Positions 1 through 64,000 of a DNA stretch of 64,000 nt are shown here, piece after piece. Origin of the DNA: Ectobius pallidus. Its lineage: Eukaryota; Arthropoda; Insecta; Blattodea; Ectobiidae. The stretch spans positions 155,109,269-155,173,268 of the forward strand of contig CAXKWD010000007.1 in the NCBI GenBank assembly GCA_964059195.1, written 5' to 3'. The position numbers were made by a program, and so were the translations under genes. The notes beneath the pieces were generated by a model that ran no database searches, was not told where the DNA came from, and saw nothing but the letters and a program-made list of their open reading frames with translations. Within the stretch, counting starts at the first letter, position 1. Every line of letters starts with the position of its first letter.

Positions 1-32
1 GTAAAGAATATAACAGACTCATTTGTACTCAC

Positions 33-207
33 CGTTTCTCTTGAGGAATATGAATGGCAACATGGTGCCCACTAAGGGGTAATGCTTAGGTCCTGGAATC
101 TGAGCCATTTGCCTGGCGAGCTCTTTCCTCTTGCTATTTCCTCTGAACAGAAAGAGTATAGCCACTACTAGCAGGGCTCCAGCGAGCAATAACGTCATTG
201 GATCCAT
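33..207 (-). CDS. CYP4 family cytochrome P450, first coding exon only (gene A, partial)
   Basis: Microsomal P450 monooxygenase, N-terminal part. The ATG at 207 opens a 58-residue stretch: a hydrophobic signal-anchor (about residues 4-21), a basic stop-transfer patch (RGNSKRK) and the proline hinge (PGPKHYP, from residue 38), followed by LVGTMLPFIFLKRN, as in CYP4 enzymes. The exon ends at a consensus donor (AACG then GTGAGT), leaving phase 1. The same intron position and phase occur in the complete CYP4 gene at 27106-53578, so the two are tandem paralogues in the same orientation. An upstream in-frame ATG at 255 would add 16 residues, but the anchor begins better at MDPMT. Later exons lie outside the window to the left. 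Substrate cannot be told from this exon. Confidence 0.85.
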
Positions 208-495
208 CTCTCCTGTAATAATAATTAGGGCTGTACCGATTAATCGATTAAACATTTAATCGTCGATCAATTACATTTTCCGATTAATCGGTTTAGTCGA
301 ATTCTGACAAACGTTTTTCGAGAAATGGGTCAAATGACCAAACTCCTTTCTCTCGCTTCTCCGGCCTTGGCACACCATCGTCTCTTGAACATTCAAATGT
401 CAACAAACCCGTGTGTCTCAAGTCTTGGCTGAAAAAGTAACCGGAAATGTAGGCTAAGTTTTGTATATATGAGAATATTATAGGAGAAAAATTCC

Positions 496-567
496 TCCGA
501 CACTGGGACTTGAACCCAGGACCTTTGGCTATTCGCGCCAATGCTCTACCAACTGAGCTAAGCCTAT
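496..567 (-). repeat. tRNA-like head of the foldback SINE (inverted copy)
   Basis: The reverse complement contains the D arm GCTC/GAGC, anticodon arm TTGGC/GCCAA and T arm CTGGG/CCCAG with T loop TTCAAGT. The last bases of the 5' acceptor side are replaced by the SINE tail sequence, so it is not a functional tRNA gene. Confidence 0.6.
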
Positions 568-792
568 AATATTCTCATGTAATGTCTAACAGAGACAATA
601 ATCTGTGGTTCATGAAAGCTTATATATCTATCTTGAATGTCAACTGTACAATAACAGTGGGAGCCCGGTCACAAAATCACTAATTAGTGTGCCTCACTGT
701 ACTGCATATGACATAACTTGTCTGTCTGTGAGGTAGACCATTAGGGCAATCAGTCATGGGAGAGAGGTTCCATCCGGCGCTGTGAATTCAAC

Positions 793-864
793 TCCGGCTT
801 AGCTCAGTTGGTAGAGCATTGGCGCGAATAGCCAAAGGTCCTGGGTTCAAGTCCCAGTGTCGGA
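793..864 (+). repeat. tRNA-like head of the foldback SINE
   Basis: A 72-nt cloverleaf can be drawn: acceptor pairs at 6 of 7 positions, D stem GCTC/GAGC, anticodon stem TTGGC/GCCAA, five-base variable loop and T stem CTGGG/CCCAG. The anticodon loop GCGAATA puts GAA at positions 34-36, but position 33 is C instead of the near-universal U. It sits inside a mobile repeat, so I call it a SINE promoter region and not a tRNA gene. Confidence 0.65.
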
Positions 865-1168
865 GGAATTTTTCTCCTATAATATTCTCATGTAATGTCT
901 AACAGAGACAATAATCTGTGGTTCATGAAAGCTTATATATCTATTTTGTATATATGTTTTCACTAGTTAACCAATAATGTTATTAATTAATTCAGGATTT
1001 TTTAAAATTATCTGTTGTGTAGGAGTTATTAAACGTGTAAAACAATGTTAAATGTGCACTTTGGTTTCGTTTAAAATACCAACCTGTTTGTCGATTAATT
1101 AGTCGATTAATCGATTAAAGTCAAGCGTTAACTCGATTAGAAATTTTAATCGATTTTCAGCCCAAATA

Positions 1169-1480
1169 GTAATAATAATAAAATCAGGTAATTTGATCAA
1201 ATAAAGTGTCAGGTGGAGTTAATAGACCATTTATTTCAGCCTTTTTTTTTTTTTTTTTTTAGTTTTAGACCACGGTTTCTTGATAGAGTTTGTTCACCAT
1301 ATGTGAAGGAATAACCAGAATATTAACAGAATGAATGTACAACAAATTCCTCAAACATCCCTTTATTTTTGCCAAAACATCTGAAGGCGTACAAATACGG
1401 AGTCACTTGTCTTTAGTTCCACACAGCGTATTCAGTACGATTAATTTATGCAAATTTGCTATTTAAAAAGCAATATATTG
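1169..1480. other. Non-coding spacer between gene A flank and viral element
   Basis: AT-rich sequence with a T tract at about 1242-1260. No ORF or recognisable repeat. The last bases, 1473-1480 (ATATATTG), recur just before the central terminal repeat at 7593-7600, so they may belong to the viral terminus and not to the host. Confidence 0.4.
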
Positions 1481-1600
1481 TATATCGGCCGGTTTCGCGA
1501 CCTGTTGGCGTCGTGGGCCCGGCCTGACTTTTTTCGTGAAATCGGCTTGTCGCGAAGGACGCTTGGCAATGTTCCCGGATTTGCTCTGTGCTATATAAAC
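1481..1600 (+). repeat. Terminal repeat, outer left (unit 1)
   Basis: The 120 bp are repeated at 7601-7720 with two mismatches, and inverted at 13590-13709. Internal inverted motifs (TTCGCGAC at 1494-1501 with GTCGCGAA at 1549-1556; GGCCGG at 1487 with CCGGCC at 1519) suggest it can fold, as parvovirus and bidnavirus termini do. The inner end carries a TATA box. Confidence 0.85.
1592..1598 (+). promoter_or_regulatory. TATA box of the left NS/capsid promoter
   Basis: TATATAA inside the terminal repeat, 39 bp before the ATG at 1631. Transcription starting about 30 bp downstream would give a leader of only about 10 nt. Identical boxes occur in the other three terminal repeats. Confidence 0.7.
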
Positions 1601-1630
1601 GAGAAAATTTTCACTTTCCGATACATTGTC

Positions 1631-2074
1631 ATGTCGGCGCTATCAACACCGTCTGCCTGGCTAGTTCAATCGACGGATACCACCGAATTGCCCACGGAGG
1701 ACCTCTACATCCTATTGACGGGCATATTCGTATCCGGAAACGCCAAGTTCGAACGTCGAGACGACTCCATTGTCTTACGCCTAACGTACTCCATTAAATT
1801 GGAGAATCTTTTGGAGAAGTTTGGGGAGTACCAGGACCTGCTTCGAGTGGTACCCGTCAGCCCGCACCACTCCGAGGACCAGTCACGACGATTTCTGGAG
1901 CTGATCTCCAAACGCAGAGTATATCCCACCAATTCTCCGGAGAGGCATCAACCTGGCAGCAGTAACACCCAGCACGGTCCCGGAAGCAGTACGGCCTTCG
2001 CAGAGGAGGACGTCAGGGGATTTCGTCTCGGCACCCCAAAAAGGTTCAGATCTTTTAAGTCATTTGATAAATAA
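1631..2074 (+). CDS. Bidnavirus-like small non-structural ORF (NS2-like position), unit 1
   Basis: 147 residues, function not recognised. The open frame extends up to 1448, across the terminal repeat, but the ATG at 1631 lies just after the TATA box at 1592 and is the first that a transcript from it would contain. The first about 100 residues look folded (MSALSTPSAWLV, several hydrophobic segments, LENLLEKFGEYQDLL). The C-terminal third is rich in S, P, G and R and looks disordered. By position it corresponds to ORF1/NS2 of bidnavirus VD1. Its end overlaps the helicase frame (+1 frame) by about 170 nt of open reading frame, so it could also supply the N-terminal part of a spliced or frameshifted NS1. 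The copy at 13113-13559 has one extra Asn. Confidence 0.65.
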   Translation: MSALSTPSAWLVQSTDTTELPTEDLYILLTGIFVSGNAKFERRDDSIVLRLTYSIKLENLLEKFGEYQDLLRVVPVSPHHSEDQSRRFLELISKRRVYPTNSPERHQPGSSNTQHGPGSSTAFAEEDVRGFRLGTPKRFRSFKSFDK

Positions 2075-2825
2075 ATATAAGGCAACGTCTTACACGGCGT
2101 TGCTCGATCGTTGTACACCTGTAGAATGGGATTCTGTTTTAAATAAATACCAGAGTAACTCTTTGTTGACTAATAATATCAATATCTCCATATCCAGTTA
2201 CATTAAGCGTAGACTTCAATTAGAAAGAGAAGACAGGTTTGGTTATTTATTAGATTGTGCTAAAAATGGGACCAGCCACAGCAGAAATGCAATTAGTGAA
2301 CTGTTTATTAGAAATCATATTGTTCCTACTCGTTTTGTTAGCGACCTTGAGAAAATACTTAATGGTAAGGAAACGAAGATCAATTGCCTCTTCCTCCTCG
2401 GACCATCCAATGCAGGAAAGAGTTTTATAGCCCAGTCTATTGCGTCACATTTTGTGACGGGTTATGCCTCATGTGCAAATAGCATGTCCGAATTCACTTA
2501 CGAAAATTTCCTAAATAAATCCTTGATATTGTTGGAGGAACCATTTGTAACAGAGGCGACGTGCGACGATATGAAAAATATTTTGGCTGGAGCCGCTTTA
2601 CAAGTAGGCAAAAAATACATGAATAAACAGGACCTGTTCCGCACCCCTGTCATAATGACCGGCAATCACGAGAAACTAGGTAAAGGATATTTGAGTCCTA
2701 GAGACGAGGAAGCACTACGTAATAGACTAATTGTGTATGAACTCCGTGAACCCTTCACCCCTTCTGTGTATATTACGCCAGAACAGTTTGCTGATTGGGT
2801 TTTGTTTATCTACAGGGACATATAA
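2064..2825 (+). CDS. NS1-like superfamily 3 helicase, unit 1
   Basis: 253 residues counted from a TTG codon. SF3 ATPase/helicase, expected to unwind viral DNA during replication in the nucleus. Motifs: Walker A GPSNAGKS (113-120), Walker B LILLEE (154-159), motif C PVIMTGNHE (195-203), and a downstream RNRLIVYEL segment (219-227). These match parvoviral NS1 ATPases. The N-terminal HUH nuclease of parvoviral NS1 is absent, as in bidnaviruses, where PolB replaces rolling-hairpin initiation. The frame is open from 1905 but contains no ATG before residue 141, which lies beyond Walker A. The start is therefore unknown: splicing, frameshifting from the upstream ORF or a non-AUG codon are possible. 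The stop TAA (2823-2825) overlaps the next ATG. The mirror copy differs at residue 6 (K/R). Confidence 0.85.
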   Translation: MINKYKATSYTALLDRCTPVEWDSVLNKYQSNSLLTNNINISISSYIKRRLQLEREDRFGYLLDCAKNGTSHSRNAISELFIRNHIVPTRFVSDLEKILNGKETKINCLFLLGPSNAGKSFIAQSIASHFVTGYASCANSMSEFTYENFLNKSLILLEEPFVTEATCDDMKNILAGAALQVGKKYMNKQDLFRTPVIMTGNHEKLGKGYLSPRDEEALRNRLIVYELREPFTPSVYITPEQFADWVLFIYRDI

Positions 2826-4213
2826 TGTTACGTAGTGGTGGCACCATGTCCCGTAAGAGGGCGCGGACAATGAGCAACCCCATAGATACACCACCCCCTA
2901 CATGGCATTCCGAAGAGGATGAAGAGGACGTCGTGGACAGTCCTCGAGCGATACGAGCCGTTGCAGGCAGCAGCGGTGGAACGGGAAATTCAGGACAACA
3001 TGGAATACCACCAGGGGAGAGCGTGTCACCTGTGCCGCGACCTCTACCGTATAAACATGTGACATTCACATTTATACAGAGATCGTGGGAGGAAATAGAC
3101 ACTTCCCTAAGTACACTGCCCATCACCATTGCGCTGTACCCCGTGCTGGACGATGAGATGTTGAAAGTGATAAAACAAGTGCTTCCGTGTTGTCTGGGAT
3201 ATCGTATACACAAACCTCATGTTAAGCTTAGCAATTTCATCATACTTACAGACGAAATGCAGGTGAGGGCAAACACGCCAACAGAAATGTCTTCCTTTGT
3301 ACAACAAAGTAAGATCATTCACTACATGCCAAAGAACTTTGTAACTACTGGTTATACGTTATCCAATAAAAATGAGATAGCAGCAATAAAATACGGTGAT
3401 TTGGTGGGACATAACAGACGAAATCAAATGGTGAAATTGCCTAACACTGACGATTTCGAAACAGTTAGCATATATGGCATAAGCACTAATATTCACGGTA
3501 ATCTCGTGAATAGAAATAAAATGTATGAGGGGTATGTTTTAAATGCTCTGGAATCCCAACATTATGAACTGTTGGCGGCTGCTAACACCGCCGAGGATCT
3601 TAAATGGGAGAGTCTATCCTATGCCTACGGCATAGTAGACGAAAAAGGGGATTCTACTAAAGTAGAAAGTACCTGGTCTATTGATAAGAGGGCCATATCG
3701 AAATGTAGGAATTTGGATAAGATTGAAATTGTGGGTGCCTCCGACGTAATAGAGTACGACGTGGAGACCAACATAGAGGGAGATGTCCTGTATCCCGATA
3801 CCCCGGACGGGTTTACACCCTCTCCTTTTTCGTATTTTATGGTAAAAGGCACAGAAAAAACCACCAGTCAAACGCTGTGGAAAGTGGGCTTTACGCCATG
3901 GCCAAGTACGTTTAATCCTAAAATGTATCGTAAAAACGCCGCATTGGGCGATCAATGGCTCCAGGCAAAATACAATCCCATACAACACCATTTTTTCACC
4001 ATGGTTCCAATACATAAATCTAATGGAACACTGATGAAACAACGGGCATCTTGTATGGTGGAACAGAGTTTCCAGGTATCATTTATATTTCGTGATGAGG
4101 AAATTTCTGCTATGGCCCCCTTGGAAATGGCGCATATGCGCGCACGGGGATGTTTGAGGTCAGGAGTTCAGGATTACAATAATGCCAAAACAACACTACC
4201 ATTTTTAACATAA
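2825..4213 (+). CDS. Bidnavirus/parvovirus-like capsid protein candidate, unit 1
   Basis: 462 residues (about 52 kDa). I chose the first ATG at 2825; a longer open frame from 2795 begins with TTG inside the helicase. The ATG overlaps the helicase stop as TAATG, suggesting coupled reinitiation. The N terminus is basic (MSRKRAR, a nuclear-signal-like patch), then acidic (SEEDEEDVVDS), then Gly/Ser/Pro-rich linker to about residue 75. The rest is beta-rich in appearance. No phospholipase A2 motif is seen. Assignment as VP rests on position (VD1 ORF3), size and lack of any enzyme motif. An AATAAA follows at 4231. The mirror copy differs by one residue (D/E in the N-terminal PIDTPPP stretch). Confidence 0.7.
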   Translation: MLRSGGTMSRKRARTMSNPIDTPPPTWHSEEDEEDVVDSPRAIRAVAGSSGGTGNSGQHGIPPGESVSPVPRPLPYKHVTFTFIQRSWEEIDTSLSTLPITIALYPVLDDEMLKVIKQVLPCCLGYRIHKPHVKLSNFIILTDEMQVRANTPTEMSSFVQQSKIIHYMPKNFVTTGYTLSNKNEIAAIKYGDLVGHNRRNQMVKLPNTDDFETVSIYGISTNIHGNLVNRNKMYEGYVLNALESQHYELLAAANTAEDLKWESLSYAYGIVDEKGDSTKVESTWSIDKRAISKCRNLDKIEIVGASDVIEYDVETNIEGDVLYPDTPDGFTPSPFSYFMVKGTEKTTSQTLWKVGFTPWPSTFNPKMYRKNAALGDQWLQAKYNPIQHHFFTMVPIHKSNGTLMKQRASCMVEQSFQVSFIFRDEEISAMAPLEMAHMRARGCLRSGVQDYNNAKTTLPFLT

Positions 4214-4285
4214 ATTGTATTTTATTGTGTAATAAAGCTTTCATATGTACATAACCATGTTTGTTATTTATTTATTTATTTATTT
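4214..4285. terminator. Convergent polyadenylation region, unit 1
   Basis: The plus strand has AATAAA at 4231-4236, 18 bp after the capsid stop. The minus strand has AATAAA (TTTATT on plus) at 4221-4226 and within the (TTTA)n run at 4267-4285, overlapping the PolB stop. The two transcripts would overlap tail to tail. This copy has 12 bp more TTTA repeat than its mirror. Confidence 0.7.
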
Positions 4286-7200
4286 GTACTTCTGTCCTTC
4301 GTAACCATGAGGTAATGTTCCGATCCTATCCTCCATCACTTGCCGTTTTCTATCCTCCGAAACAAGCGCCAACTTGCGTTGGCGAACGCTATACAGGGTG
4401 TGGTTTTGTGAGCGGATAAGATACTGCTGTACATACAGCGATTGGTTCTCAAACAAACACCGTTTGTAGTCGTCAAAAGTTATACGACCTCGACTCGCAT
4501 CTACGATTGCGGTTTCGGTGATTCCTTTGTTTTTCATCAAGGAATCGCCGTCATCGAACCGTAGGGCATAAGTCTTGGCTCTGAGGCCTACAAACTCCAG
4601 TATCTGTCTGTGACCGGTTTCGTCCGCCCACAAACCAGGCACTTTATCTGTATCTTTGGTGCGAATTACGTAATCGTCTGGAGCCTTTTCAAAATCAAGG
4701 TAACGCAACAAGTCCGGCTCAGAGGCCATTGTTTTTAGAGGGTGGGTTTCGCAATTGTGAAAATGCATAATAAGAGAATCGGTATCGTGGTACAACAGAT
4801 TTAACTTGTCACCAAATTTGGTCTTCAGACTATAATAAAACCGGTACACCTCTAGTTTAGCCAGTTCCAAAATGGTAAACCCGATCTGTACCGGTTTGTT
4901 CAGGAGCACCTTTGTATTGTTAAGTTCGCACAGAAAATGCCCGTCCACTTCGAGGAAATTATTTACCTGTGCCAGAAAAGCATTGCGACGACCGTGCATA
5001 CCTGCCTCGGTCGCTTTTTTAACAACAAATTTCTTATATCGGAAGGTATTTTCGACAGTCTTGCCGAAGAGACTATTATTCATTAGCTTATAGGTGTTGG
5101 ACAAGGGCTTGTTATCTCTGTGTACCTGTCTATTGCTTACATTACCCTGCACATAATCGTGCAGTATGGGCGCTTGTTCGAAGATCCACACGTTGTGAAC
5201 CTTTTCCACTTTCAAACCCATCCGTATGTAATATTTTAAATTTTCGCTATGCAATAGATACCGATTCTTTGGTAAAAAGGTCGTACATAATCTGTTATCG
5301 TAATGGTGAGGGGCGAGTGGAAACTCGACGTCGCGATCGTGCAGTTCATTGGGATAGGTTATGTCCACTAAGGCCAGGAAGCAATGCTTGTCGGTGGGCG
5401 ACCAGCTTTCGAAGTCTGGCGGTAGGTCAGGTCTGTTGCAAACCAGTTCGCAAGGCAGGCTGCCCAGCATCACTTTCGCATATAATGCATTCACATCGAG
5501 ATACAATATATGATCTGTCTCGACGTTCTCGACCTTGGCATAACGTCTTATGCACTGAGAAACCCCGCCCCGGATCTGATTTTGAATTAAAGTGTATAAG
5601 AATTTTTCTCTTACGACTTTGAAATTTGTGGGGCTGTGCTTCAGGACCAGCTGCCAGGTAAATGCCGGCGCACCCTGGAAATACACGGGGTCTGTTCGGT
5701 ATGCAGAATATGCGTTTTTTCGAAACAGTTCAAATATGTCTGCCAGCAACAAAACGTCCAGCCGAAGGTAATAGTTATGGTAATCTTCAAATTTAGCAAA
5801 CCCCTTTTCTTGCCATATCGACATAGCGCGGTTTTTATCTTGCATTGCATCATGTAAATGGGAGTACCAAGCATCATCGGTGTTAGGTAGGGGATGGTTT
5901 AATTTAATTTTACTGTCAAACCATTCGTAAGGGAATGGAGCTTTTTCCTTAGCGTCGGATGGTGCGTATTTAAAATCCGTAACCGTTGTGGTTAATTGTG
6001 CCAGTGAGGAGCTTAGGTAGTTAAAAGTATCCAGGAATCGAACCCGGTTCCTCACGTTATCGACGCTTACAACGTCGAACTTTTCAAAATTTTTACCGGA
6101 AATTTTAACGTCGGTACCGAACCGGTGGATTAAATTCCTTATTATGTGATGACTGTCGTAGCCTCGGAAATTATGAAAATATATTGGGCACGTATTTTCG
6201 GGCACCAACCAACATCTTATGTGATATGAGCCGGGACGGCCGTCAATGTAATTTTTCCGACCCGAAATACGTTCGTCCGTCGCGTTCAATTTAACGCCAC
6301 AGATTCCGCATTTCGGGGTTTCAATGCCAAAAGCGCATGACCAATCGTAAACATAGTTGATTATGTCCTCAATGAAAGCTTCGGCCACGTCGTTACAATC
6401 ATTAAGCGATTGCAGACCTTCCTTAATTATCTCACCATTGTATACCGCGACCCAACCGTACCCGGACGGGATGTGTTGCTGCTGGTCTCGTTCTATGTAC
6501 GATTCAAAGTCTGCATAACAAACAAGCCCATGCATGCAGTCTGGTTTGGCCCGAGGGCGTACAGTGTTGTCCTCGTCTGGCCCTATTGATACAACCTCCA
6601 CTTCGCATTTATTGGGGACATGATACTTAAGACAATGTTCGCAAAAATGCCGGACTTCGCGGGTCCTATCATTTAAAAAGGCATCCAATTTTATTATTAA
6701 TTTGTATTTGCGAATTCCGCAATAATACAGATTTATATATTCCCTGTTACCGGGATCGCACCGTTTTTGATACAGAACATTACCTCTGTCATTGAAGATG
6801 CGAAGATTGAATCTCGCTGCCGTCTTATGCCAGGCCGGTAGCTCGGAGATGTGGACGCGAGCTGCATTCTTTTCGTGCGGCGTCGCCTCCCGTCGTAACC
6901 ATGCACGCACCTTCCTCCGACGCTGGTTGAGGTTGTCCCCGGGTCTTCTGGTATGGTGAAGAGCAATGCACCCAATCAGCGTGTCGGAGGTCTTTGTAAT
7001 TACGACGTCGGTGACGCCGCCGTCTACTTCGTCCACATCCATCACCTCATATTCCGAAGTCAGGACGTTTCTCGATGTCGGGACCGCAGTATTGTTGGGC
7101 TGGCACGGTGCAATCTTGAACCACCACCGGTCAATGCTGATAAATGCCATGCCTGACCCCGCTGCATCTGGATATTCGTCGGGGTCGGTAAGCTTTTCGA

Positions 7201-7444
7201 ACACCTCCCCGAAAAAGTCTTGGATTTGAAGTTCGTCAATGTCCAACAGCGTACTGACGGAGACCGGAATGTGCAGGAGGATCTCTTCGCCGTCCCTGAT
7301 GAATAAAGCCGATGTGTGGATTACTAATTTTATAGTTTTTTCAATTTCTAAAAATGCCAAAATAAAGTTCACTGCATCGTCGTAGGAGGTGGTGGTCCAG
7401 TAGCCTGCAGCTGGTTGAGTATCTGACCTCAATACGTGAGCCAT
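4280..7444 (-). CDS. Protein-primed family B DNA polymerase (bidnavirus/Polinton type), unit 1
   Basis: 1054 residues, full length. Replicates linear DNA from a protein primer and proofreads with a 3'-5' exonuclease. Exo I: D312, E314 (ADFES). Exo II: FHNFRGYD (423-430). Exo III: Y559 to D563. Palm motif A: D650 with LY 654-655. Motif B: KLMNNSLFGK (786-795). Motif C: YHDTDS (885-890), holding the catalytic D887 and D889. KxY: K957, Y959. All catalytic residues are present. The first about 260 residues are family-specific; in bidnaviruses this part has been suggested to include the terminal protein. Two Cys/His clusters, C268-C271-H275-C280 and C379-C382 with H408-C411, may bind zinc. ATG at 7444 lies 37 bp after the minus-strand TATA box. 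The mirror copy differs at about five residues (340, 363, 474, 600, 741). Confidence 0.95.
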   Translation of the reverse strand: MAHVLRSDTQPAAGYWTTTSYDDAVNFILAFLEIEKTIKLVIHTSALFIRDGEEILLHIPVSVSTLLDIDELQIQDFFGEVFEKLTDPDEYPDAAGSGMAFISIDRWWFKIAPCQPNNTAVPTSRNVLTSEYEVMDVDEVDGGVTDVVITKTSDTLIGCIALHHTRRPGDNLNQRRRKVRAWLRREATPHEKNAARVHISELPAWHKTAARFNLRIFNDRGNVLYQKRCDPGNREYINLYYCGIRKYKLIIKLDAFLNDRTREVRHFCEHCLKYHVPNKCEVEVVSIGPDEDNTVRPRAKPDCMHGLVCYADFESYIERDQQQHIPSGYGWVAVYNGEIIKEGLQSLNDCNDVAEAFIEDIINYVYDWSCAFGIETPKCGICGVKLNATDERISGRKNYIDGRPGSYHIRCWLVPENTCPIYFHNFRGYDSHHIIRNLIHRFGTDVKISGKNFEKFDVVSVDNVRNRVRFLDTFNYLSSSLAQLTTTVTDFKYAPSDAKEKAPFPYEWFDSKIKLNHPLPNTDDAWYSHLHDAMQDKNRAMSIWQEKGFAKFEDYHNYYLRLDVLLLADIFELFRKNAYSAYRTDPVYFQGAPAFTWQLVLKHSPTNFKVVREKFLYTLIQNQIRGGVSQCIRRYAKVENVETDHILYLDVNALYAKVMLGSLPCELVCNRPDLPPDFESWSPTDKHCFLALVDITYPNELHDRDVEFPLAPHHYDNRLCTTFLPKNRYLLHSENLKYYIRMGLKVEKVHNVWIFEQAPILHDYVQGNVSNRQVHRDNKPLSNTYKLMNNSLFGKTVENTFRYKKFVVKKATEAGMHGRRNAFLAQVNNFLEVDGHFLCELNNTKVLLNKPVQIGFTILELAKLEVYRFYYSLKTKFGDKLNLLYHDTDSLIMHFHNCETHPLKTMASEPDLLRYLDFEKAPDDYVIRTKDTDKVPGLWADETGHRQILEFVGLRAKTYALRFDDGDSLMKNKGITETAIVDASRGRITFDDYKRCLFENQSLYVQQYLIRSQNHTLYSVRQRKLALVSEDRKRQVMEDRIGTLPHGYEGQKYK

Positions 7445-7478
7445 TTTTGCGACTATGCATTTTACAACAACTGCATCG

Positions 7479-7576
7479 GTTTATATAGCACAATGCAAAT
7501 CCGGGAACATTGCCAAGCGTTCTTCGCGACAAGCCGATTTCACGAAAAAAGTCAGGCCGGGCCCACGACGCCAACA
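7479..7576 (-). repeat. Terminal repeat, inner, unit 1 (truncated outer end)
   Basis: Reverse complement of the inner 98 bp of the terminal repeat. The outermost about 22 bp are missing and replaced by the 24-bp spacer at 7577-7600. One base differs from the other copies (GTTCTTCGCG instead of GTCCTTCGCG). Confidence 0.8.
7481..7487 (-). promoter_or_regulatory. TATA box of PolB promoter, unit 1
   Basis: TATATAA on the minus strand within the terminal repeat, ending 37 bp before the PolB ATG at 7444. The predicted leader is very short. Confidence 0.7.
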
Positions 7577-7600
7577 CGACGACTACAATAATATATATTG
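7577..7600. other. Central junction spacer of the dimer
   Basis: 24 bp (cgacgactacaataatatat and attg) between the truncated inner repeat of unit 1 and the complete terminus of unit 2. Its last eight bases equal 1473-1480 at the left outer end, so part may be viral terminal sequence. Confidence 0.6.
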
Positions 7601-7720
7601 TATATCGGCCGGTTTCGCGACCTGTTGGCGTCGTGGGCCCGGCCTGACTTTTTTCGTGAAATCGGCTTGTCGCGAAGGACGCTTGGCAATGTTCCCGGAT
7701 TTGCATTGTGCTATATAAAC
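7601..7720 (+). repeat. Terminal repeat, inner, unit 2
   Basis: Matches 1481-1600 except for two adjacent bases near 7705 (CAT versus CTC). It is complete, unlike its partner at 7479-7576. Confidence 0.85.
7712..7718 (+). promoter_or_regulatory. TATA box of PolB promoter, unit 2
   Basis: TATATAA, 43 bp (start to start) before the ATG at 7755. Mirror of 7481-7487. Confidence 0.7.
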
Positions 7721-7754
7721 CGATGCAGTTGTTGTAAAATGCATAGTCGCAAAA

Positions 7755-10700
7755 ATGGCTCACGTATTGAGGTCAGATACTCAACCAGCTGCAGGCTACT
7801 GGACCACCACCTCCTACGACGATGCAGTGAACTTTATTTTGGCATTTTTAGAAATTGAAAAAACTATAAAATTAGTAATCCACACATCGGCTTTATTCAT
7901 CAGGGACGGCGAAGAGATCCTCCTGCACATTCCGGTCTCCGTCAGTACGCTGTTGGACATTGACGAACTTCAAATCCAAGACTTTTTCGGGGAGGTGTTC
8001 GAAAAGCTTACCGACCCCGACGAATATCCAGATGCAGCGGGGTCAGGCATGGCATTTATCAGCATTGACCGGTGGTGGTTCAAGATTGCACCGTGCCAGC
8101 CCAACAATACTGCGGTCCCGACATCGAGAAACGTCCTGACTTCGGAATATGAGGTGATGGATGTGGACGAAGTAGACGGCGGCGTCACCGACGTCGTAAT
8201 TACAAAGACCTCCGACACGCTGATTGGGTGCATTGCTCTTCACCATACCAGAAGACCCGGGGACAACCTCAACCAGCGTCGGAGGAAGGTGCGTGCATGG
8301 TTACGACGGGAGGCGACGCCGCACGAAAAGAATGCAGCTCGCGTCCACATCTCCGAGCTACCGGCCTGGCATAAGACGGCAGCGAGATTCAATCTTCGCA
8401 TCTTCAATGACAGAGGTAATGTTCTGTATCAAAAACGGTGCGATCCCGGTAACAGGGAATATATAAATCTGTATTATTGCGGAATTCGCAAATACAAATT
8501 AATAATAAAATTGGATGCCTTTTTAAATGATAGGACCCGCGAAGTCCGGCATTTTTGCGAACATTGTCTTAAGTATCATGTCCCCAATAAATGCGAAGTG
8601 GAGGTTGTATCAATAGGGCCAGACGAGGACAACACTGTACGCCCTCGGGCCAAACCAGACTGCATGCATGGGCTTGTTTGTTATGCAGACTTTGAATCGT
8701 ACATAGAACGAGACCAGCAGCAACACATCCCGTCCGGGTACGGTTGGGTCGCGGTATACAATGGTGAGATAGTTAAGGAGGGTCTGCAATCGCTTAATGA
8801 TTGTAACGACGTGGCCGAAGCTTTCATTGAGGATATCATCGGCTATGTTTACGATTGGTCATGCGCTTTTGGCATTGAAACACCGAAATGCGGAATCTGT
8901 GGCGTTAAATTGAACGCGACGGACGAACGCATTTCGGGTCGGAAAAATTACATAGACGGCCGTCCCGGCTCATATCACATAAGATGTTGGTTGGTGCCCG
9001 AAAATACGTGCCCAATATATTTTCATAATTTTCGAGGCTACGACAGTCATCACATAATAAGGAATTTAATCCACCGGTTCGGTACCGACGTTAAAATTTC
9101 CGGTAAAAATTTTGAAAAGTTCGACGTTGTAAGCGTCGATAACGTGAGGAACCGGGTTCGATTCCTGGATACTTATAACTACCTAAGCTCCTCACTGGCA
9201 CAATTAACCACAACGGTTACGGATTTTAAATACGCACCATCCGACGCTAAGGAAAAAGCTCCATTCCCTTACGAATGGTTTGACAGTAAAATTAAATTAA
9301 ACCACCCCCTACCTAACACCGATGATGCTTGGTACTCCCATTTACATGATGCAATGCAAGATAAAAACCGCGCTATGTCGATATGGCAAGAAAAGGGGTT
9401 TGCTAAATTTGAAGATTACCATAACTATTACCTTCGGCTGGACGTGTTGTTGCTGGCAGACATATTCGAACTCTTTCGAAAAAACGCATATTCTGCATAC
9501 CGAACAGATCCCGTGTATTTCCAGGGTGCGCCGGCATTTACCTGGCAACTGGCCCTGAAGCACAGCCCCACAAATTTCAAAGTCGTAAGAGAAAAATTCT
9601 TATACACTTTAATTCAAAATCAGATCCGGGGCGGGGTTTCTCAGTGCATAAGACGTTATGCCAAGGTCGAGAACGTCGAGACAGATCATATATTGTATCT
9701 CGATGTGAATGCATTATATGCGAAAGTGATGCTGGGCAGTCTGCCTTGCGAACTGGTTTGCAACAGACCTGACCTACCTCCAGACTTCGAAAGCTGGTCG
9801 CCCACCGACAAGCATTGCTTCCTGGCCTTAGTGGACATAACCTATCCCAATGAACTGCACGATCGCGACGTCGAGTTCCCACTCGCCCCTCACCATTACG
9901 ATAACAGATTATGTACGACCTTTTTACCAAAGAATCGGTATCTATTGCATAGCGAAAATTTAAAATATTACATACAGATGGGCTTGAAAGTGGAAAAGGT
10001 TCACAACGTGTGGATCTTCGAACAAGCGCCCATACTGCACGATTATGTGCAGGGTAATGTAAGCAATAGACAGGTCCACAGAGATAACAAGCCCTTGTCC
10101 AACACCTATAAGCTAATGAATAATAGTCTCTTCGGCAAGACTGTCGAAAATACCTTCCGATATAAGAAATTTGTTGTTAAAAAAGCGACCGAGGCAGGTA
10201 TGCACGGTCGTCGCAATGCTTTTCTCGCACAGGTAAATAATTTCCTCGAAGTGGACGGGCATTTTCTGTGCGAACTTAACAATACAAAGGTGCTCCTGAA
10301 CAAACCGGTACAGATCGGGTTTACCATTTTGGAACTGGCTAAACTAGAGGTGTACCGGTTTTATTATAGTCTGAAGACCAAATTTGGTGACAAGTTAAAT
10401 CTGTTGTACCACGATACCGATTCTCTTATTATGCATTTTCACAATTGCGAAACCCACCCTCTAAAAACAATGGCCTCCGAGCCGGACTTGTTGCGTTACC
10501 TTGATTTTGAAAAGGCTCCAGACGATTACGTAATTCGCACCAAAGATACAGATAAAGTGCCTGGTTTGTGGGCGGACGAAACCGGTCACAGACAGATACT
10601 GGAGTTTGTAGGCCTCAGAGCCAAGACTTATGCCCTACGGTTCGATGACGGCGATTCCTTGATGAAAAACAAAGGAATCACCGAAACCGCAATCGTAGAT

Positions 10701-10919
10701 GCGAGTCGAGGTCGTATAACCTTTGACGACTACAAACGGTGTTTGTTTGAGAACCAATCGCTGTATGTACAGCAGTATCTTATCCGCTCACAAAACCACA
10801 CCCTGTATAGCGTTCGCCAACGCAAGTTGGCGCTTGTTTCGGAGGATAGAAAACGGCAAGTGATGGAGGATAGGATCGGAACATTACCTCATGGTTACGA
10901 AGGACAGAAGTACAAATAA
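7755..10919 (+). CDS. Protein-primed family B DNA polymerase (bidnavirus/Polinton type), unit 2
   Basis: 1054 residues, no stops or frameshifts. Same domain order and intact exonuclease and polymerase motifs as the copy at 4280-7444: Exo I DFE at 312-314, Exo II FHN at 423-425, motif A D650, motif B from K786, motif C YHDTDS 885-890, KxY 957-959. I found five differences: residues 340 (V for I), 363 (G for N), 474 (Y for F), 600 (A for V) and 741 (Q for R), none in a catalytic motif. Transcribed rightward from the inner terminal repeat and convergent with the unit 2 capsid gene. AATAAA overlaps the stop at 10915-10920. Confidence 0.95.
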   Translation: MAHVLRSDTQPAAGYWTTTSYDDAVNFILAFLEIEKTIKLVIHTSALFIRDGEEILLHIPVSVSTLLDIDELQIQDFFGEVFEKLTDPDEYPDAAGSGMAFISIDRWWFKIAPCQPNNTAVPTSRNVLTSEYEVMDVDEVDGGVTDVVITKTSDTLIGCIALHHTRRPGDNLNQRRRKVRAWLRREATPHEKNAARVHISELPAWHKTAARFNLRIFNDRGNVLYQKRCDPGNREYINLYYCGIRKYKLIIKLDAFLNDRTREVRHFCEHCLKYHVPNKCEVEVVSIGPDEDNTVRPRAKPDCMHGLVCYADFESYIERDQQQHIPSGYGWVAVYNGEIVKEGLQSLNDCNDVAEAFIEDIIGYVYDWSCAFGIETPKCGICGVKLNATDERISGRKNYIDGRPGSYHIRCWLVPENTCPIYFHNFRGYDSHHIIRNLIHRFGTDVKISGKNFEKFDVVSVDNVRNRVRFLDTYNYLSSSLAQLTTTVTDFKYAPSDAKEKAPFPYEWFDSKIKLNHPLPNTDDAWYSHLHDAMQDKNRAMSIWQEKGFAKFEDYHNYYLRLDVLLLADIFELFRKNAYSAYRTDPVYFQGAPAFTWQLALKHSPTNFKVVREKFLYTLIQNQIRGGVSQCIRRYAKVENVETDHILYLDVNALYAKVMLGSLPCELVCNRPDLPPDFESWSPTDKHCFLALVDITYPNELHDRDVEFPLAPHHYDNRLCTTFLPKNRYLLHSENLKYYIQMGLKVEKVHNVWIFEQAPILHDYVQGNVSNRQVHRDNKPLSNTYKLMNNSLFGKTVENTFRYKKFVVKKATEAGMHGRRNAFLAQVNNFLEVDGHFLCELNNTKVLLNKPVQIGFTILELAKLEVYRFYYSLKTKFGDKLNLLYHDTDSLIMHFHNCETHPLKTMASEPDLLRYLDFEKAPDDYVIRTKDTDKVPGLWADETGHRQILEFVGLRAKTYALRFDDGDSLMKNKGITETAIVDASRGRITFDDYKRCLFENQSLYVQQYLIRSQNHTLYSVRQRKLALVSEDRKRQVMEDRIGTLPHGYEGQKYK

Positions 10920-10973
10920 ATAACAAACATGGTTATGTACATATGAAAGCTTTATTACACAATAAAATACAAA
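10915..10973. terminator. Convergent polyadenylation region, unit 2
   Basis: Plus-strand AATAAA at 10915-10920 and 10961-10966 serve PolB. Minus-strand AATAAA (TTTATT at 10951-10956) serves the capsid transcript. The TTTA run is 12 bp shorter than in unit 1. Confidence 0.7.
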
Positions 10974-12362
10974 TTATGTTAAAAATGGTAGTGTTGTTTT
11001 GGCATTATTGTAATCCTGAACTCCTGACCTCAAACATCCCCGTGCGCGCATATGCGCCATTTCCAAGGGGGCCATAGCAGAAATTTCCTCATCACGAAAT
11101 ATAAATGATACCTGGAAACTCTGTTCCACCATACAAGATGCCCGTTGTTTCATCAGTGTTCCATTAGATTTATGTATTGGAACCATGGTGAAAAAATGGT
11201 GTTGTATGGGATTGTATTTTGCCTGGAGCCATTGATCGCCCAATGCGGCGTTTTTACGATACATTTTAGGATTAAACGTGCTTGGCCATGGCGTAAAGCC
11301 CACTTTCCACAGCGTTTGACTGGTGGTTTTTTCTGTGCCTTTTACCATAAAATACGAAAAAGGAGAGGGTGTAAACCCGTCCGGGGTATCGGGATACAGG
11401 ACATCTCCCTCTATGTTGGTCTCCACGTCGTACTCTATTACGTCGGAGGCACCCACAATTTCAATCTTATCCAAATTCCTACATTTCGATATGGCCCTCT
11501 TATCAATAGACCAGGTACTTTCTACTTTAGTAGAATCCCCTTTTTCGTCTACTATGCCGTAGGCATAGGATAGACTCTCCCATTTAAGATCCTCGGCGGT
11601 GTTAGCAGCCGCCAACAGTTCATAATGTTGGGATTCCAGAGCATTTAAAACATACCCCTCATACATTTTATTTCTATTCACGAGATTACCGTGAATATTA
11701 GTGCTTATGCCATATATGCTAACGGTTTCGAAATCGTCAGTGTTAGGCAATTTCACCATTTGATTTCGTCTGTTATGTCCCACCAAATCACCGTATTTTA
11801 TTGCTGCTATCTCATTTTTATTGGATAACGTATAACCAGTAGTTACAAAGTTCTTTGGCATGTAGTGAATGATCTTACTTTGTTGTACAAAGGAAGACAT
11901 TTCTGTTGGCGTGTTTGCCCTCACCTGCATTTCGTCTGTAAGTATGATGAAATTGCTAAGCTTAACATGAGGTTTGTGTATACGATATCCCAGACAACAC
12001 GGGAGCACTTGTTTTATCACTTTCAACATCTCATCGTCCAGCACGGGGTACAGCGCAATGGTGATGGGCAGTGTACTTAGGGAAGTGTCTATTTCCTCCC
12101 ACGATCTCTGTATAAATGTGAATGTCACATGTTTATACGGTAGAGGTCGCGGCACAGGTGACACGCTCTCCCCTGGTGGTATTCCATGTTGTCCTGAATT
12201 TCCCGTTCCACCGCTGCTGCCTGCAACGGCTCGTATCGCTCGAGGACTGTCCACGACGTCCTCTTCATCCTCTTCGGAATGCCATGTAGGGGGTGGTGTT
12301 TCTATGGGGTTGCTCATTGTCCGCGCCCTCTTACGGGACATGGTGCCACCACTACGTAACAT
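10974..12362 (-). CDS. Bidnavirus/parvovirus-like capsid protein candidate, unit 2
   Basis: 462 residues from the ATG at 12362, which again overlaps the helicase stop as TAATG. Differs from the unit 1 copy at a single visible residue (E for D in the N-terminal tail). Basic then acidic then Gly/Ser-rich N terminus, followed by a beta-rich body. VP identity is inferred from synteny with VD1; no sequence signature proves it. Confidence 0.7.
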   Translation of the reverse strand: MLRSGGTMSRKRARTMSNPIETPPPTWHSEEDEEDVVDSPRAIRAVAGSSGGTGNSGQHGIPPGESVSPVPRPLPYKHVTFTFIQRSWEEIDTSLSTLPITIALYPVLDDEMLKVIKQVLPCCLGYRIHKPHVKLSNFIILTDEMQVRANTPTEMSSFVQQSKIIHYMPKNFVTTGYTLSNKNEIAAIKYGDLVGHNRRNQMVKLPNTDDFETVSIYGISTNIHGNLVNRNKMYEGYVLNALESQHYELLAAANTAEDLKWESLSYAYGIVDEKGDSTKVESTWSIDKRAISKCRNLDKIEIVGASDVIEYDVETNIEGDVLYPDTPDGFTPSPFSYFMVKGTEKTTSQTLWKVGFTPWPSTFNPKMYRKNAALGDQWLQAKYNPIQHHFFTMVPIHKSNGTLMKQRASCMVEQSFQVSFIFRDEEISAMAPLEMAHMRARGCLRSGVQDYNNAKTTLPFLT

Positions 12363-13123
12363 TATATGTCCCTGTAGATAAACAAAACCCAATCAGCAAA
12401 CTGTTCTGGCGTAATATACACAGAAGGGGTGAAGGGTTCACGGAGTTCATACACAATTAGTCTATTACGTAGTGCTTCCTCGTCTCTAGGACTCAAATAT
12501 CCTTTACCTAGTTTCTCGTGATTGCCGGTCATTATGACAGGGGTGCGGAACAGGTCCTGTTTATTCATGTATTTTTTGCCTACTTGTAAAGCGGCTCCAG
12601 CCAAAATATTTTTCATATCGTCGCACGTCGCCTCTGTTACAAATGGTTCCTCCAACAATATCAAGGATTTATTTAGGAAATTTTCGTAAGTGAATTCGGA
12701 CATGCTATTTGCACATGAGGCATAACCCGTCACAAAATGTGACGCAATAGACTGGGCTATAAAACTCTTTCCTGCATTGGATGGTCCGAGGAGGAAGAGG
12801 CAATTGATCTTCGTTTCCTTACCATTAAGTATTTTCTCAAGGTCGCTAACAAAACGAGTAGGAACAATATGATTTCTAATAAACAGTTCACTAATTGCAT
12901 TTCTGCTGTGGCTGGTCCCATTTTTAGCACAATCTAATAAATAACCAAACCTGTCTTCTCTTTCTAATTGAAGTCTACGCTTAATGTAACTGGATATGGA
13001 GATATTGATATTATTAGTCAACAAAGAGTTACTCTGGTATTTATTTAAAACAGAATCCCATTCTACAGGTGTACAACGATCGAGCAACGCCGTGTAAGAC
13101 GTTGCCCTATATTTATTTATCAA
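12362..13123 (-). CDS. NS1-like superfamily 3 helicase, unit 2
   Basis: 253 residues from a TTG codon; the frame is open up to about 13282 without an ATG. Walker A GPSNAGKS (113-120), Walker B (154-159) and motif C (195-203) are intact. The single difference from unit 1 is R for K at residue 6. The shared absence of an AUG in both arms shows it is a property of the virus, not a decay mutation. Confidence 0.85.
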   Translation of the reverse strand: MINKYRATSYTALLDRCTPVEWDSVLNKYQSNSLLTNNINISISSYIKRRLQLEREDRFGYLLDCAKNGTSHSRNAISELFIRNHIVPTRFVSDLEKILNGKETKINCLFLLGPSNAGKSFIAQSIASHFVTGYASCANSMSEFTYENFLNKSLILLEEPFVTEATCDDMKNILAGAALQVGKKYMNKQDLFRTPVIMTGNHEKLGKGYLSPRDEEALRNRLIVYELREPFTPSVYITPEQFADWVLFIYRDI

Positions 13124-13559
13124 ATGACTTAAAAGATCTGAACCTTTTTGGGGTGCCGAGACGAAATCCCCTGACGTCCTCCTCTGCGAAGGCCGTACTG
13201 CTTCCGGGACCGTGCTGGGTGTTACTGCTGCCAGGTTGATGCCTCTCCGGAGAATTGGTGGGATATACTCTGCGTTTGGAGATCAGCTCCAGAAATCGTC
13301 GTGACTGGTCCTCGGAGTGGTGCGGGCTGACGGGTACCACTCGAAGCAGGTCCTGGTACTCCCCAAACTTCTCCAAAAGATTCTCCAATTTAATGGAGTA
13401 CGTTAGGCGTAAAACAATGGAGTCGTTGTCTCGACGTTCGAACTTGGCGTTTCCGGATACGAATATGCCCGTCAATAGGATGTAGAGGTCCTCCGTGGGC
13501 AATTCGGTGGTATCCGTCGATTGAACTAGCCAGGCAGATGGTGTTGATAGCGCCGACAT
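13113..13559 (-). CDS. Bidnavirus-like small non-structural ORF, unit 2
   Basis: 148 residues from the ATG at 13559, just downstream of the TATA box at 13592-13598. Identical to the unit 1 copy except for an inserted Asn codon (RRDNDS instead of RRDDS). Function unknown. The C-terminal part is Ser/Pro/Gly/Arg-rich and likely disordered. Confidence 0.65.
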   Translation of the reverse strand: MSALSTPSAWLVQSTDTTELPTEDLYILLTGIFVSGNAKFERRDNDSIVLRLTYSIKLENLLEKFGEYQDLLRVVPVSPHHSEDQSRRFLELISKRRVYPTNSPERHQPGSSNTQHGPGSSTAFAEEDVRGFRLGTPKRFRSFKSFDK

Positions 13560-13589
13560 GACAATGTATCGGAAAGTGAAAATTTTCTC

Positions 13590-13709
13590 GTTTATATAGC
13601 ACAGAGCAAATCCGGGAACATTGCCAAGCGTCCTTCGCGACAAGCCGATTTCACGAAAAAAGTCAGGCCGGGCCCACGACGCCAACAGGTCGCGAAACCG
13701 GCCGATATA
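13590..13709 (-). repeat. Terminal repeat, outer right (unit 2)
   Basis: Exact inverse of the repeat at 1481-1600, including the CTC variant shared only by the two outer repeats. Inverted identity ends at 13709. Flanking TATTTAA at 13711-13717 is also found at 1460-1466, a possible target duplication. Confidence 0.85.
13592..13598 (-). promoter_or_regulatory. TATA box of the right NS/capsid promoter
   Basis: TATATAA on the minus strand, mirror of 1592-1598, just ahead of the ATG at 13559. Confidence 0.7.
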
Positions 13710-13719
13710 TTATTTAATC

Positions 13720-13850
13720 GCTACTCCGGTAACGGCCAACCGATTTGGTCCAAAATCAATAGGGTTCTTCCTATGGACTGTATAAGTGTGTATAGTAAGT
13801 TTATTGAAAATCTGATAAAGCGCAATTTCCTCAAACCCCCCGAAGACATT
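13720..13850 (-). repeat. Fragment of the dispersed tandem-repeat family
   Basis: Contains, in reverse, the words of the tandem array at 21900-22690 (accgatttggtccaaaatca, then a stretch ending in a TTTATCAGATTTTCAATAAAC-like block). Related pieces lie at 18740-18900 and 63190-63300. It abuts the right end of the viral element, so the virus may have landed in this repeat. Confidence 0.55.
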
Positions 13851-13896
13851 TAACTCAAAACAAGTTTGGATACGGCTTTTCATTCTCGAGCTATGC

Positions 13897-13897
<1 letters not shown>

Positions 13898-13959
<62 letters not shown>

Positions 13960-13962
13960 TTA
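13898..13962. repeat. (TAA)n microsatellite
   Basis: About 21 uninterrupted ATA/TAA units. Confidence 0.95.
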
Positions 13963-15439
13963 TTAACGTTGAGCTTACAAAGCTATAGACAACGTCAAGA
14001 AATACAGGAATAATTATTTTTTTTAAATTGACACACACGCAGACATTTTTCAACCTCAAAACGTGTATTTATGCTGGAAACTCTACATCGAATTCCAGGG
14101 TCGAACACAATAATTTCTGTTCTTATAGTACCTACAGTACGAATAGAGAAATCTAAAAAAATCTGATTTGAAATTCACATAACTTCTCTGCTAAAATAAA
14201 AATTAGCCTCTTAGTATAATATAATTATTTTCTATTGCATTCTCTTCATGCAAATTGGTTGAAACAATTAAGATAATGTTGTTATTACATCACATCGCAT
14301 CCCCGAAGGATACATAATCCGAATAAAATCGAATTAATGTACTGTCGTAACTTTCTTTACTTTAAGCAGGGCCAATATATTTTTCTCACTTCACACATCG
14401 ATATAGAACAAGAGGCCATATTGCAAAGAGCACGTATTCAGAGTGGGTAGCTTATAACTACCCTTCAGATAATTTTTTCGAAAAAATGTTTCAAATAAAA
14501 GTTTTAGCTCTTAGTATAAGATCCCACGTGTAAAATTTAAACAGAATCGTAAGAGCTGTATTCGAGAAAATCGCCACAGACGAAATTTTCTTCATGTAAA
14601 GTCCCCTTAAAAATAAAAGAAACTTGTTGCCAATGTTCGTGTCTCATCCTCAGAAGGTGCCTTACCCAAATTTAAAAAAAAAAAAAAAAAAAAGAAGTTT
14701 TCATACGATTTTCCGTTCTGGAGCTAAACTGTTCACAGACACACATACACACAGATACACATATACACAGACAGACATGTTTGCGAAAATAGTATTTTTG
14801 GATTCAGAGGACCTCAAAACGTATTTATGTTAAAAACTGAACTTCGAATTTGGGGGTGGAAAACAGTACTTTTTCCACTTATGGTACCGGCACAGGAAGT
14901 AAAAGATTGAACTTCACTTTTATTATTGTTAGTGCTGAAATTTGTATGTCTCCTATTGCGGATTTCCACAAATTTGGCAGCATTGCTTTGCTTATCTTAC
15001 AAACTGCATGAATGAGGTTATGTACACTGTGTTTATAAATACTACTTGTTTATGGCTGATGGTATTATAACTTATCTTGCAGTGTACCACATGAACAGAT
15101 TGACTTACCTGTTAGCGCCGCTCACTCTCTCACAACTGAATCACACTGCTATTATCTTGAGATGTAACCGTGACTCGAGAAACTGGTTTGGAGCATCACA
15201 GTGACGCAGCTGATTTTTGGGATCCCTCGCAATCATTAAGCTCTCGCTGAAATCGTCTAACGCCATCCTATGATGCATTCAAGGCCGTGGAAAGAAAGCA
15301 AGGGCCCCAGGGAAAAATTTTCCCGGACCCCCGTCAAATATTAAATTCACTACCCAACTCGCCCTTTAGGATTATGTAATGATATTACATAATTATTAAG
15401 TGCCAGAATGGTACCGGTACTTTATGAGATTGTCTGGTA
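13963..15439. other. Non-coding repeat-rich stretch
   Basis: No credible gene. A block near 14050-14135 (cctcaaaacgtgtatttatg and onward) recurs diverged at 14810-14885, so an old duplication is present. There is an A tract at about 14672-14691 and a CA/AG-rich run at 14735-14780. The rest is unrecognised. Confidence 0.5.
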
Positions 15440-16144
15440 GACAGGACCAGAGGCGCCAACTTATATGGGCCCGTGGGGCTGAAGCCCACCCAATAATTTG
15501 CCGTAGGCCTATTTTGTTAAATTATTTATTACCATTACTAAAATATGTTTTCTTGTTGAATCGCTGGAAAGCTAAAATCAGGCTATTGTTGACATAACAA
15601 TACTACCTCCTCTTGTTACAATTCACTCACGATTGTCTGAAGTCGTTTCTCAGTTCAGTAAATTTTTACGTCTTAATCTGTTATTGCTTGAGAGGCGATG
15701 GGCTTACCACTTGCCCCTCTGCTCTCTCTCTCGGAAAATAAGCGTAACAAAATTAATATAGGTAATGAAACCTCCACAAGTGGGGGGTTCATAGGGGGTT
15801 ACAGTCAATCTGTTAACGCAGTTTCCACATCCACCACCATATTTTTATGCTTTTTATGCATTCATAAAAAAAACTTAATCACATTGCTTTTCAAAATATA
15901 TATAGGCTAAGGAGAGTGCGGAAAAGTTAAATTCAGAAGTTAGATTATGCTTGTGGTGAATTTAATGGGCAAAGCAAGGAATTGTGATACAAGACAAAGA
16001 GTGTGGAGTACAAGACAATTATTACAAAGTTTGTCTTCAGAAACAATGAAATCATTTCATGTAGGCCTACAGTACTATATTTATACCATAGTCATATCAA
16101 TATTTTATAAGTCTACTAGCAGGTGGCAGCTATAATTAATTTAA

Positions 16145-16325
16145 AAAAAATTAAGAGCAAAACAAATAAAACACGTTTATTAACACTTACACACGAATCA
16201 TTCTAAACTAAACGATTAATAATTATAATGAAACGGCTAAAAATCCGGCTTTGGAGTGCATTCCACGATAACTAAATGATTTAAATAAAACATCTAGTAA
16301 GTAAATAATCGCGGGCATCTGCTAG
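16145..16325 (+). mobile_element. Helitron-like 3' fragment (family B)
   Basis: Ends ATCGCGGGCATCTGCTAG followed by T, resembling the hairpin plus CTAG end of the family B elements elsewhere in the window. The stem is partly lost. Confidence 0.45.
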
Positions 16326-16900
16326 TCTGTTTTATGAAACCCGGAGGAGCATTGGCGCGGTTACAGCACGCCGTTTAACCCTATTCTGTACTAACTTCAT
16401 CCAACCATCCCTCGCAAGTCCTACTTCCCTTAAATCTATTCTACTATTGTCCTCCCACCTACGCCTAGGTCTTCCCAGTGGTATTTTCCCTTCAGACCTC
16501 AATTCAAGATAGTTTTAGGATAGGCCTAAGTCTTTCCTTCCCCATGTCCAGCCCATTTCATCTTCAGTGATTTAATTACCTTTATTATATTCCGTGAAGA
16601 CTACAAGTTATAAAGATCGTCATTATGCACGTTTCTCCAGTCCCAGTTTTCATCTCTCTAAGGTCTCAATATTTTTCTGAACGCCTTGTTTTCAAACATT
16701 CTCGGATTATATTCTTCCCGAAGAGTAAGGGAGCATGTCTCACATCCATATAAAGTTCCAGGCCTCTTTCTTGTATTATTTACACGTTCTCTATTAATTT
16801 TAATTTGAGTTTTACATTTAATTAAATTATTCACGGTTCTTTTTTCTAGTTCTAGGTGAATTTGTAAATTTCTGTTATTTTGTAAACTAAACATAATTTT
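16326..16900 (-). mobile_element. 3' end of a non-LTR retrotransposon
   Basis: The reverse strand encodes broken pieces ending GCETCSLTLREEYNPRMFENKAFRKIL, similar to the post-RT region of the elements at 54234-54895 and 58690-59750. The 3' UTR shares the motif ttttatggaacccggaggtt with those copies. Frame is disrupted. Confidence 0.6.
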
Positions 16901-17576
16901 TCTTAATAATTACTTACCATAATATTATTGGCTGTTAATGGTATTTATTTACAATTAATACTGAACGGCACCCACACAAGGGCAAAACTCATTTGGGTGT
17001 TAAACTTAAATTCTGTATTTTGTGTATCATATATTCGAATAAAGTAATTAGAATGCAGTACACGGTTTATCTGCAATGGTTTGTTTAAACAGGCTAGGGG
17101 CACCAGGTGAACAGATAACTCATACAAAGACGATTCGAATATATGTATATATATATAACTTCTAGGCATATGAAACATTTTAAAAGTTAAAGATCAGTCT
17201 TCCTCAGAATTACGTATTTCGGAAAAGTAACAAGAAGAACTCAATTACAGCCATGTATTTTCAGTATTGCTTTAGCAATAGTATAACGACTGGTTGATTT
17301 ATATATTATTTCGGAGAATTTCGTTCGCGAGTTTTTTTAGTATTATTATTCTGTAGGTAATTTATTGTTTAAGCAAAGAAAGTTCTACGTTACCAAACAT
17401 AATGTAACAATTCCCACCACATAACATAATACTTAAATATCTGGAACCGTATCAATAGGCCTGTAATTAACACAGAATTCCAATGAGTGTGTTGTGAAAT
17501 GAGACGTTTAGAACAGAATGAATTCGTAAGCTTTCCCATGCTCTTCCTATACTGTATTTTATGTGTCTTACATTTC

Positions 17577-18638
17577 ACTAACTTAAAAGGCCCAGCTTCG
17601 CTCGGGTTTTGTATTTTGTAATTCGAAATTAACTTATGAAGGACTTTCGATTTTCAAACTCTAGGTCCTTATATAGGTAATTAGAATTTGAAATGAGGAA
17701 GAACGACTTATCCCATTCAAAAACGTTAGATGTAGCTTTTTTGGCTTATAGAGGATGTAGATTTTAGCACCCCATTGTTTCTACACACCATGCCTGGAAG
17801 GGTTTGAAATAAGAAATAGAAATTCCGGTAACATACAATTTGACAGAATATTTTATTTCTCATCCTCATGTTACCATACAACCTTTTCGGGGCTGAAATA
17901 AAAAAAAAATTCATTATCACTTTCTTACTTTCCTCCCCCAAAACCTAGGACATAATAATAGGCCTATACTGTGCGCATAGGACTAAAAATGTTTCCTTTT
18001 ACATGCTTAGGGCCTATGATAAACATCCATACTTCTCAACTAAAAATGCAAAGCCTAAGGTATGAATAACGTATCAGTGGATTGAATCTTTTACCGACTT
18101 CTGATATGGCATAGGCTACTCGTTGGCACACCCAGGTTGAGACAACTGAAAATGCTGTCCCTGCAATACGAACTCTTATTGTACAGTAGATCAAAATATG
18201 AAATGAGAAAATGGTATTCTCTATGTCCAGGGTAGAGAAAGTTATGTGACTGGATCACATTGTGCATTATTTTCGTGGATTTATTTACATCAATAAATTA
18301 ATCTAATTAATCTAATTTGTCAAATTCCCGTATCATGCACTTCCAAAGCTGCCTGCCAACAATGCACTGTTGTCATGAGAAGTGTATGTTCAATGTGACT
18401 CGTGTTTGATTAAATTTATAATAGGTATTTCGTCTCCTCGAAAACATTTGATTTTTGGCATTTAAAATCAAAATTTTGCAAAATCCTTTCTTAGTTTTCA
18501 CTTAGGCCTATATTATGAAACGAAGGTATTAGCAAAATTCCAAATCTCTAACTATTATAGTTTAGGCTCTACGTTGATTCTCTGTCAGTCAGTCAGTCAG
18601 TCAGTCATTCATTCATTCAGTCAGTCAGGACAAACCCA

Positions 18639-18669
<31 letters not shown>

Positions 18670-18670
18670 T
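17577..18670 (-). mobile_element. Helitron-like element (family A), degraded 3' hairpin
   Basis: On the minus strand it begins near a TA-rich run and a (TCAG)n block around 18583-18630, the family A 5' signature, and ends near 17580 with ACCCGAGCGAAGCTGGGCC, a decayed version of the family A hairpin. The body matches the elements at 22847, 48860, 57332 and 61959. Confidence 0.55.
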
Positions 18671-18739
18671 TCATGAACCAATGGACGGGAGTATGAGCCC
18701 ACCCAATGTTTTTCAAAAGTTGGCGCCACTGGACAGGAC

Positions 18740-18900
18740 CGTCTGACTGTCTGTCTGTCCTTGTGTCTGTAAGCGCGATAACTCAAATACGCTTTATCGA
18801 ATTTTCATGAAACTTTGTATACCATTTATAACGCCCATGGGACGAAGCCTATTGATTTTGGATCAAATCGATTAACTGATGGCGGGCACGAAACAAAACA
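18740..18900 (+). repeat. Dispersed unit of the 155-bp repeat family
   Basis: Reads gcgataactcaaatacgctt, then tcatgaaactttgtatacc and gcccatgggacgaag, the consensus words of the array at 21900-22690. Confidence 0.6.
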
Positions 18901-19103
18901 AAAAAAAAATACATTAAAATATTCTATTTAGGAACAATTTTATCTGTATGTACCAGTTTAATTTTTGAGAATTATGATTTTAAATGCCGAACGTTATGAG
19001 ACCTACTGTTGAGTCCAAAAAGATTTCTGCTTCTACTTTTCAAAAATAGAAATTTTTCTTCAAGAATAATCCGTTTCAGATTAACTGATTAATTCCGTGC
19101 CAT

Positions 19104-19378
19104 CAGGGGCGGATCCACGGGGGGGGGGGGAATGGGGGAAATTCCCCCCCCCAAATTTGTAACATTAAGCACAAATTATTCAAAATTTATTAGAACATAA
19201 CCCAAATACTTAAATTAAAGCAACGACATTCATTATTTTGAAATACCTTTGTAAGAAAATACTGAAATGTTCATTTTGTTTTCAATTGTGTACTGGGAAT
19301 AATTAATTTTTATGAGTAAAAACTTCCCTCTCTACTTTGGTTCCCCCCCCCCAAAATGTCTCTCTGGATCCGCCCCTG
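19104..19378. mobile_element. hAT-type MITE with G-tract and C-tract ends
   Basis: 275 bp, inverted ends CAGGGGCGGATCCA / TGGATCCGCCCCTG, flanked by the perfect 8-bp duplication CGTGCCAT (19096-19103 and 19379-19386). Internal G runs pair with C runs near the other end. Non-coding. Confidence 0.85.
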
Positions 19379-19684
19379 CGTGCCATTGTTATGCGACAGG
19401 ACAATGCAGATAAAATAAACACATAAAACATTACTTAAGCTGTTTATTGACTTATAACCAATTTTATTTTAGAGTAAATTTAGAAAGTAAAAAAAAAAAT
19501 TAAACCTGGTCGACCGGGCCCCGGCTGCCCCTCCCACTCGTCGGGCCTGGATACATTGTCCGACTGATCAGCAATTGATTCCAAAACGCGTATGCATTTC
19601 CGGGTAATTTTGAACATAGGCGCCGAATTATCTAATTTCCCGGGAGCCCTAACATATCGTTAAGAATGGCCTCAATTCTTATAA

Positions 19685-20321
19685 TTAGGGTTCGGATGTT
19701 TGTGACCTAAAAAATGGAAAATATGACTGCAAATATGCCCTTAAAAATGACTAAATATGACCAAATAAAATAACGCATTTTCAAAAACTAAATGTTCCAA
19801 TTTAAAACTTTTGAAGACACTAAATTCTTATATGACATGATTCAATCGGATAATCACCTTCTAATCTTTTTGGTGATTTACAGTTTTACTTATATTTTTA
19901 AAGAATTTGCTCCTGCTTGATCGTTTAATCAGCTCCAAATACTCGTAATATTTTGTAGCTCTTGCGTGTCCCTATAAAATATGAGCAATTCCATTAATTT
20001 TAAAATTTATTTACCTTTTAATTTGACATAAACATTAAATTAATTAAATAAATTTCAAATTTAACTCGACTATGTAGTACACATACACTGTATAATTGTG
20101 CTCCTTTACAGAATATATAACTGAAATATGACGTTAAATTACAAATAAGGTTAAAATATGACCAAGACCATGAAAATGACCAAAATATGACTTTATATGC
20201 AAAAATAAAAACGGTACGATTAGGATAACAAGCGTGCAATTCGTGTTTAATTTGTGTTTGCGGCTAGAACGGAGGTTAGGATAAAAATGTCAAAAACATT
20301 GTCATAAACATCCGAACCCTA
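19685..20321. mobile_element. hAT-like MITE, first of a tandem pair
   Basis: Begins TAGGGTTCGGATGTTTGTGACC and ends in the inverse (CATAAACATCCGAACCCTA). The body is rich in the word AAATATGACC on one strand. One base separates it from the next copy. Confidence 0.6.
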
Positions 20322-20322
20322 G

Positions 20323-21012
20323 TAGGGATGTTTATGACCTAATGAACTGGAAAATATGACCGTAAATATGACCTTAAAAATGACTAAATATTACCTTAAA
20401 AATGACAAAATATGACCCTAAAATCCTAAATATTTCTACATAAAAGAACGTATTATCTAAAAATAAATGTTACAATTTAAAACTTTCAATGGCATTAAAT
20501 TATCACATCACATTAATTTCATCAGATAATCACTTTTTAACAATTTTAAGGGTGATTAGAGGTTTATTTGTAAAGAATTTCTAATCTGATAATGTTTCCA
20601 GATACCACTGCAAATCAACTGAAAATATTTTTAAAACAAGTCTATTGGAAGTTAGTTAACAACAGGGAGGAAGAGGTAATTGTGCTATTACTTGTTATTG
20701 TCCCTTCACATTTCAGTTACAGTAAAACCAAAATATTTGTGATTCTATTTCGGAAAATAATTTAAGTCGACAATTTAGTGCACATACTGCATAAGTGCTC
20801 TTTTACCGAATTTATAACTGAAATATGACGTTAAATTACAAATATGACCGAAATATGACCAAGACCATGAAAATGACCAAAATATGACTTTATATGCAAA
20901 ATAAAAATGGTCTGATTAAAATAACAAGCATGCAATTCATGTTTAATTTGTGTTTTCGGCGAGAATGGAGGTCAGGATAAATATATGACGTGTCATAAAA
21001 CATCCGAACCCT

Positions 21013-21013
<1 letters not shown>
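20323..21013. mobile_element. hAT-like MITE, second of a tandem pair
   Basis: Begins TAGGGATGTTTATGACC and ends ACATCCGAACCCTA at 21013. Shares the AAATATGACC-rich body with its neighbour at 19685-20321, followed directly by an (ATC)n run. Confidence 0.6.

Positions 21014-21014
<1 letters not shown>

Positions 21015-21044
<30 letters not shown>
21015..21044. repeat. (ATC)n microsatellite
   Basis: About ten uninterrupted ATC units. From here to 21340 I see nothing else recognisable. Confidence 0.9.
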
Positions 21045-21339
21045 CATCCACATCTTTGACTTACTGTAACTGGATCTATGGCTATGGATACAAAATGAAA
21101 AATCTTGTGTACACTCACATGACTTTTTCTACCCTCTTACAGTTTCACAGGTACTAAATATTCATGTACAATGTGATACTTCTGTTGCCTTACCTTCACT
21201 ATGATAAAATGTTTGGCTAGAAATGTTTTCAAGTTTAACGGAAGTAATTACTCCTGCATGCAACGTATACAACTAATTTTTGTCGAAACAACGATAACTG
21301 CAGTACTTAAGCCTCACTTCACATTAGTTGCTTTTAGTT

Positions 21340-21845
21340 ATTAAGTGCCAGTATGGTACTTTTTGCACTCCTTAGCTAGTAAGTGTTACTTAGGCCTACG
21401 AAAGTTGTTTACATGGATCGTAACTTGACATTACCACACGCAATCTTGTTGCTAGGGGCGACGGGCGGAAAGTGACTTGTTGCTAGGGGCGACGGGCAGA
21501 AAGATACTTTACCGCCCGCAAATGCTTATTTGCGAGCAGATATGACCAAGGCCTTCCCGCTTTATAAATATTCGGTTGCCATAAACAATAACAAATGCGA
21601 ATCCCTTTCTGAAATAAGCACCATTCTTCAAGACTGTATATACATAATATTTTCAGGTAATATCACAATTAATATAATTAAATTGATATAAGTAACCGTC
21701 GTGCAAAAAATAGCATGCAACACACGGACCGTAAAGGCATTTACGGGTCTCGAAAACTTAAAAACCCGAGGCGCAGCCGAGGGTTTTCAATCTGTTTCCT
21801 CGACCCGTAAACGTGCCTTTCCGCCCTTGTGTCGCAATATACTAT
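21340..21845 (+). repeat. Dispersed repeat X (right-arm orientation)
   Basis: Shares its sequence with 28487-28965, 39690-40150, 40150-41405 and 49985-50340. Landmarks are tttttgcactccttagctag, gaaataag, gcaaaaaatagcatgcaac and aaacccgaggcgcagccgag. Short ORFs here recur in the other copies but look incidental. Superfamily not identified. Confidence 0.6.
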
Positions 21846-21899
21846 TATGAGATTGTGTGGGGGACGAAAAAATGTCTGTCCGTCTGTCTGTGTCCGTCT

Positions 21900-22690
21900 G
21901 TCCATCCGTGCGTCTGTACGCACCATAACTCAAATACGCTTTTTCGGATTTTCATGAAACTTGGAAAACACATTTATAATGTCCATGGGAAGAACCCTAT
22001 TGATATTGAACCAAATCGGTTCACCGGTACCGGAGTAATGCCCAATTTAGTGCATATTTTAATAGATTATGGCGCCTTTCTAATAGAAAGGCGCCATAAC
22101 TCAAATACGCTATATCGGATTTCCATGAAACTTGGTATAAGCCTTTATGACGTCCATGAAAAGTTCCCTATTGAATTTGAACCTAATTTGTTGTCCGGTA
22201 CCGGAGTAGAACCCAATTTAGTGTCTATTTTAAAGGCGCAATAACTCAAATACGCTTTATCGGATTTTTATGAAACTTCCTATACGCATTTATAATGTCC
22301 ATGGGAAGCCGTCTATTGATATTCGACAAAATCGGTTGGCCAGTACCGGAATAATGCCCAATTTAGTGCCTTTTATGTTAATGTATGAGAAGTCGCGATA
22401 ACTCCAATATGCTTTATTGGATTTTCCTGAAACTTTGTATACCCATTTATAATGAACATGGGAAGACGTCTACTGATATTGGACGAAATCGGTAGACCGG
22501 TACCGGAGTAAAACCCAATTTAGTGTCTATTTTAAAGACGCGGTAACTCAAATACGCTTTACCGGTTTTAATGAAACTTGGTATACACATTTATAATGTC
22601 CATAGGAAGACGTCTATTGATATTGGATAAAATCGGTTGACCTGTTTCGGAGTAATGCCCAATTTAGTGCCTTTTTATGGTAATATACGT
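21900..22690 (+). repeat. Tandem array of a repeat of about 155 bp (five units)
   Basis: Units start near 21925, 22090, 22238, 22393 and 22548. Each contains ataactcaaatacgcttt, a tcatgaaactt block, catttataatgtccatggga and a ggtaccggagtaatgcccaa block. Single units are dispersed at 13720, 18740 and 63190. Confidence 0.75.
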
Positions 22691-22846
22691 ATTCGAAAGA
22701 ATTTATTAAAACAATACGAATCAGTTTTCTTGACAACATAGCCTATTGTTTTACTGTGATCTTATAAGGCTTTGGAAATTAAAATACAGTTAGCTATGAC
22801 CAAAAACACTTCTTTCTTGAACTCTTTTATAAGCCACTAGCTTAAA

Positions 22847-24516
22847 AGACCCGGCGTCGCCCGGGTTTTTTATTTTGTAGGACTTTCGATTTTTAAATTC
22901 TAGGTCCTTATATAGGTATTTATAATTTGAAATAGGAAGAACGACTTATTACACTCAAACTATTCCCTCAGAAAACGCTTGATATAGTTTTTGTATGGCT
23001 CATAGACGATGTAGAATTTTGCATCCCATCGCTTGTACAGTGCACAGCAAGCCTGGTAGAGGTTCAAATAAGAAGAAACAGAAATTCCTGTAACATAAAA
23101 TTGTAATATCGAGGCGGAAAATTTTATTTCTCCCTCTCATGTTACCATAAAACTGTTTTGGGAATGAAATTAAACAGAAAGCAATATCAATTTCATACTT
23201 CTCTTTCCAAAAACCTGCGATATAATAGGCCTAATATACACATTACCATACCTCGTTTTGTTTTCTCTACCTAGGTATGTCCAAGGTAGAGAAAGTTATC
23301 TGACTGCATTATTTTCGTGGATTTAATTCTGTAATATTTATTTATAACATGAATTATATTGATAACTTCTCTTATTTGTCAAACTTGCATTTCATTTTTT
23401 TCCAAACCCATCTGATACCCACTGGCAACAATATGTTCTGTGATTTGGATTTGATAATTCTGTGTAAAAAGGGATTAAGAATACTCAAAAACATTTGATT
23501 TTTGGCATTTAAAATAAAAATTTTTGGCATTTAAAATAAAAATTTTTCAAAATCCTTTCTAACTGAGCACTTACGTTATGAAACGAAGGTACTGTCAAAA
23601 TTCCAAGTCTCTACCTATTATAGTTTAGGCTCTACGTTGATTCTCTGTCAGTCAGTCAGGACAAATACAGGTTGTTAAAAAATTACGTTTACAACGTTTC
23701 AGGGATGATAGAGGAGGTAAAAACAAACATTTTATTTATGTGACAAAACTTTGGCATATGCGCCGTTTATTGTGTAGGCCTACATAAGTGTTAATTGCAA
23801 CATTCCAATTTTCTTCGTATTATCCAGAAGGAACGAGGTCAATTGTCGTTTTAGAGATGGTGTCCAAACTGCCGTTCATTGAAGGTATTGCACAACTGGT
23901 ATCTTCGTACTATGGACTGTCTGCAACGCTCAAAAAGGCAAACATTGTCTCAAATAACATGTGCAGCTTCAACAATGCGAGCAAGTAATTTTTCTGCCGT
24001 ATCGATCGGTGTCTCATACACAAGACGTTTCATGTCTCCCCACAAAAAGAAATCCAGTAGAGATAGGTCCGGTGATCGACGTGGCCACCACAGTACCGCC
24101 CCACCCTGCCGATCCAACGATTGAGGAATGTAGCATTTAGATGGTTCCTGACACGACGATCAAAGCAGTACAAACCAAACTACAAGTATTTTTCAAATGA
24201 GAAGCCAATTCCTTCACCGCCAATCACATGTACGAGCTAATGGGGTGCCGCTATCAGTAAGGGTCTTCCCTCCGTCTCGCCGTCTCTGATTGGACCGCGT
24301 ATCTAAGCAGGAGAAGGAAGACACGGCTTGTCATCTGCAAAACACTTTAATCGGTGCGTGTTGTGACAGCAGTTAAGCCATCTATCCTTAAGTCCATCTA
24401 GCGGCAAAACGGAGCATATGCCAAAGTTTTGTCACAGAAAGAAAAATGTTTGTTTTTACCTCCTCTATCATCTCTGAAACGTTGTAAACGTAATTTTTTA
24501 ACACCATGTATAGAGA
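22847..24516 (-). mobile_element. Helitron-like element (family A) interrupted by a mariner element
   Basis: The 3' end on the minus strand is a CCCGGGCGACGCCGGG hairpin, a short spacer, then CTAG (22847-22850). The 5' end is TCTCTATA at 24516. Family A body and the (GACT)n-like block at 23640-23660 are present. The Tc1/mariner element at 23668-24508 sits near its 5' end. Confidence 0.65.
23668..24508 (-). mobile_element. Tc1/mariner-like element, internally deleted
   Basis: Terminal inverted repeats of nearly 100 bp (starting CAGGTTGTTAAAAAATTACG and CATGGTGTTAAAAAATTACG) flanked by TA on both sides. The minus strand encodes a transposase fragment with a WPRRSPDLSLLDFFLWG stretch around 24055-24115, the characteristic region around the second catalytic Asp/Glu segment of mariner-type transposases. 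The length, 841 bp, is short for an active element. Confidence 0.75.
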
Positions 24517-24795
24517 TAAGTTCACTGTATTCATGTTTCCGCTTGTTTAGTTTATTAAGCTATTTGGTCGTATTAGAAGTTCGTTCGCCTTCCTTATTTG
24601 CATACTGACTTGCGTCATCTAATCTAATTGGCACATAGCCTTAGTGAGTAGCTTTCCTAAGATCAACAGTTATTCATTAGCACTGTACGTTAGCATTGTC
24701 AAATCACTTGCAGAGAACTAACCACTCCCCATTAGCAATCTTCAGATCACTTTTTCCTTATAACCTTTGTTTATTTGCACTTGCTACCTACACAA

Positions 24796-25098
24796 AAATC
24801 TCCGTAGCGTAGTGGTTGCGGCGCTGCGCTACAACCCGGAAGGTCGCGGGTTCGATTCCCGATGAGGTCGTTGTGATTTTTCAATTGGCTTAATCCTTCT
24901 GGTGGCGCTATGGCCCTGGGGTCGACTAAGCCTCTAACAGAATTGAGTACCAGGAGCAATCCTGGGGGTAAAGGTGGCCGGTGCGTAATGCTGACAACCT
25001 TACCACCTTCGTGTGCCGAATATCCAAAATCTGAGAGCCTCAACCTCCTGGAACCCTCTGGGCCTCCATGGCCTGTATAGGGATCACTTTACTTTACT
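24796..25098 (+). mobile_element. tRNA-derived SINE, family S1
   Basis: Head resembles a tRNA (tccgtagcgtagtggttgcg, then box B GGTTCGATTCC) and the body carries cttctggtggcgctatggcc and acaaccttaccacc. A (TTTAC)n-like tail follows. Other copies are at 27957, 37905, 51520 and 56290. Confidence 0.75.
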
Positions 25099-25415
25099 TT
25101 TACCTACACAAAGTAACATTTTTCAACTATAGCGTTTTTCCAGTTCATGCTATGATGGTGAAAGTCAGATTTCTTGTAACTTATTTATGTATTTTTTGCA
25201 TACTTGCAGCAGATGTGCGTTATCGTAATATCAAAATCTCTAACTTTTGATATACAATATTTATTGTTACAGACATGGAAGATAATCAATGAAGTAATCA
25301 TATTTGTTAGTTAAATTTTACAATTTCAGTCTTACCTGTCTAGACTTTCCTCTTATTTCTTAATACTAACATACGATAATTCATCAGGCAGCTAAGTATG
25401 ATGCAAGGCCTTCTA

Positions 25416-25416
25416 C

Positions 25417-25508
<92 letters not shown>
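25416..25508. repeat. (TAA)n microsatellite
   Basis: About 30 units with one interruption. The stretch 25099-25415 holds nothing recognisable. Confidence 0.95.
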
Positions 25509-25509
<1 letters not shown>

Positions 25510-25724
25510 GATTTGCGATAATTCATCAGGCAGGTAAGTAAGTAACTACATTCCGTTGAATGTAGTTATTGTAGAATGTCCAGGTAGGCCTACGTGCGAC
25601 TACTTGCGCGTACGCTAAAATAAACGATGGATCGATCGACACCCAGATTGGTACCATTGGAACTTGACCATCATCTCGAAAATATATTTTTATTTCTGTT
25701 ATTTTTCGGGTATGTATTTTCACG

Positions 25725-26115
25725 TCAGCGATCCGGGGTTCAAATCCTGGTCGGGAAAATTTACCAAGGATGGGTTTTTTCCGAGGTTTTTCCTCACCTT
25801 TGAGACAAATGTCGGGTAACTTGAGGCCCTTGTGGTCCCCGGATATCATCTGGCCGTCATTATCATCTTCATCCCATCTTCGCCTTGTTCGGAAGTGAGT
25901 GGGTGTGTGAATGGTGTGTCTCGTCCTATGTGTTCGCGTTGTCTCGGAGGTGGGTCCGGCATTGGGCTGATCACTCATCCGGGGAGGTCCTCCATGCCCT
26001 TTTCTGGTCAAAAAAGTATGTATGTGATCCATAGGTAATCTCTCCCGACAGGTCGCGGCCCTGTAAGGCCCGGGCGGCGTGGGTCGCTTAAATAATGTCC
26101 CTACCAGGGAGTTAG
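25725..26115 (+). mobile_element. tRNA-derived SINE, family S2
   Basis: Box B-like GGGGTTCAAATCCTGG is followed by the family body (cctcacctttgagacaaatg; ggatatcatctggccgtcat; ggcattgggctgatcactca). Copies lie at 32497, 33715 (minus) and 63677. Confidence 0.7.
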
Positions 26116-27055
26116 GCGAAACTAAGGTAAAGAGAAAGAAAGAGTATTTTCACGTATTTTACCCTATCGTGGGAAGGAAAAGCTTTTGTGTAATTTATCT
26201 TCCATGTTGCAAGGCCATTGCAAGTATCCTTAATTAGTTTTTTTGTTTTTTGAGTGACAGACATTAGCGATCTGACGTGTTGCAATTCTGCGGAGACAAT
26301 AATTGAATTGAACGGCCAAGTTCCACAAGGGCGTAAGGCACAAATCTTTAATTTTGAGTTTTTTTTAACATTTATGACTTACTTCTTCTCATATTTCTTA
26401 AATACTCAGTGAACTTTTGTACTTGTGCCTTAAACCTCTGCTCAGTTATAAGAAAAGACCTGTGAGACTGCACATTCGTTCTACTTCATAACAGTTCCAT
26501 ACAGGCGTAATGCACACTTCCTATCTGTTATTCAGGTGTGTTTATCAACTGTTTTTATTTTCTGCAGTGCTACCATCCAAGAAAATGTTTATAAAAACTG
26601 AACTTGCATTTCTGAAGTGTAATTTCATTCAAAATAGATTGTTTTACTTATCATCTATTGTATTAACGACTACACTGGTATTCATTGACAGACATGCAAT
26701 TGTCACTGTATAATACAGGTTTTTACTAAAATAAAGAAAAAACAAATAATATGATACTAAATAAAAAGGTTTTGTTACTATAAAAATACTTCAATTTTTG
26801 TTTAACATGTTTAGGTACCTCTAGAACACTAATTTAGCCTGTCCTTCAAAACTGTATGTTATAAAATTAAACTTTAAACCGCCTACTTGTGAGTGGTAAC
26901 ACTGTTTAAAAACATCAAGATCTCTCGAAACTATGTCCTTGTGCCTTACGCCCTTATGGAACTAGGCCCTTCAATTGATTGATTCAACTCGTATTCCGGA
27001 AGCACGTTTTTTAAATATTTATTTACATGTGTAACATATAAAAATATACATATAA
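26116..27055. other. Non-coding region downstream of the CYP4 gene
   Basis: AT-rich, no gene or repeat I recognise. AACGGCC(A)AGTTCCACAAGGGCGTAAGGC at about 26311-26340 is partly mirrored at 26935-26970 (gtgccttacgcccttatgg), so an old inverted-repeat element of about 660 bp may span 26300-26975. Confidence 0.4.
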
Positions 27056-27096
27056 TAATAATAACAATAATAATAATAACAATAATAATAATAACG
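27056..27096. repeat. (TAA/CAA)n microsatellite
   Basis: Imperfect ATAATAACAATAA units directly after the CYP4 stop codon on the gene's downstream side. Confidence 0.8.
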
Positions 27097-27105
27097 ATGA
27101 CGATG

Positions 27106-27449
27106 TCAGCTTGTTCGTGGCGTCACTGTGATTCTGATGCCATTCTCTGGCCGGAGTACAAGTTCGCTGATGATCCTGATGTCTTCCCTCTTGTCCAAGG
27201 AAGTTATCTTGAAATTCCTCAGCAGGCTGGAAAGCACTGACTTCTCCTCTAGAAGCGCGAATTTTTGCCCTATGCAGTTCCTGGGCCCTGCGCTGAAGGG
27301 CACGTATGCGAAGGGATGGCGGTTGACTACATTCTCGGGCAGGAACCTGTCGGGGTCGAACTTATCGGGGTCCGGGTAGATTTCCGGGTTTCTATGTATG
27401 AAATAGAAGTGCAGAGAGATTGTGCAGCCTTCGGGTATCGTATAGTTAT
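27106..27449 (-). CDS. CYP4 gene B exon 10
   Basis: Residues 393-506 and stop. Holds the FDPDRF motif and the haem-binding loop with C451. Acceptor TTACAG at 27450-27455. Confidence 0.93.
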
Positions 27450-30400
27450 CTGTAACCAAAAAGATGATAGCAGATAAACACCTTTACTTTTCAATTATTT
27501 TCATTTTCCAATTGAGCAAAGTTCTTTGTTTTGCTCAGTTCATCTTTCGTTCTTACGGTATAAATGTGTTTAAACTCTAAAGTAAATGTTAAGTTCAGAG
27601 CAGAGAGAAGCATCCACATTAATCCACATGAATGTATATTGAATCCACTAGATCAGCGTTCCTCAACCTTTTTGAACCCGAGGACTTCTAAAACGTGTAA
27701 AAAAAATTTACGGACCTCTTATTTTACATCCCATTTTTTAAAGAAGGCCTATATTCTTCATATTTGGGGTATTAATTATAGGTCATAACGAAATATGTGA
27801 AAAATTTTACTTCTTTACTTTCCACTTGCTTTATGATGTTTTTTTTAATTATGTCTGCGGACCATCTGCACCATCCGCGGACCATAGGTTGAGAAACGCT
27901 GCACTAGATGTATTAGATCGGCAAGAGGTAGGCCTACGCTTACTAATTTTGTAGTAAAAAGTAAAGTAATGTGATCCCTTTACAGGCCATGGAGGCCCAT
28001 AGGGTTCCACGAGGTTGAGGCTCCTAGATTTTAAACATTCGGCACAAAGGTGGTAAGGTTGTCAGCCTTACGCACCGGCCGCCTTTACCCCCAGGATTGC
28101 TCCTGGTACTCATTTCTGTTTGAGGCTGAGTCGACCCCAGAGCCACCAGAAGGATTAGGCCAATTGAAAAACTCCAACGACCTCATCGGGAATCGAACCC
28201 GCGACCTTGTAGCGCAGCGCCTCAACCACTACGCTACCTCGAACCCCTCTAATTTTCTAGTTATACATTAAAATTTGGAAAAAAAATATATAATTGACTT
28301 TATAGTTACATGTCTTTATGGAAATATTAACTGATTAGTTGATTGTAGAGTACGATTACTTCCACAAAGTCTCTGGCCTTGAAGACTTAACCCAGCGAGC
28401 GAGCTTTCTCGTTGCATTGTGCGCAGACTCGCATGCGCATAGGTCAGTGAGCTACTGTTGAGTACAGAGTGAAGATCGCGCTGGCAATACAATAGTATAT
28501 TGCGATACAAGTGCCGCAAGGCACGTTTACGGGTCGAGGAAACAGATTGAAAACCCGAGGCGCAGCCGAGGGATTTTAAGTTTTCGAGACCCGTAAATGC
28601 CTTTACGGCCCGTGTGTTGCATGCTATTTTTTGCACGATGACTATTTATATCAATTTAATTATATTAATTGTGATATTACCTGAAAATATTATGTAAATA
28701 CATTCTTGAAAATAGATGTTTATTTCAGAAAGTGATTCGCATGTGTTTGTTGTTATGGGAACCGAATATTTGTCCTGGGGGCCGTGCCCATAAAGGCTTG
28801 TATTATGAAGTGTATCGTAATGAATTATGACGTAGCGCTTGGACCGTAAGTAATTTAACCTCATCGCAACCGCCCTTAGCAACAAGACTGTGTGGGAATG
28901 TCAACTTACGATCCATGTAAACAACGTTCGTAAGTACCACTTACTAGCTAAGGAGTGCAAAAATACTACAGTAGTTAAGTGGAAGTATAATGCCGCAGCG
29001 AGACAGAGACAGACAACACGTGGAGTGAGATAGAAGAGCTGAGCCAATCAGGGTGCAGCTACCTCCCCTAGGAACGGTGACACTCGCTCCTAAGGTATAT
29101 ACTTAAAAACCCAGAGACTTTGTGGAAGTAATCGTACTCTACTTACCTATCTTGATGTCTTCGCTGGCGACTCTGCCTATAGTTGGCACACTAGGGTACA
29201 GTCTTAGAGCCTCTTTAATAACCCGCTCAAGGTACTTCATCTCATTGAGGTCTTTCATGTTGGGTGCGCGTTGTGAACCTTGGAATATGCTCTCCTGCTC
29301 TCTGTATGCTTCTTCCTGAATATCAGGATGTAGTCCCAGTAGGTAAATGGCCCAACACATGCCCGCACTGGTAGTATCATGCCCCTGCAAAATCAGAATC
29401 GGTAAAGGAGCTGGATATTTTCTCAAACTGGTGATATTAACTCCATAAAAACTCTGAACTGGAGTCAATTTGGACTTTAAATATTTAGACCAACAAATTG
29501 ACTGAGAGCTTTTGAATAATTATCGTGGTCGAAGCCACGGGCACCTGCTAGTCTAATATATTGTTGGTATTGTTGATGTGATAGCATTGGAACACGTCAG
29601 TATATCATAACAATACATGAGCAAAAGTTCAATATATCTGTAAATCAGTTATATTATACTCCTTCAAAACACAAGTGGTTTTAAAACAATTCGGATATTT
29701 GAGACACTGATAAACATCTGCTCAAGAGATTTTTAATAATACTGGTGTTGCCTTTCTAAATGGAAAGTAATTTGGAGTCAATAAGTTTCGATGAACCGAG
29801 CGAGGTGGCCGAGATGGTAGCGTATTGGAGTCGCATTCGGGTGGTACCATGTTCAAATCCCGTGTCAGCCAATTTGACATTTTTTTATTTTTTATTCTTT
29901 TATTTATTCATGGTTTTCCCAGTCGTAAAGGCAAATGCCGAATTAGATATTTACATACCATGAATCATATTCATATTCATAATCATATTCATATTCCTGT
30001 ATCATATTCATTTAAATTAATATCCGTTGAAATTCACTCCTTAAAAATACACCAATAATAAAAACAATTGACAATCAATAGTTCCATGGCCTACCCTACT
30101 GTATAGACACAGATCCCGAACTCCTGATATGTCCTCGTAGCTAAAAGGAGTATAAACACAGCTGAATTGCAAACAAGTTCGATGAAGGAAATTACATTTA
30201 AGCTATTATGAGAACTCCGAAAGGGAGATAAGTATAAATCATAATCTAATTACAAACGAATATACTCAAATTATCAGGAAATTCTCACCTCAAACATAAA
30301 GGTGTCAACTTCTTCTCGGAGTTCCTCGTCCGTCAGCTTGACGCCGTCAATAGACGCTTCCAGCAGTAAATCCAAGAACGCCTTTCTCTTCTTCTTGCCT

Positions 30401-33400
30401 GTAGACACAGGCAATTTCTATTAAATCGATTTCTTCGCATGCTTTAAGCAAGGTTACTTAATCATCTACTCTTATATAATTCAACGGCCATAAATAGCAA
30501 GCTCACTCGCTCGCCCGCTTCGTGAAACATCGGGTATACTCGGCGATGTTCGTCTCTGGCAGTGTAAACTTTCACGAAGAGTACAAAATTAGGAAAAACG
30601 TTTCTTTATTATATAAGGCCTAAGTGAAACGAACACAATGAACAAATATTCTAATTTTATTTTTACTTAATTTTCATAACTCTGAACCACAAACATTTTA
30701 AATAAACTACCAGTGTAAATTTCTTAAAAATCCTGGAGTCAATTAATAATGGCGGGCGAAGCCGGGGGGGCAACAGCTGTAAAATATTGATGGTTTAACT
30801 CTTGAAATATCGCTGACAATAAAAATCCAAACAAACCATTTCTTCGCTTGAAACATTATATAATTTCTGAAAATTACACTGAATTGATCAAATAAAATTT
30901 ACATCTTATTCATCTGTCAACAAACAGTTGAGAAACAATACGTATTATGTGTTCACAGTTAGCTATGGAACTGCATAATCGATTCTGAGATCGTTTTTTC
31001 AGGCGGCGCTTTCTAATCGTGGAATGTGCTCTGAAGCCGGAATTTTACCTGTTTCATTAATTATTAATGGCTTAGTTTATGAATGATTCGCGTGCGATTG
31101 TTAATAAATATAATGCTTTAATAGTTATTATACTCTTAATTTTTCAATTAATTATCGTGGGCGAAGCCACGGGCATCTACTACTTCATTACATTGTCACT
31201 CACCTAGCATCTCGTCCTCGGTGTTTACAGTCGCATCCGCACCGTCCGCCTGCATTTGTGCCTTTCTCTCCTTAATCACCTGTAACACCACAATTTCTTT
31301 CTGTATAGGTTTGTATAGAAAATCTTATTAGTAATTTTATTACATGAATTGCGAAGTTAACTGTGAAAAAAGTTCACAACCGTATGCCTATCTTTGTGGG
31401 AGAACATAGGTGTTGAATGTTCAAAATAATATAGAAATTGAAACAGAGAAAACATGCGATTTAAGTTTGCAAGCACTGGCAGTTGGAAGAGTACTTAGGT
31501 TTAAAACCGGGTGTCAGAACCACCTGTTTTGTGCGTCCAAACGGCATACAATTTTGCATAGTTATAGCCTACTTTAGGGCAGCGTTTCTCAGCCTTTTTG
31601 AACCCGACCCCTAATTTTACATCCCATTTTTAAAAGTAGTCTATATGTAGGCCTATATTCTTAATATTTGGGGTATTAATTATAGGTCATTATAACGAAA
31701 TAATTCTAAATACATTTTTTTAATTCGACGGAAACACAGTTATTGCATTCGAAGTAAAATTATATTTTGAACAGATTTTAATATTTATTACCAATTTCAT
31801 AATATAATTAGGAATTATAGGCTAACACAGCGCCTCTAATTACAAATTCCGACAAAGTCTAATTTTTCAGGGTTTTGAATGAAAGAGGGAACCATAGACG
31901 TCAATGCATCAGGGGTTTCAAACTGTGGTTCGTAACTGCAAAAGTAAGGAAACTAGCAATAGGACCTGTATTTTCGAAGATTTTAAAAACTTTGACATCT
32001 AGTGTCCATTTTATGTGAAAAATTTTTACTTCTTTACTTGCTTTATGATATTTTTTAATTATGTCTGCGGACCATCTGCACCATCTTCGCGGACCACCAG
32101 TGGTCCGCGGACCATAGGTTGAGAAACGCTGTTTTAGGGTATGCTTGATTTTTTGACACTAAAATAAAATAATAGCATTTATGACTACATACCTGAGAAG
32201 TGAATCCGTGAAGTACTTTGAGGCATTCTTCATGTCGTTTTCCTGCCTTGAAAAGCTTGAAGATGAAGTCGGGATGGAGCCAGGGTCGCAGCAATCTGTA
32301 TATTGTGAGCTCGCTCATGCTGTAACATTGCACGCACGCGCAGTTGTGTTAATTTACGTTGTAATGGATGCTGAAGGTTTGTTTATCTATCGGAGGAGAT
32401 TGATTTCAATTTATATTTTCAAAAATCAATTAAAATATGTCTCGAAAACAAATTGAGATATTAAAATGAAATTTAAGACTTTAATTTCAGCTTACAGTCC
32501 ACCGCTGTGGGTCAGGGGATGCGTTCGCTCCTCTCACGCAGTGGACCCGGGTTCGATTCCTGGTGTGGACAAGTTACCTAGGTGAGGTTTTTCCGGGGTT
32601 TTCCCTCACCTGTGAGGCAAATGTCAATTAGTTTAGTGGTCCCCGGATATCATCTGGCCGTCATTATCATCTTCATCCCATCCTCGCCTTGTTTGGAGTG
32701 AGTGTGTGTGTGTGTGAATGGTGTGTCTTGTCCTATGTGTTCGTGTTGTCTCGGAGGTGGACCCGGCATTGGACTGATCACTCATTCGGGGAGGCCCTCC
32801 ATGTCCTTGTCTGGTCAAAAAATTATGTATGTGATCCATAAATAATCCCTCTCCCGCCAGGTTGTGGCCCTGTAAGGCCCGGGCGGCTTGAAACTAAGGT
32901 GAAGAAAGATATTATATGAATTGAAATGAATAGGCGCCCTTAAGGTGGGAGGCGGGGTGGGAACGACCCCTAAGCACCGAAGCCGCAGGCTTTTCGTACC
33001 TACCTCCGGGATGGAATGAGTTGCGTGCTCACAGGCCGCCCCGGACCGCAGATCCCCCCGCAGGCCCCCAAGGACCTCCCCTACATCCAACAAGCCTTAT
33101 TACCATGCCACGTGTGCGCCACCCCCTTCGGTCCTCCCAACCGGAGCCCCGACAGGTCCGCGTCACAAACCACCAACAACCTCTTGACCACAAGCAGCGG
33201 GGAGAACGGGAGAGGCCCCCAAAGGGCGCTGACTGCCAAAGCAGGCCCGATACCGGAAGTGGAAACGGGATGATGAAGAAAAGGGGGAAAGGTGAGATGA
33301 AGTGGAGAGTGTTGGTGGAATGAGAAGGGGAAATGGGAGAACCCCGAAAAAAAAACCCAAGGCACGGCTTCGTCCACCACGAATGACACACCCGCCGGCC

Positions 33401-36400
33401 CCGAGATTTGAACTCAGGACCGCTAGCATGCCAGGCTCACGTGCTACAGAAGATATATGAAGTTACCCAGAGTCCCTGGACCTTGGACAAGCTTTTCATT
33501 TTACAATGAGTACCGGTATGTACAGTAATTAATTATTTATTTCCTATCTCTTGGCGTGAAGTGTGAAGTTTGAAGTGTGAAGTGTTCAGTTTACACTTAG
33601 TCCTTTGGCGTTGTCTTCACGTTGGGTGGTATTGTCTTAATGTTCCTATAGGCCTATATTATTTGCTACCAATGGTATAATCTTTTTTTCTTTCTCTCGG
33701 TTTTACCTCCCCCGTTGTAAGGACGTTTATGTGGCCCACGCCCCGCCACGTTTATGTGTCGGAGAAGGGAGTTTCTATGAATCACACACATACGTTTCTG
33801 ACCAGAAGACCTCCCGGAAGAGTGATCAGCCTAATGCCGGGGCCACCTCCGAGACAACACGAACAATAGGACGAGACACACCAGTCGCTCACACACTCTG
33901 AACAAGGCGAGAATGGGATGAAGATGATAATGACGGCCAGATGATATCCAGGGCCACAAGGGCGTAAAGTTATCCAATATTCTTCTTACAAGTGAGAAAA
34001 ACCCCCACCTGTCCCGACCAAGAAATTGAACCTGGGTCCGCTGCGTGAGAGGAGCGAACGCATCCCCTACGCCATAGTGGTGGACTGAAAATATTTTAAT
34101 CGAATTTGTCACATTATTTATGCTAAACTACAACAGCTATAGAAACAGTGTTGCAAGTCACTCACTCGTATACTGCTGCCACATAGTCTGAGTTCCCATC
34201 ATCCTGTGCGAATATCTGAGTCCCCATTGCGGTCTCTGAAACAAAGAAACAAGGTCCGAGTAGCATAATTCTCTTCCTCAACACGCCCAGTTTAAGGATA
34301 TCATTACCAGACATACGTCATTCTACTCTTCGTCTTTTAGTGAGAGTAGCCTTCACCTTTGGAATTCCTTGCTCCGTCAAGAGACTAACAAAATGCGCAC
34401 AATTTAGAAACAAATTAAATATTAGTTTTTTCGACCATACTACAATACTTATTTCGTGTGATATAACGGTACCTTAATGATATCCATAAACTAAACTCCG
34501 CGGTGCTACATCCCTGAAGGGACAAGGCCTACCACCCGACCGCTGCCTCATCTACCATAGGCGGACTGCAGGATTGGGGGCATGTGGTTAGCATACCGAC
34601 ACCCACGTCCGTTAATGGCGGTTTCCATGACTGGAGCCGCTACTTCTCTATAAAGTAGCTCCTCAATTTGAGTCTCGAGGCTGAGTGCACCCCTACCAGA
34701 CCTCCCTACCTCAGAAAAATCCGAGAAGGTACCGGAGATCGAACCCGGGCCGACGGATCTGTAGTCAGTGACGTAAGATTTTGTGAAAGCGAACTAATTT
34801 CGCGGATGTAGCGATATTGTAACAGTTATAAACCTAAATATGACTAAGGAAGCATTTTTGAAAAAATTTCGCACTTATCACTGTTAGGCCTACGAAAAAA
34901 ATACGGTCTCTATATCATTAATGAGAATTAAGTTATTTACAAAATATGTCTAGGATTAGTGTATTATTTTTATGTAATTATTTGCTTTTATTTTTAATAA
35001 TATTTCATGAACTTGTTTTAATAATTTCGGGGTGCGCGGGCAAAGAGAGTTAAGTCCACTTTCTTGTTACTGAGAATTAGAGGGACTTAACACACTATCC
35101 CAGCCCAACATGGCTTTAGAGATGGAAAAACCCATGATGCACACATCCATAACTACCGTACAATTTTGATTATGACTTACTGGACTTAAGACAAATGTAG
35201 AGAAAATTTATATCTATAATTCTATGGACATATCTCAATTTTTTAGGATGGTGGACTTAACTCTCTTTGCCCGCGCACCCCGGAATTTGTTTAGTTTTCT
35301 AAATTGCTACAATTAGTGTTATGTTATTACTAAAATTAGTTTTATTTCTAGTTCTTTATCAAATTTTGCAATTAACTTATTGCATAAGAATACTCTATTG
35401 TTTTATATTATGTATAGTTTTTATGGCGGAGAGAAGAAAAGGCCTTCACCAATAAAATAAATAAATACATATAAACACAGAAGCAAAGACCAGAGAGAAG
35501 ACATAGGTGGATACTCACCACAGATGATATCAAGTGCACACTTGGTGATGTAGGGGTAGACATCAAACCCAGGACTGCCCACTTGAGTTCTCAGCTTGTC
35601 CACCATTATCTCACTCTTCTCTGAGAAAATTTCCACAAAGCCGTCCAGAATTTTGAAGTGGAAAGTTGGCGTGATCATCTTCCTGTGCATGTGCCACTTT
35701 TGCCCTGAACACAGTTAAGCACTCAGTAAAATAATGGAAGCGCTTCCAGCCCAGATCGATAAGTCGATAGCATTTATGCGAGCATTATGTGACAGGCCAT
35801 GTCTGTAGAATTACAGGCATGTAAAAGAACTCCTGCGGGACAAAATTTCGACGGTCCCAGGCCTAAGTTGCAGTACAACCACCGTCGTTATAAACCATAA
35901 AACCAGATAATCATTTCACTCATTCCCTTAGACCTGACTATCAATGAATAGTAAGTAACTCTATTAGCTATAGACATATATTATCATCATTTCCAGTAAA
36001 CACTTGCCCTCTTCTAGCTAACAGTATGAAAAAGACTGTTGGGAGAAGGGGAGAGCAAAGTTCTACATATTTAAGAATGGTAATAAATAGCGAAGGGAGA
36101 GTCGGAAGAAATAACAAAATAATAATAGCCGGAAATAGACCATTCTCAGTGGCGGACGCAGAGGGGGGGATTGGGGGGATAGATCCCCCCCCCGAAATTT
36201 GAAAAAGGGCTATATATGCACTCTAAGTGGCCAGTTTTATAAACTAATTATGTATGTAAGTCTTTCTATCTATTCAAATCCCCCCCCGAAAAAAATTCTG
36301 CGTCCGCTACTGACCATTCTGTTCTATTCTATTTTCTTCCCGCGTAGGGGCAGAGGCGGGTTGGGAACGACCCTAAACATGTAGGCCACATCTGCGGACC

Positions 36401-38956
36401 CTTTATTGCCAACCCCTTGGGAATGGGATGATTGGCATGCCCAAAGGCCCCCGAATCAGATTTCACCGCGAGCCCCCTCGGAACTCCCCAACATCCCGCT
36501 GGAATCAGAAGCCATACCACCTGCACCACACCCCCAGGGTCCCTCAACACCAACAACCACATGACCACAAGCCACAGGGCAGGACGGGAGATGGTCCGAA
36601 AGCCGGGGAAGGAAACGGGATGATAATGAGGAGGAGTTTGAAGGTGAAGTGGAGAGTGTTGATGGAATGAAAGGGAAAACGGGAGGATCCCCGAGAAGAA
36701 CCCCCAAAGTTCCCCACGAATGACACACCCATCTGCCTCGGGATTTGAACCCGGGACCGCTTGCATGCCCTGCCCAAGCGCTAAGCATGAGCCACCGTGA
36801 CGGCGAAATGGACCATTCTACGCAAACTTGAGTTTAATAAAGTCAAGTCTGTTATCTAAACACTAGCATGTGCCCGCGGCTTCGCCCGCGATAATTATTT
36901 CAAAAATTAAAAATTAAGAGCATAATAGTTAAATCATTATATTTATTAACACCTAAAGCACGTGGACTACATACCACGATTAGATAGCATCGCCTAGTAA
37001 AAGCGACCTCAGATTCGAGTTCCTTGGTCCAGAAAACCCCTGTATAGCGAGTTTCGTCCAAATAAAACAATGTTTGACCATATTAGAGCTTACAACATTC
37101 AAGCGATCGCGAAAGTTTTATTTCAAGGTATGACAAAAATAGACAAAGCCAACTGTAATTGTCAAACTTCCATTCAATTTACGTAATTCCAAACCCATCT
37201 GAAACCCACTGGCAACAATATGTTTTAATGTCAAATGTGATTCGGATTCGATAATTCTGTGTAAGAAGGGATTAAGTATTCTCAAAAACACTTGATTTTT
37301 GGCATTTAGAATCAGAATTTTTCAAAATCCTTTCTTAGTGAGCACCTACATTATGAAACGAAGGTACTGTCAAAATTCCAAGTCTCTATCCGTTATAGTT
37401 TAGGCTCTACGTTGATTCCTGTCAGTCAGGACAAAGCCTTTTATATGTGACCTGTAGTATCGTATGCTGCCGAAAGCTGAACACTGAAACATCTTCTTTG
37501 ATTAAAAAAAAAATCACTCAACACAGTATTACATGCAGTTGCATGTGGGCAAAACGAGTTATGAAAATAATGTACAGCTTTATGTGTGGAGAAACCTAAT
37601 ATTAAGTGCATTGTAAGCAATAACTCTAGAAGTCTAGATAATGAAATACCAAAGCATTTAAAGTAAAATATAAAACCACTTTCTTGTGAAAGTTCTATCA
37701 CAGCTAAAGGAAATTTTTGGAGAGGAATATAAAGACTTAAAGTATAAAGTATAAAGACTTAGTAAGAACAGACGTATATAAGTAAGTATAAGGTTAATGA
37801 TTCCGTCTTTCTTTAATATATACTTCAGTTGTGTTTATAGGCCTACTCCGTTTAGCTTCGAGGCTATATCAGGAGTTTGGGATCTGTGTCTATACAGTAG
37901 GGTAAACAAGTAAAGTAAAGTGTTCCCTATTACAGACCATGGAGGCCCAGAGGGTTCCAGGAGGATGAGGCTCCCAGATTTTTAGACAATCGGCACGTGA
38001 AGGTGGTAAGGTTGTCAGCCTTACGCACCGGCCGCCTTTACCCCCAGGAATGCTCCCGGTACTCATTTCTGTTACAGGGTGAGTCGACCCCAGGGCCATA
38101 GTGCCACCAGAAGGATTAGGCCAATTGAAAAATTCCAATGTCCTCATCGGGGATCGAACTCTCGACCTTCCGGTTTGTAGCGCCTCAACCACTACGCTAC
38201 GGCGTACCCCCATGCAGTAGGGTAGGCCATGGAACTATTGATTGTCAATTGTTTCTATTGTCGTGTATTTAATGGAGTAAATTTCATCTGATATTAATTT
38301 AAATGGATATGACACAGGATGAGGATGATTCATGGTAGGCCTATGTAAATATCCAATTCGGTATTTGCCTATACGACTGGGGAAACCATGAAAAAACCCA
38401 TGTCAAATTGGTCGGCCCTGGGATATGAACCTGGGACCTCCTGAATTCGAGTCCAAGACGTTACCCTCTCGGCCACCTCGGTCGGTTACGTCTTTCTATT
38501 CATTAAATAGTCGCAATAAATATAATTCGAGACTCGCATTGTCTCACGATAAATTCTCCACCTCTCATTATATTACCTCTGATAAAATGTTTCATAGAAA
38601 ATTTATATTTAATTACCAGCAGGCCTAATGCGTATTGCTTACTGCACACGTCAAGAAGTCCACTTATTCTTCTCCACTATTGCGTAAAATAAGGTAGAAA
38701 ATAATCAGAGCAATTTTTGATTGGTATCGGTGTATGGTTATTTAACGACGGAGATGTACTGCAACTTAGGCTTGTGACCGTCGCCGGTGTGCCGGATTTT
38801 TGTCCCGCAGGAGTTCTTTTACATACCTGTAAATCTACAGACAGGACCTGTCACCAGTGTTGCCAACCACAAAAGCTAAAATCCCTTTGACAACTCCATA
38901 AATTTTCTTTAAATTTCTTTGACGCATTAAAAAAATCTTTAATTATATATTTTACC

Positions 38957-39015
<59 letters not shown>

Positions 39016-42000
39016 ATCTTGCCTTAATTTAACTGCATGCAATTCTCGAAGGCATAAATGCGCTGAGAGAAGAGAGAAATGTTGTGCTGAGGCGTCGTTT
39101 TTAACTTAGTGGTATACATTTAAATAGTTGTAGACTGCTCTCTCGCTCTCTATTTTATTATTTGTCCAAATTTCCGATTTATCTTTATTAATTATCTATG
39201 AAAAACAGTAAATTAATTTTTTCTGTAGATTTGGGACGAAATTCTTTGGTTCTTTGAAGGAAGCAAGATTTCTCTAAATCTACAGAAATTTCTTTGAGGT
39301 TAGCAACACTGCCTGTCACATTCATGCACACATAAATGCCATCGACCTGGGCGGGATCGAACCCGCAACATTGGGCACAGTAAGTCAGCGCATTAAATAT
39401 GCAATTTTACATGAAATCTTACAGTGCCTAAGTTGCCAAATTGTTTTCCCCTTTCTCTCCTCCTGAAAATTTCTCACCTGTAGAAGTGAGCAAACCTGTT
39501 CCTAGCCACTCGTGAAGGAACTTGTAAGCATACGCCTTCTCTATGTGTTTGCTGCTGTTCAACACCGTCTGCGAAAACAGAAATAAAAGAGCAGATATCA
39601 TTATTTAACTCAGCTTTAATTATACTCATTTGAGCATGGAGGCCGTATCAGGAGTTCAGATTCTGTGTGCATGCAGAAGACCATGTAACTATACAAGTGC
39701 CGTAAGGCACGTTTACGGGTCGAGGAAACAGATTGAAAACCCGAGGCGCAGCCGAGGGTTTTTAAGTTTTCGAGACCAGTAAATGCCTTTACGGCCCGTG
39801 TGTTGCATGCTATTTTTTGCACGATGATTATTTATATCAATTTAATTATATTAATTGTGATATTACCTGAAAATATTATGTAAATACATTCTTGAAAATA
39901 GATGTTTATTTCAGAACGTGATTCGCATGTGTTTGTTGTTATGGGAACCGAATATTTGTCCTGGGGGCCGTGCCCATAAAGGCTTGTATTATGAAGTGTA
40001 TCGTAATGAATTATGACGTAGCGCTTGGACCGTAAGTAATTTAACCTCATCGCAACCGCCCTTAGCAACAAGACTGTGTGGGAATGCCAACTTACGATCC
40101 ATGTAAACAACGTTCGTAAGTACCACTTACTAGCTAAGGAGTGCAAAAATGTATTTTTTGCACGACTTAACTAATTACTGGTACTTACGAATGTTGTTGC
40201 CGTGGATCGTAAGTTGACATTCCCACACGCAATCTTGTTGCTATGGAAACAAAACAAATTTCCGTGCGGTAAGAGTTTCCGTGCTGTAATTTACAAGGCC
40301 CCCCAGGACAAATATTCGGTTCCCATAACAACAAACACTTGCGAATCACTTTCTGAAATAAACATATATCTTCAATCTCTCTATATATAAAAGGCTTTGT
40401 CCTGACTGACTGACAGGAATCAACGTACAGCCTAAACTAAAACAGGTAGAGACTTGGAATTTTGACAGTACCTTCCTTTCATAATGTAGGTGCTCACTAA
40501 GAAAGGATTTTGAAAAATTCTGATTTTAACCCCCAAAAATTAAATGTTTTTTAAAATACTTAACCCCTTTTTACACAGAATTATCCAAACAAATTCACAG
40601 AACATATTGTTGCCAGTTGTATCAGGTGAGTTTGGATTAAATAAAATGGACGTTTGACAAATTAGAGAAGGTATCATAATTCATATTATCTGTATTAATA
40701 AAAGGAATTGTCCTCGATGTCCAGCGAAATATACTGAACGCAGAGATCTGAAATTTTAAACATAGGTGGGCTGAAGGGTCGGAAAATGCACCTCCAAGCC
40801 GGAATTTTAATTTTAGTTTTCGTTCGTGAGTTATGAGTGAAAAACGGGCAAAAAACGTGCATTTTGTGCGTTTTCGAAACATAAGTTTTCAGTTATATAT
40901 TTCAATGTCAAATCAACAGTTGGCTTTGGCTATTTTTGTCATACCTTGAAAATAAAACTTTCGCGATCGCTTGAATGTTGTAAGCCCTAAATATGGTCAA
41001 ACGTTGTTTTATTTGGACGAATCTCACTATACAGAGGTTTTCTGGGCCAAGAAACTCGAATCTGAGGTCGCTTTTACCAGACGATGCTATCTAATCGTGG
41101 AATGTAGTCCACGTGATTTAGATGTTAATAAATATAATGATTTTACTATTATGCTCTTAATTTTTAATTATTGAAATTATTATCGCGGGCGAAGCCGCGG
41201 GCACATGCTAGTAATGTATATACCAGGTACATCATATTTTCAGGTAATGTCTCAATTAATATAACTAAATTGATATAAATAATCATCGTGCAAAAAATAG
41301 CATGCAATACTCGTGCCGTAAGCGCATAACGGATCTCGGAAAATCGAAACAACTCTTTCCTCGATCCGTATGCATCGCTTAGGGCACTTGTATCGCAATA
41401 AACTATTGTGGCGTCTATTAATAATCAACTGATTATTTTAATGACTATGGTATAGGGTGAATTAGCGGGGATGATTAGTGTTAAGTAAATATCCATTTCG
41501 GGTTTTGCTCTTACGACTGCGGAAACCATGAACCACCCCCCCCCCCATTGGCCGGCCACGAGCCAAATCTGGGACCTCCCAAATGCGAGTCCAAGACACT
41601 ACCATGTCGGGCACCTCGCTCGATGTTATATATATTTTATTTCCAGGGACGTATCCAAGATATTTTTTCGAGAGGGGCTATATAAGTCAACACTGTTATC
41701 ACTAGGGCCCGGAAATTTATGAAAATCATATTTTTAATAATGTAAATTATTACTAGGTGTCAAAGAAATATTAAGAAATTGATGGTTTAATTTTGCATAT
41801 TTTGTTGGTTTTGCAATGATGCATCACATTTGCTCAATATTAAAATATTTGTGCATATTTAACCAATTTGTCACATTTATAACAGCATATTATGAGAGAT
41901 GTCCAATATTGTGCATATCTCTGTTAATTTAAAGGGTATATGAATGTTTTGGAAACCGACTATAAAATTTGTTTATAGTAAATAGACTATATTTTTTTGT

Positions 42001-45000
42001 AACCGATTATATAATATTAAAGCAACGTTATATTCGTCCGCCGGCGTGGTCTTGTGGTTAGCATCGCTGACTACAGATCCGTCGGTCCGGGTTCGATTCT
42101 CGGTAACTCCTCGGATTTTTCTGAGGTAGGGAGGTCTGGTAGGGGTGCACTCAGCCTCGTGATTCAAATTGAGGAGCTACTTGATAGAGAAGTAGCGGCT
42201 CCGGTCAAGAAAACCACCATTAACGGCCGTGGGTGTCGGCATGCTGACCACATGCCCCCCAATCCTGCCATCTGCCTACGGGAGATGACGCAGCGGCCGG
42301 GTGGTAGGCCAAGTCCCTCCAGGGATGTAGCGCCACGGAGTTTAGTTTTAACGTTATATTCATTATTTTTCAATTTACTAAAATTTATTGCAATAACTTA
42401 ACCTTGTTTTATTTTAATTTTTATTATGTAATTCATAAGAATATACTATCTTTTAAAATTCGTGATGTAATTCAGCCAACAACAGAACATCTAGTACAGT
42501 ATTAAATTTACTTAAATAATAGAGCATACCTCATTTTTCCGGAGCATATTTCACAAATTCCAGGTAAAATTTCGATGTTAGGCTGAATTTTGTCAGGATG
42601 TGCAATTAAACTGTCTACTAGACCTATTTGTCAATTTAAAATGTTCTTATGTGCAACATATTAGCATTACTTAACGTTTCGGGGGGGGCTGTAGCCCCCT
42701 CAGCCCCCCTCTGAATACGCCCCTGTTTAATTTCTGTCGACGACATCGCGTATTCTCAAATATTACAAAGCATACAGCAATGTACAGTGAATGCCGCTTA
42801 ATGTAATCGCGGATAGTGTTATCAATCGGGTAATGTTATCACTTTTATAAAGTCCCATAGAGATTAATACTGATATATTGAAAAAATGATGTTTATTGTG
42901 ATCAAAGATTCGGTTTATGTTATCACATTTTCCTTTTTGCGGCTTTATTTCCAAGTACTGTACGTCAATCAAAATTTCGTTTTTTAGAGTTTCGTTTCTA
43001 ATTCAACTGTATTGTGTTGTACTCTTTCCAGCTCACAGGATGACCAGTTCGAGGGGGTTTCAGTACATAACTTTCTCTTTTAAGCAATAAAACATGTTTC
43101 ACCCACAGTTAAGCTGCAGCTTTTGACTTATAAAGGTAACTGTGTTGACATTCAGTGATGGCTAGTGTAAAATCAAAAGACTAAAACAGGCGTTAGATAT
43201 TCTGCTACGCGGTGTTCATCACAGATCAGAATAGACTTCCAAAAATACTCGTAACTGGATATGGAGTAACTTATTGGTTAGTAAACTTCTAAAGGAAAGT
43301 AAAAAATAAAAAATAAATACTTTGTTACTGGTTGAAAAAAGTTTTGCTTGCAGTGTATTACTGTATCAGGATATAAATGGTTCAATATTATTCACAGTTA
43401 TGTATTACTTTATGAAAATATTTACAGTATATATGAATAAATAACCTTCATTTAATTCCTTCGGCTACTGTTATCAGTAGGTTAATACAGTCAACCTTCG
43501 ATTATACCCTAATGCCACCATTTGTTCTCTAATATTTAATGCCACAAAGCGAAGGTGGCACTAAAACGAAATTTAATTTTTCAATTAAAATGACATATTA
43601 CTTGCTTACTGCACTGCATAATGAAAGGAAAATTTAATAAAAGGTAAATAAAAGAACTTTAGCACAAAACATTATAACTCTATAATTAGGTCACATCCAG
43701 AAATAGTACATATGAACAACAAAAAATTCAATAAGTTTATCAAAAATCTTATTTCATAGTTCAAAAGTTACTTCACTCTGTACTTAGTAGACAATTAAGG
43801 AACGATTTTATTTGTAATAACTCATGGTTTCAATTTTTGTTCTTACTACTTTTCCTTTTTTCTTTTTACTATTCTGTTCTTTCTTTTTTATTATTATTTT
43901 GTAGGTATTGATTTAATATTATATTTTCTTTATGTATTTGTAATTTGTATTTTATAATGTAAATGGCTGAACTGTGCCCGAGCACGAGTGCTTGCTCATT
44001 CGGGTGGTCTTGTTTTGTTTTGTATAAATATTTTGTATAAATAAATATAAATATAAAAAAATATATAAAAAATAAAAAAAAATATATATATATATTGTTC
44101 AATAGCTCAATTTATTACAGTATAGGCTATGTCCAGTGCTACAGTACACAAAGGGGTTGAAAATCATGTGAGTATGTGTAGGCTTAAGTGATTAACTGTA
44201 ACTGAGGAACTGTAGTGTAGTGTTCAATAGATGAATGTTCCCTGGACTAAAAGAAGTGAAAGTTTTTAATGTCTCATTGTATGAAGAGCTCTTTCTACCT
44301 ACTCCACTCTCACGCAGGCTGTCTGTCCGACTTCCTAACGGGTCGTACCCTTTTGCGTCCCAAAGCGATTGGTCGCTTCATCAAAACAACCCTCGTGCGT
44401 CCGGTGCAATTTGACGTAAACAACCCTCGTGCGTCCCGTCTTAACAAGGTCGATACATCTATCTGACGAAGCCTTGAATAATATACAAGCAGAAACATAT
44501 ATTCACACATCATGCTTGGGAGGATTTGAAATAAGAAGAAACATAAATTAAATAAGATTGTATTGACTTGACGGAAAATTTTATTTCTCATTCTCATGTT
44601 ACCATACAACCGTTTCGGTTCTGAAATAAGAGAAATGCAGTATCACTTTCATTCTTTCCTCCCCTAAAACCCGGGACATAAAATACTGCGAGCATAGGAC
44701 TCAAAATGTTCCATCCCATGCTTAGGGCCTTATTTCTCAACTAATACAAAGCATACAGCTATGGATAACGTATAAGCGGAAAGGATTGTTTACCTACTTC
44801 TGATATAGCATACTCACACACTTAAGTTATCCCTGCATTACGACCTCTTATTCTACATCAAAATGTGAATTGAGAAAATATTTCTTGTGTCGAGGGTAGA
44901 GAAAGTTATGTGAATGCATTACAATGTGCTTTATTCTCGTGGATTTTATTCTTCAAGAATTATTTTTACAAAACGTTAGCATCAGAATTCGTTAAAGTCC

Positions 45001-48000
45001 AATGTTATGTAATGTCCAGAGCCCTATATGAACTGTGTAAACAATACACTGTTGTCTTGACAACTGAATGGGATTTCATTTTGTTTGCATAATATTCTCA
45101 GAAATTATATAATTTTCAAGGGAAGGACTGATTTGTTTCAATTTTAATGTTGACAGCTATACTTCCCGGGCTTAACTGGGTCTGGAAGGAAAATGTCGTG
45201 TAAATTGGTAAAGAAATGTAGATTTGTATAAGGAACAAACATACATACACACTTTCGATTTTATATATTAGATTGACAGTAATGCAAGGATTAAAGTTTT
45301 TGGGGTGTGTAGCAGTTCGCCTCCTCGCGGTGCACCCTGGGTAGCCTAATGCTAAACGAACTGCATGGTACCAATTGTTAATTTTACTTGTATTCCATGG
45401 GACGCATTTTGGTCATTGCTCTAGAGCAGCGTTTCTTAACCTATGGTCCGCAGACATAATTTAAAATATCATAAAGCAAGTGGAAAGCAAAGAAGTAAAA
45501 TTTTGTCACATATTTCGTTATAATGACCTATAATTAATACCGCAAATATTAAGAATATAGACCTTCTTTTAAAAGTGGGATGTAAAATTAGGGGTCCGTA
45601 AATTTTTTTAGGCATTTTAGAGGTCCTCTGGTTCAAAAAGGTTGAGAAACGCTGCTCTAGAGAGACGCGGGACGCAAACGGGTCATTGGATCTCAGGATC
45701 TATGGACGCAAAAGTCCTAGTTTAGTGGTTTTGGGACGCAAAAGTCCAGACCCCTTCTTAACATAGCTTCATCGTTCCACCGCACTATATTTACAGTTAG
45801 TGACAGGCGAACGAGGTTTTTTTTATGTATTTTATATGGGAGAAGATCCGTTCACTTAAATTTATTGGCGCAGTGCGAGGGTGGCACGGTAAAGAGGGGT
45901 ATTGTATCGAGGGTTGACTGTATTATCAGATTATCTGCGTCCCGGATTGTTCACAATAAGCGGCGTGCACTGTATAAGGTAACAGTGGATGGGATCTTTT
46001 ACCGACTTAACTAGGCCTAATTCTATAACCTTTCACTAAATCTCCAAAATGGCAAGGAAGCATCACGCATATAACTGTATAACTGAGGAAAATTTTCATT
46101 TGTAAATAAATGTTTTGTATTTTATGTAAATTTAAATTAAATTTTGTGGTAATTATCCTATCTGCTTAGCCTATTTTCAGTAGCGGTCAAGTGTTGTTTT
46201 CTTGATATTTCAAAGGCTTGTAGCTCCTCTATCCCTTCGAGTCACAGAATGATTTTGTTTTTATTTTAAAGTACACTATAAGAGCTTCCCATCCTGGTAT
46301 TTGCAGATTTTTATCACTTGTCCCACATTACTTTTTGGGACCGAGAAAAAGCACGATTTACATTTTTTTTCGAAGTTTAAGCAAATTTTTCAGGGTGAAG
46401 GACCACCAGTAACAGCTCAGTTTTTATCTATACATACTCCTCATACATAAGTGTAACAGGAAAAAAAATTGGCCTGTTACTCCAAGTCCTTCGTTGTTTT
46501 TTTAATGCCTAAAATTACGCAAAACGACAGTTCACGAACGAAGATTAGAGCCCTAAAAACGTCTGTTTAGACTTAACTTAAATCTAATTTAGTATGCACA
46601 AATGAAAGTCCATTCTTTAAGCTTTCCAATGAGCCCTATCTGATCATCCTACTGATTGAAATAGAAATTCTACGGCTTTCAGAAAATAGGTCTGAAATTA
46701 CATTTTTTGCTTGTTCGTGCTCCAAACAAATGCCTATATCTCAGGAGTAAAATTTTTTAGAGGTATAACAAGATTTGTTTTGGGGTTCAGAAGACTGGTA
46801 CACATCACCGACCAAATTTTATGAAAATCAAAAATGGTGTGGCGAAAAATTTTCTTAAAATTTGTTGATTTAATATGGAATGACCCGCGTTCCTTACAAT
46901 ATTATTTACGTGCGTTATTAAATGGAACATACACTGTCACGTCTTTGTGAACGGAAGAAATGATGAACAGGGATGGTTCATTTTATGAAAGTCAAGACAA
47001 TTCCTGATAGGCCAAGCTATGCATTTTATCAAAAGTATTGTGGGACACTTAACTTATTTTCGTTGCATACACTTCACGGTTTATGAACGCCACGTGCATG
47101 TAATGAGTATTTTATCTCTTTTATTTGCCGATTATTTCTAAGGTTGAATATTATGTAAATCTGCTGCACTTATTTCGGACCCGACCTATACCCTTAGCAA
47201 GCAGGGATGGCGGTTGAGGCCAGGTAGGTTCCTTCACCCGCAAGCACCCTCACATTTACAAGCGCAGGAGATTAGGACCAACCGTAATTTCCGCCCCATG
47301 AGTCACCTAGTCTACTTCAATCAGTCAATCTTAGATTTGTTTAATATGTCATTTTATCTTAAAATGTTTGTTATATATCAATTCTACACATAATTACAAG
47401 AAAAATGACACCAAACAATGTAGGCCTATAATTTACTTTAATAGGAACATACGACTTGAAAGCAGTTTTCTCGTAACTTTTATTTATGTATTTGTTATAA
47501 ATGTTCCTATTAAAGTAAATTATACATTGTTTGGTGTAATTTTTCTTGTAATTATGTGTAGAATTGATATATAACAAACATTTTAAAATAAAATGACAAA
47601 TTGAAAAATCTAAGATTGACTGATTGAAGTAGACTAGATGACTCATGGGGCGGAAATTACGGTCTGTCCTAATCCCCTGCGCTTGTAAATGTGAGGGTGC
47701 TTGCGGGTGAAGGAACCTACCCGGCCTCAACCGCCATCCCTGCTTGCTAAGGGTATAGTGATTAGTAAGAATATTATAGGAGAAAAATTCCTCCGGCACT
47801 GGGACTTGAACCCAGGACCTTTGGCTATTCGCGCCAATGCTCTACCAACTGAGCTAAGCCGGAGCTCAATTCACAGCACCAGATGGAACCTCTCTCCTAT
47901 GACCATAGGCGTAACCAGGCCGACCATATGGGGGGGGTTATAACATCCGCGGGGTCTGGCGAGTATGGAAGGAGAGGGGGGTCCGGGGGCCCTCCCCCGG

Positions 48001-51000
48001 AAAATTTTAAAAATTAAGATGCAAAATAACGAGTTTTAAGCTTCCGGGGGTTCTCCCACGGAAAATTTTAAAAATTAAGATGCAAAATAACAAGTTTTAA
48101 GCTTCCGGGGATCCTTCCCCGGAAAATTTTAAAAATTAAGACGCAAAATAACGAGTTTTAAGCTTCCCACGCTTTATACGTGTATTAAGCAATTTATGGG
48201 CAGACTTAAAAAAATTATACAATTTTCCTTTTTTTAATCAATGGGGGGGGGGGGTTCAAACCCCCAAAACCCCCCCCCTCGCTACGCCTATGCCTATGAC
48301 TGATTGCCCTAACGGGAGGAATTTTTCTCCTATAATATTCTCATGTAGTGTCCAACAGAGACAATAATCTGTGGTTCATGAATGCTTATATATATCTATA
48401 GTGATTAGTGTTTTATCACTAATGAATAACTATTATTATCCGTTAAATATTATGTTCACCGCAGAGCTGAGAGGTTACTGCTAAAGCAAATCAGTGAATG
48501 AATTATTCGGGTTCCGTTAGCCGTTAAAGCGGAATCAGATATAGTAGGATTCCATTTCATCTTTCATTTCCCCTTCATCTTTATCCCATTTCCTTTCCTG
48601 GCATCTGGTCTGTTCCTGCTGCAGTGTTCGTTACGGGTCTCCCCTGTTTTGGCCAAGAGGTTGCTGATGGTGTGTCGCTCCATGGAGATACCGAGGGAGT
48701 GGCACACACGAGGAGTGGTAAAGGCTTGCTGGATGTAGGACAGTTCCATGGAGGCCTGTGGGGACATCCCTCATACCATCCTTAGAGGCCTATACGCCTA
48801 AATTTTTAGGATCGTCCCTAACCCGCTTCCCGCCTTGAAGGGCATAACCTCATACTTCATCTCTATATATATAAAAGGCTTTGTCCTGACTGACTGAATG
48901 AATGACTGACTGACTGATTGACTGAATGACAGGAATCAACGTACAGCCTAAACTATAACAGGTAGAGACTTGGAATTTTGACAGTACCTTCGTTTTATAA
49001 TGTAGGTGCTCACTAAGAAAGGATTTTGAAAAATTCTGATTCTAAATGCCAAAAATTAAATGTTTTTGAAAATACTTAATCCCTTTTTACATAGAATTAT
49101 CAATTCCAAATCACAGAATATATTGTTGCCAAATGGTATCAGGTGGGCTTGGAAGAAACAAATGAAATGCACTTTTGACAAATAAGAGAAGTTATCAAAA
49201 TAATTCATGTTATAAATAAATATTACAGAATGAAATCCACTAAAATAATGGAATCACATAACTTTCTCTACCCTGGACATAGAGAAAACAAAACGAGGTA
49301 TGGTAATGTGTATATTATTATATTATATCGCAGGTTTTTGGAGAGAAAAGTATGAAGGCTTTATGGTAACATAAGAGTGGGAAATTTCCCGCCTCGATAT
49401 TACAATTTTATGTTACAGGAATTTCTGTTTCTTCTTATTTAAACCTCTACCAGGCTTGCTGTGCACTGTACAAGCGATGGGATGCAAAATTCTAGATCCT
49501 CTATGAGCCATAAAAAACTATATCAAGCGTTTTCTGAGGGAATAGTTTGAGTGTAATAAGTCGTTCTTCCTATTTCAAATTATAAATGCCTATATAAGGA
49601 CCTAGAATTTAAAATTGAAAATCCTTCATAAGCTAATTTCCAATTGCAAAATACAAAACCCGGGCGACGCCGGGTCTTTTAAGCTAGTAAACTATAAAAC
49701 AAATGCAATTAATTGCCAAAAACTTTTTAAAATGGCCAATAATTATTTTAATTTATTATATTACTAGAAGGAGCCGCGGCATCGCCCGCGATTATTTACT
49801 CAACTGATAGATGTTTTACTTAAATTATTTATTTAACAGAAAATAATTAAAACATTATATTTATTAATACTGACATTGTTTGTACATAAATTGCCGGGAT
49901 TACATAATTTTATTCTTAATTATATTGTTTAACGTTAAAAATATAAATATTTAACGAACATATATTCAATATTCGAGATTCGTTATGCGCTTACGGAACG
50001 AGTATTGCATGCTATTTTTTGCATGATGATTATTTTTATCAATTTAATTACATTAATTGAGATATTAGCTGAAAATATTATGCATATACATTATTGGAAA
50101 TAGTTGTTATATTTTAGAAAGTGATTCGCATGTGTTGTTATGGGGACTGAATATTTGTCCTGTTAAAGCCGCCACAGCAGGGGGGGCCTTTGTTCCGGCT
50201 TTCGATAAAGGATTGTATTATAATGGTTTTACTTACGGCACGCGTGCTTTTTGTAATTTTTACATCACTGAGATTTCTTTTGTTTTCATATCAACTAGAT
50301 TGCGTGTGGGAATGTCAAGTTATTAACAATATTCGTAAGCACCACTAATAAGTTACGTCAAAAACATTATTATCGCAAGGGAACCGGTCTAGAAAGTGAA
50401 GTCTTGACTCACCTCGATATGATCGGGCTTGAGGAGAACAATATCAGGCATAGGCCCGACCCACGTCCTGAACACTGGCTTGTGCTGCTCCACTATCTTC
50501 GAGAACTCAATGAACGTTTCTGAAACAATGATCACATCACTAGACCTGGGATTTTAGGCTCTAAAGAAATTAGTTTTAGGCACCTAAAATAGGCTTTTAA
50601 AACAAGTAAATAGGCTTTTAAAAGAGAAAATAGGCACTTAAAATATGCTTTAAAAATGTGTAATTAGATAGAAAATAGACTTCAAAATATTACAATATAC
50701 ACTTAAACTGTAACATGGTCTTTTTTTTTACTGCAAGAAACATGGTATACATATTCTTAACAGAATTAACTGCAAAATTAGGCATCACTAACTATATTCG
50801 CATAAACAGATGTTCTTTCACTGGTGACTTGACACAGTAGTCCTTCCTCCTTAATCCTCCCCCGTCAGTCAGCATTCCTTTAGCGACAATTGTTTGGAAT
50901 AATGAAATTTCTGTGAAAACCCCACCTCTGCTGGTCTGCTTTTCATTGAGGGGTGTCCATTATAAGATTGGAAAAATACCAGAAGTAGAATTTTATTTTA

Positions 51001-53578
51001 AATGTACAAAATAGGCATTTTAGGCACTAAAATAGTAAAATAGGCTCTAAAGGTCCAAATAGGAATTTTAGGGCACTATAAAACTCTATAAATGTAAGTG
51101 ATTTATCATGAAATGTCCACATATTTAAAAATTGTCATGTTATTTCATAAGGAACAAAATAGGCATTTGCCTTAAAATCCCAGGTCTACACATCACATAC
51201 AAGGTGGCAGGCAGTATTCAGAGTTCCGGACATGAAAATCAAACGGTGGAACCCGGGTGTCCATCCATATGTCACAGGTATTTTTCCCCGGAATGATTAA
51301 TGTTAACAACTTGGAATTTGGAATGGTTAAAATACAGTTTGTTTCCCAGCACTTATTGTATTTATTTATCTATTACGAAAAAAAATGATGCATTATTAAT
51401 ATTACAAAATCTTAAATTACAAAAATCCAGCTTAAAAATTTTCTACCATGGAAAAAAGATAGATAAAACATAAAAAAATACAATTTTTTAGACATAACTT
51501 AATATAATATAATGTAGTGAAAGTGCTCCCTATACAGGCCATGGAGGCCCACAGGGTTTCAGGAGATTGAGGCTCCCAGATTTTTAGACATTCGGCACAT
51601 GAAGGTGGTAAGGTTGCCAGTCTTACGCATCGGCCGCCTTTACCCCCAGGATTGCTCCTGGTGCTCATTTCTATTAGAGGCTGAGTCGACCCCAGGACCA
51701 TAGTGCTACCAGAAGGATTAGGCCAATTGAAAAACTCCAACGACCTCATCGCGAATCGATCCCGCGACCTTCCGGTTTGTAACGCAGCGCCTCAACCACT
51801 ACGCTACGGCGTACCCCTAATATAATATAAATATAATATTAAGAAATGTACCCGAATGAGCAAGGTTGCTCGTGCTCGGGTGCAAGTCCAAAGAGAGCAG
51901 AGTGAAAAAGGAGGTTAGACAAAGAGCAGAATAAAAATAAAAGTGATGTAACTTATGTAAATTACGACAAAATTTTAAAAATTTTAATAAAAATAACTTA
52001 TTAAAAAAAAAACATAAATACCTACGAGATATTAAATTTAGTAACGGGGTATGCTGAGGGCTCAGGGTAGGCCTACATTTTGATTATAGCGTTATAAAAG
52101 CGGGGACCAAAATTACAGTAATGGTTGTTGCAAAATATGTTCCATTTATTTCATTTCCCTCATAACTCAAATATTTATTAACATATTGCAGTGAAATGTT
52201 GCATGCAAGTATATTTGATAGTAATGAAAAACACTAACAGGAATAATAATATTGATGTAACTTTAATAGTTTATTTTTTTAAATATTTCCGATGTATCTA
52301 ATAGTATCTAGATATCTACTCTAGTATAGGCCTACTATTTCCTATAGAAGTCCGATGCTCCATCTTCGGGACGCACGTAAAAAATTTGATCGTGCCGCCT
52401 CTATCATGATCCGACAACAAACTAAATTGTACTGAGGGAAAATGACCACAGTAATAATTTTAATTTCTGGGTTTTCCTCACACTACACGTCACAGGTCAT
52501 ACTTTAAAAGTGCCAGTTTCAACGAAGTTTTGAATGTGTGATTTCCGATCATATTAATTTTTGAAGTAAAACTTCTTTAGCGGCGATAGAGGGTGAATCG
52601 GGAAAATCAGTCACACTAAAACCGTCACGAAATCAGTCACAATCAGTCACACGAAATCAGTCACACTCAAAACCGACTTGTTTCGGTACGGACTGCACAC
52701 AAAACAATCAACTCAATGATTAGGAGTAATCAAAGGAAATTTTTCAGACCTTACTTCCTCAATGGCAATAGACAATTCCTAAGCAATCTAAAGATGTATT
52801 ATCTATTTTATGGAACCCGGAGGTTCATTACCGCGCAAATCCAAAATTAAAAAATACAAATTTCCAAAATTAAGAAAAAACAAAATAAAAAATTATAATA
52901 TCCAAAAATCCAAAATGTAATAAATAATAAAATCCAAAATTAAAAAATCAAAAAATCAAAAATTAAAAAATTAAAAACCCAAAATTAAAAAAATACAAAT
53001 TTCCAAAATTTAAAAAACAAAATTAAAAATTATAAGATCCAAAAATCCAAAATTTAATAAATAATTAAAATCAAAATTTAAAAATAAAAAAATAAAAAAT
53101 TTAAAAAATAAAAAAATAAACAATTCAAAGATCAAAAATTTAAAAAATCCAAAATTAAATATTCAAAGTTCCAAAATTAAAAAGTCCAAATTCCAAAATT
53201 TAAAAAGTCCAAAAACCCAATATTAAAAAGTCCAGTAATGCAAATTTGAAAAATCCAATAATCAAAAATTGAAAAAATTAAAAAATTAAATAAAGTTTTA
53301 CTTCTGTCGCGTGGCGTTCCACGCACTCTTTTTTTTTAAATGATTTTGAATTGTGCTACAAGAACAATATGACATCCTACAGATAAAAAACATATTGTTT
53401 TCTTACCATTTCTCTTGAGGAAGAGTATCGGCAGCACCGTTCCTATGATAGGATATCTCTTTGGGCCAGGAAACTCCTCTATGAGTCGCTCTGACTTGGA
53501 GCATTTCTTGCGGGGAAACAGGAGCAGCATTGCCGATATGAACAGCACCACACTAGCAAGTAGCGTGAAGGCTTCCAT
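27106..53578 (-). CDS. CYP4 family cytochrome P450 (gene B), complete, ten exons
   Basis: Joining 53407-53578, 50413-50519, 39478-39568, 35519-35704, 34166-34235, 32193-32319, 31204-31279, 30289-30398, 29147-29384 and 27106-27449 on the minus strand gives 1521 bp, 506 residues plus stop. All junctions are GT-AG and phases agree. The product is a microsomal haem monooxygenase, family CYP4 (fatty acid, hormone or xenobiotic hydroxylation in insects). Seen: N-terminal membrane anchor (3-21), PGPKRYP hinge (37-43), helix C WHMHR (127-131), the CYP4 signature [13 protein letters not shown] (306-318), ExxR (371-374), the FDPDRF region (423-428) and haem loop [11 protein letters not shown] with ligand C451. 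Length is normal and nothing is broken. Introns total about 25 kb and are full of transposons. Paralogue A begins at 207. Substrate and exact subfamily are not determinable here. Confidence 0.93.
27654..27901. mobile_element. hAT MITE, family H1 (intron 9)
   Basis: 248 bp with ends CAGCGTTCCTCAACC / GGTTGAGAAACGCTG and a perfect 8-bp duplication CACTAGAT (27646-27653 and 27902-27909). Sister copies are at 31580-32131 and 45427-45654. Confidence 0.88.
27957..28245 (-). mobile_element. tRNA-derived SINE, family S1 (intron 9)
   Basis: Minus-strand copy. Box B in reverse (ggaatcgaacccgcgacctt) near 28190 and the gtaaagtaatgtgatcccttt tail end near 27960. Confidence 0.75.
28487..28965 (-). repeat. 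Dispersed repeat X (left-arm orientation, intron 9)
   Basis: Near-identical over about 450 bp to 39690-40150. It keeps the uninterrupted sequence ttttcaagaatgtattta (reverse strand, near 28700), the empty site for the Helitron at 40376-41211. Confidence 0.65.
29147..29384 (-). CDS. CYP4 gene B exon 9
   Basis: Residues 314-392. Starts exactly at GHDTT of the I-helix and contains EALR (ExxR, 371-374). Acceptor CTGCAG-like boundary at 29385, donor GTAAGT after 29147. Confidence 0.93.
29430..29551 (+). mobile_element. Helitron-like 3' end fragment, family B (intron 8)
   Basis: Ends with hairpin CGTGGTCGAAGCCACG, eight bases, then CTAG (29548-29551) and T. The 5' limit is not resolved. Confidence 0.5.
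29795..30030 (+). mobile_element. tRNA-derived SINE, family S3 (intron 8)
   Basis: Head ccgagcgaggtggccgagat with long variable region and box B GTTCAAATCCCG, a Leu/Ser-tRNA-like architecture. Ends in repeated attcatattc. Copies are at 38325 and 41455 (minus). Confidence 0.7.
30289..30398 (-). CDS. CYP4 gene B exon 8
   Basis: Residues 277-313, a K/R-rich start then [10 protein letters not shown] and the first part of the CYP4 signature (EVDTFMFE). Confidence 0.92.
30465..31180 (+). mobile_element. Helitron-like element (intron 7)
   Basis: Starts TCTACTCTTATATAATTC after an A and ends with hairpin CGTGGGCGAAGCCACG plus GGCATCTAC before T. The CTAC end is a one-base departure from CTAG. It lies entirely between exons 8 and 7. 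Confidence 0.5.
31204..31279 (-). CDS. CYP4 gene B exon 7
   Basis: Residues 252-276, a charged linker ([18 protein letters not shown]). Donor GTGAGT and acceptor TTACAG are both good. Confidence 0.9.
31580..32131. mobile_element. hAT MITE, family H1 (intron 6)
   Basis: 552 bp, ends CAGCGTTTCTCAGCC / GGTTGAGAAACGCTG. Target duplication CTTTAGGG / TTTTAGGG (one mismatch). Confidence 0.8.
32193..32319 (-). CDS. CYP4 gene B exon 6
   Basis: Residues 209-251 ([20 protein letters not shown] and onward). Phase joins the GA left by exon 5. A minus-strand ORF ATG within it is incidental. Confidence 0.92.
32497..32905 (+). mobile_element. tRNA-derived SINE, family S2 (intron 5)
   Basis: Head ccaccgctgtgggtcagggg, box B GGTTCGATTCC, then the S2 body including a (TG)n run near 32700. 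Tail merges into the next repeat. Confidence 0.75.
32925..33450 (-). mobile_element. tRNA-derived SINE, family S4 (intron 5)
   Basis: GC-rich body (ggtgggaacgacccctaagc; cgcaggcccccaaggacct) ending on the minus-strand head with box B in reverse (gagatttgaactcaggaccg). Copies lie at 36318-36805 and a headless piece at 48530-48850. Overlapping ORFs in this GC-rich stretch are not genes. Confidence 0.65.
33715..34092 (-). mobile_element. tRNA-derived SINE, family S2 (intron 5)
   Basis: Inverse orientation: body at 33800-33960 and the head (ctgcgtgagaggagcgaacg) near 34040-34085. Confidence 0.7.
34166..34235 (-). CDS. CYP4 gene B exon 5
   Basis: Residues 186-208 ([19 protein letters not shown]), the short exon after the DIIC segment. 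Donor GTGAGT, acceptor TTTCAG. Confidence 0.92.
34488..34775 (-). mobile_element. tRNA-derived SINE, family S5 (intron 4)
   Basis: Inverse copy of the element at 42038-42350: ctaaactccgcggtgctaca at one end, box B in reverse (gatcgaacccgggccgac) at the other. Confidence 0.7.
35028..35282. mobile_element. MITE with perfect 30-bp terminal inverted repeats (intron 4)
   Basis: Ends GGGGTGCGCGGGCAAAGAGA and onward to AAGTCCAC, mirrored exactly at 35250-35281. About 255 bp, non-coding. AATTT flanks both sides but a firm target duplication cannot be fixed, so superfamily is open. Confidence 0.7.
35519..35704 (-). CDS. CYP4 gene B exon 4
   Basis: Residues 124-185. Includes helix C WHMHRK and [20 protein letters not shown], conserved in CYP4 proteins. 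Confidence 0.93.
36147..36312. mobile_element. hAT MITE with G/C tracts (intron 3)
   Basis: 166 bp, ends CAGTGGCGGACGCAG / CTGCGTCCGCTACTG, perfect 8-bp duplication ACCATTCT (36139-36146 and 36313-36320). Confidence 0.87.
36318..36805 (-). mobile_element. tRNA-derived SINE, family S4 (intron 3)
   Basis: Same GC-rich body as 32925-33450; box B in reverse (ggatttgaacccgggaccgc) near 36740. Confidence 0.7.
36863..37448 (-). mobile_element. Chimeric Helitron-like element, family B 3' end and family A 5' end (intron 3)
   Basis: The plus-strand left end is CTAG followed by the family B hairpin (CCGCGGCTTCGCCCGCG). After about 37165 the sequence switches to family A body and ends with the GTCAGTCAGGACAAAGCC block. 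The terminal TCTC is lost. Confidence 0.55.
37905..38213 (-). mobile_element. tRNA-derived SINE, family S1 (intron 3)
   Basis: Tail (gtaaagtaaagtgttccct) at left, reverse box B (gatcgaactctcgacctt) near 38155. Confidence 0.75.
38325..38490 (-). mobile_element. tRNA-derived SINE, family S3 (intron 3)
   Basis: Reverse head ctctcggccacctcggtcgg at the right end and box B in reverse (gatatgaacctgggacctcc). Confidence 0.7.
38725..39395 (-). mobile_element. tRNA-derived SINE, family S6, split by a hAT element (intron 3)
   Basis: The two halves, 38725-38854 and 39312-39395, together match the unbroken copy at 55700-55905. The break is filled by the element at 38855-39311. Confidence 0.75.
38855..39311. 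mobile_element. hAT element nested in SINE S6 (intron 3)
   Basis: 457 bp, ends CAGTGTTGCCAACC / GGTTAGCAACACTG, perfect 8-bp duplication CCTGTCAC (38847-38854 and 39312-39319). It contains a (TAA)n microsatellite at about 38962-39013. Confidence 0.9.
39478..39568 (-). CDS. CYP4 gene B exon 3
   Basis: Residues 94-123 ([20 protein letters not shown] and onward to GTGLLTST). Donor GTGAGA, acceptor TCGCAG. Confidence 0.92.
39690..41405. repeat. Inverted pair of repeat X with a Helitron in the right arm (intron 2)
   Basis: The left arm 39690-40146 and right arm 40150-41405 share repeat X in opposite orientation, meeting at the ctaaggagtgcaaaaatg block. The right arm is interrupted by the 836-bp element at 40376-41211. 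Confidence 0.65.
40376..41211 (+). mobile_element. Chimeric Helitron-like element (A 5' end, B 3' end) with visible empty site
   Basis: Begins TCTCTCTATATATAAAAGG after an A, ends with hairpin CGCGGGCGAAGCCGCG, GGCACATG and CTAG before T, with no target duplication. The paralogous repeat X copies (39893 and 28704 regions, reverse strand) lack it, giving the empty site. A family B 5' end (TCTGTATTAATAAAAGG) occurs internally at 40689. Confidence 0.75.
41455..41632 (-). mobile_element. tRNA-derived SINE, family S3 (intron 2)
   Basis: Reverse orientation; head tcgggcacctcgctcgatg at the right end. Confidence 0.65.
41644..42725. mobile_element. hAT-like element containing a SINE (intron 2)
   Basis: Ends CAGGGACGTATCCAAGA / CTGAATACGCCCCTG with a G-tract/C-tract pair near the right end. 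The flanking 8-mers match only partly (TTTATTTC / TTTAATTT). Non-coding, with SINE S5 nested. Confidence 0.5.
42038..42350 (+). mobile_element. tRNA-derived SINE, family S5 (intron 2)
   Basis: Head ccggcgtggtcttgtggtta, box B GGTTCGATTCTCG, body ending at gtagcgccacggagtttag. Nested in the element at 41644-42725. Confidence 0.75.
43488..45920. mobile_element. Second TA-flanked DNA transposon nested inside the first
   Basis: Ends CAGTCAACCTTCGATTATAC and, inverted, CAGTCAACCCTCGATACAAT, flanked by TA (43486-43487 and 45921-45922). It contains a LINE-like 3' piece with an AT-rich tail (43860-44095), family A Helitron body (about 44470-45240) and a hAT MITE (45427-45654). Confidence 0.65.
45427..45654. 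mobile_element. hAT MITE, family H1 (intron 2)
   Basis: 228 bp, ends CAGCGTTTCTTAACC / GGTTGAGAAACGCTG, perfect 8-bp duplication CTCTAGAG (45419-45426 and 45655-45662). Confidence 0.88.
45973..47185. other. Unrecognised intronic sequence
   Basis: No ORF of note and no repeat family that I can match elsewhere in the window. Composition AT-rich. Confidence 0.4.
47186..47758. repeat. Long inverted repeat, arms about 260 bp (intron 2)
   Basis: 47186-47449 is mirrored by 47502-47758 with few mismatches and one 8-bp difference (an extra aggcctat in the left arm), around a 52-bp spacer. Ends are CTATACCCTTAGCAAGCAGG and its inverse. Any transcript would form a long hairpin. It is probably a foldback DNA element. 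Confidence 0.75.
47792..47863 (-). repeat. tRNA-like head of the foldback SINE
   Basis: 72-nt cloverleaf, acceptor pairing better than the copy at 793-864 (TCCGGC/GCCGGA). The anticodon loop GCGAATA is the same, with C33, so tRNA function is doubtful. Confidence 0.6.
47904..48292. mobile_element. hAT MITE with G/C tracts and three internal tandem units
   Basis: 389 bp, ends CATAGGCGTAACCAGG / CGCTACGCCTATG, perfect 8-bp duplication CCTATGAC (47896-47903 and 48293-48300). A unit of about 63 bp (gaaaattttaaaaattaaga, then a cgagttttaagcttcc block) is repeated three times at 47988-48170. Confidence 0.85.
48530..48850 (+). mobile_element. SINE family S4 fragment (intron 2)
   Basis: Matches the S4 body in inverse orientation (accaagaggttgctgatggt-like region; acccgcttcccgccttgaag at the end). 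Confidence 0.55.
48860..49687 (+). mobile_element. Helitron-like element, family A (intron 2)
   Basis: 828 bp. Starts TCTCTATATATATAAAAGG after A, then a GACTGACTGA block; ends hairpin CCCGGGCGACGCCGGG, spacer, CTAG before T. No target duplication. Best-preserved family A copy in the window. Non-coding, so non-autonomous. Confidence 0.75.
49764..49965 (-). mobile_element. Helitron-like 3' fragment, family B (intron 2)
   Basis: CTAG at 49764 followed by the inverse hairpin GCCGCGGCATCGCCCGCG. The 5' part is missing. Confidence 0.5.
49985..50345 (-). repeat. Dispersed repeat X, partial (intron 2)
   Basis: Left-arm orientation (gcatgctattttttgcatga; atatt-rich stretch; gtgattcgcatgtgttgtta), more diverged than the other copies. 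Confidence 0.55.
50413..50519 (-). CDS. CYP4 gene B exon 2
   Basis: Residues 58-93 ([20 protein letters not shown] and onward). Joins exon 1 in phase 1. Donor GTGAGT, acceptor TTTCAG. Confidence 0.92.
50541..51188. mobile_element. hAT element, 648 bp (intron 1)
   Basis: Ends TAGACCTGGGATTTTAGG / CTTAAAATCCCAGGTCTA, perfect 8-bp duplication CACATCAC (50533-50540 and 51189-51196). It is full of the words AAATAGGC and GGCACTTAAAA. It sits 21 bp upstream of exon 2, next to the acceptor. Confidence 0.85.
51520..51818 (-). mobile_element. tRNA-derived SINE, family S1 (intron 1)
   Basis: Tail at left, reverse head (aaccactacgctacggcgta) at right, reverse box B gaatcgatcccgcgacctt. Confidence 0.75.
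51830..52750. other. Intron 1 sequence with one repeat fragment
   Basis: 51840-51960 contains cccgaatgagcaaggttgct, inverse of a block at 43975-44010, probably a retroelement 3' end. The rest to 52750 is unrecognised; 52600-52680 has short repeats of the word AATCAGTCACAC. Confidence 0.4.
52755..52842 (-). mobile_element. Extreme 3' end of a LINE
   Basis: Shares cctcaatggcaatagacaat and ttttatggaacccggaggtt with 54234-54895 and 58690-59750. Confidence 0.6.
52843..53325. repeat. Degenerate A-rich simple-sequence tract (intron 1)
   Basis: About 480 bp built almost only from variants of AAAATCCAAAATTAAAAAAT and AATTTCCAAAATT. Strongly strand-asymmetric (very few T-initiated words, almost no G). 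Ends about 80 bp from exon 1. Confidence 0.7.
53407..53578 (-). CDS. CYP4 gene B exon 1
   Basis: ATG at 53578. Residues 1-57: membrane anchor ([20 protein letters not shown]), basic patch [16 protein letters not shown] hinge. Donor GTAAGA at 53406. Same architecture as gene A exon 1. Confidence 0.93.
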
Positions 53579-53587
53579 CTCGCAGCT

Positions 53588-53656
<69 letters not shown>
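53588..53656. repeat. (TAA)n microsatellite in the CYP4 gene B 5' region
   Basis: About 23 units, beginning 9 bp upstream of the ATG. It would lie in the 5' UTR or core promoter. The long Leu/Ile runs that can be read through it are artefacts of the repeat. Confidence 0.95.
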
Positions 53657-53657
<1 letters not shown>

Positions 53658-53675
53658 GAAAAATAAAGAAACTGG

Positions 53676-54025
53676 CAAATAAAGACATGGCAACTGAAAT
53701 GGACTTTTGGAGGCGGTCTGCAGGGATATCTAGACGGGAAAGAGTCAGAAACGAAGTCACCAGGAAGAAAATGGATGTCACAAATTCGATCACTGATTTT
53801 GTAGAAGAAAAACCGCTCTTATGGTATGGACATACAAAAAGGACGTCAGAGGAAAGACTACCACGGAGGATTATGGAATGGGAACCACCAGGAAGGAAGA
53901 AAAGAGGGAGACCGCCGACCACATGGATGGAAGGAATTCAGACATCAATTAGAAGAAGAAATATTGAAGAGAATTTATGGGCAGTTATACAGAAATGGAG
54001 AATGAAAATTAAATGCAAGGTGTAA
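53676..54025 (+). mobile_element. C-terminal fragment of a non-LTR retrotransposon ORF2
   Basis: An open frame reads ...LLWYGHTKRTSEERLPRRIM followed by EWEPPGRKKRGRPPTTWMEG, the conserved post-reverse-transcriptase tail of insect LINE polyproteins. It has no RT core, so it is a 5'-truncated copy. Confidence 0.75.
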
Positions 54026-54074
54026 TCTTGGATTACCGGAAAATGTAAATGGAAGTAGGCCTACAGTGTAAAGT

Positions 54075-54133
54075 CGGATAATAATAATAATAATAATAAT
54101 GTTTATAATAATAATAACAATAATAATGTTTAT
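54075..54133. repeat. (TAA)n microsatellites
   Basis: Two short TAA runs (about 54079-54101 and 54107-54128) separated by GTTTA, likely the tail of the preceding retroelement. Confidence 0.8.
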
Positions 54134-54233
54134 TGGGTGCATTACATTGAGAACTGATTTGCCCTCAAGGTATTTGAAGGGATGATAAAAAGGTTCATTT
54201 AGTCATTTTTGGTAAAAAAAAATTAAATTTTTT

Positions 54234-54895
54234 ATCTTACTTACTTACTTACTTACTTACTCAATGGCAATAGACAATTCCTAGGCAAGCTAAAGGAATA
54301 TTATCTATTTTATGGAACCCGAAGGTTCATTGCCGCGCTTACCTGAGTCCGCCATTCAACCCTATTCTGTGCTAACTCCTTCCACTCATCCCTCACAAAT
54401 CCTACTTCCCTTAAATCCGTTCTAAGATTGTCCTCCCACCTATGTCTAGGTCTTCCAAGTGGACTTTTCCCTTCGGGTCTCCCAATATTTTTTAGATATA
54501 TCTTTCCTCCCCCATGCGTGCAACATGTCCAGCCCATTTCATTCTTCGCGATTTAATTACCCTTACTATATCCGGGTGAAGCGTACAGGTCCTGAAGCTC
54601 GTCGTTATGCAATTTTCTCAGTCCCCATTTTCATCCCTCTTGGGGTCAAATATTTTTTTAAGCCCCCTTTTTTCAAACACTCTCAGACTATGTTCTTCCT
54701 GATCGGTTAGCGGCCATGTCTCACACCCATATAATTCTACCGGCAGGATAATAGTCTTATAAATCTTAATTTTTAGATTTCTTGACAGATGACGAGACGA
54801 TAACAGTTTCTGAACTGCATAAATACAAGCATTTCCTGATTTGAGTCTACATTTAACTAGATTTGTTGACCTTATTGTCAAAAAATCATGCATAT
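54234..54895 (-). mobile_element. 3' end of a LINE with (GTAA)n tail
   Basis: On the minus strand, two frames encode VELYGCETWPLTDQEEHSLR and, after a frame change, GRPRHRWEDNLRTDLREVGF, the post-RT region. The 3' end is a (GTAA)6-like microsatellite at 54238-54261. Frame-disrupted and 5'-truncated. Confidence 0.75.
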
Positions 54896-55699
54896 CCTAA
54901 AGCATAACTCTGCAAAATTTTATGCTGTTTGGACGCATGGAACAGGTGCTACTGACAACATTTTTAAACCTGTCAGTACATGCAAACTTTAATCACCTGT
55001 TTTCCCAGTGTCAATTTGCATGTGATTTTGCCACAATTAAGAATAGGCCTATATCTTCTCCCACAAAAGAGAGATGCAGATGGGATTTTTGTTTGTTTAC
55101 AATTTACTTTGCAGTGTGTGTAATGAAATGTCCAATCAGATTTTCTGTATAGACCTTAGTTATTTAAAAAAAGAGGTTATTTAGTATAGGCTAATCATAG
55201 CAAGTTTTTCAAACTTATCACTTTTCTGGGTAAAATATTTTTTAAACACAAAGTATGAGCAATATCGAAAAATCTAGCAGTAAATTTAAAAAGCAAGCAT
55301 CAACAATCTCACATAAAAAAAATCAGGTTTATATTTTAATATTTGTCAGAGATAGATTTCAATTTTTATTTAAAAAAATAAATTAATAAATTAACATATC
55401 AAAAACTAATTGAGATATTGAAATGAAATTTTAAAAAAATAATTTCTTTTTACATTTTAAAGAAGTGTGCAAAATTTCAAGCTTCTAGGACAAGTAGTTT
55501 AGAAAGTCATTCTCAAAGAATTGATCATCCCAGCATTCAATTTTAAATGGCAAGAGTTTGTGACGTTTCAAAAAAAAAAAAAGGTTAAGACCTAACAAGG
55601 CCTAAGAATGGACCAATAAGCAAAAGAAACTCCATAAAAGGCAAAAAAAAAGGATAAACAAAAACCACTTTCTGACCTGCTGTGACCCAAATTAACGTT
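54896..55699. other. Non-coding, unrecognised
   Basis: AT-rich, A tract at about 55569-55581. No gene or repeat found. Confidence 0.4.
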
Positions 55700-55905
55700 T
55701 ATTGTGTTGGTTATTTAACGACGGAGAAGTACTGCAACATAGGCCTGTGACCGTCGCCGGTTTGCCGGAATTTCGTCCCGCAGGAGTTCTTTTACATGTC
55801 AGTAAAACTACTGACATGGGCCTGTCATCGACCTTGGCCGGGATCGAACCCGCAACCTTGGGCACAGAAAGCCAGCGCGATGCTAACTGCGCCACCCAGG
55901 CTGAC
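55700..55905 (-). mobile_element. tRNA-derived SINE, family S6 (unbroken copy)
   Basis: Reverse box B gggatcgaacccgcaacctt, head actgcgccacccaggctgac at the right end, body gtgaccgtcgccggtttgcc. Reference for the interrupted copy at 38725-39395. Confidence 0.75.
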
Positions 55906-56289
55906 TCTATTCTGTTGAACTTCGTATTCGGACACTCATACAGAACTTCCTAGCCTTAATAATAATAATTAACTTTGTCTCTTCACCTTAATGTCTGGGT
56001 AACTGATATATTGTAATTACTTCCTGACAGCTGTCGATAATGTGACAAAAGTGATTCTAATTTATTTATTTCAAGTTTTTCCGGTTAACTAATTGAAAGT
56101 GCGGCATATTCTGTTGTTATTTATTTTGACTTTACTCCCGTTTTCTATCAATGCAAGTTGTTATTAGCACTAGCAGTTCGTGCTAGCTAAAATTTAGCTA
56201 GATTCATAATGTTGGTATTATTAAATGATTTTCCACTGCGTAGTGCCACAAAAACCGGAATTTAGCTAAGTAATTGAAAAAGTAAATTG

Positions 56290-56575
56290 TTTTCCATACA
56301 GGTCATGGAGACCCAGAGGGTTCCAGGAGGTTGAGGCTCCCAGATTCTAGATATTCGGAACGTAAGGGTAGTAAGGTAGTCAGCCTTACGCAGCCTTTAC
56401 CCCAGGACTGCTCTTGGTATTCATTTATATTAGAGGCTGAGTCGATTCCAGGGCCATAGTGCCACCAGAAGGATTAGGCCAATTGATAAACTCCAATGGC
56501 CTCATCGGGGATCGAACCCGCGATCTTTCGGTTTGTAGCGCAGCACCTCAACCACTTCGCTACGATGTGCCCCGG
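56290..56575 (-). mobile_element. tRNA-derived SINE, family S1
   Basis: Reverse box B gggatcgaacccgcgatctt and head aaccacttcgctacgatgtg. The flanking stretches 55906-56289 and 56576-57331 hold nothing recognisable. Confidence 0.7.
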
Positions 56576-57331
56576 CTATCGTGTATAACATTATAAGAAA
56601 TTCTCTAAAATTTATGCTGATCTTACAAAATGCACTAGCAATTAATGATGTTTGTACCTACTCACTGAACACGTAGGTTATACGGACAGCGAAGCCACCT
56701 TCAAGTGTAAACTACCCGTCGGCGAATACATTAATACTGGCACATAAATAGTATATAAGGAGTGTCTAAAATGAAATATAGGTTACTCACATAATAGTGT
56801 AGTGAGATTTATCAATCTTACCTTTAAAGTTGACCATAATCGCAATAACTTGTTTGGAAATTGAAATTATATAAATGCACATTGATTAAAAACACAATTT
56901 CGATTCGGTGCAAGCCAGTTCGTGTGCTTTTATTCTATTCTGCTGTTAGCTTATCTGAATTAAGTTAACTATCACTTATATGCCCAATTGGTAGCACTGG
57001 TCACAATATGGTAACTCGAATCGATTCATGGATGGTTGATTCATAGTATGCCGTGATCTCGTAGCTGTTAGTTTTGTTTTTATACAAGAAAGCACAAAAG
57101 TAATTATTATTTGTATAATCCGTTACATTTTTATTCATGGAATAGTCTTAATAAATCCAACTTGAGTTGCATCAGATAAATCTATCGATCAACTCGTCAA
57201 TTCTCGTGGGATAACCTATGATAAACAGATATTAATCCGGTTTTAAAAGTATATTTTACAAGCTATGTGCAATCTGCTACATTATCATTATGTCCAAATA
57301 ACGCGTTGTCACATCTCAGACTCTAGCCTTA

Positions 57332-58179
57332 TCTCTCTCTATATAAGAGGCTTTGTCCTGACTGCCTGACTGACTTAATGACAGAGAATCAACGCAGAGC
57401 CTAAATTATAATAGGTAGAGACTTGGAATTTTGACAGACCTTCATTTCATAATGTAAGTGCTCACTAGAAAGGATTTTGAAAGAATTTGATTTTAAATGC
57501 CAAAAATCAAGTGTTTTTGAGAATACTTAATCCCTTTTTACACAGAATTATCAAATCCAAATCGCAGTTCACATGATAACATATTGTTGCCATTGGTCTC
57601 AGATGGGTTTGGAAATAAATGAAATGGGGCATTGAGAAATTAGAGAAGCTATCAATATAATTCATGTTATAAATAAATATTAAAGAATGAAATTCACGAA
57701 AATAACGCAGTCACATATCTTTCTCTACCCTGGACATAGAGAAAACAAAACGAGGTAGGCCTATTGTAATACGTATATTATTATATCAGGTTTTTGTGGA
57801 GAGAAGTATGAAAGTGATATAGCATTTCTGTTTAATTTCATCCCCAAAACAGTTGTATGATAGCATGAGAGTGAGAAATAAATATTCCGCAAAGACAATA
57901 CAATTTTATGTTTCCGGAATTTCTGTTTCTTCTTATTTGAACCCCTACCAGGCTTTCTGTGTACAAGCGATGGGATGCAAAATTCTACATCCTTTATGAG
58001 CCATAAAAGCTATATCAAGCGTTTTCTGAGGGAATAGTTTGAGCGTGATAAGTCGTTCTTCCTATTTCAAATTATAAATACCTATATAAGGACTTAGAAT
58101 TTAAAAATCGAAAGTCCTTCATAATTTAATTTCCAATTACAAAATAAAAAACCCGGGCGACGCCGGGCCTTTTAAGCTG
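57332..58179 (+). mobile_element. Helitron-like element, family A
   Basis: Starts TCTCTCTCTATATAAGAGG after A; ends CCCGGGCGACGCCGGG, CCTTTTAAG and CTG before T (CTAG eroded). Body as in 48860-49687. Confidence 0.65.
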
Positions 58180-58689
58180 TAAAAATAGTAAAATATAAAG
58201 AGGACCATGACTTCCCATACTAGCTCCTGAAGTACCATACCCAGGTATCATTTTTTTAAAATATTAAACTTCTTAGTATACATTCACTGCATTAATAGAA
58301 CTGTAAACACACGCCCTTTAAAATGTCCTGTACACTAGTTTCAGAACCGATGGAAACAATAAATCTGAAACTTAATTTTTAATTTTTTATATTAGTACCT
58401 ACCGTAATATGAACACGCTCTGAGATAATCGATGTAAAAATGTGAGAGTAATTGGAGATCATAAGCGCAGAAGATACGATAATACAATAACAGATGATAA
58501 GAGACGAGTCCAAGGTCATATACAAGTGCGTGTACTAATAAGATAAGTGTACTTTGTATCACTTCTATGAGCTGAGAATGTCATGTCACGAAAGACCCTA
58601 CATACAAATAATTGTCATTGTCTGGGTTTACGATGTGTAGGCATACTCAGTAGATAAAAAATAATACAAGATAAAGAAATAAATATATA
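58180..58689. other. Non-coding, unrecognised
   Basis: No gene or repeat identified. Confidence 0.4.
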
Positions 58690-59750
58690 CTTACTTACTC
58701 ACTCAATGGCAATAGACAATTCCTCAGCAAGCTAAAAAAATATTATCTATTTTATAGAACCCGAAGGTTCATTGCCGCGCTTACCTGAGCCCGCCATTCA
58801 ACCCTATTCTGTTCTAACTCTATCCAATCATCCCTCGCAAATCCTACTTCCCTTAAATCTATCCTAATATTGTACTCCCACCTACGTCTAGGTCTTCCAA
58901 GTGGTCTTTTCCCTTCGGGTTTCCCAGTCAATATTTTTTAGATATGTCTTTCCTCCCCCATACGCGCAACATGTCCAGCACATTTCATCCTCCGTGATTT
59001 AATTATCCTTACTATATCCGGTGAAGCTCGTCGTTATGCAGTTTTCTCCAGTCCCCATTTTCATCTTTCTTAGGCCAAAATATTTTCCTAAGCACCCTGT
59101 TTTGGAACACTCTCGGATTAGGTTCTTCCCGAAGAGTAAGCGACCGTGTCTCACATCCAATAATACAACCGGCAGGATAATAGTCTTATAAATCTTTATT
59201 TTTAGATTTCTGGCCAGAAGACAGGAAGATAAGAGGTTCTGAATTGCATGAAAACAGATTTGAGTCTACAGTTAACTTCTGCCTTAATATTATTTGTGTC
59301 TGTAATTACTGTTCCCAGATATTTCCACTTGTTCGAACGATTTACCGGCTATTCTAATATTTTGTAGAGCATTATTTTGACATTTCATGACCATATTCTT
59401 AATTTTTTCTGTATTAATTTCCATTCCAACATGCCTGCAGGCATCGAAAAGACTTTCTGCATTTCTCTCGATTCTGTTTATGACGTCGCCCAACAAGCAA
59501 ACGTCTTCTGCATAAGCTAAAATCGGGTGACTGCCATTTAATTCTAGGCCTACCTTATTTTCCTGAACTTTCCTAATGGCATATTCCAAAGCGAAATTAA
59601 AAAGTAAAGTCGATAGTGCATCTCCTTGCTTCAAGCCGCTTCTAATGGCAAAACTATCTTATATAAATTTCCCTACCCTCACTCTGCTATAGGCTTCATT
59701 TAGACACATTTTGATAAGTCTAACTATCTTCTTTGGTATCCCAAACTCAA
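58690..59750 (-). mobile_element. 5'-truncated LINE with part of the reverse transcriptase domain
   Basis: Minus strand 59634-59290 encodes MKQGDALSTLLFNFALEYAI and a degenerate catalytic box AYAEDV where YADD is expected. Further 3' are broken post-RT pieces and the same 3' UTR as at 54234-54895. Inactive. Confidence 0.75.
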
Positions 59751-59919
59751 TGAGGATCATGTGCAATTTGATAATGTATTTTATAAATATATAAAAGATA
59801 TTAAATATCCAGGAATCCTATTTTACTGTTAATAAATATACCGAATTACGGTACAAAAGTTGGGAAAATTTGTGTTATTTCTAACAAAAAAATAGTACAG
59901 TTTCGGGTGTTATTTAGCA

Positions 59920-61509
59920 CTAGCATGTGCCCGCGGCTTCGCCCGCGATAATTATTTCAAAAATTAAAAATTAAGAGCATAATAGTTAAATCATTATAAT
60001 TATTAACACCTAAATCACGTGGACTACATACCACGATTAGATAGCGTCGCCTGGTAAAAGCGACCTCAGATTCGAGTTGCTTGGCCCAGAAAACCCTTGT
60101 ATAGTTTCGATCAAATCAAACAATGTTTCACCATACAGTATTTAGGCCTATATTGATTATCCCTCTTCCGTGTTGGTTGAAAATTTAATATGTCTACGGG
60201 CCTTAACATTCTAAACAAATGAATCGATCAGCGTGGGCTTACAACATTCAAGCGATCGCGATGCTTTTATTTCCACGGTATGACAAAAATAGCCAAAGAC
60301 AACTGCAATTGATTTGACATTGAAATGTATTACTGAAATCTGATGCTTCGACAGCGCGAATCACGTTTTCTGCCAGTTTTTCACTCATAACTCGCGAACG
60401 AAAGCTAAAATTAAAAATTCGGCTTCGAGGTGCATTCGCCCACCTTTCAGTCCATCTATCTTTAAAATTTCAGATCTCTGCGTTCAGTAGATTTCGATAG
60501 GCATCGTGGACAGACAGACAAACAGCATGTGCCCGCATGTGCCCGCGGCTTCCCCCGCGATAATTATTTAAAAAATTAAAAACTAAAAATTAAGAGCATA
60601 GTTAAATCATTATAATTATTAACACCAAAATCACGTGGAGTGCATTCCACGATTAGGTAGCGTTCCCTGGTAAAAGCGACCTCAGATTCGAGTTCCTTGG
60701 CCCAGAATACCCCTGTACAGTCAGTTTCGTCCAAATCGAACAATGTTTGACCATATTTAGGCCTATATTGATTATCCCTCTTCCGTGTAGGTTGAAAATT
60801 TCATGTCTTCGGGCCTTGATATTCTAAATAAGTGAATCGTCCAGGATGGACTTACAAAATCAAGCGATCGCCCGCGATAATTATTTCAAGAATTAAAAAT
60901 TAAGAGCATAATAGTTAAATCATTATATTAACACCTAAATCATGTGGACTACATATCACGATTAGATAGCGTCACCTGGTAAAAGCGACCTCAGATTCGA
61001 GTTCCTAGGCCCGGAAAACCCCTGTATAGTGAGTTTCGTCCAAATCGAACAACGTTTGACCATATTTAGGCTAATATTGATTATCCCTATAATAATAATA
61101 ATAATAATCCTCTTCGGTGTAGGTTGAAAATTTCACATTATGTTTGCGTGCCTTGACATTAAAAACAAATGAATCGACCAGCGTGAGCTACAACATTCAA
61201 GAGATCGCGATGCTTTTATGTCGAAGGAATGACAAAAATAGCCAAAGCCTCGTGTAATTGATTTGTATTACTGAAAACTCATGCTTCGAAAACGGAATAA
61301 ATACACGTTTTCTGCCCGTTTTTCACTCATAACTCACGAACTAAAGCGAAAATTAAAATTCCGGCTTCGAGGTGCACATTCCGACCCTTTAGTCCGCCTA
61401 TGTATAAAATTTCAGATCTCTGCGTTCAGTAGATTTCGCTGGGCATCGCGGACAGACAGACGGAAGACAGACAGACGGAGGACAGACACTTCCTTTTATT
61501 AATATAAGA
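59920..61509 (-). mobile_element. Cluster of three family B Helitron-like units
   Basis: CTAG at 59920 with the CCGCGGCTTCGCCCGCG hairpin. Further units begin near 60533 (hairpin CCGCGGCTTCCCCCGCG) and 60866. The last ends with the family B 5' terminus TCTTATATTAATAAAAGG at 61509. Units share the cgacctcagattcgagtt block and a gatcgcgatgcttttat block. Confidence 0.6.
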
Positions 61510-61958
61510 TTAATAGATTAATAGCTCATGTGTGCAAAATATTACATATGTCTCGAAAAACGTATTACCAAAGGAATTATTCTAGACCTTTCATTTTGTG
61601 GATTTTAACAATTATTCTTATCAGTTGGTTACTAATTCTTGCGTCAAGTGTAGATAAACTAGTGGGACTCTTTGATCTAACGATGTAACGAGAATATAAA
61701 CTACTGCGCGGTATTTCATAGAACTTTTAACTGCTCTAAATTTTTATCGATATGACTAACTAGCTTTGCGCTAAAATTTTCCTCATTCATTTGAAACTTA
61801 GAGCCCACTGATGCTTTTACTTGATGCCTGGTTATATAAACATAAAACTTCAGCTCTCAAAGGATTAATAAATTTATATTAAAACTAACACAAGTTTTAC
61901 ATTTTAATCTAATCGTGACTCCCATAAATGATTCAGTTGTATTAAAATATATTATAAA
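61510..61958. other. Non-coding, unrecognised
   Basis: No gene or repeat identified. Confidence 0.4.
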
Positions 61959-62724
61959 CTAGCTAAAAAGGCCCGCCGTCGCCCGGGTTTTGTATTTTGT
62001 AATTCAAAATTAACTTATGAAGGACTTCCGATTTTCAAATTCTAGGTCCTTATATTGAAAGTTTGAAATGAAGAAAAACGACTTATCACACTCAAACTAT
62101 TCCCGCAGAAAACGCTTGATATAGCTTTTTATGGCTCATAAAGGATGTAGAAATTTGTATCCCATCGCTTCTACACACCATGCCTGATAAGGGTTAAAAT
62201 AAGAAGAAAACAGAAATTCCGGTAACATAAAATTGTATTGTCTTTGCGGAATATTTTATTTCTCACTCTCATGCTACCATACAACCGTTTCGGGGATGAA
62301 ATTAAAAAGAAATTAAATACAACTTTCATACTTCCCTCCCCAAAAACCCGTGATGTATTAATATACATTTCATCTTCAATATTTAATTACAGCAATGTAT
62401 TATATCAATAGCTTCTCTAATTTGTCAAATTCCCATTTCATTAATTTCCGAACCTACCTGATACCAATGCCAACAATACATTGTTGTTATGTGAACTGTG
62501 ATTTAGATTTGATAATTCTGTGTAAAAAGGGATTAAGTATTTTAAAAAAATTGATTTTTTGCATTTAAAATAAAAAAAAATCAAAATCCTTTCTTAGCGA
62601 GCACCTACATTATAAAACGAAGGTACTGTCAAAATTCCAAGTCTCTACCTATTATAGTTAGGCTCTAAGTTGATTCTCTGTCATTAAGTCAGTCAGGACA
62701 AAGCCTTTTATATATAGAGAGAGA
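61959..62724 (-). mobile_element. Helitron-like element, family A
   Basis: CTAG at 61959-61962, hairpin near 61971-61987 (CCCGCCGTCGCCCGGG, one mismatch), 5' end TCTCTCTCTATATATAAAAGG at 62724 followed by T (A on the element strand). Confidence 0.7.
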
Positions 62725-63189
62725 TATTATCAGTAATGTATTTCATGAACTGCGAAGGTAATAAAACTTACTCATAATGTTAGGTGTTTTTCTATTAATG
62801 TACGGTGTGATATGCAGAAAAGAAGCTATTTTTGTAATCCATCACCGAGTTAAGCTCCAGATCGATTCGTTAAGCAGGGCTTGCGGAAGAACGAAGGTCT
62901 AAAGTTTGATGCTTAACCTTAATTCTTACTCGTATACACTGATATAAGAAATTCTTAAAATATGTGAACATTTCACAAAATGCACTGGCAAAGAACACCG
63001 TTTGGTGTACGTAGGCCTACTTAACTTCTGTATGTAACAGTATTCATGTAACTTAGTACTCATTTCAACTTGGTCACAAAATAAACAAACATCTGACTGC
63101 ATTAGAGTCAAGGCCCTCAATGGTTAGCAGCGCGGCATTGTAGTACAGTCATGATTTCCCATTTAGAAAGCATGTGACCTTTAATTAGT

Positions 63190-63300
63190 CGTTACGCCGG
63201 TCCCGGTCAACCGATTTGGTCATCCTATGGATATTATAAGTGCGTATATTAAGTTTAATGAAAATACGATAAAACGTATTTGAGTTACCGCGCGTACAGA
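63190..63300 (-). repeat. Dispersed unit of the 155-bp repeat family
   Basis: Inverse of the array at 21900-22690 (gtcaaccgatttggtcatcc; gataaaacgtatttgagtta). The surrounding 62725-63189 and 63301-63676 contain nothing else recognised. Confidence 0.55.
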
Positions 63301-63676
63301 CAGGCAGAAAGACATCTTTCCAGTCCATCATGTAATGTTAGAAAGTACCATTCTGGCACTTAATAAAATCAGTTAAACTGATGTAACAAAGTGCCAGAAT
63401 GCTTTTGTTTAATCAGTGATAATTGCAATTATGATATTTTTGTAATCGATTTCCGACTTAAGCTCCACTCCGATTCATTAAGCAGGACTTACGGAAGAAC
63501 AAAGGTCTAGTTTGATAAGCATATGTGAAGGAATATATGGGTAGTGTTATTTGTCAAAGCTAACAGTATTGCAACTTCCAAAGCAGTATATGGACACGGT
63601 AAATCAATGTGTTGCCATGATAACTGATTCACATTTGATAAATTCATTCTAATATATTACCATCATAACATAGGCA

Positions 63677-64000
63677 CTAGTCCACCGCTGTGGCTCAGGG
63701 GATGCGTTCAATCCTCTCACGCAGCGGGCCCGGGTTCGATTCCTGGTCGGGACGAGTTACCTAGGTGGGGTTTTTTCTGGGGTTTTTCCTCACCTTTGAG
63801 ACAAATGTCGGGTAACTTTAGGCCCTTGTGGTCCCCAGATATCATCTTCATCCCATCCTCGCCTTGTTTGGAGTAAGTGAGTGTGTGTGTGAATGGTGTG
63901 TCTCGTCCTATGTGTTCGTGTTGTCTCGGAGGTGGCCCCGGCATTGGGCTGATCACTCATCCGGGGAGGCCCTCCATGTCCTTGTCTGGTCAAAAAAGTA
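63677..64000 (+). mobile_element. tRNA-derived SINE, family S2, cut by the window edge
   Basis: Head gtccaccgctgtggctcagg, box B GGTTCGATTCC, body identical in layout to 32497-32905. It continues beyond 64000. Confidence 0.75.

What the first reader, a model, noticed from the sequence alone, without database searches (positions are those of the whole stretch)
1481..13709. Complete, ORF-intact bidnavirus-like genome fixed in an insect genome as a 12.2-kb inverted dimer
Seen: two mirror-image units, each with a small ORF, SF3 helicase, capsid-like ORF and convergent protein-primed PolB, bounded by 120-bp terminal repeats. All eight ORFs are open and all PolB catalytic motifs are present. Known: bidnavirus VD1 has this gene order, and replication of linear DNA with inverted termini can give head-to-head dimers. 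Inference: a dimeric replicative intermediate integrated, and recently, or the arms are kept alike by gene conversion. I know of no described endogenous bidnavirus in this form.
Basis: partly seen in the sequence, partly recalled or inferred. Interest (0 to 1): 0.93.

Follow-up and report, generated by a model that had tools for sequence, protein, structure and literature searches.

The report
Recently amplified endogenous bidnavirus-like DNA virus
Two mirror-image copies of a small bidnavirus-like DNA virus sit in a chromosome, probably an insect's, and are only one of dozens of nearly identical or broken insertions in that genome, which likely entered the germline repeatedly and recently as linear viral DNA joined end to end.

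Summary
The inverted pair is real: two ~6.1-kb units meet at their PolB ends, all eight frames are open, and host DNA lies on both sides. It is not a single fossil. The 2.12-Gb genome gave 51 PolB matches, 11 of them full length without a stop, and 42 terminal-repeat matches. PolB is of the protein-primed type and groups with 'bidna-class' viruses, with a 58% relative as sister. The unit has an SF3 helicase, no recognised integrase or nickase, and a VP whose fold could not be confirmed. Most copies end at one TA-rich tip without a consistent target duplication. Alleles shared between copies are mostly synonymous (25 vs 5), private ones less so (32 vs 37), as if copies descend through functional replication and relax afterwards. 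The arms here belong to different sublineages: the left shares 15 alleles with another copy alone. One folded molecule is therefore not the simplest account of this locus. A second PolB-to-PolB dimer and five other element-element joints suggest that linear viral DNAs, whole and broken, are repeatedly joined and integrated. Apparently integrated bidna-class sequences are in print for fungi; my searches found no report of a recently amplified family in an animal genome.

The parts
1473..1600 (+). Terminal repeat, NS-side end of left unit (TATA box at 1592-1599 pointing inward)
   Evidence: BLAST boundary of 12 of 19 NS-side pieces of other copies within 2 nt of 1473
1631..2074 (+). ORF1 of left unit, 147 aa, no recognised domain
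1905..2825 (+). SF3 helicase frame of left unit (stop to stop; no ATG before Walker A)
   Evidence: Pfam Parvo_NS1 1.2e-16 on 2064-2822; AAV Rep chains 2.4e-9 to 5.9e-9
2825..4213 (+). VP-like ORF of left unit, 462 aa, glycine-rich N-terminus
   Evidence: fold not confirmed
4280..7444 (-). Protein-primed-type PolB of left unit, 1054 aa
   Evidence: PF03175 1.8e-27; model pLDDT 82.4, phi29 polymerase top PDB match
4478..6427 (.). Patch holding 27 of 36 core arm-arm substitutions
   Evidence: 0 of 20000 random placements; 14 of the 15 alleles that the left arm shares with C6:62.44M alone are in PolB
7479..7581 (-). Terminal repeat, PolB-side end of left unit; outer tip atypical
7582..7617 (.). 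Centre: 7-bp palindrome around the TA-rich tip with an unequal bubble
   Evidence: z -2.78
7593..7720 (+). Terminal repeat, PolB-side end of right unit (TATA box 7712-7719)
7755..10919 (+). PolB of right unit, 1054 aa
   Evidence: 0.06% from the copy at C6:54.7M
10974..12362 (-). VP-like ORF of right unit
12362..13282 (-). SF3 helicase frame of right unit
13113..13559 (-). ORF1 of right unit, 148 aa (one codon longer than left)
13590..13709 (-). Terminal repeat, NS-side end of right unit (outermost bases missing)
28..209 (-). Host: probable first exon of a cytochrome P450 gene (motif recalled)
   Evidence: Frame read; no Pfam match on its own
13722..13822 (+). Host: repeat with further copies at 21.9-22.7 kb and 18.8 kb of the window
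27109..29519 (-). Host: P450 exons (29142-29519 and 27109-27483)
   Evidence: Pfam p450 1.6e-27 and 3.5e-36

Best explanation
The locus is two nearly complete units of a bidnavirus-like linear DNA virus family joined tail to tail in a chromosome, and they likely got there when replicating viral DNA molecules of two sublineages were joined end to end and captured by host end-joining. The family is predicted to replicate outside the chromosome with its own protein-primed PolB and SF3 helicase from its terminal repeats, whose TA-rich tips vary in length as sliding-back initiation would leave them. Shown: dozens of insertions, one common terminus in most, no consistent target duplication, joints between elements, and few nonsynonymous changes among alleles shared by copies. 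Inferred: extrachromosomal replication, the need for the VP (hence a particle stage), joining before integration, and repeated germline entry.
For: Copies: 51 PolB matches, 11 spanning residues 1-1054 without a stop; 42 terminal-repeat matches; nine PolB copies differ by 0.03-0.38%. Ends, by BLAST boundary: 15 of 20 PolB-side pieces within 4 nt of one coordinate, 12 of 19 NS-side pieces within 2 nt. No match of 6 nt or more between the two flanks in 7 of 7 copies. One copy (C5:154.16M) carries similar extra 7-nt tip units at both ends, as copying of one terminal repeat from the other would give. Selection, 12 copies: shared alleles 25 synonymous and 5 nonsynonymous, singletons 32 and 37 (Fisher p 7.7e-4). 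Joints: C7 and C1 dimers, two places on C6, C4, C7:16.32M and C2:142.69M. The arms belong to different sublineages; two four-gamete pairs (carriers) point to recombination. PolB fold: phi29 polymerase top in PDB, densovirus-labelled and bidnavirus-like polymerases high in BFVD.
Against: No reads, RNA or population data: infection, transcription and polymorphism are untested. In 3 of 7 copies the flanks share 4-5 nt in AT-rich or repeated sequence, against 22 of 200 mismatched pairs with 4 nt or more, so a short AT-rich duplication is not excluded. Shared VP alleles are few (3 synonymous, 1 nonsynonymous), and the VP of C278 is broken and shows no constraint (dN/dS 1.01). Twelve of the 25 shared synonymous alleles come from the one pair left arm and C6:62.44M (without it 13 and 2, counted). 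In C1 the arms share two exclusive alleles, which fits a one-molecule dimer there, and the palindrome at the window's centre is what a fold-back at the tip would leave.
Confidence: 0.57

Rival explanations
1. A single viral molecule folded back at its PolB-side tip during protein-primed replication, giving a palindromic dimer that integrated; recombination then introduced the differing patch into the left arm.
For: The centre is a 7-bp palindrome at the terminal tip; a second PolB-to-PolB dimer exists (C1), whose arms differ at 1 of 3162 PolB sites and share two exclusive alleles. Recombination between copies is likely. The right arm has only one private allele, so the lack of alleles exclusive to the window's arms has little power.
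Against: The window's arms differ in ORF1, NS1 and VP as well as PolB; the left inner tip is not the mirror of the right one. The C1 arms also differ by a 3-nt indel and 8 substitutions in ORF1, NS1 and VP.
Confidence: 0.2
2. It is a transposon-like element that amplifies inside the germline from chromosomal copies without a particle stage; the VP is a leftover.
For: Insertions of several ages on many contigs, uniform termini, short flank matches in 3 of 7 copies, and other endogenous lineages of the same kind in this genome.
Against: No integrase or transposase was recognised. VP is free of stops and gaps in 10 of 15 rows and its shared alleles are mostly synonymous (small numbers). Joints between broken copies look like end-joining.
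Confidence: 0.22
3. Sequential insertion: the right unit landed beside an already truncated left unit, with a few bases of other DNA between them.
For: The left inner tip is atypical while the right inner tip is canonical; elements do sit inside or beside other copies at C4 and C6.
Against: The centre keeps a 7-bp palindrome at the tip; a second tail-to-tail dimer exists.
Confidence: 0.15
4. Assembly artefact: hairpin reads or collapsed viral contigs.
For: Palindromes are known assembly hazards (recalled).
Against: The arms differ at 36 core sites with a codon-position pattern; a second dimer with a different centre sits on another contig of 229 Mb; probable and recognised P450 exons lie on the same strand on either side.
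Confidence: 0.04

Closest known systems
Bidna-class parvoviruses, some apparently monopartite (e.g. False wolf spider monodnaparvovirus, Phylloscopus inornatus densovirus)
   Same: PolB 35-40% identical, 15 of 33 close PolB relatives on contigs of 6.0-6.8 kb; the group is defined by parvovirus-like helicase, VP and PolB
   Different: PolB forms its own two-row branch with a 58% relative, beside the 32-row clade; here the genomes are chromosomal and multicopy. Their ends, gene order and other genes were not examined
Bombyx mori bidensovirus VD1 (Bidnaviridae)
   Same: VD1 encodes NS1, NS2, VP and PolB; stand-alone SF3 helicase, glycine-rich VP N-terminus, terminal repeats without parvovirus-type hairpins
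   Different: Tip is TA-rich, not GTGTGTGT; no second segment with this terminal repeat found; its PolB was not retrieved for the tree
Apparently integrated bidna-class sequences in Lactarius fungi (PMC11071296)
   Same: Bidna-class genes next to host DNA (passages)
   Different: Fungal host; no amplified family or inverted dimer mentioned in the passages read
Polintons/Mavericks and adintoviruses
   Same: Protein-primed PolB, terminal repeats, multicopy in genomes (partly recalled)
   Different: No integrase recognised, about 6 kb, no 6-nt target duplication in 7 of 7 copies

Membership tests
Bidna-class parvoviruses (as defined in PMC11071296) | Parvovirus-like SF3 helicase | tested here: met
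   Pfam Parvo_NS1 1.2e-16
Bidna-class parvoviruses (as defined in PMC11071296) | Alpha-adintovirus-class type B DNA polymerase | tested here: met
   PolB groups with bidna-class viruses and matches them in structure; the alpha class itself was not tested
Bidna-class parvoviruses (as defined in PMC11071296) | Single jelly-roll VP | tested here: inconclusive
   Model pLDDT 34; no Pfam or PDB match
Bidnaviridae (BmBDV) | No rolling-circle nickase domain | tested here: met
   No nickase family among matches of ORF1 and helicase frame
Bidnaviridae (BmBDV) | Terminal repeats that form no parvovirus-type hairpin | tested here: met
   Fold of 1473-1610 no better than shuffles, z -0.91
Bidnaviridae (BmBDV) | Second segment with shared terminal sequence | tested here: inconclusive
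   Six of six terminal repeats lacking a nearby PolB run into ORF1/NS1/VP of the same unit, but only 40 of 66 candidates were scored
Bidnaviridae (BmBDV) | Separately packaged ssDNA genomes | not testable with these tools
   Needs particles
Polinton/Maverick or adintovirus | Retrovirus-like integrase | tested here: not met
   No integrase match in the four ORFs
Polinton/Maverick or adintovirus | 6-bp target-site duplication (length recalled) | tested here: not met
   No flank match of 6 nt or more in 7 of 7 copies; 4-5 nt in 3 of 7
Parvoviridae (classical) | NS1 with N-terminal nickase, and hairpin telomeres | tested here: not met

The most novel reading that the evidence does not exclude
A bidna-class virus has become a long-lived, self-propagating component of an animal genome: an integrase-free, capsid-bearing linear element that replicates by protein priming and seeds new chromosomal copies, singly or as inverted dimers, through host end-joining - a parvovirus-capsid counterpart of the Polintons.
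Probability: 0.35. Interest if true: 0.87.

Novelty: new variant of a known kind. Interest (0 to 1): 0.74.

Why it matters
Most endogenous parvovirus-like sequences are known as broken fragments (recalled). Here many copies of several ages, a good part of them with natural ends and host junctions, lie in one genome. That makes testable how a protein-primed virus without integrase enters chromosomes, whether its capsid is still needed, and whether bidna-class viruses can live like mobile elements. It also shows that a tail-to-tail pair need not be one folded molecule.

Tried and rejected
Searches that led nowhere: PolB, helicase, PolB-alignment and VP-alignment scans of IMG/VR gave no relatives; an 18-base terminal-repeat pattern hit three viral contigs that I did not study. 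The VP fold was unusable. Literature, nine searches: 'monodnaparvovirus'; 'bidnavirus'+'endogenous'; 'bidnavir'+'PolB'+'monopartite'; 'bidnaviridae'+'endogenous viral element'; 'bidensovirus'+'inverted terminal repeat'+'integrat'; 'bidnavir'+'cockroach'; 'densovir'+'endogenous viral'+'tail-to-tail'; 'adintovirus' or 'bidnaparvovirus' (15 of 29 listed); two of 'bidna', 'multicopy', 'endogeniz' (10 of 31 listed). No title or abstract listed told of an amplified endogenous bidna-class family in an animal; most subscription papers are not covered. Rejected: one-off fossil; neutral decay of two identical arms; classical hairpin telomere; the old C3:151.5M pair as a direct dimer (about 2.2 kb of other sequence lies between). 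Not achieved: VP and helicase copy counts, since genome search answered only twice; host identity.

Full report
What is there. The window holds two mirror-image units of about 6.1 kb. Arms 1474-7581 and 7618-13716 match in three pieces at 98-100%, with 36 nt between them. Each unit has ORF1, a helicase frame, a VP-like ORF and, on the other strand, PolB; all eight frames are open. Each of the four terminal repeats carries a TATA box pointing inward (1592, 7480, 7712, 13591), and AATAAA motifs lie between the convergent VP and PolB stops. Both motifs are common in this AT-rich window (31 and 207 matches), so they are suggestive only.

Genes. The helicase matches Parvo_NS1 (1.2e-16) and AAV Rep chains. 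ORF1 and VP match no Pfam family. PolB matches PF03175. Its model (pLDDT 82.4) has phi29 polymerase as top PDB match. In BFVD it has Phylloscopus inornatus densovirus first (TM 0.81), then other densovirus- and parvovirus-labelled entries, with an adintovirus, a Culex bidnavirus-like virus and a Macrobrachium bidensovirus among the first ten. In a 45-row tree PolB pairs with a 58% relative (P0005) beside a 32-row clade of bidna-class viruses, apart from 11 more distant rows, two of them named fungal (quick search, SH-aLRT only). The Bombyx virus and named Polintons were not retrieved. VP has eight relatives at E up to 0.01; three are predicted proteins of the Ischnura, Diploptera and Periplaneta genomes. 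This suggests endogenous relatives in insects and an insect host; the host was not identified.

Host context. A probable P450 first exon lies left of the element (motif recalled, no Pfam match on its own), and P450 exons lie to its right on the same strand. The right flank begins in a host repeat with other copies in the window. The element thus seems to sit between tandem P450 genes.

The arms differ as functional sequences. The arms show 36 core substitutions, a 3-nt indel in ORF1 and a 12-nt indel between genes. In ORF1, VP and PolB together 26 differences are synonymous and 6 codons nonsynonymous, where about 22% synonymous is expected (p 1.5e-12); the helicase frame, which overlaps ORF1, has one nonsynonymous change and was left out of that test. 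27 of the 36 fall in 4478-6427 (0 of 20000 random placements).

A family, not a fossil. The genome of the window (2.12 Gb, 410 contigs) has 51 PolB matches, 11 of which span residues 1-1054 without a stop, and 42 terminal-repeat matches. By position I count these as some three dozen insertion loci; the tool calls its counts lower bounds. Nine PolB copies (right arm, C6:54.7M, C3:163.8M, C9:135.4M, both C1 arms, C4, C5:154.2M, C359) lie within 0.03-0.38% of each other; the left arm, C278 and C6:62.44M differ from these and from each other by 0.70-1.30%. Eight further copies, compared with the left arm alone, differ from it by 0.97-5.0%, and several old or partial matches carry stops. Two divergent lineages in the same genome (PolB 43-56%) carry VP at about 58-65% beside PolB; at a third place (C5:86.6M) no VP was found in the 1.7 kb examined.

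Selection before and after insertion. In 12 copies, alleles carried by two or more copies are 25 synonymous and 5 nonsynonymous (PolB 19/3, VP 3/1, ORF1 3/0, NS1 0/1); singletons are 32 synonymous and 37 nonsynonymous or stop (Fisher p 7.7e-4). So lineages leading to different insertions were constrained, and private changes less so, although singletons too depart from neutrality. Limits: 12 synonymous and 3 nonsynonymous of the shared alleles come from one pair, left arm and C6:62.44M (13 and 2 remain without it); ORF1 and the helicase frame overlap, so some sites count twice; 8 of 20 PolB rows and 3 of 15 rows of the other genes (older, partial or badly broken copies, C278 among them) were left out beforehand. 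Pairwise dN/dS among the twelve youngest PolB rows runs from 0 to 0.28, except pairs of C6:62.44M with the left arm (0.37) and with C278 (0.52); the broken VP of C278 gives 1.01. For VP alone the numbers are small.

Ends and integration. By BLAST boundary, 15 of 20 PolB-side pieces end within 4 nt of one coordinate, one 8 nt inside, three are truncated further in, and one is the centre of the C1 dimer. Of 19 NS-side pieces, 12 reach that coordinate within 2 nt, three are truncated, three have no match in the stretch fetched and one has a repeat in the opposite orientation; the tips of L030, L042 and L045 are irregular on inspection. The tip is a TA-rich stretch of varying length, and one copy has similar extra 7-nt units at both ends. 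In seven copies with both ends the longest shared flank words are 0, 0, 4, 4, 0, 5 and 0 nt; among 200 mismatched draws 22 reach 4 nt or more. The three positives lie in AT-rich or repeated sequence, and one of the seven (C6:54.7M) has another copy, not host, on its NS side. So there is no consistent target duplication, but a short AT-rich one is not excluded.

Joints. Besides the window there is one more PolB-to-PolB dimer, on C1, with a different centre. Other joints: C6:62.44M (a unit cut in PolB joined to the PolB tip of an inverted unit), C4:116.48M (an inverted unit between two pieces of another copy that overlap by about 440 bp), C6:54.71M (a unit followed by a direct NS piece), C7:16.32M and C2:142.69M. 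Six terminal repeats without PolB nearby all lead into the same element. So no second segment was found, though only 40 of 66 candidates were scored.

This locus. The left arm shares 15 alleles with the C6:62.44M copy alone; the right arm is 0.06% from the C6:54.7M copy; no allele is exclusive to the two arms. The last point is weak, because the right arm has only one private allele. In C1 two alleles are exclusive to its arms, although those arms differ by an indel and 8 substitutions in ORF1, NS1 and VP. I therefore read the window as a joint of two sublineages and C1 as a better candidate for a fold-back dimer. The tip palindrome at the window's centre leaves a fold-back followed by recombination open.

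What is known. PMC4061559 (abstract and first part of the Results) gives the traits of the Bombyx virus; PMC11768917 (passages) its gene set; PMC11071296 (passages) says that some bidna-class viruses appear monopartite and reports apparently integrated sequences in Lactarius fungi; PMC8363768 (passages) reports the multi-segment Vesanto virus. PMC10145552, PMC5013282, PMC6950620 and PMC10267136 were seen in passages. Nine searches listed no amplified endogenous family in an animal (calls under Tried and rejected). Verdict: a new variant of a known kind; the gene set is known, while the amplified, recently active chromosomal form is what stands out.

Noticed in passing
window 1905-2825: The helicase frame has no ATG before its Walker A motif (motif recalled), so it needs splicing, a frameshift or a non-ATG start; its stop and the VP ATG share one base.
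   Followed up: no
G000 C9:22.37M and C6:39.60M (L083, L084): Two divergent endogenous lineages of the same kind (PolB 43-56%, VP about 58-65%) in the same genome.
   Followed up: partly
G000 C4:116.47-116.48M (L016, L037, L086, L087): An inverted unit sits between two pieces of another copy that overlap by about 440 bp.
   Followed up: partly
27 copy ends: The base before the TA-rich tip is G in 20, C in 6 and A in 1 of 27; where a tip was found its definition allows only G or C there, so this may be a terminal G or a target preference.
   Followed up: no
window 466-951 and 47768-48393: tRNA-Phe-containing repeat in several orientations, perhaps a tRNA-derived host repeat family.
   Followed up: no
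window 59293-59658: Reverse transcriptase fragment (RVT_1, 1.2e-10).
   Followed up: no
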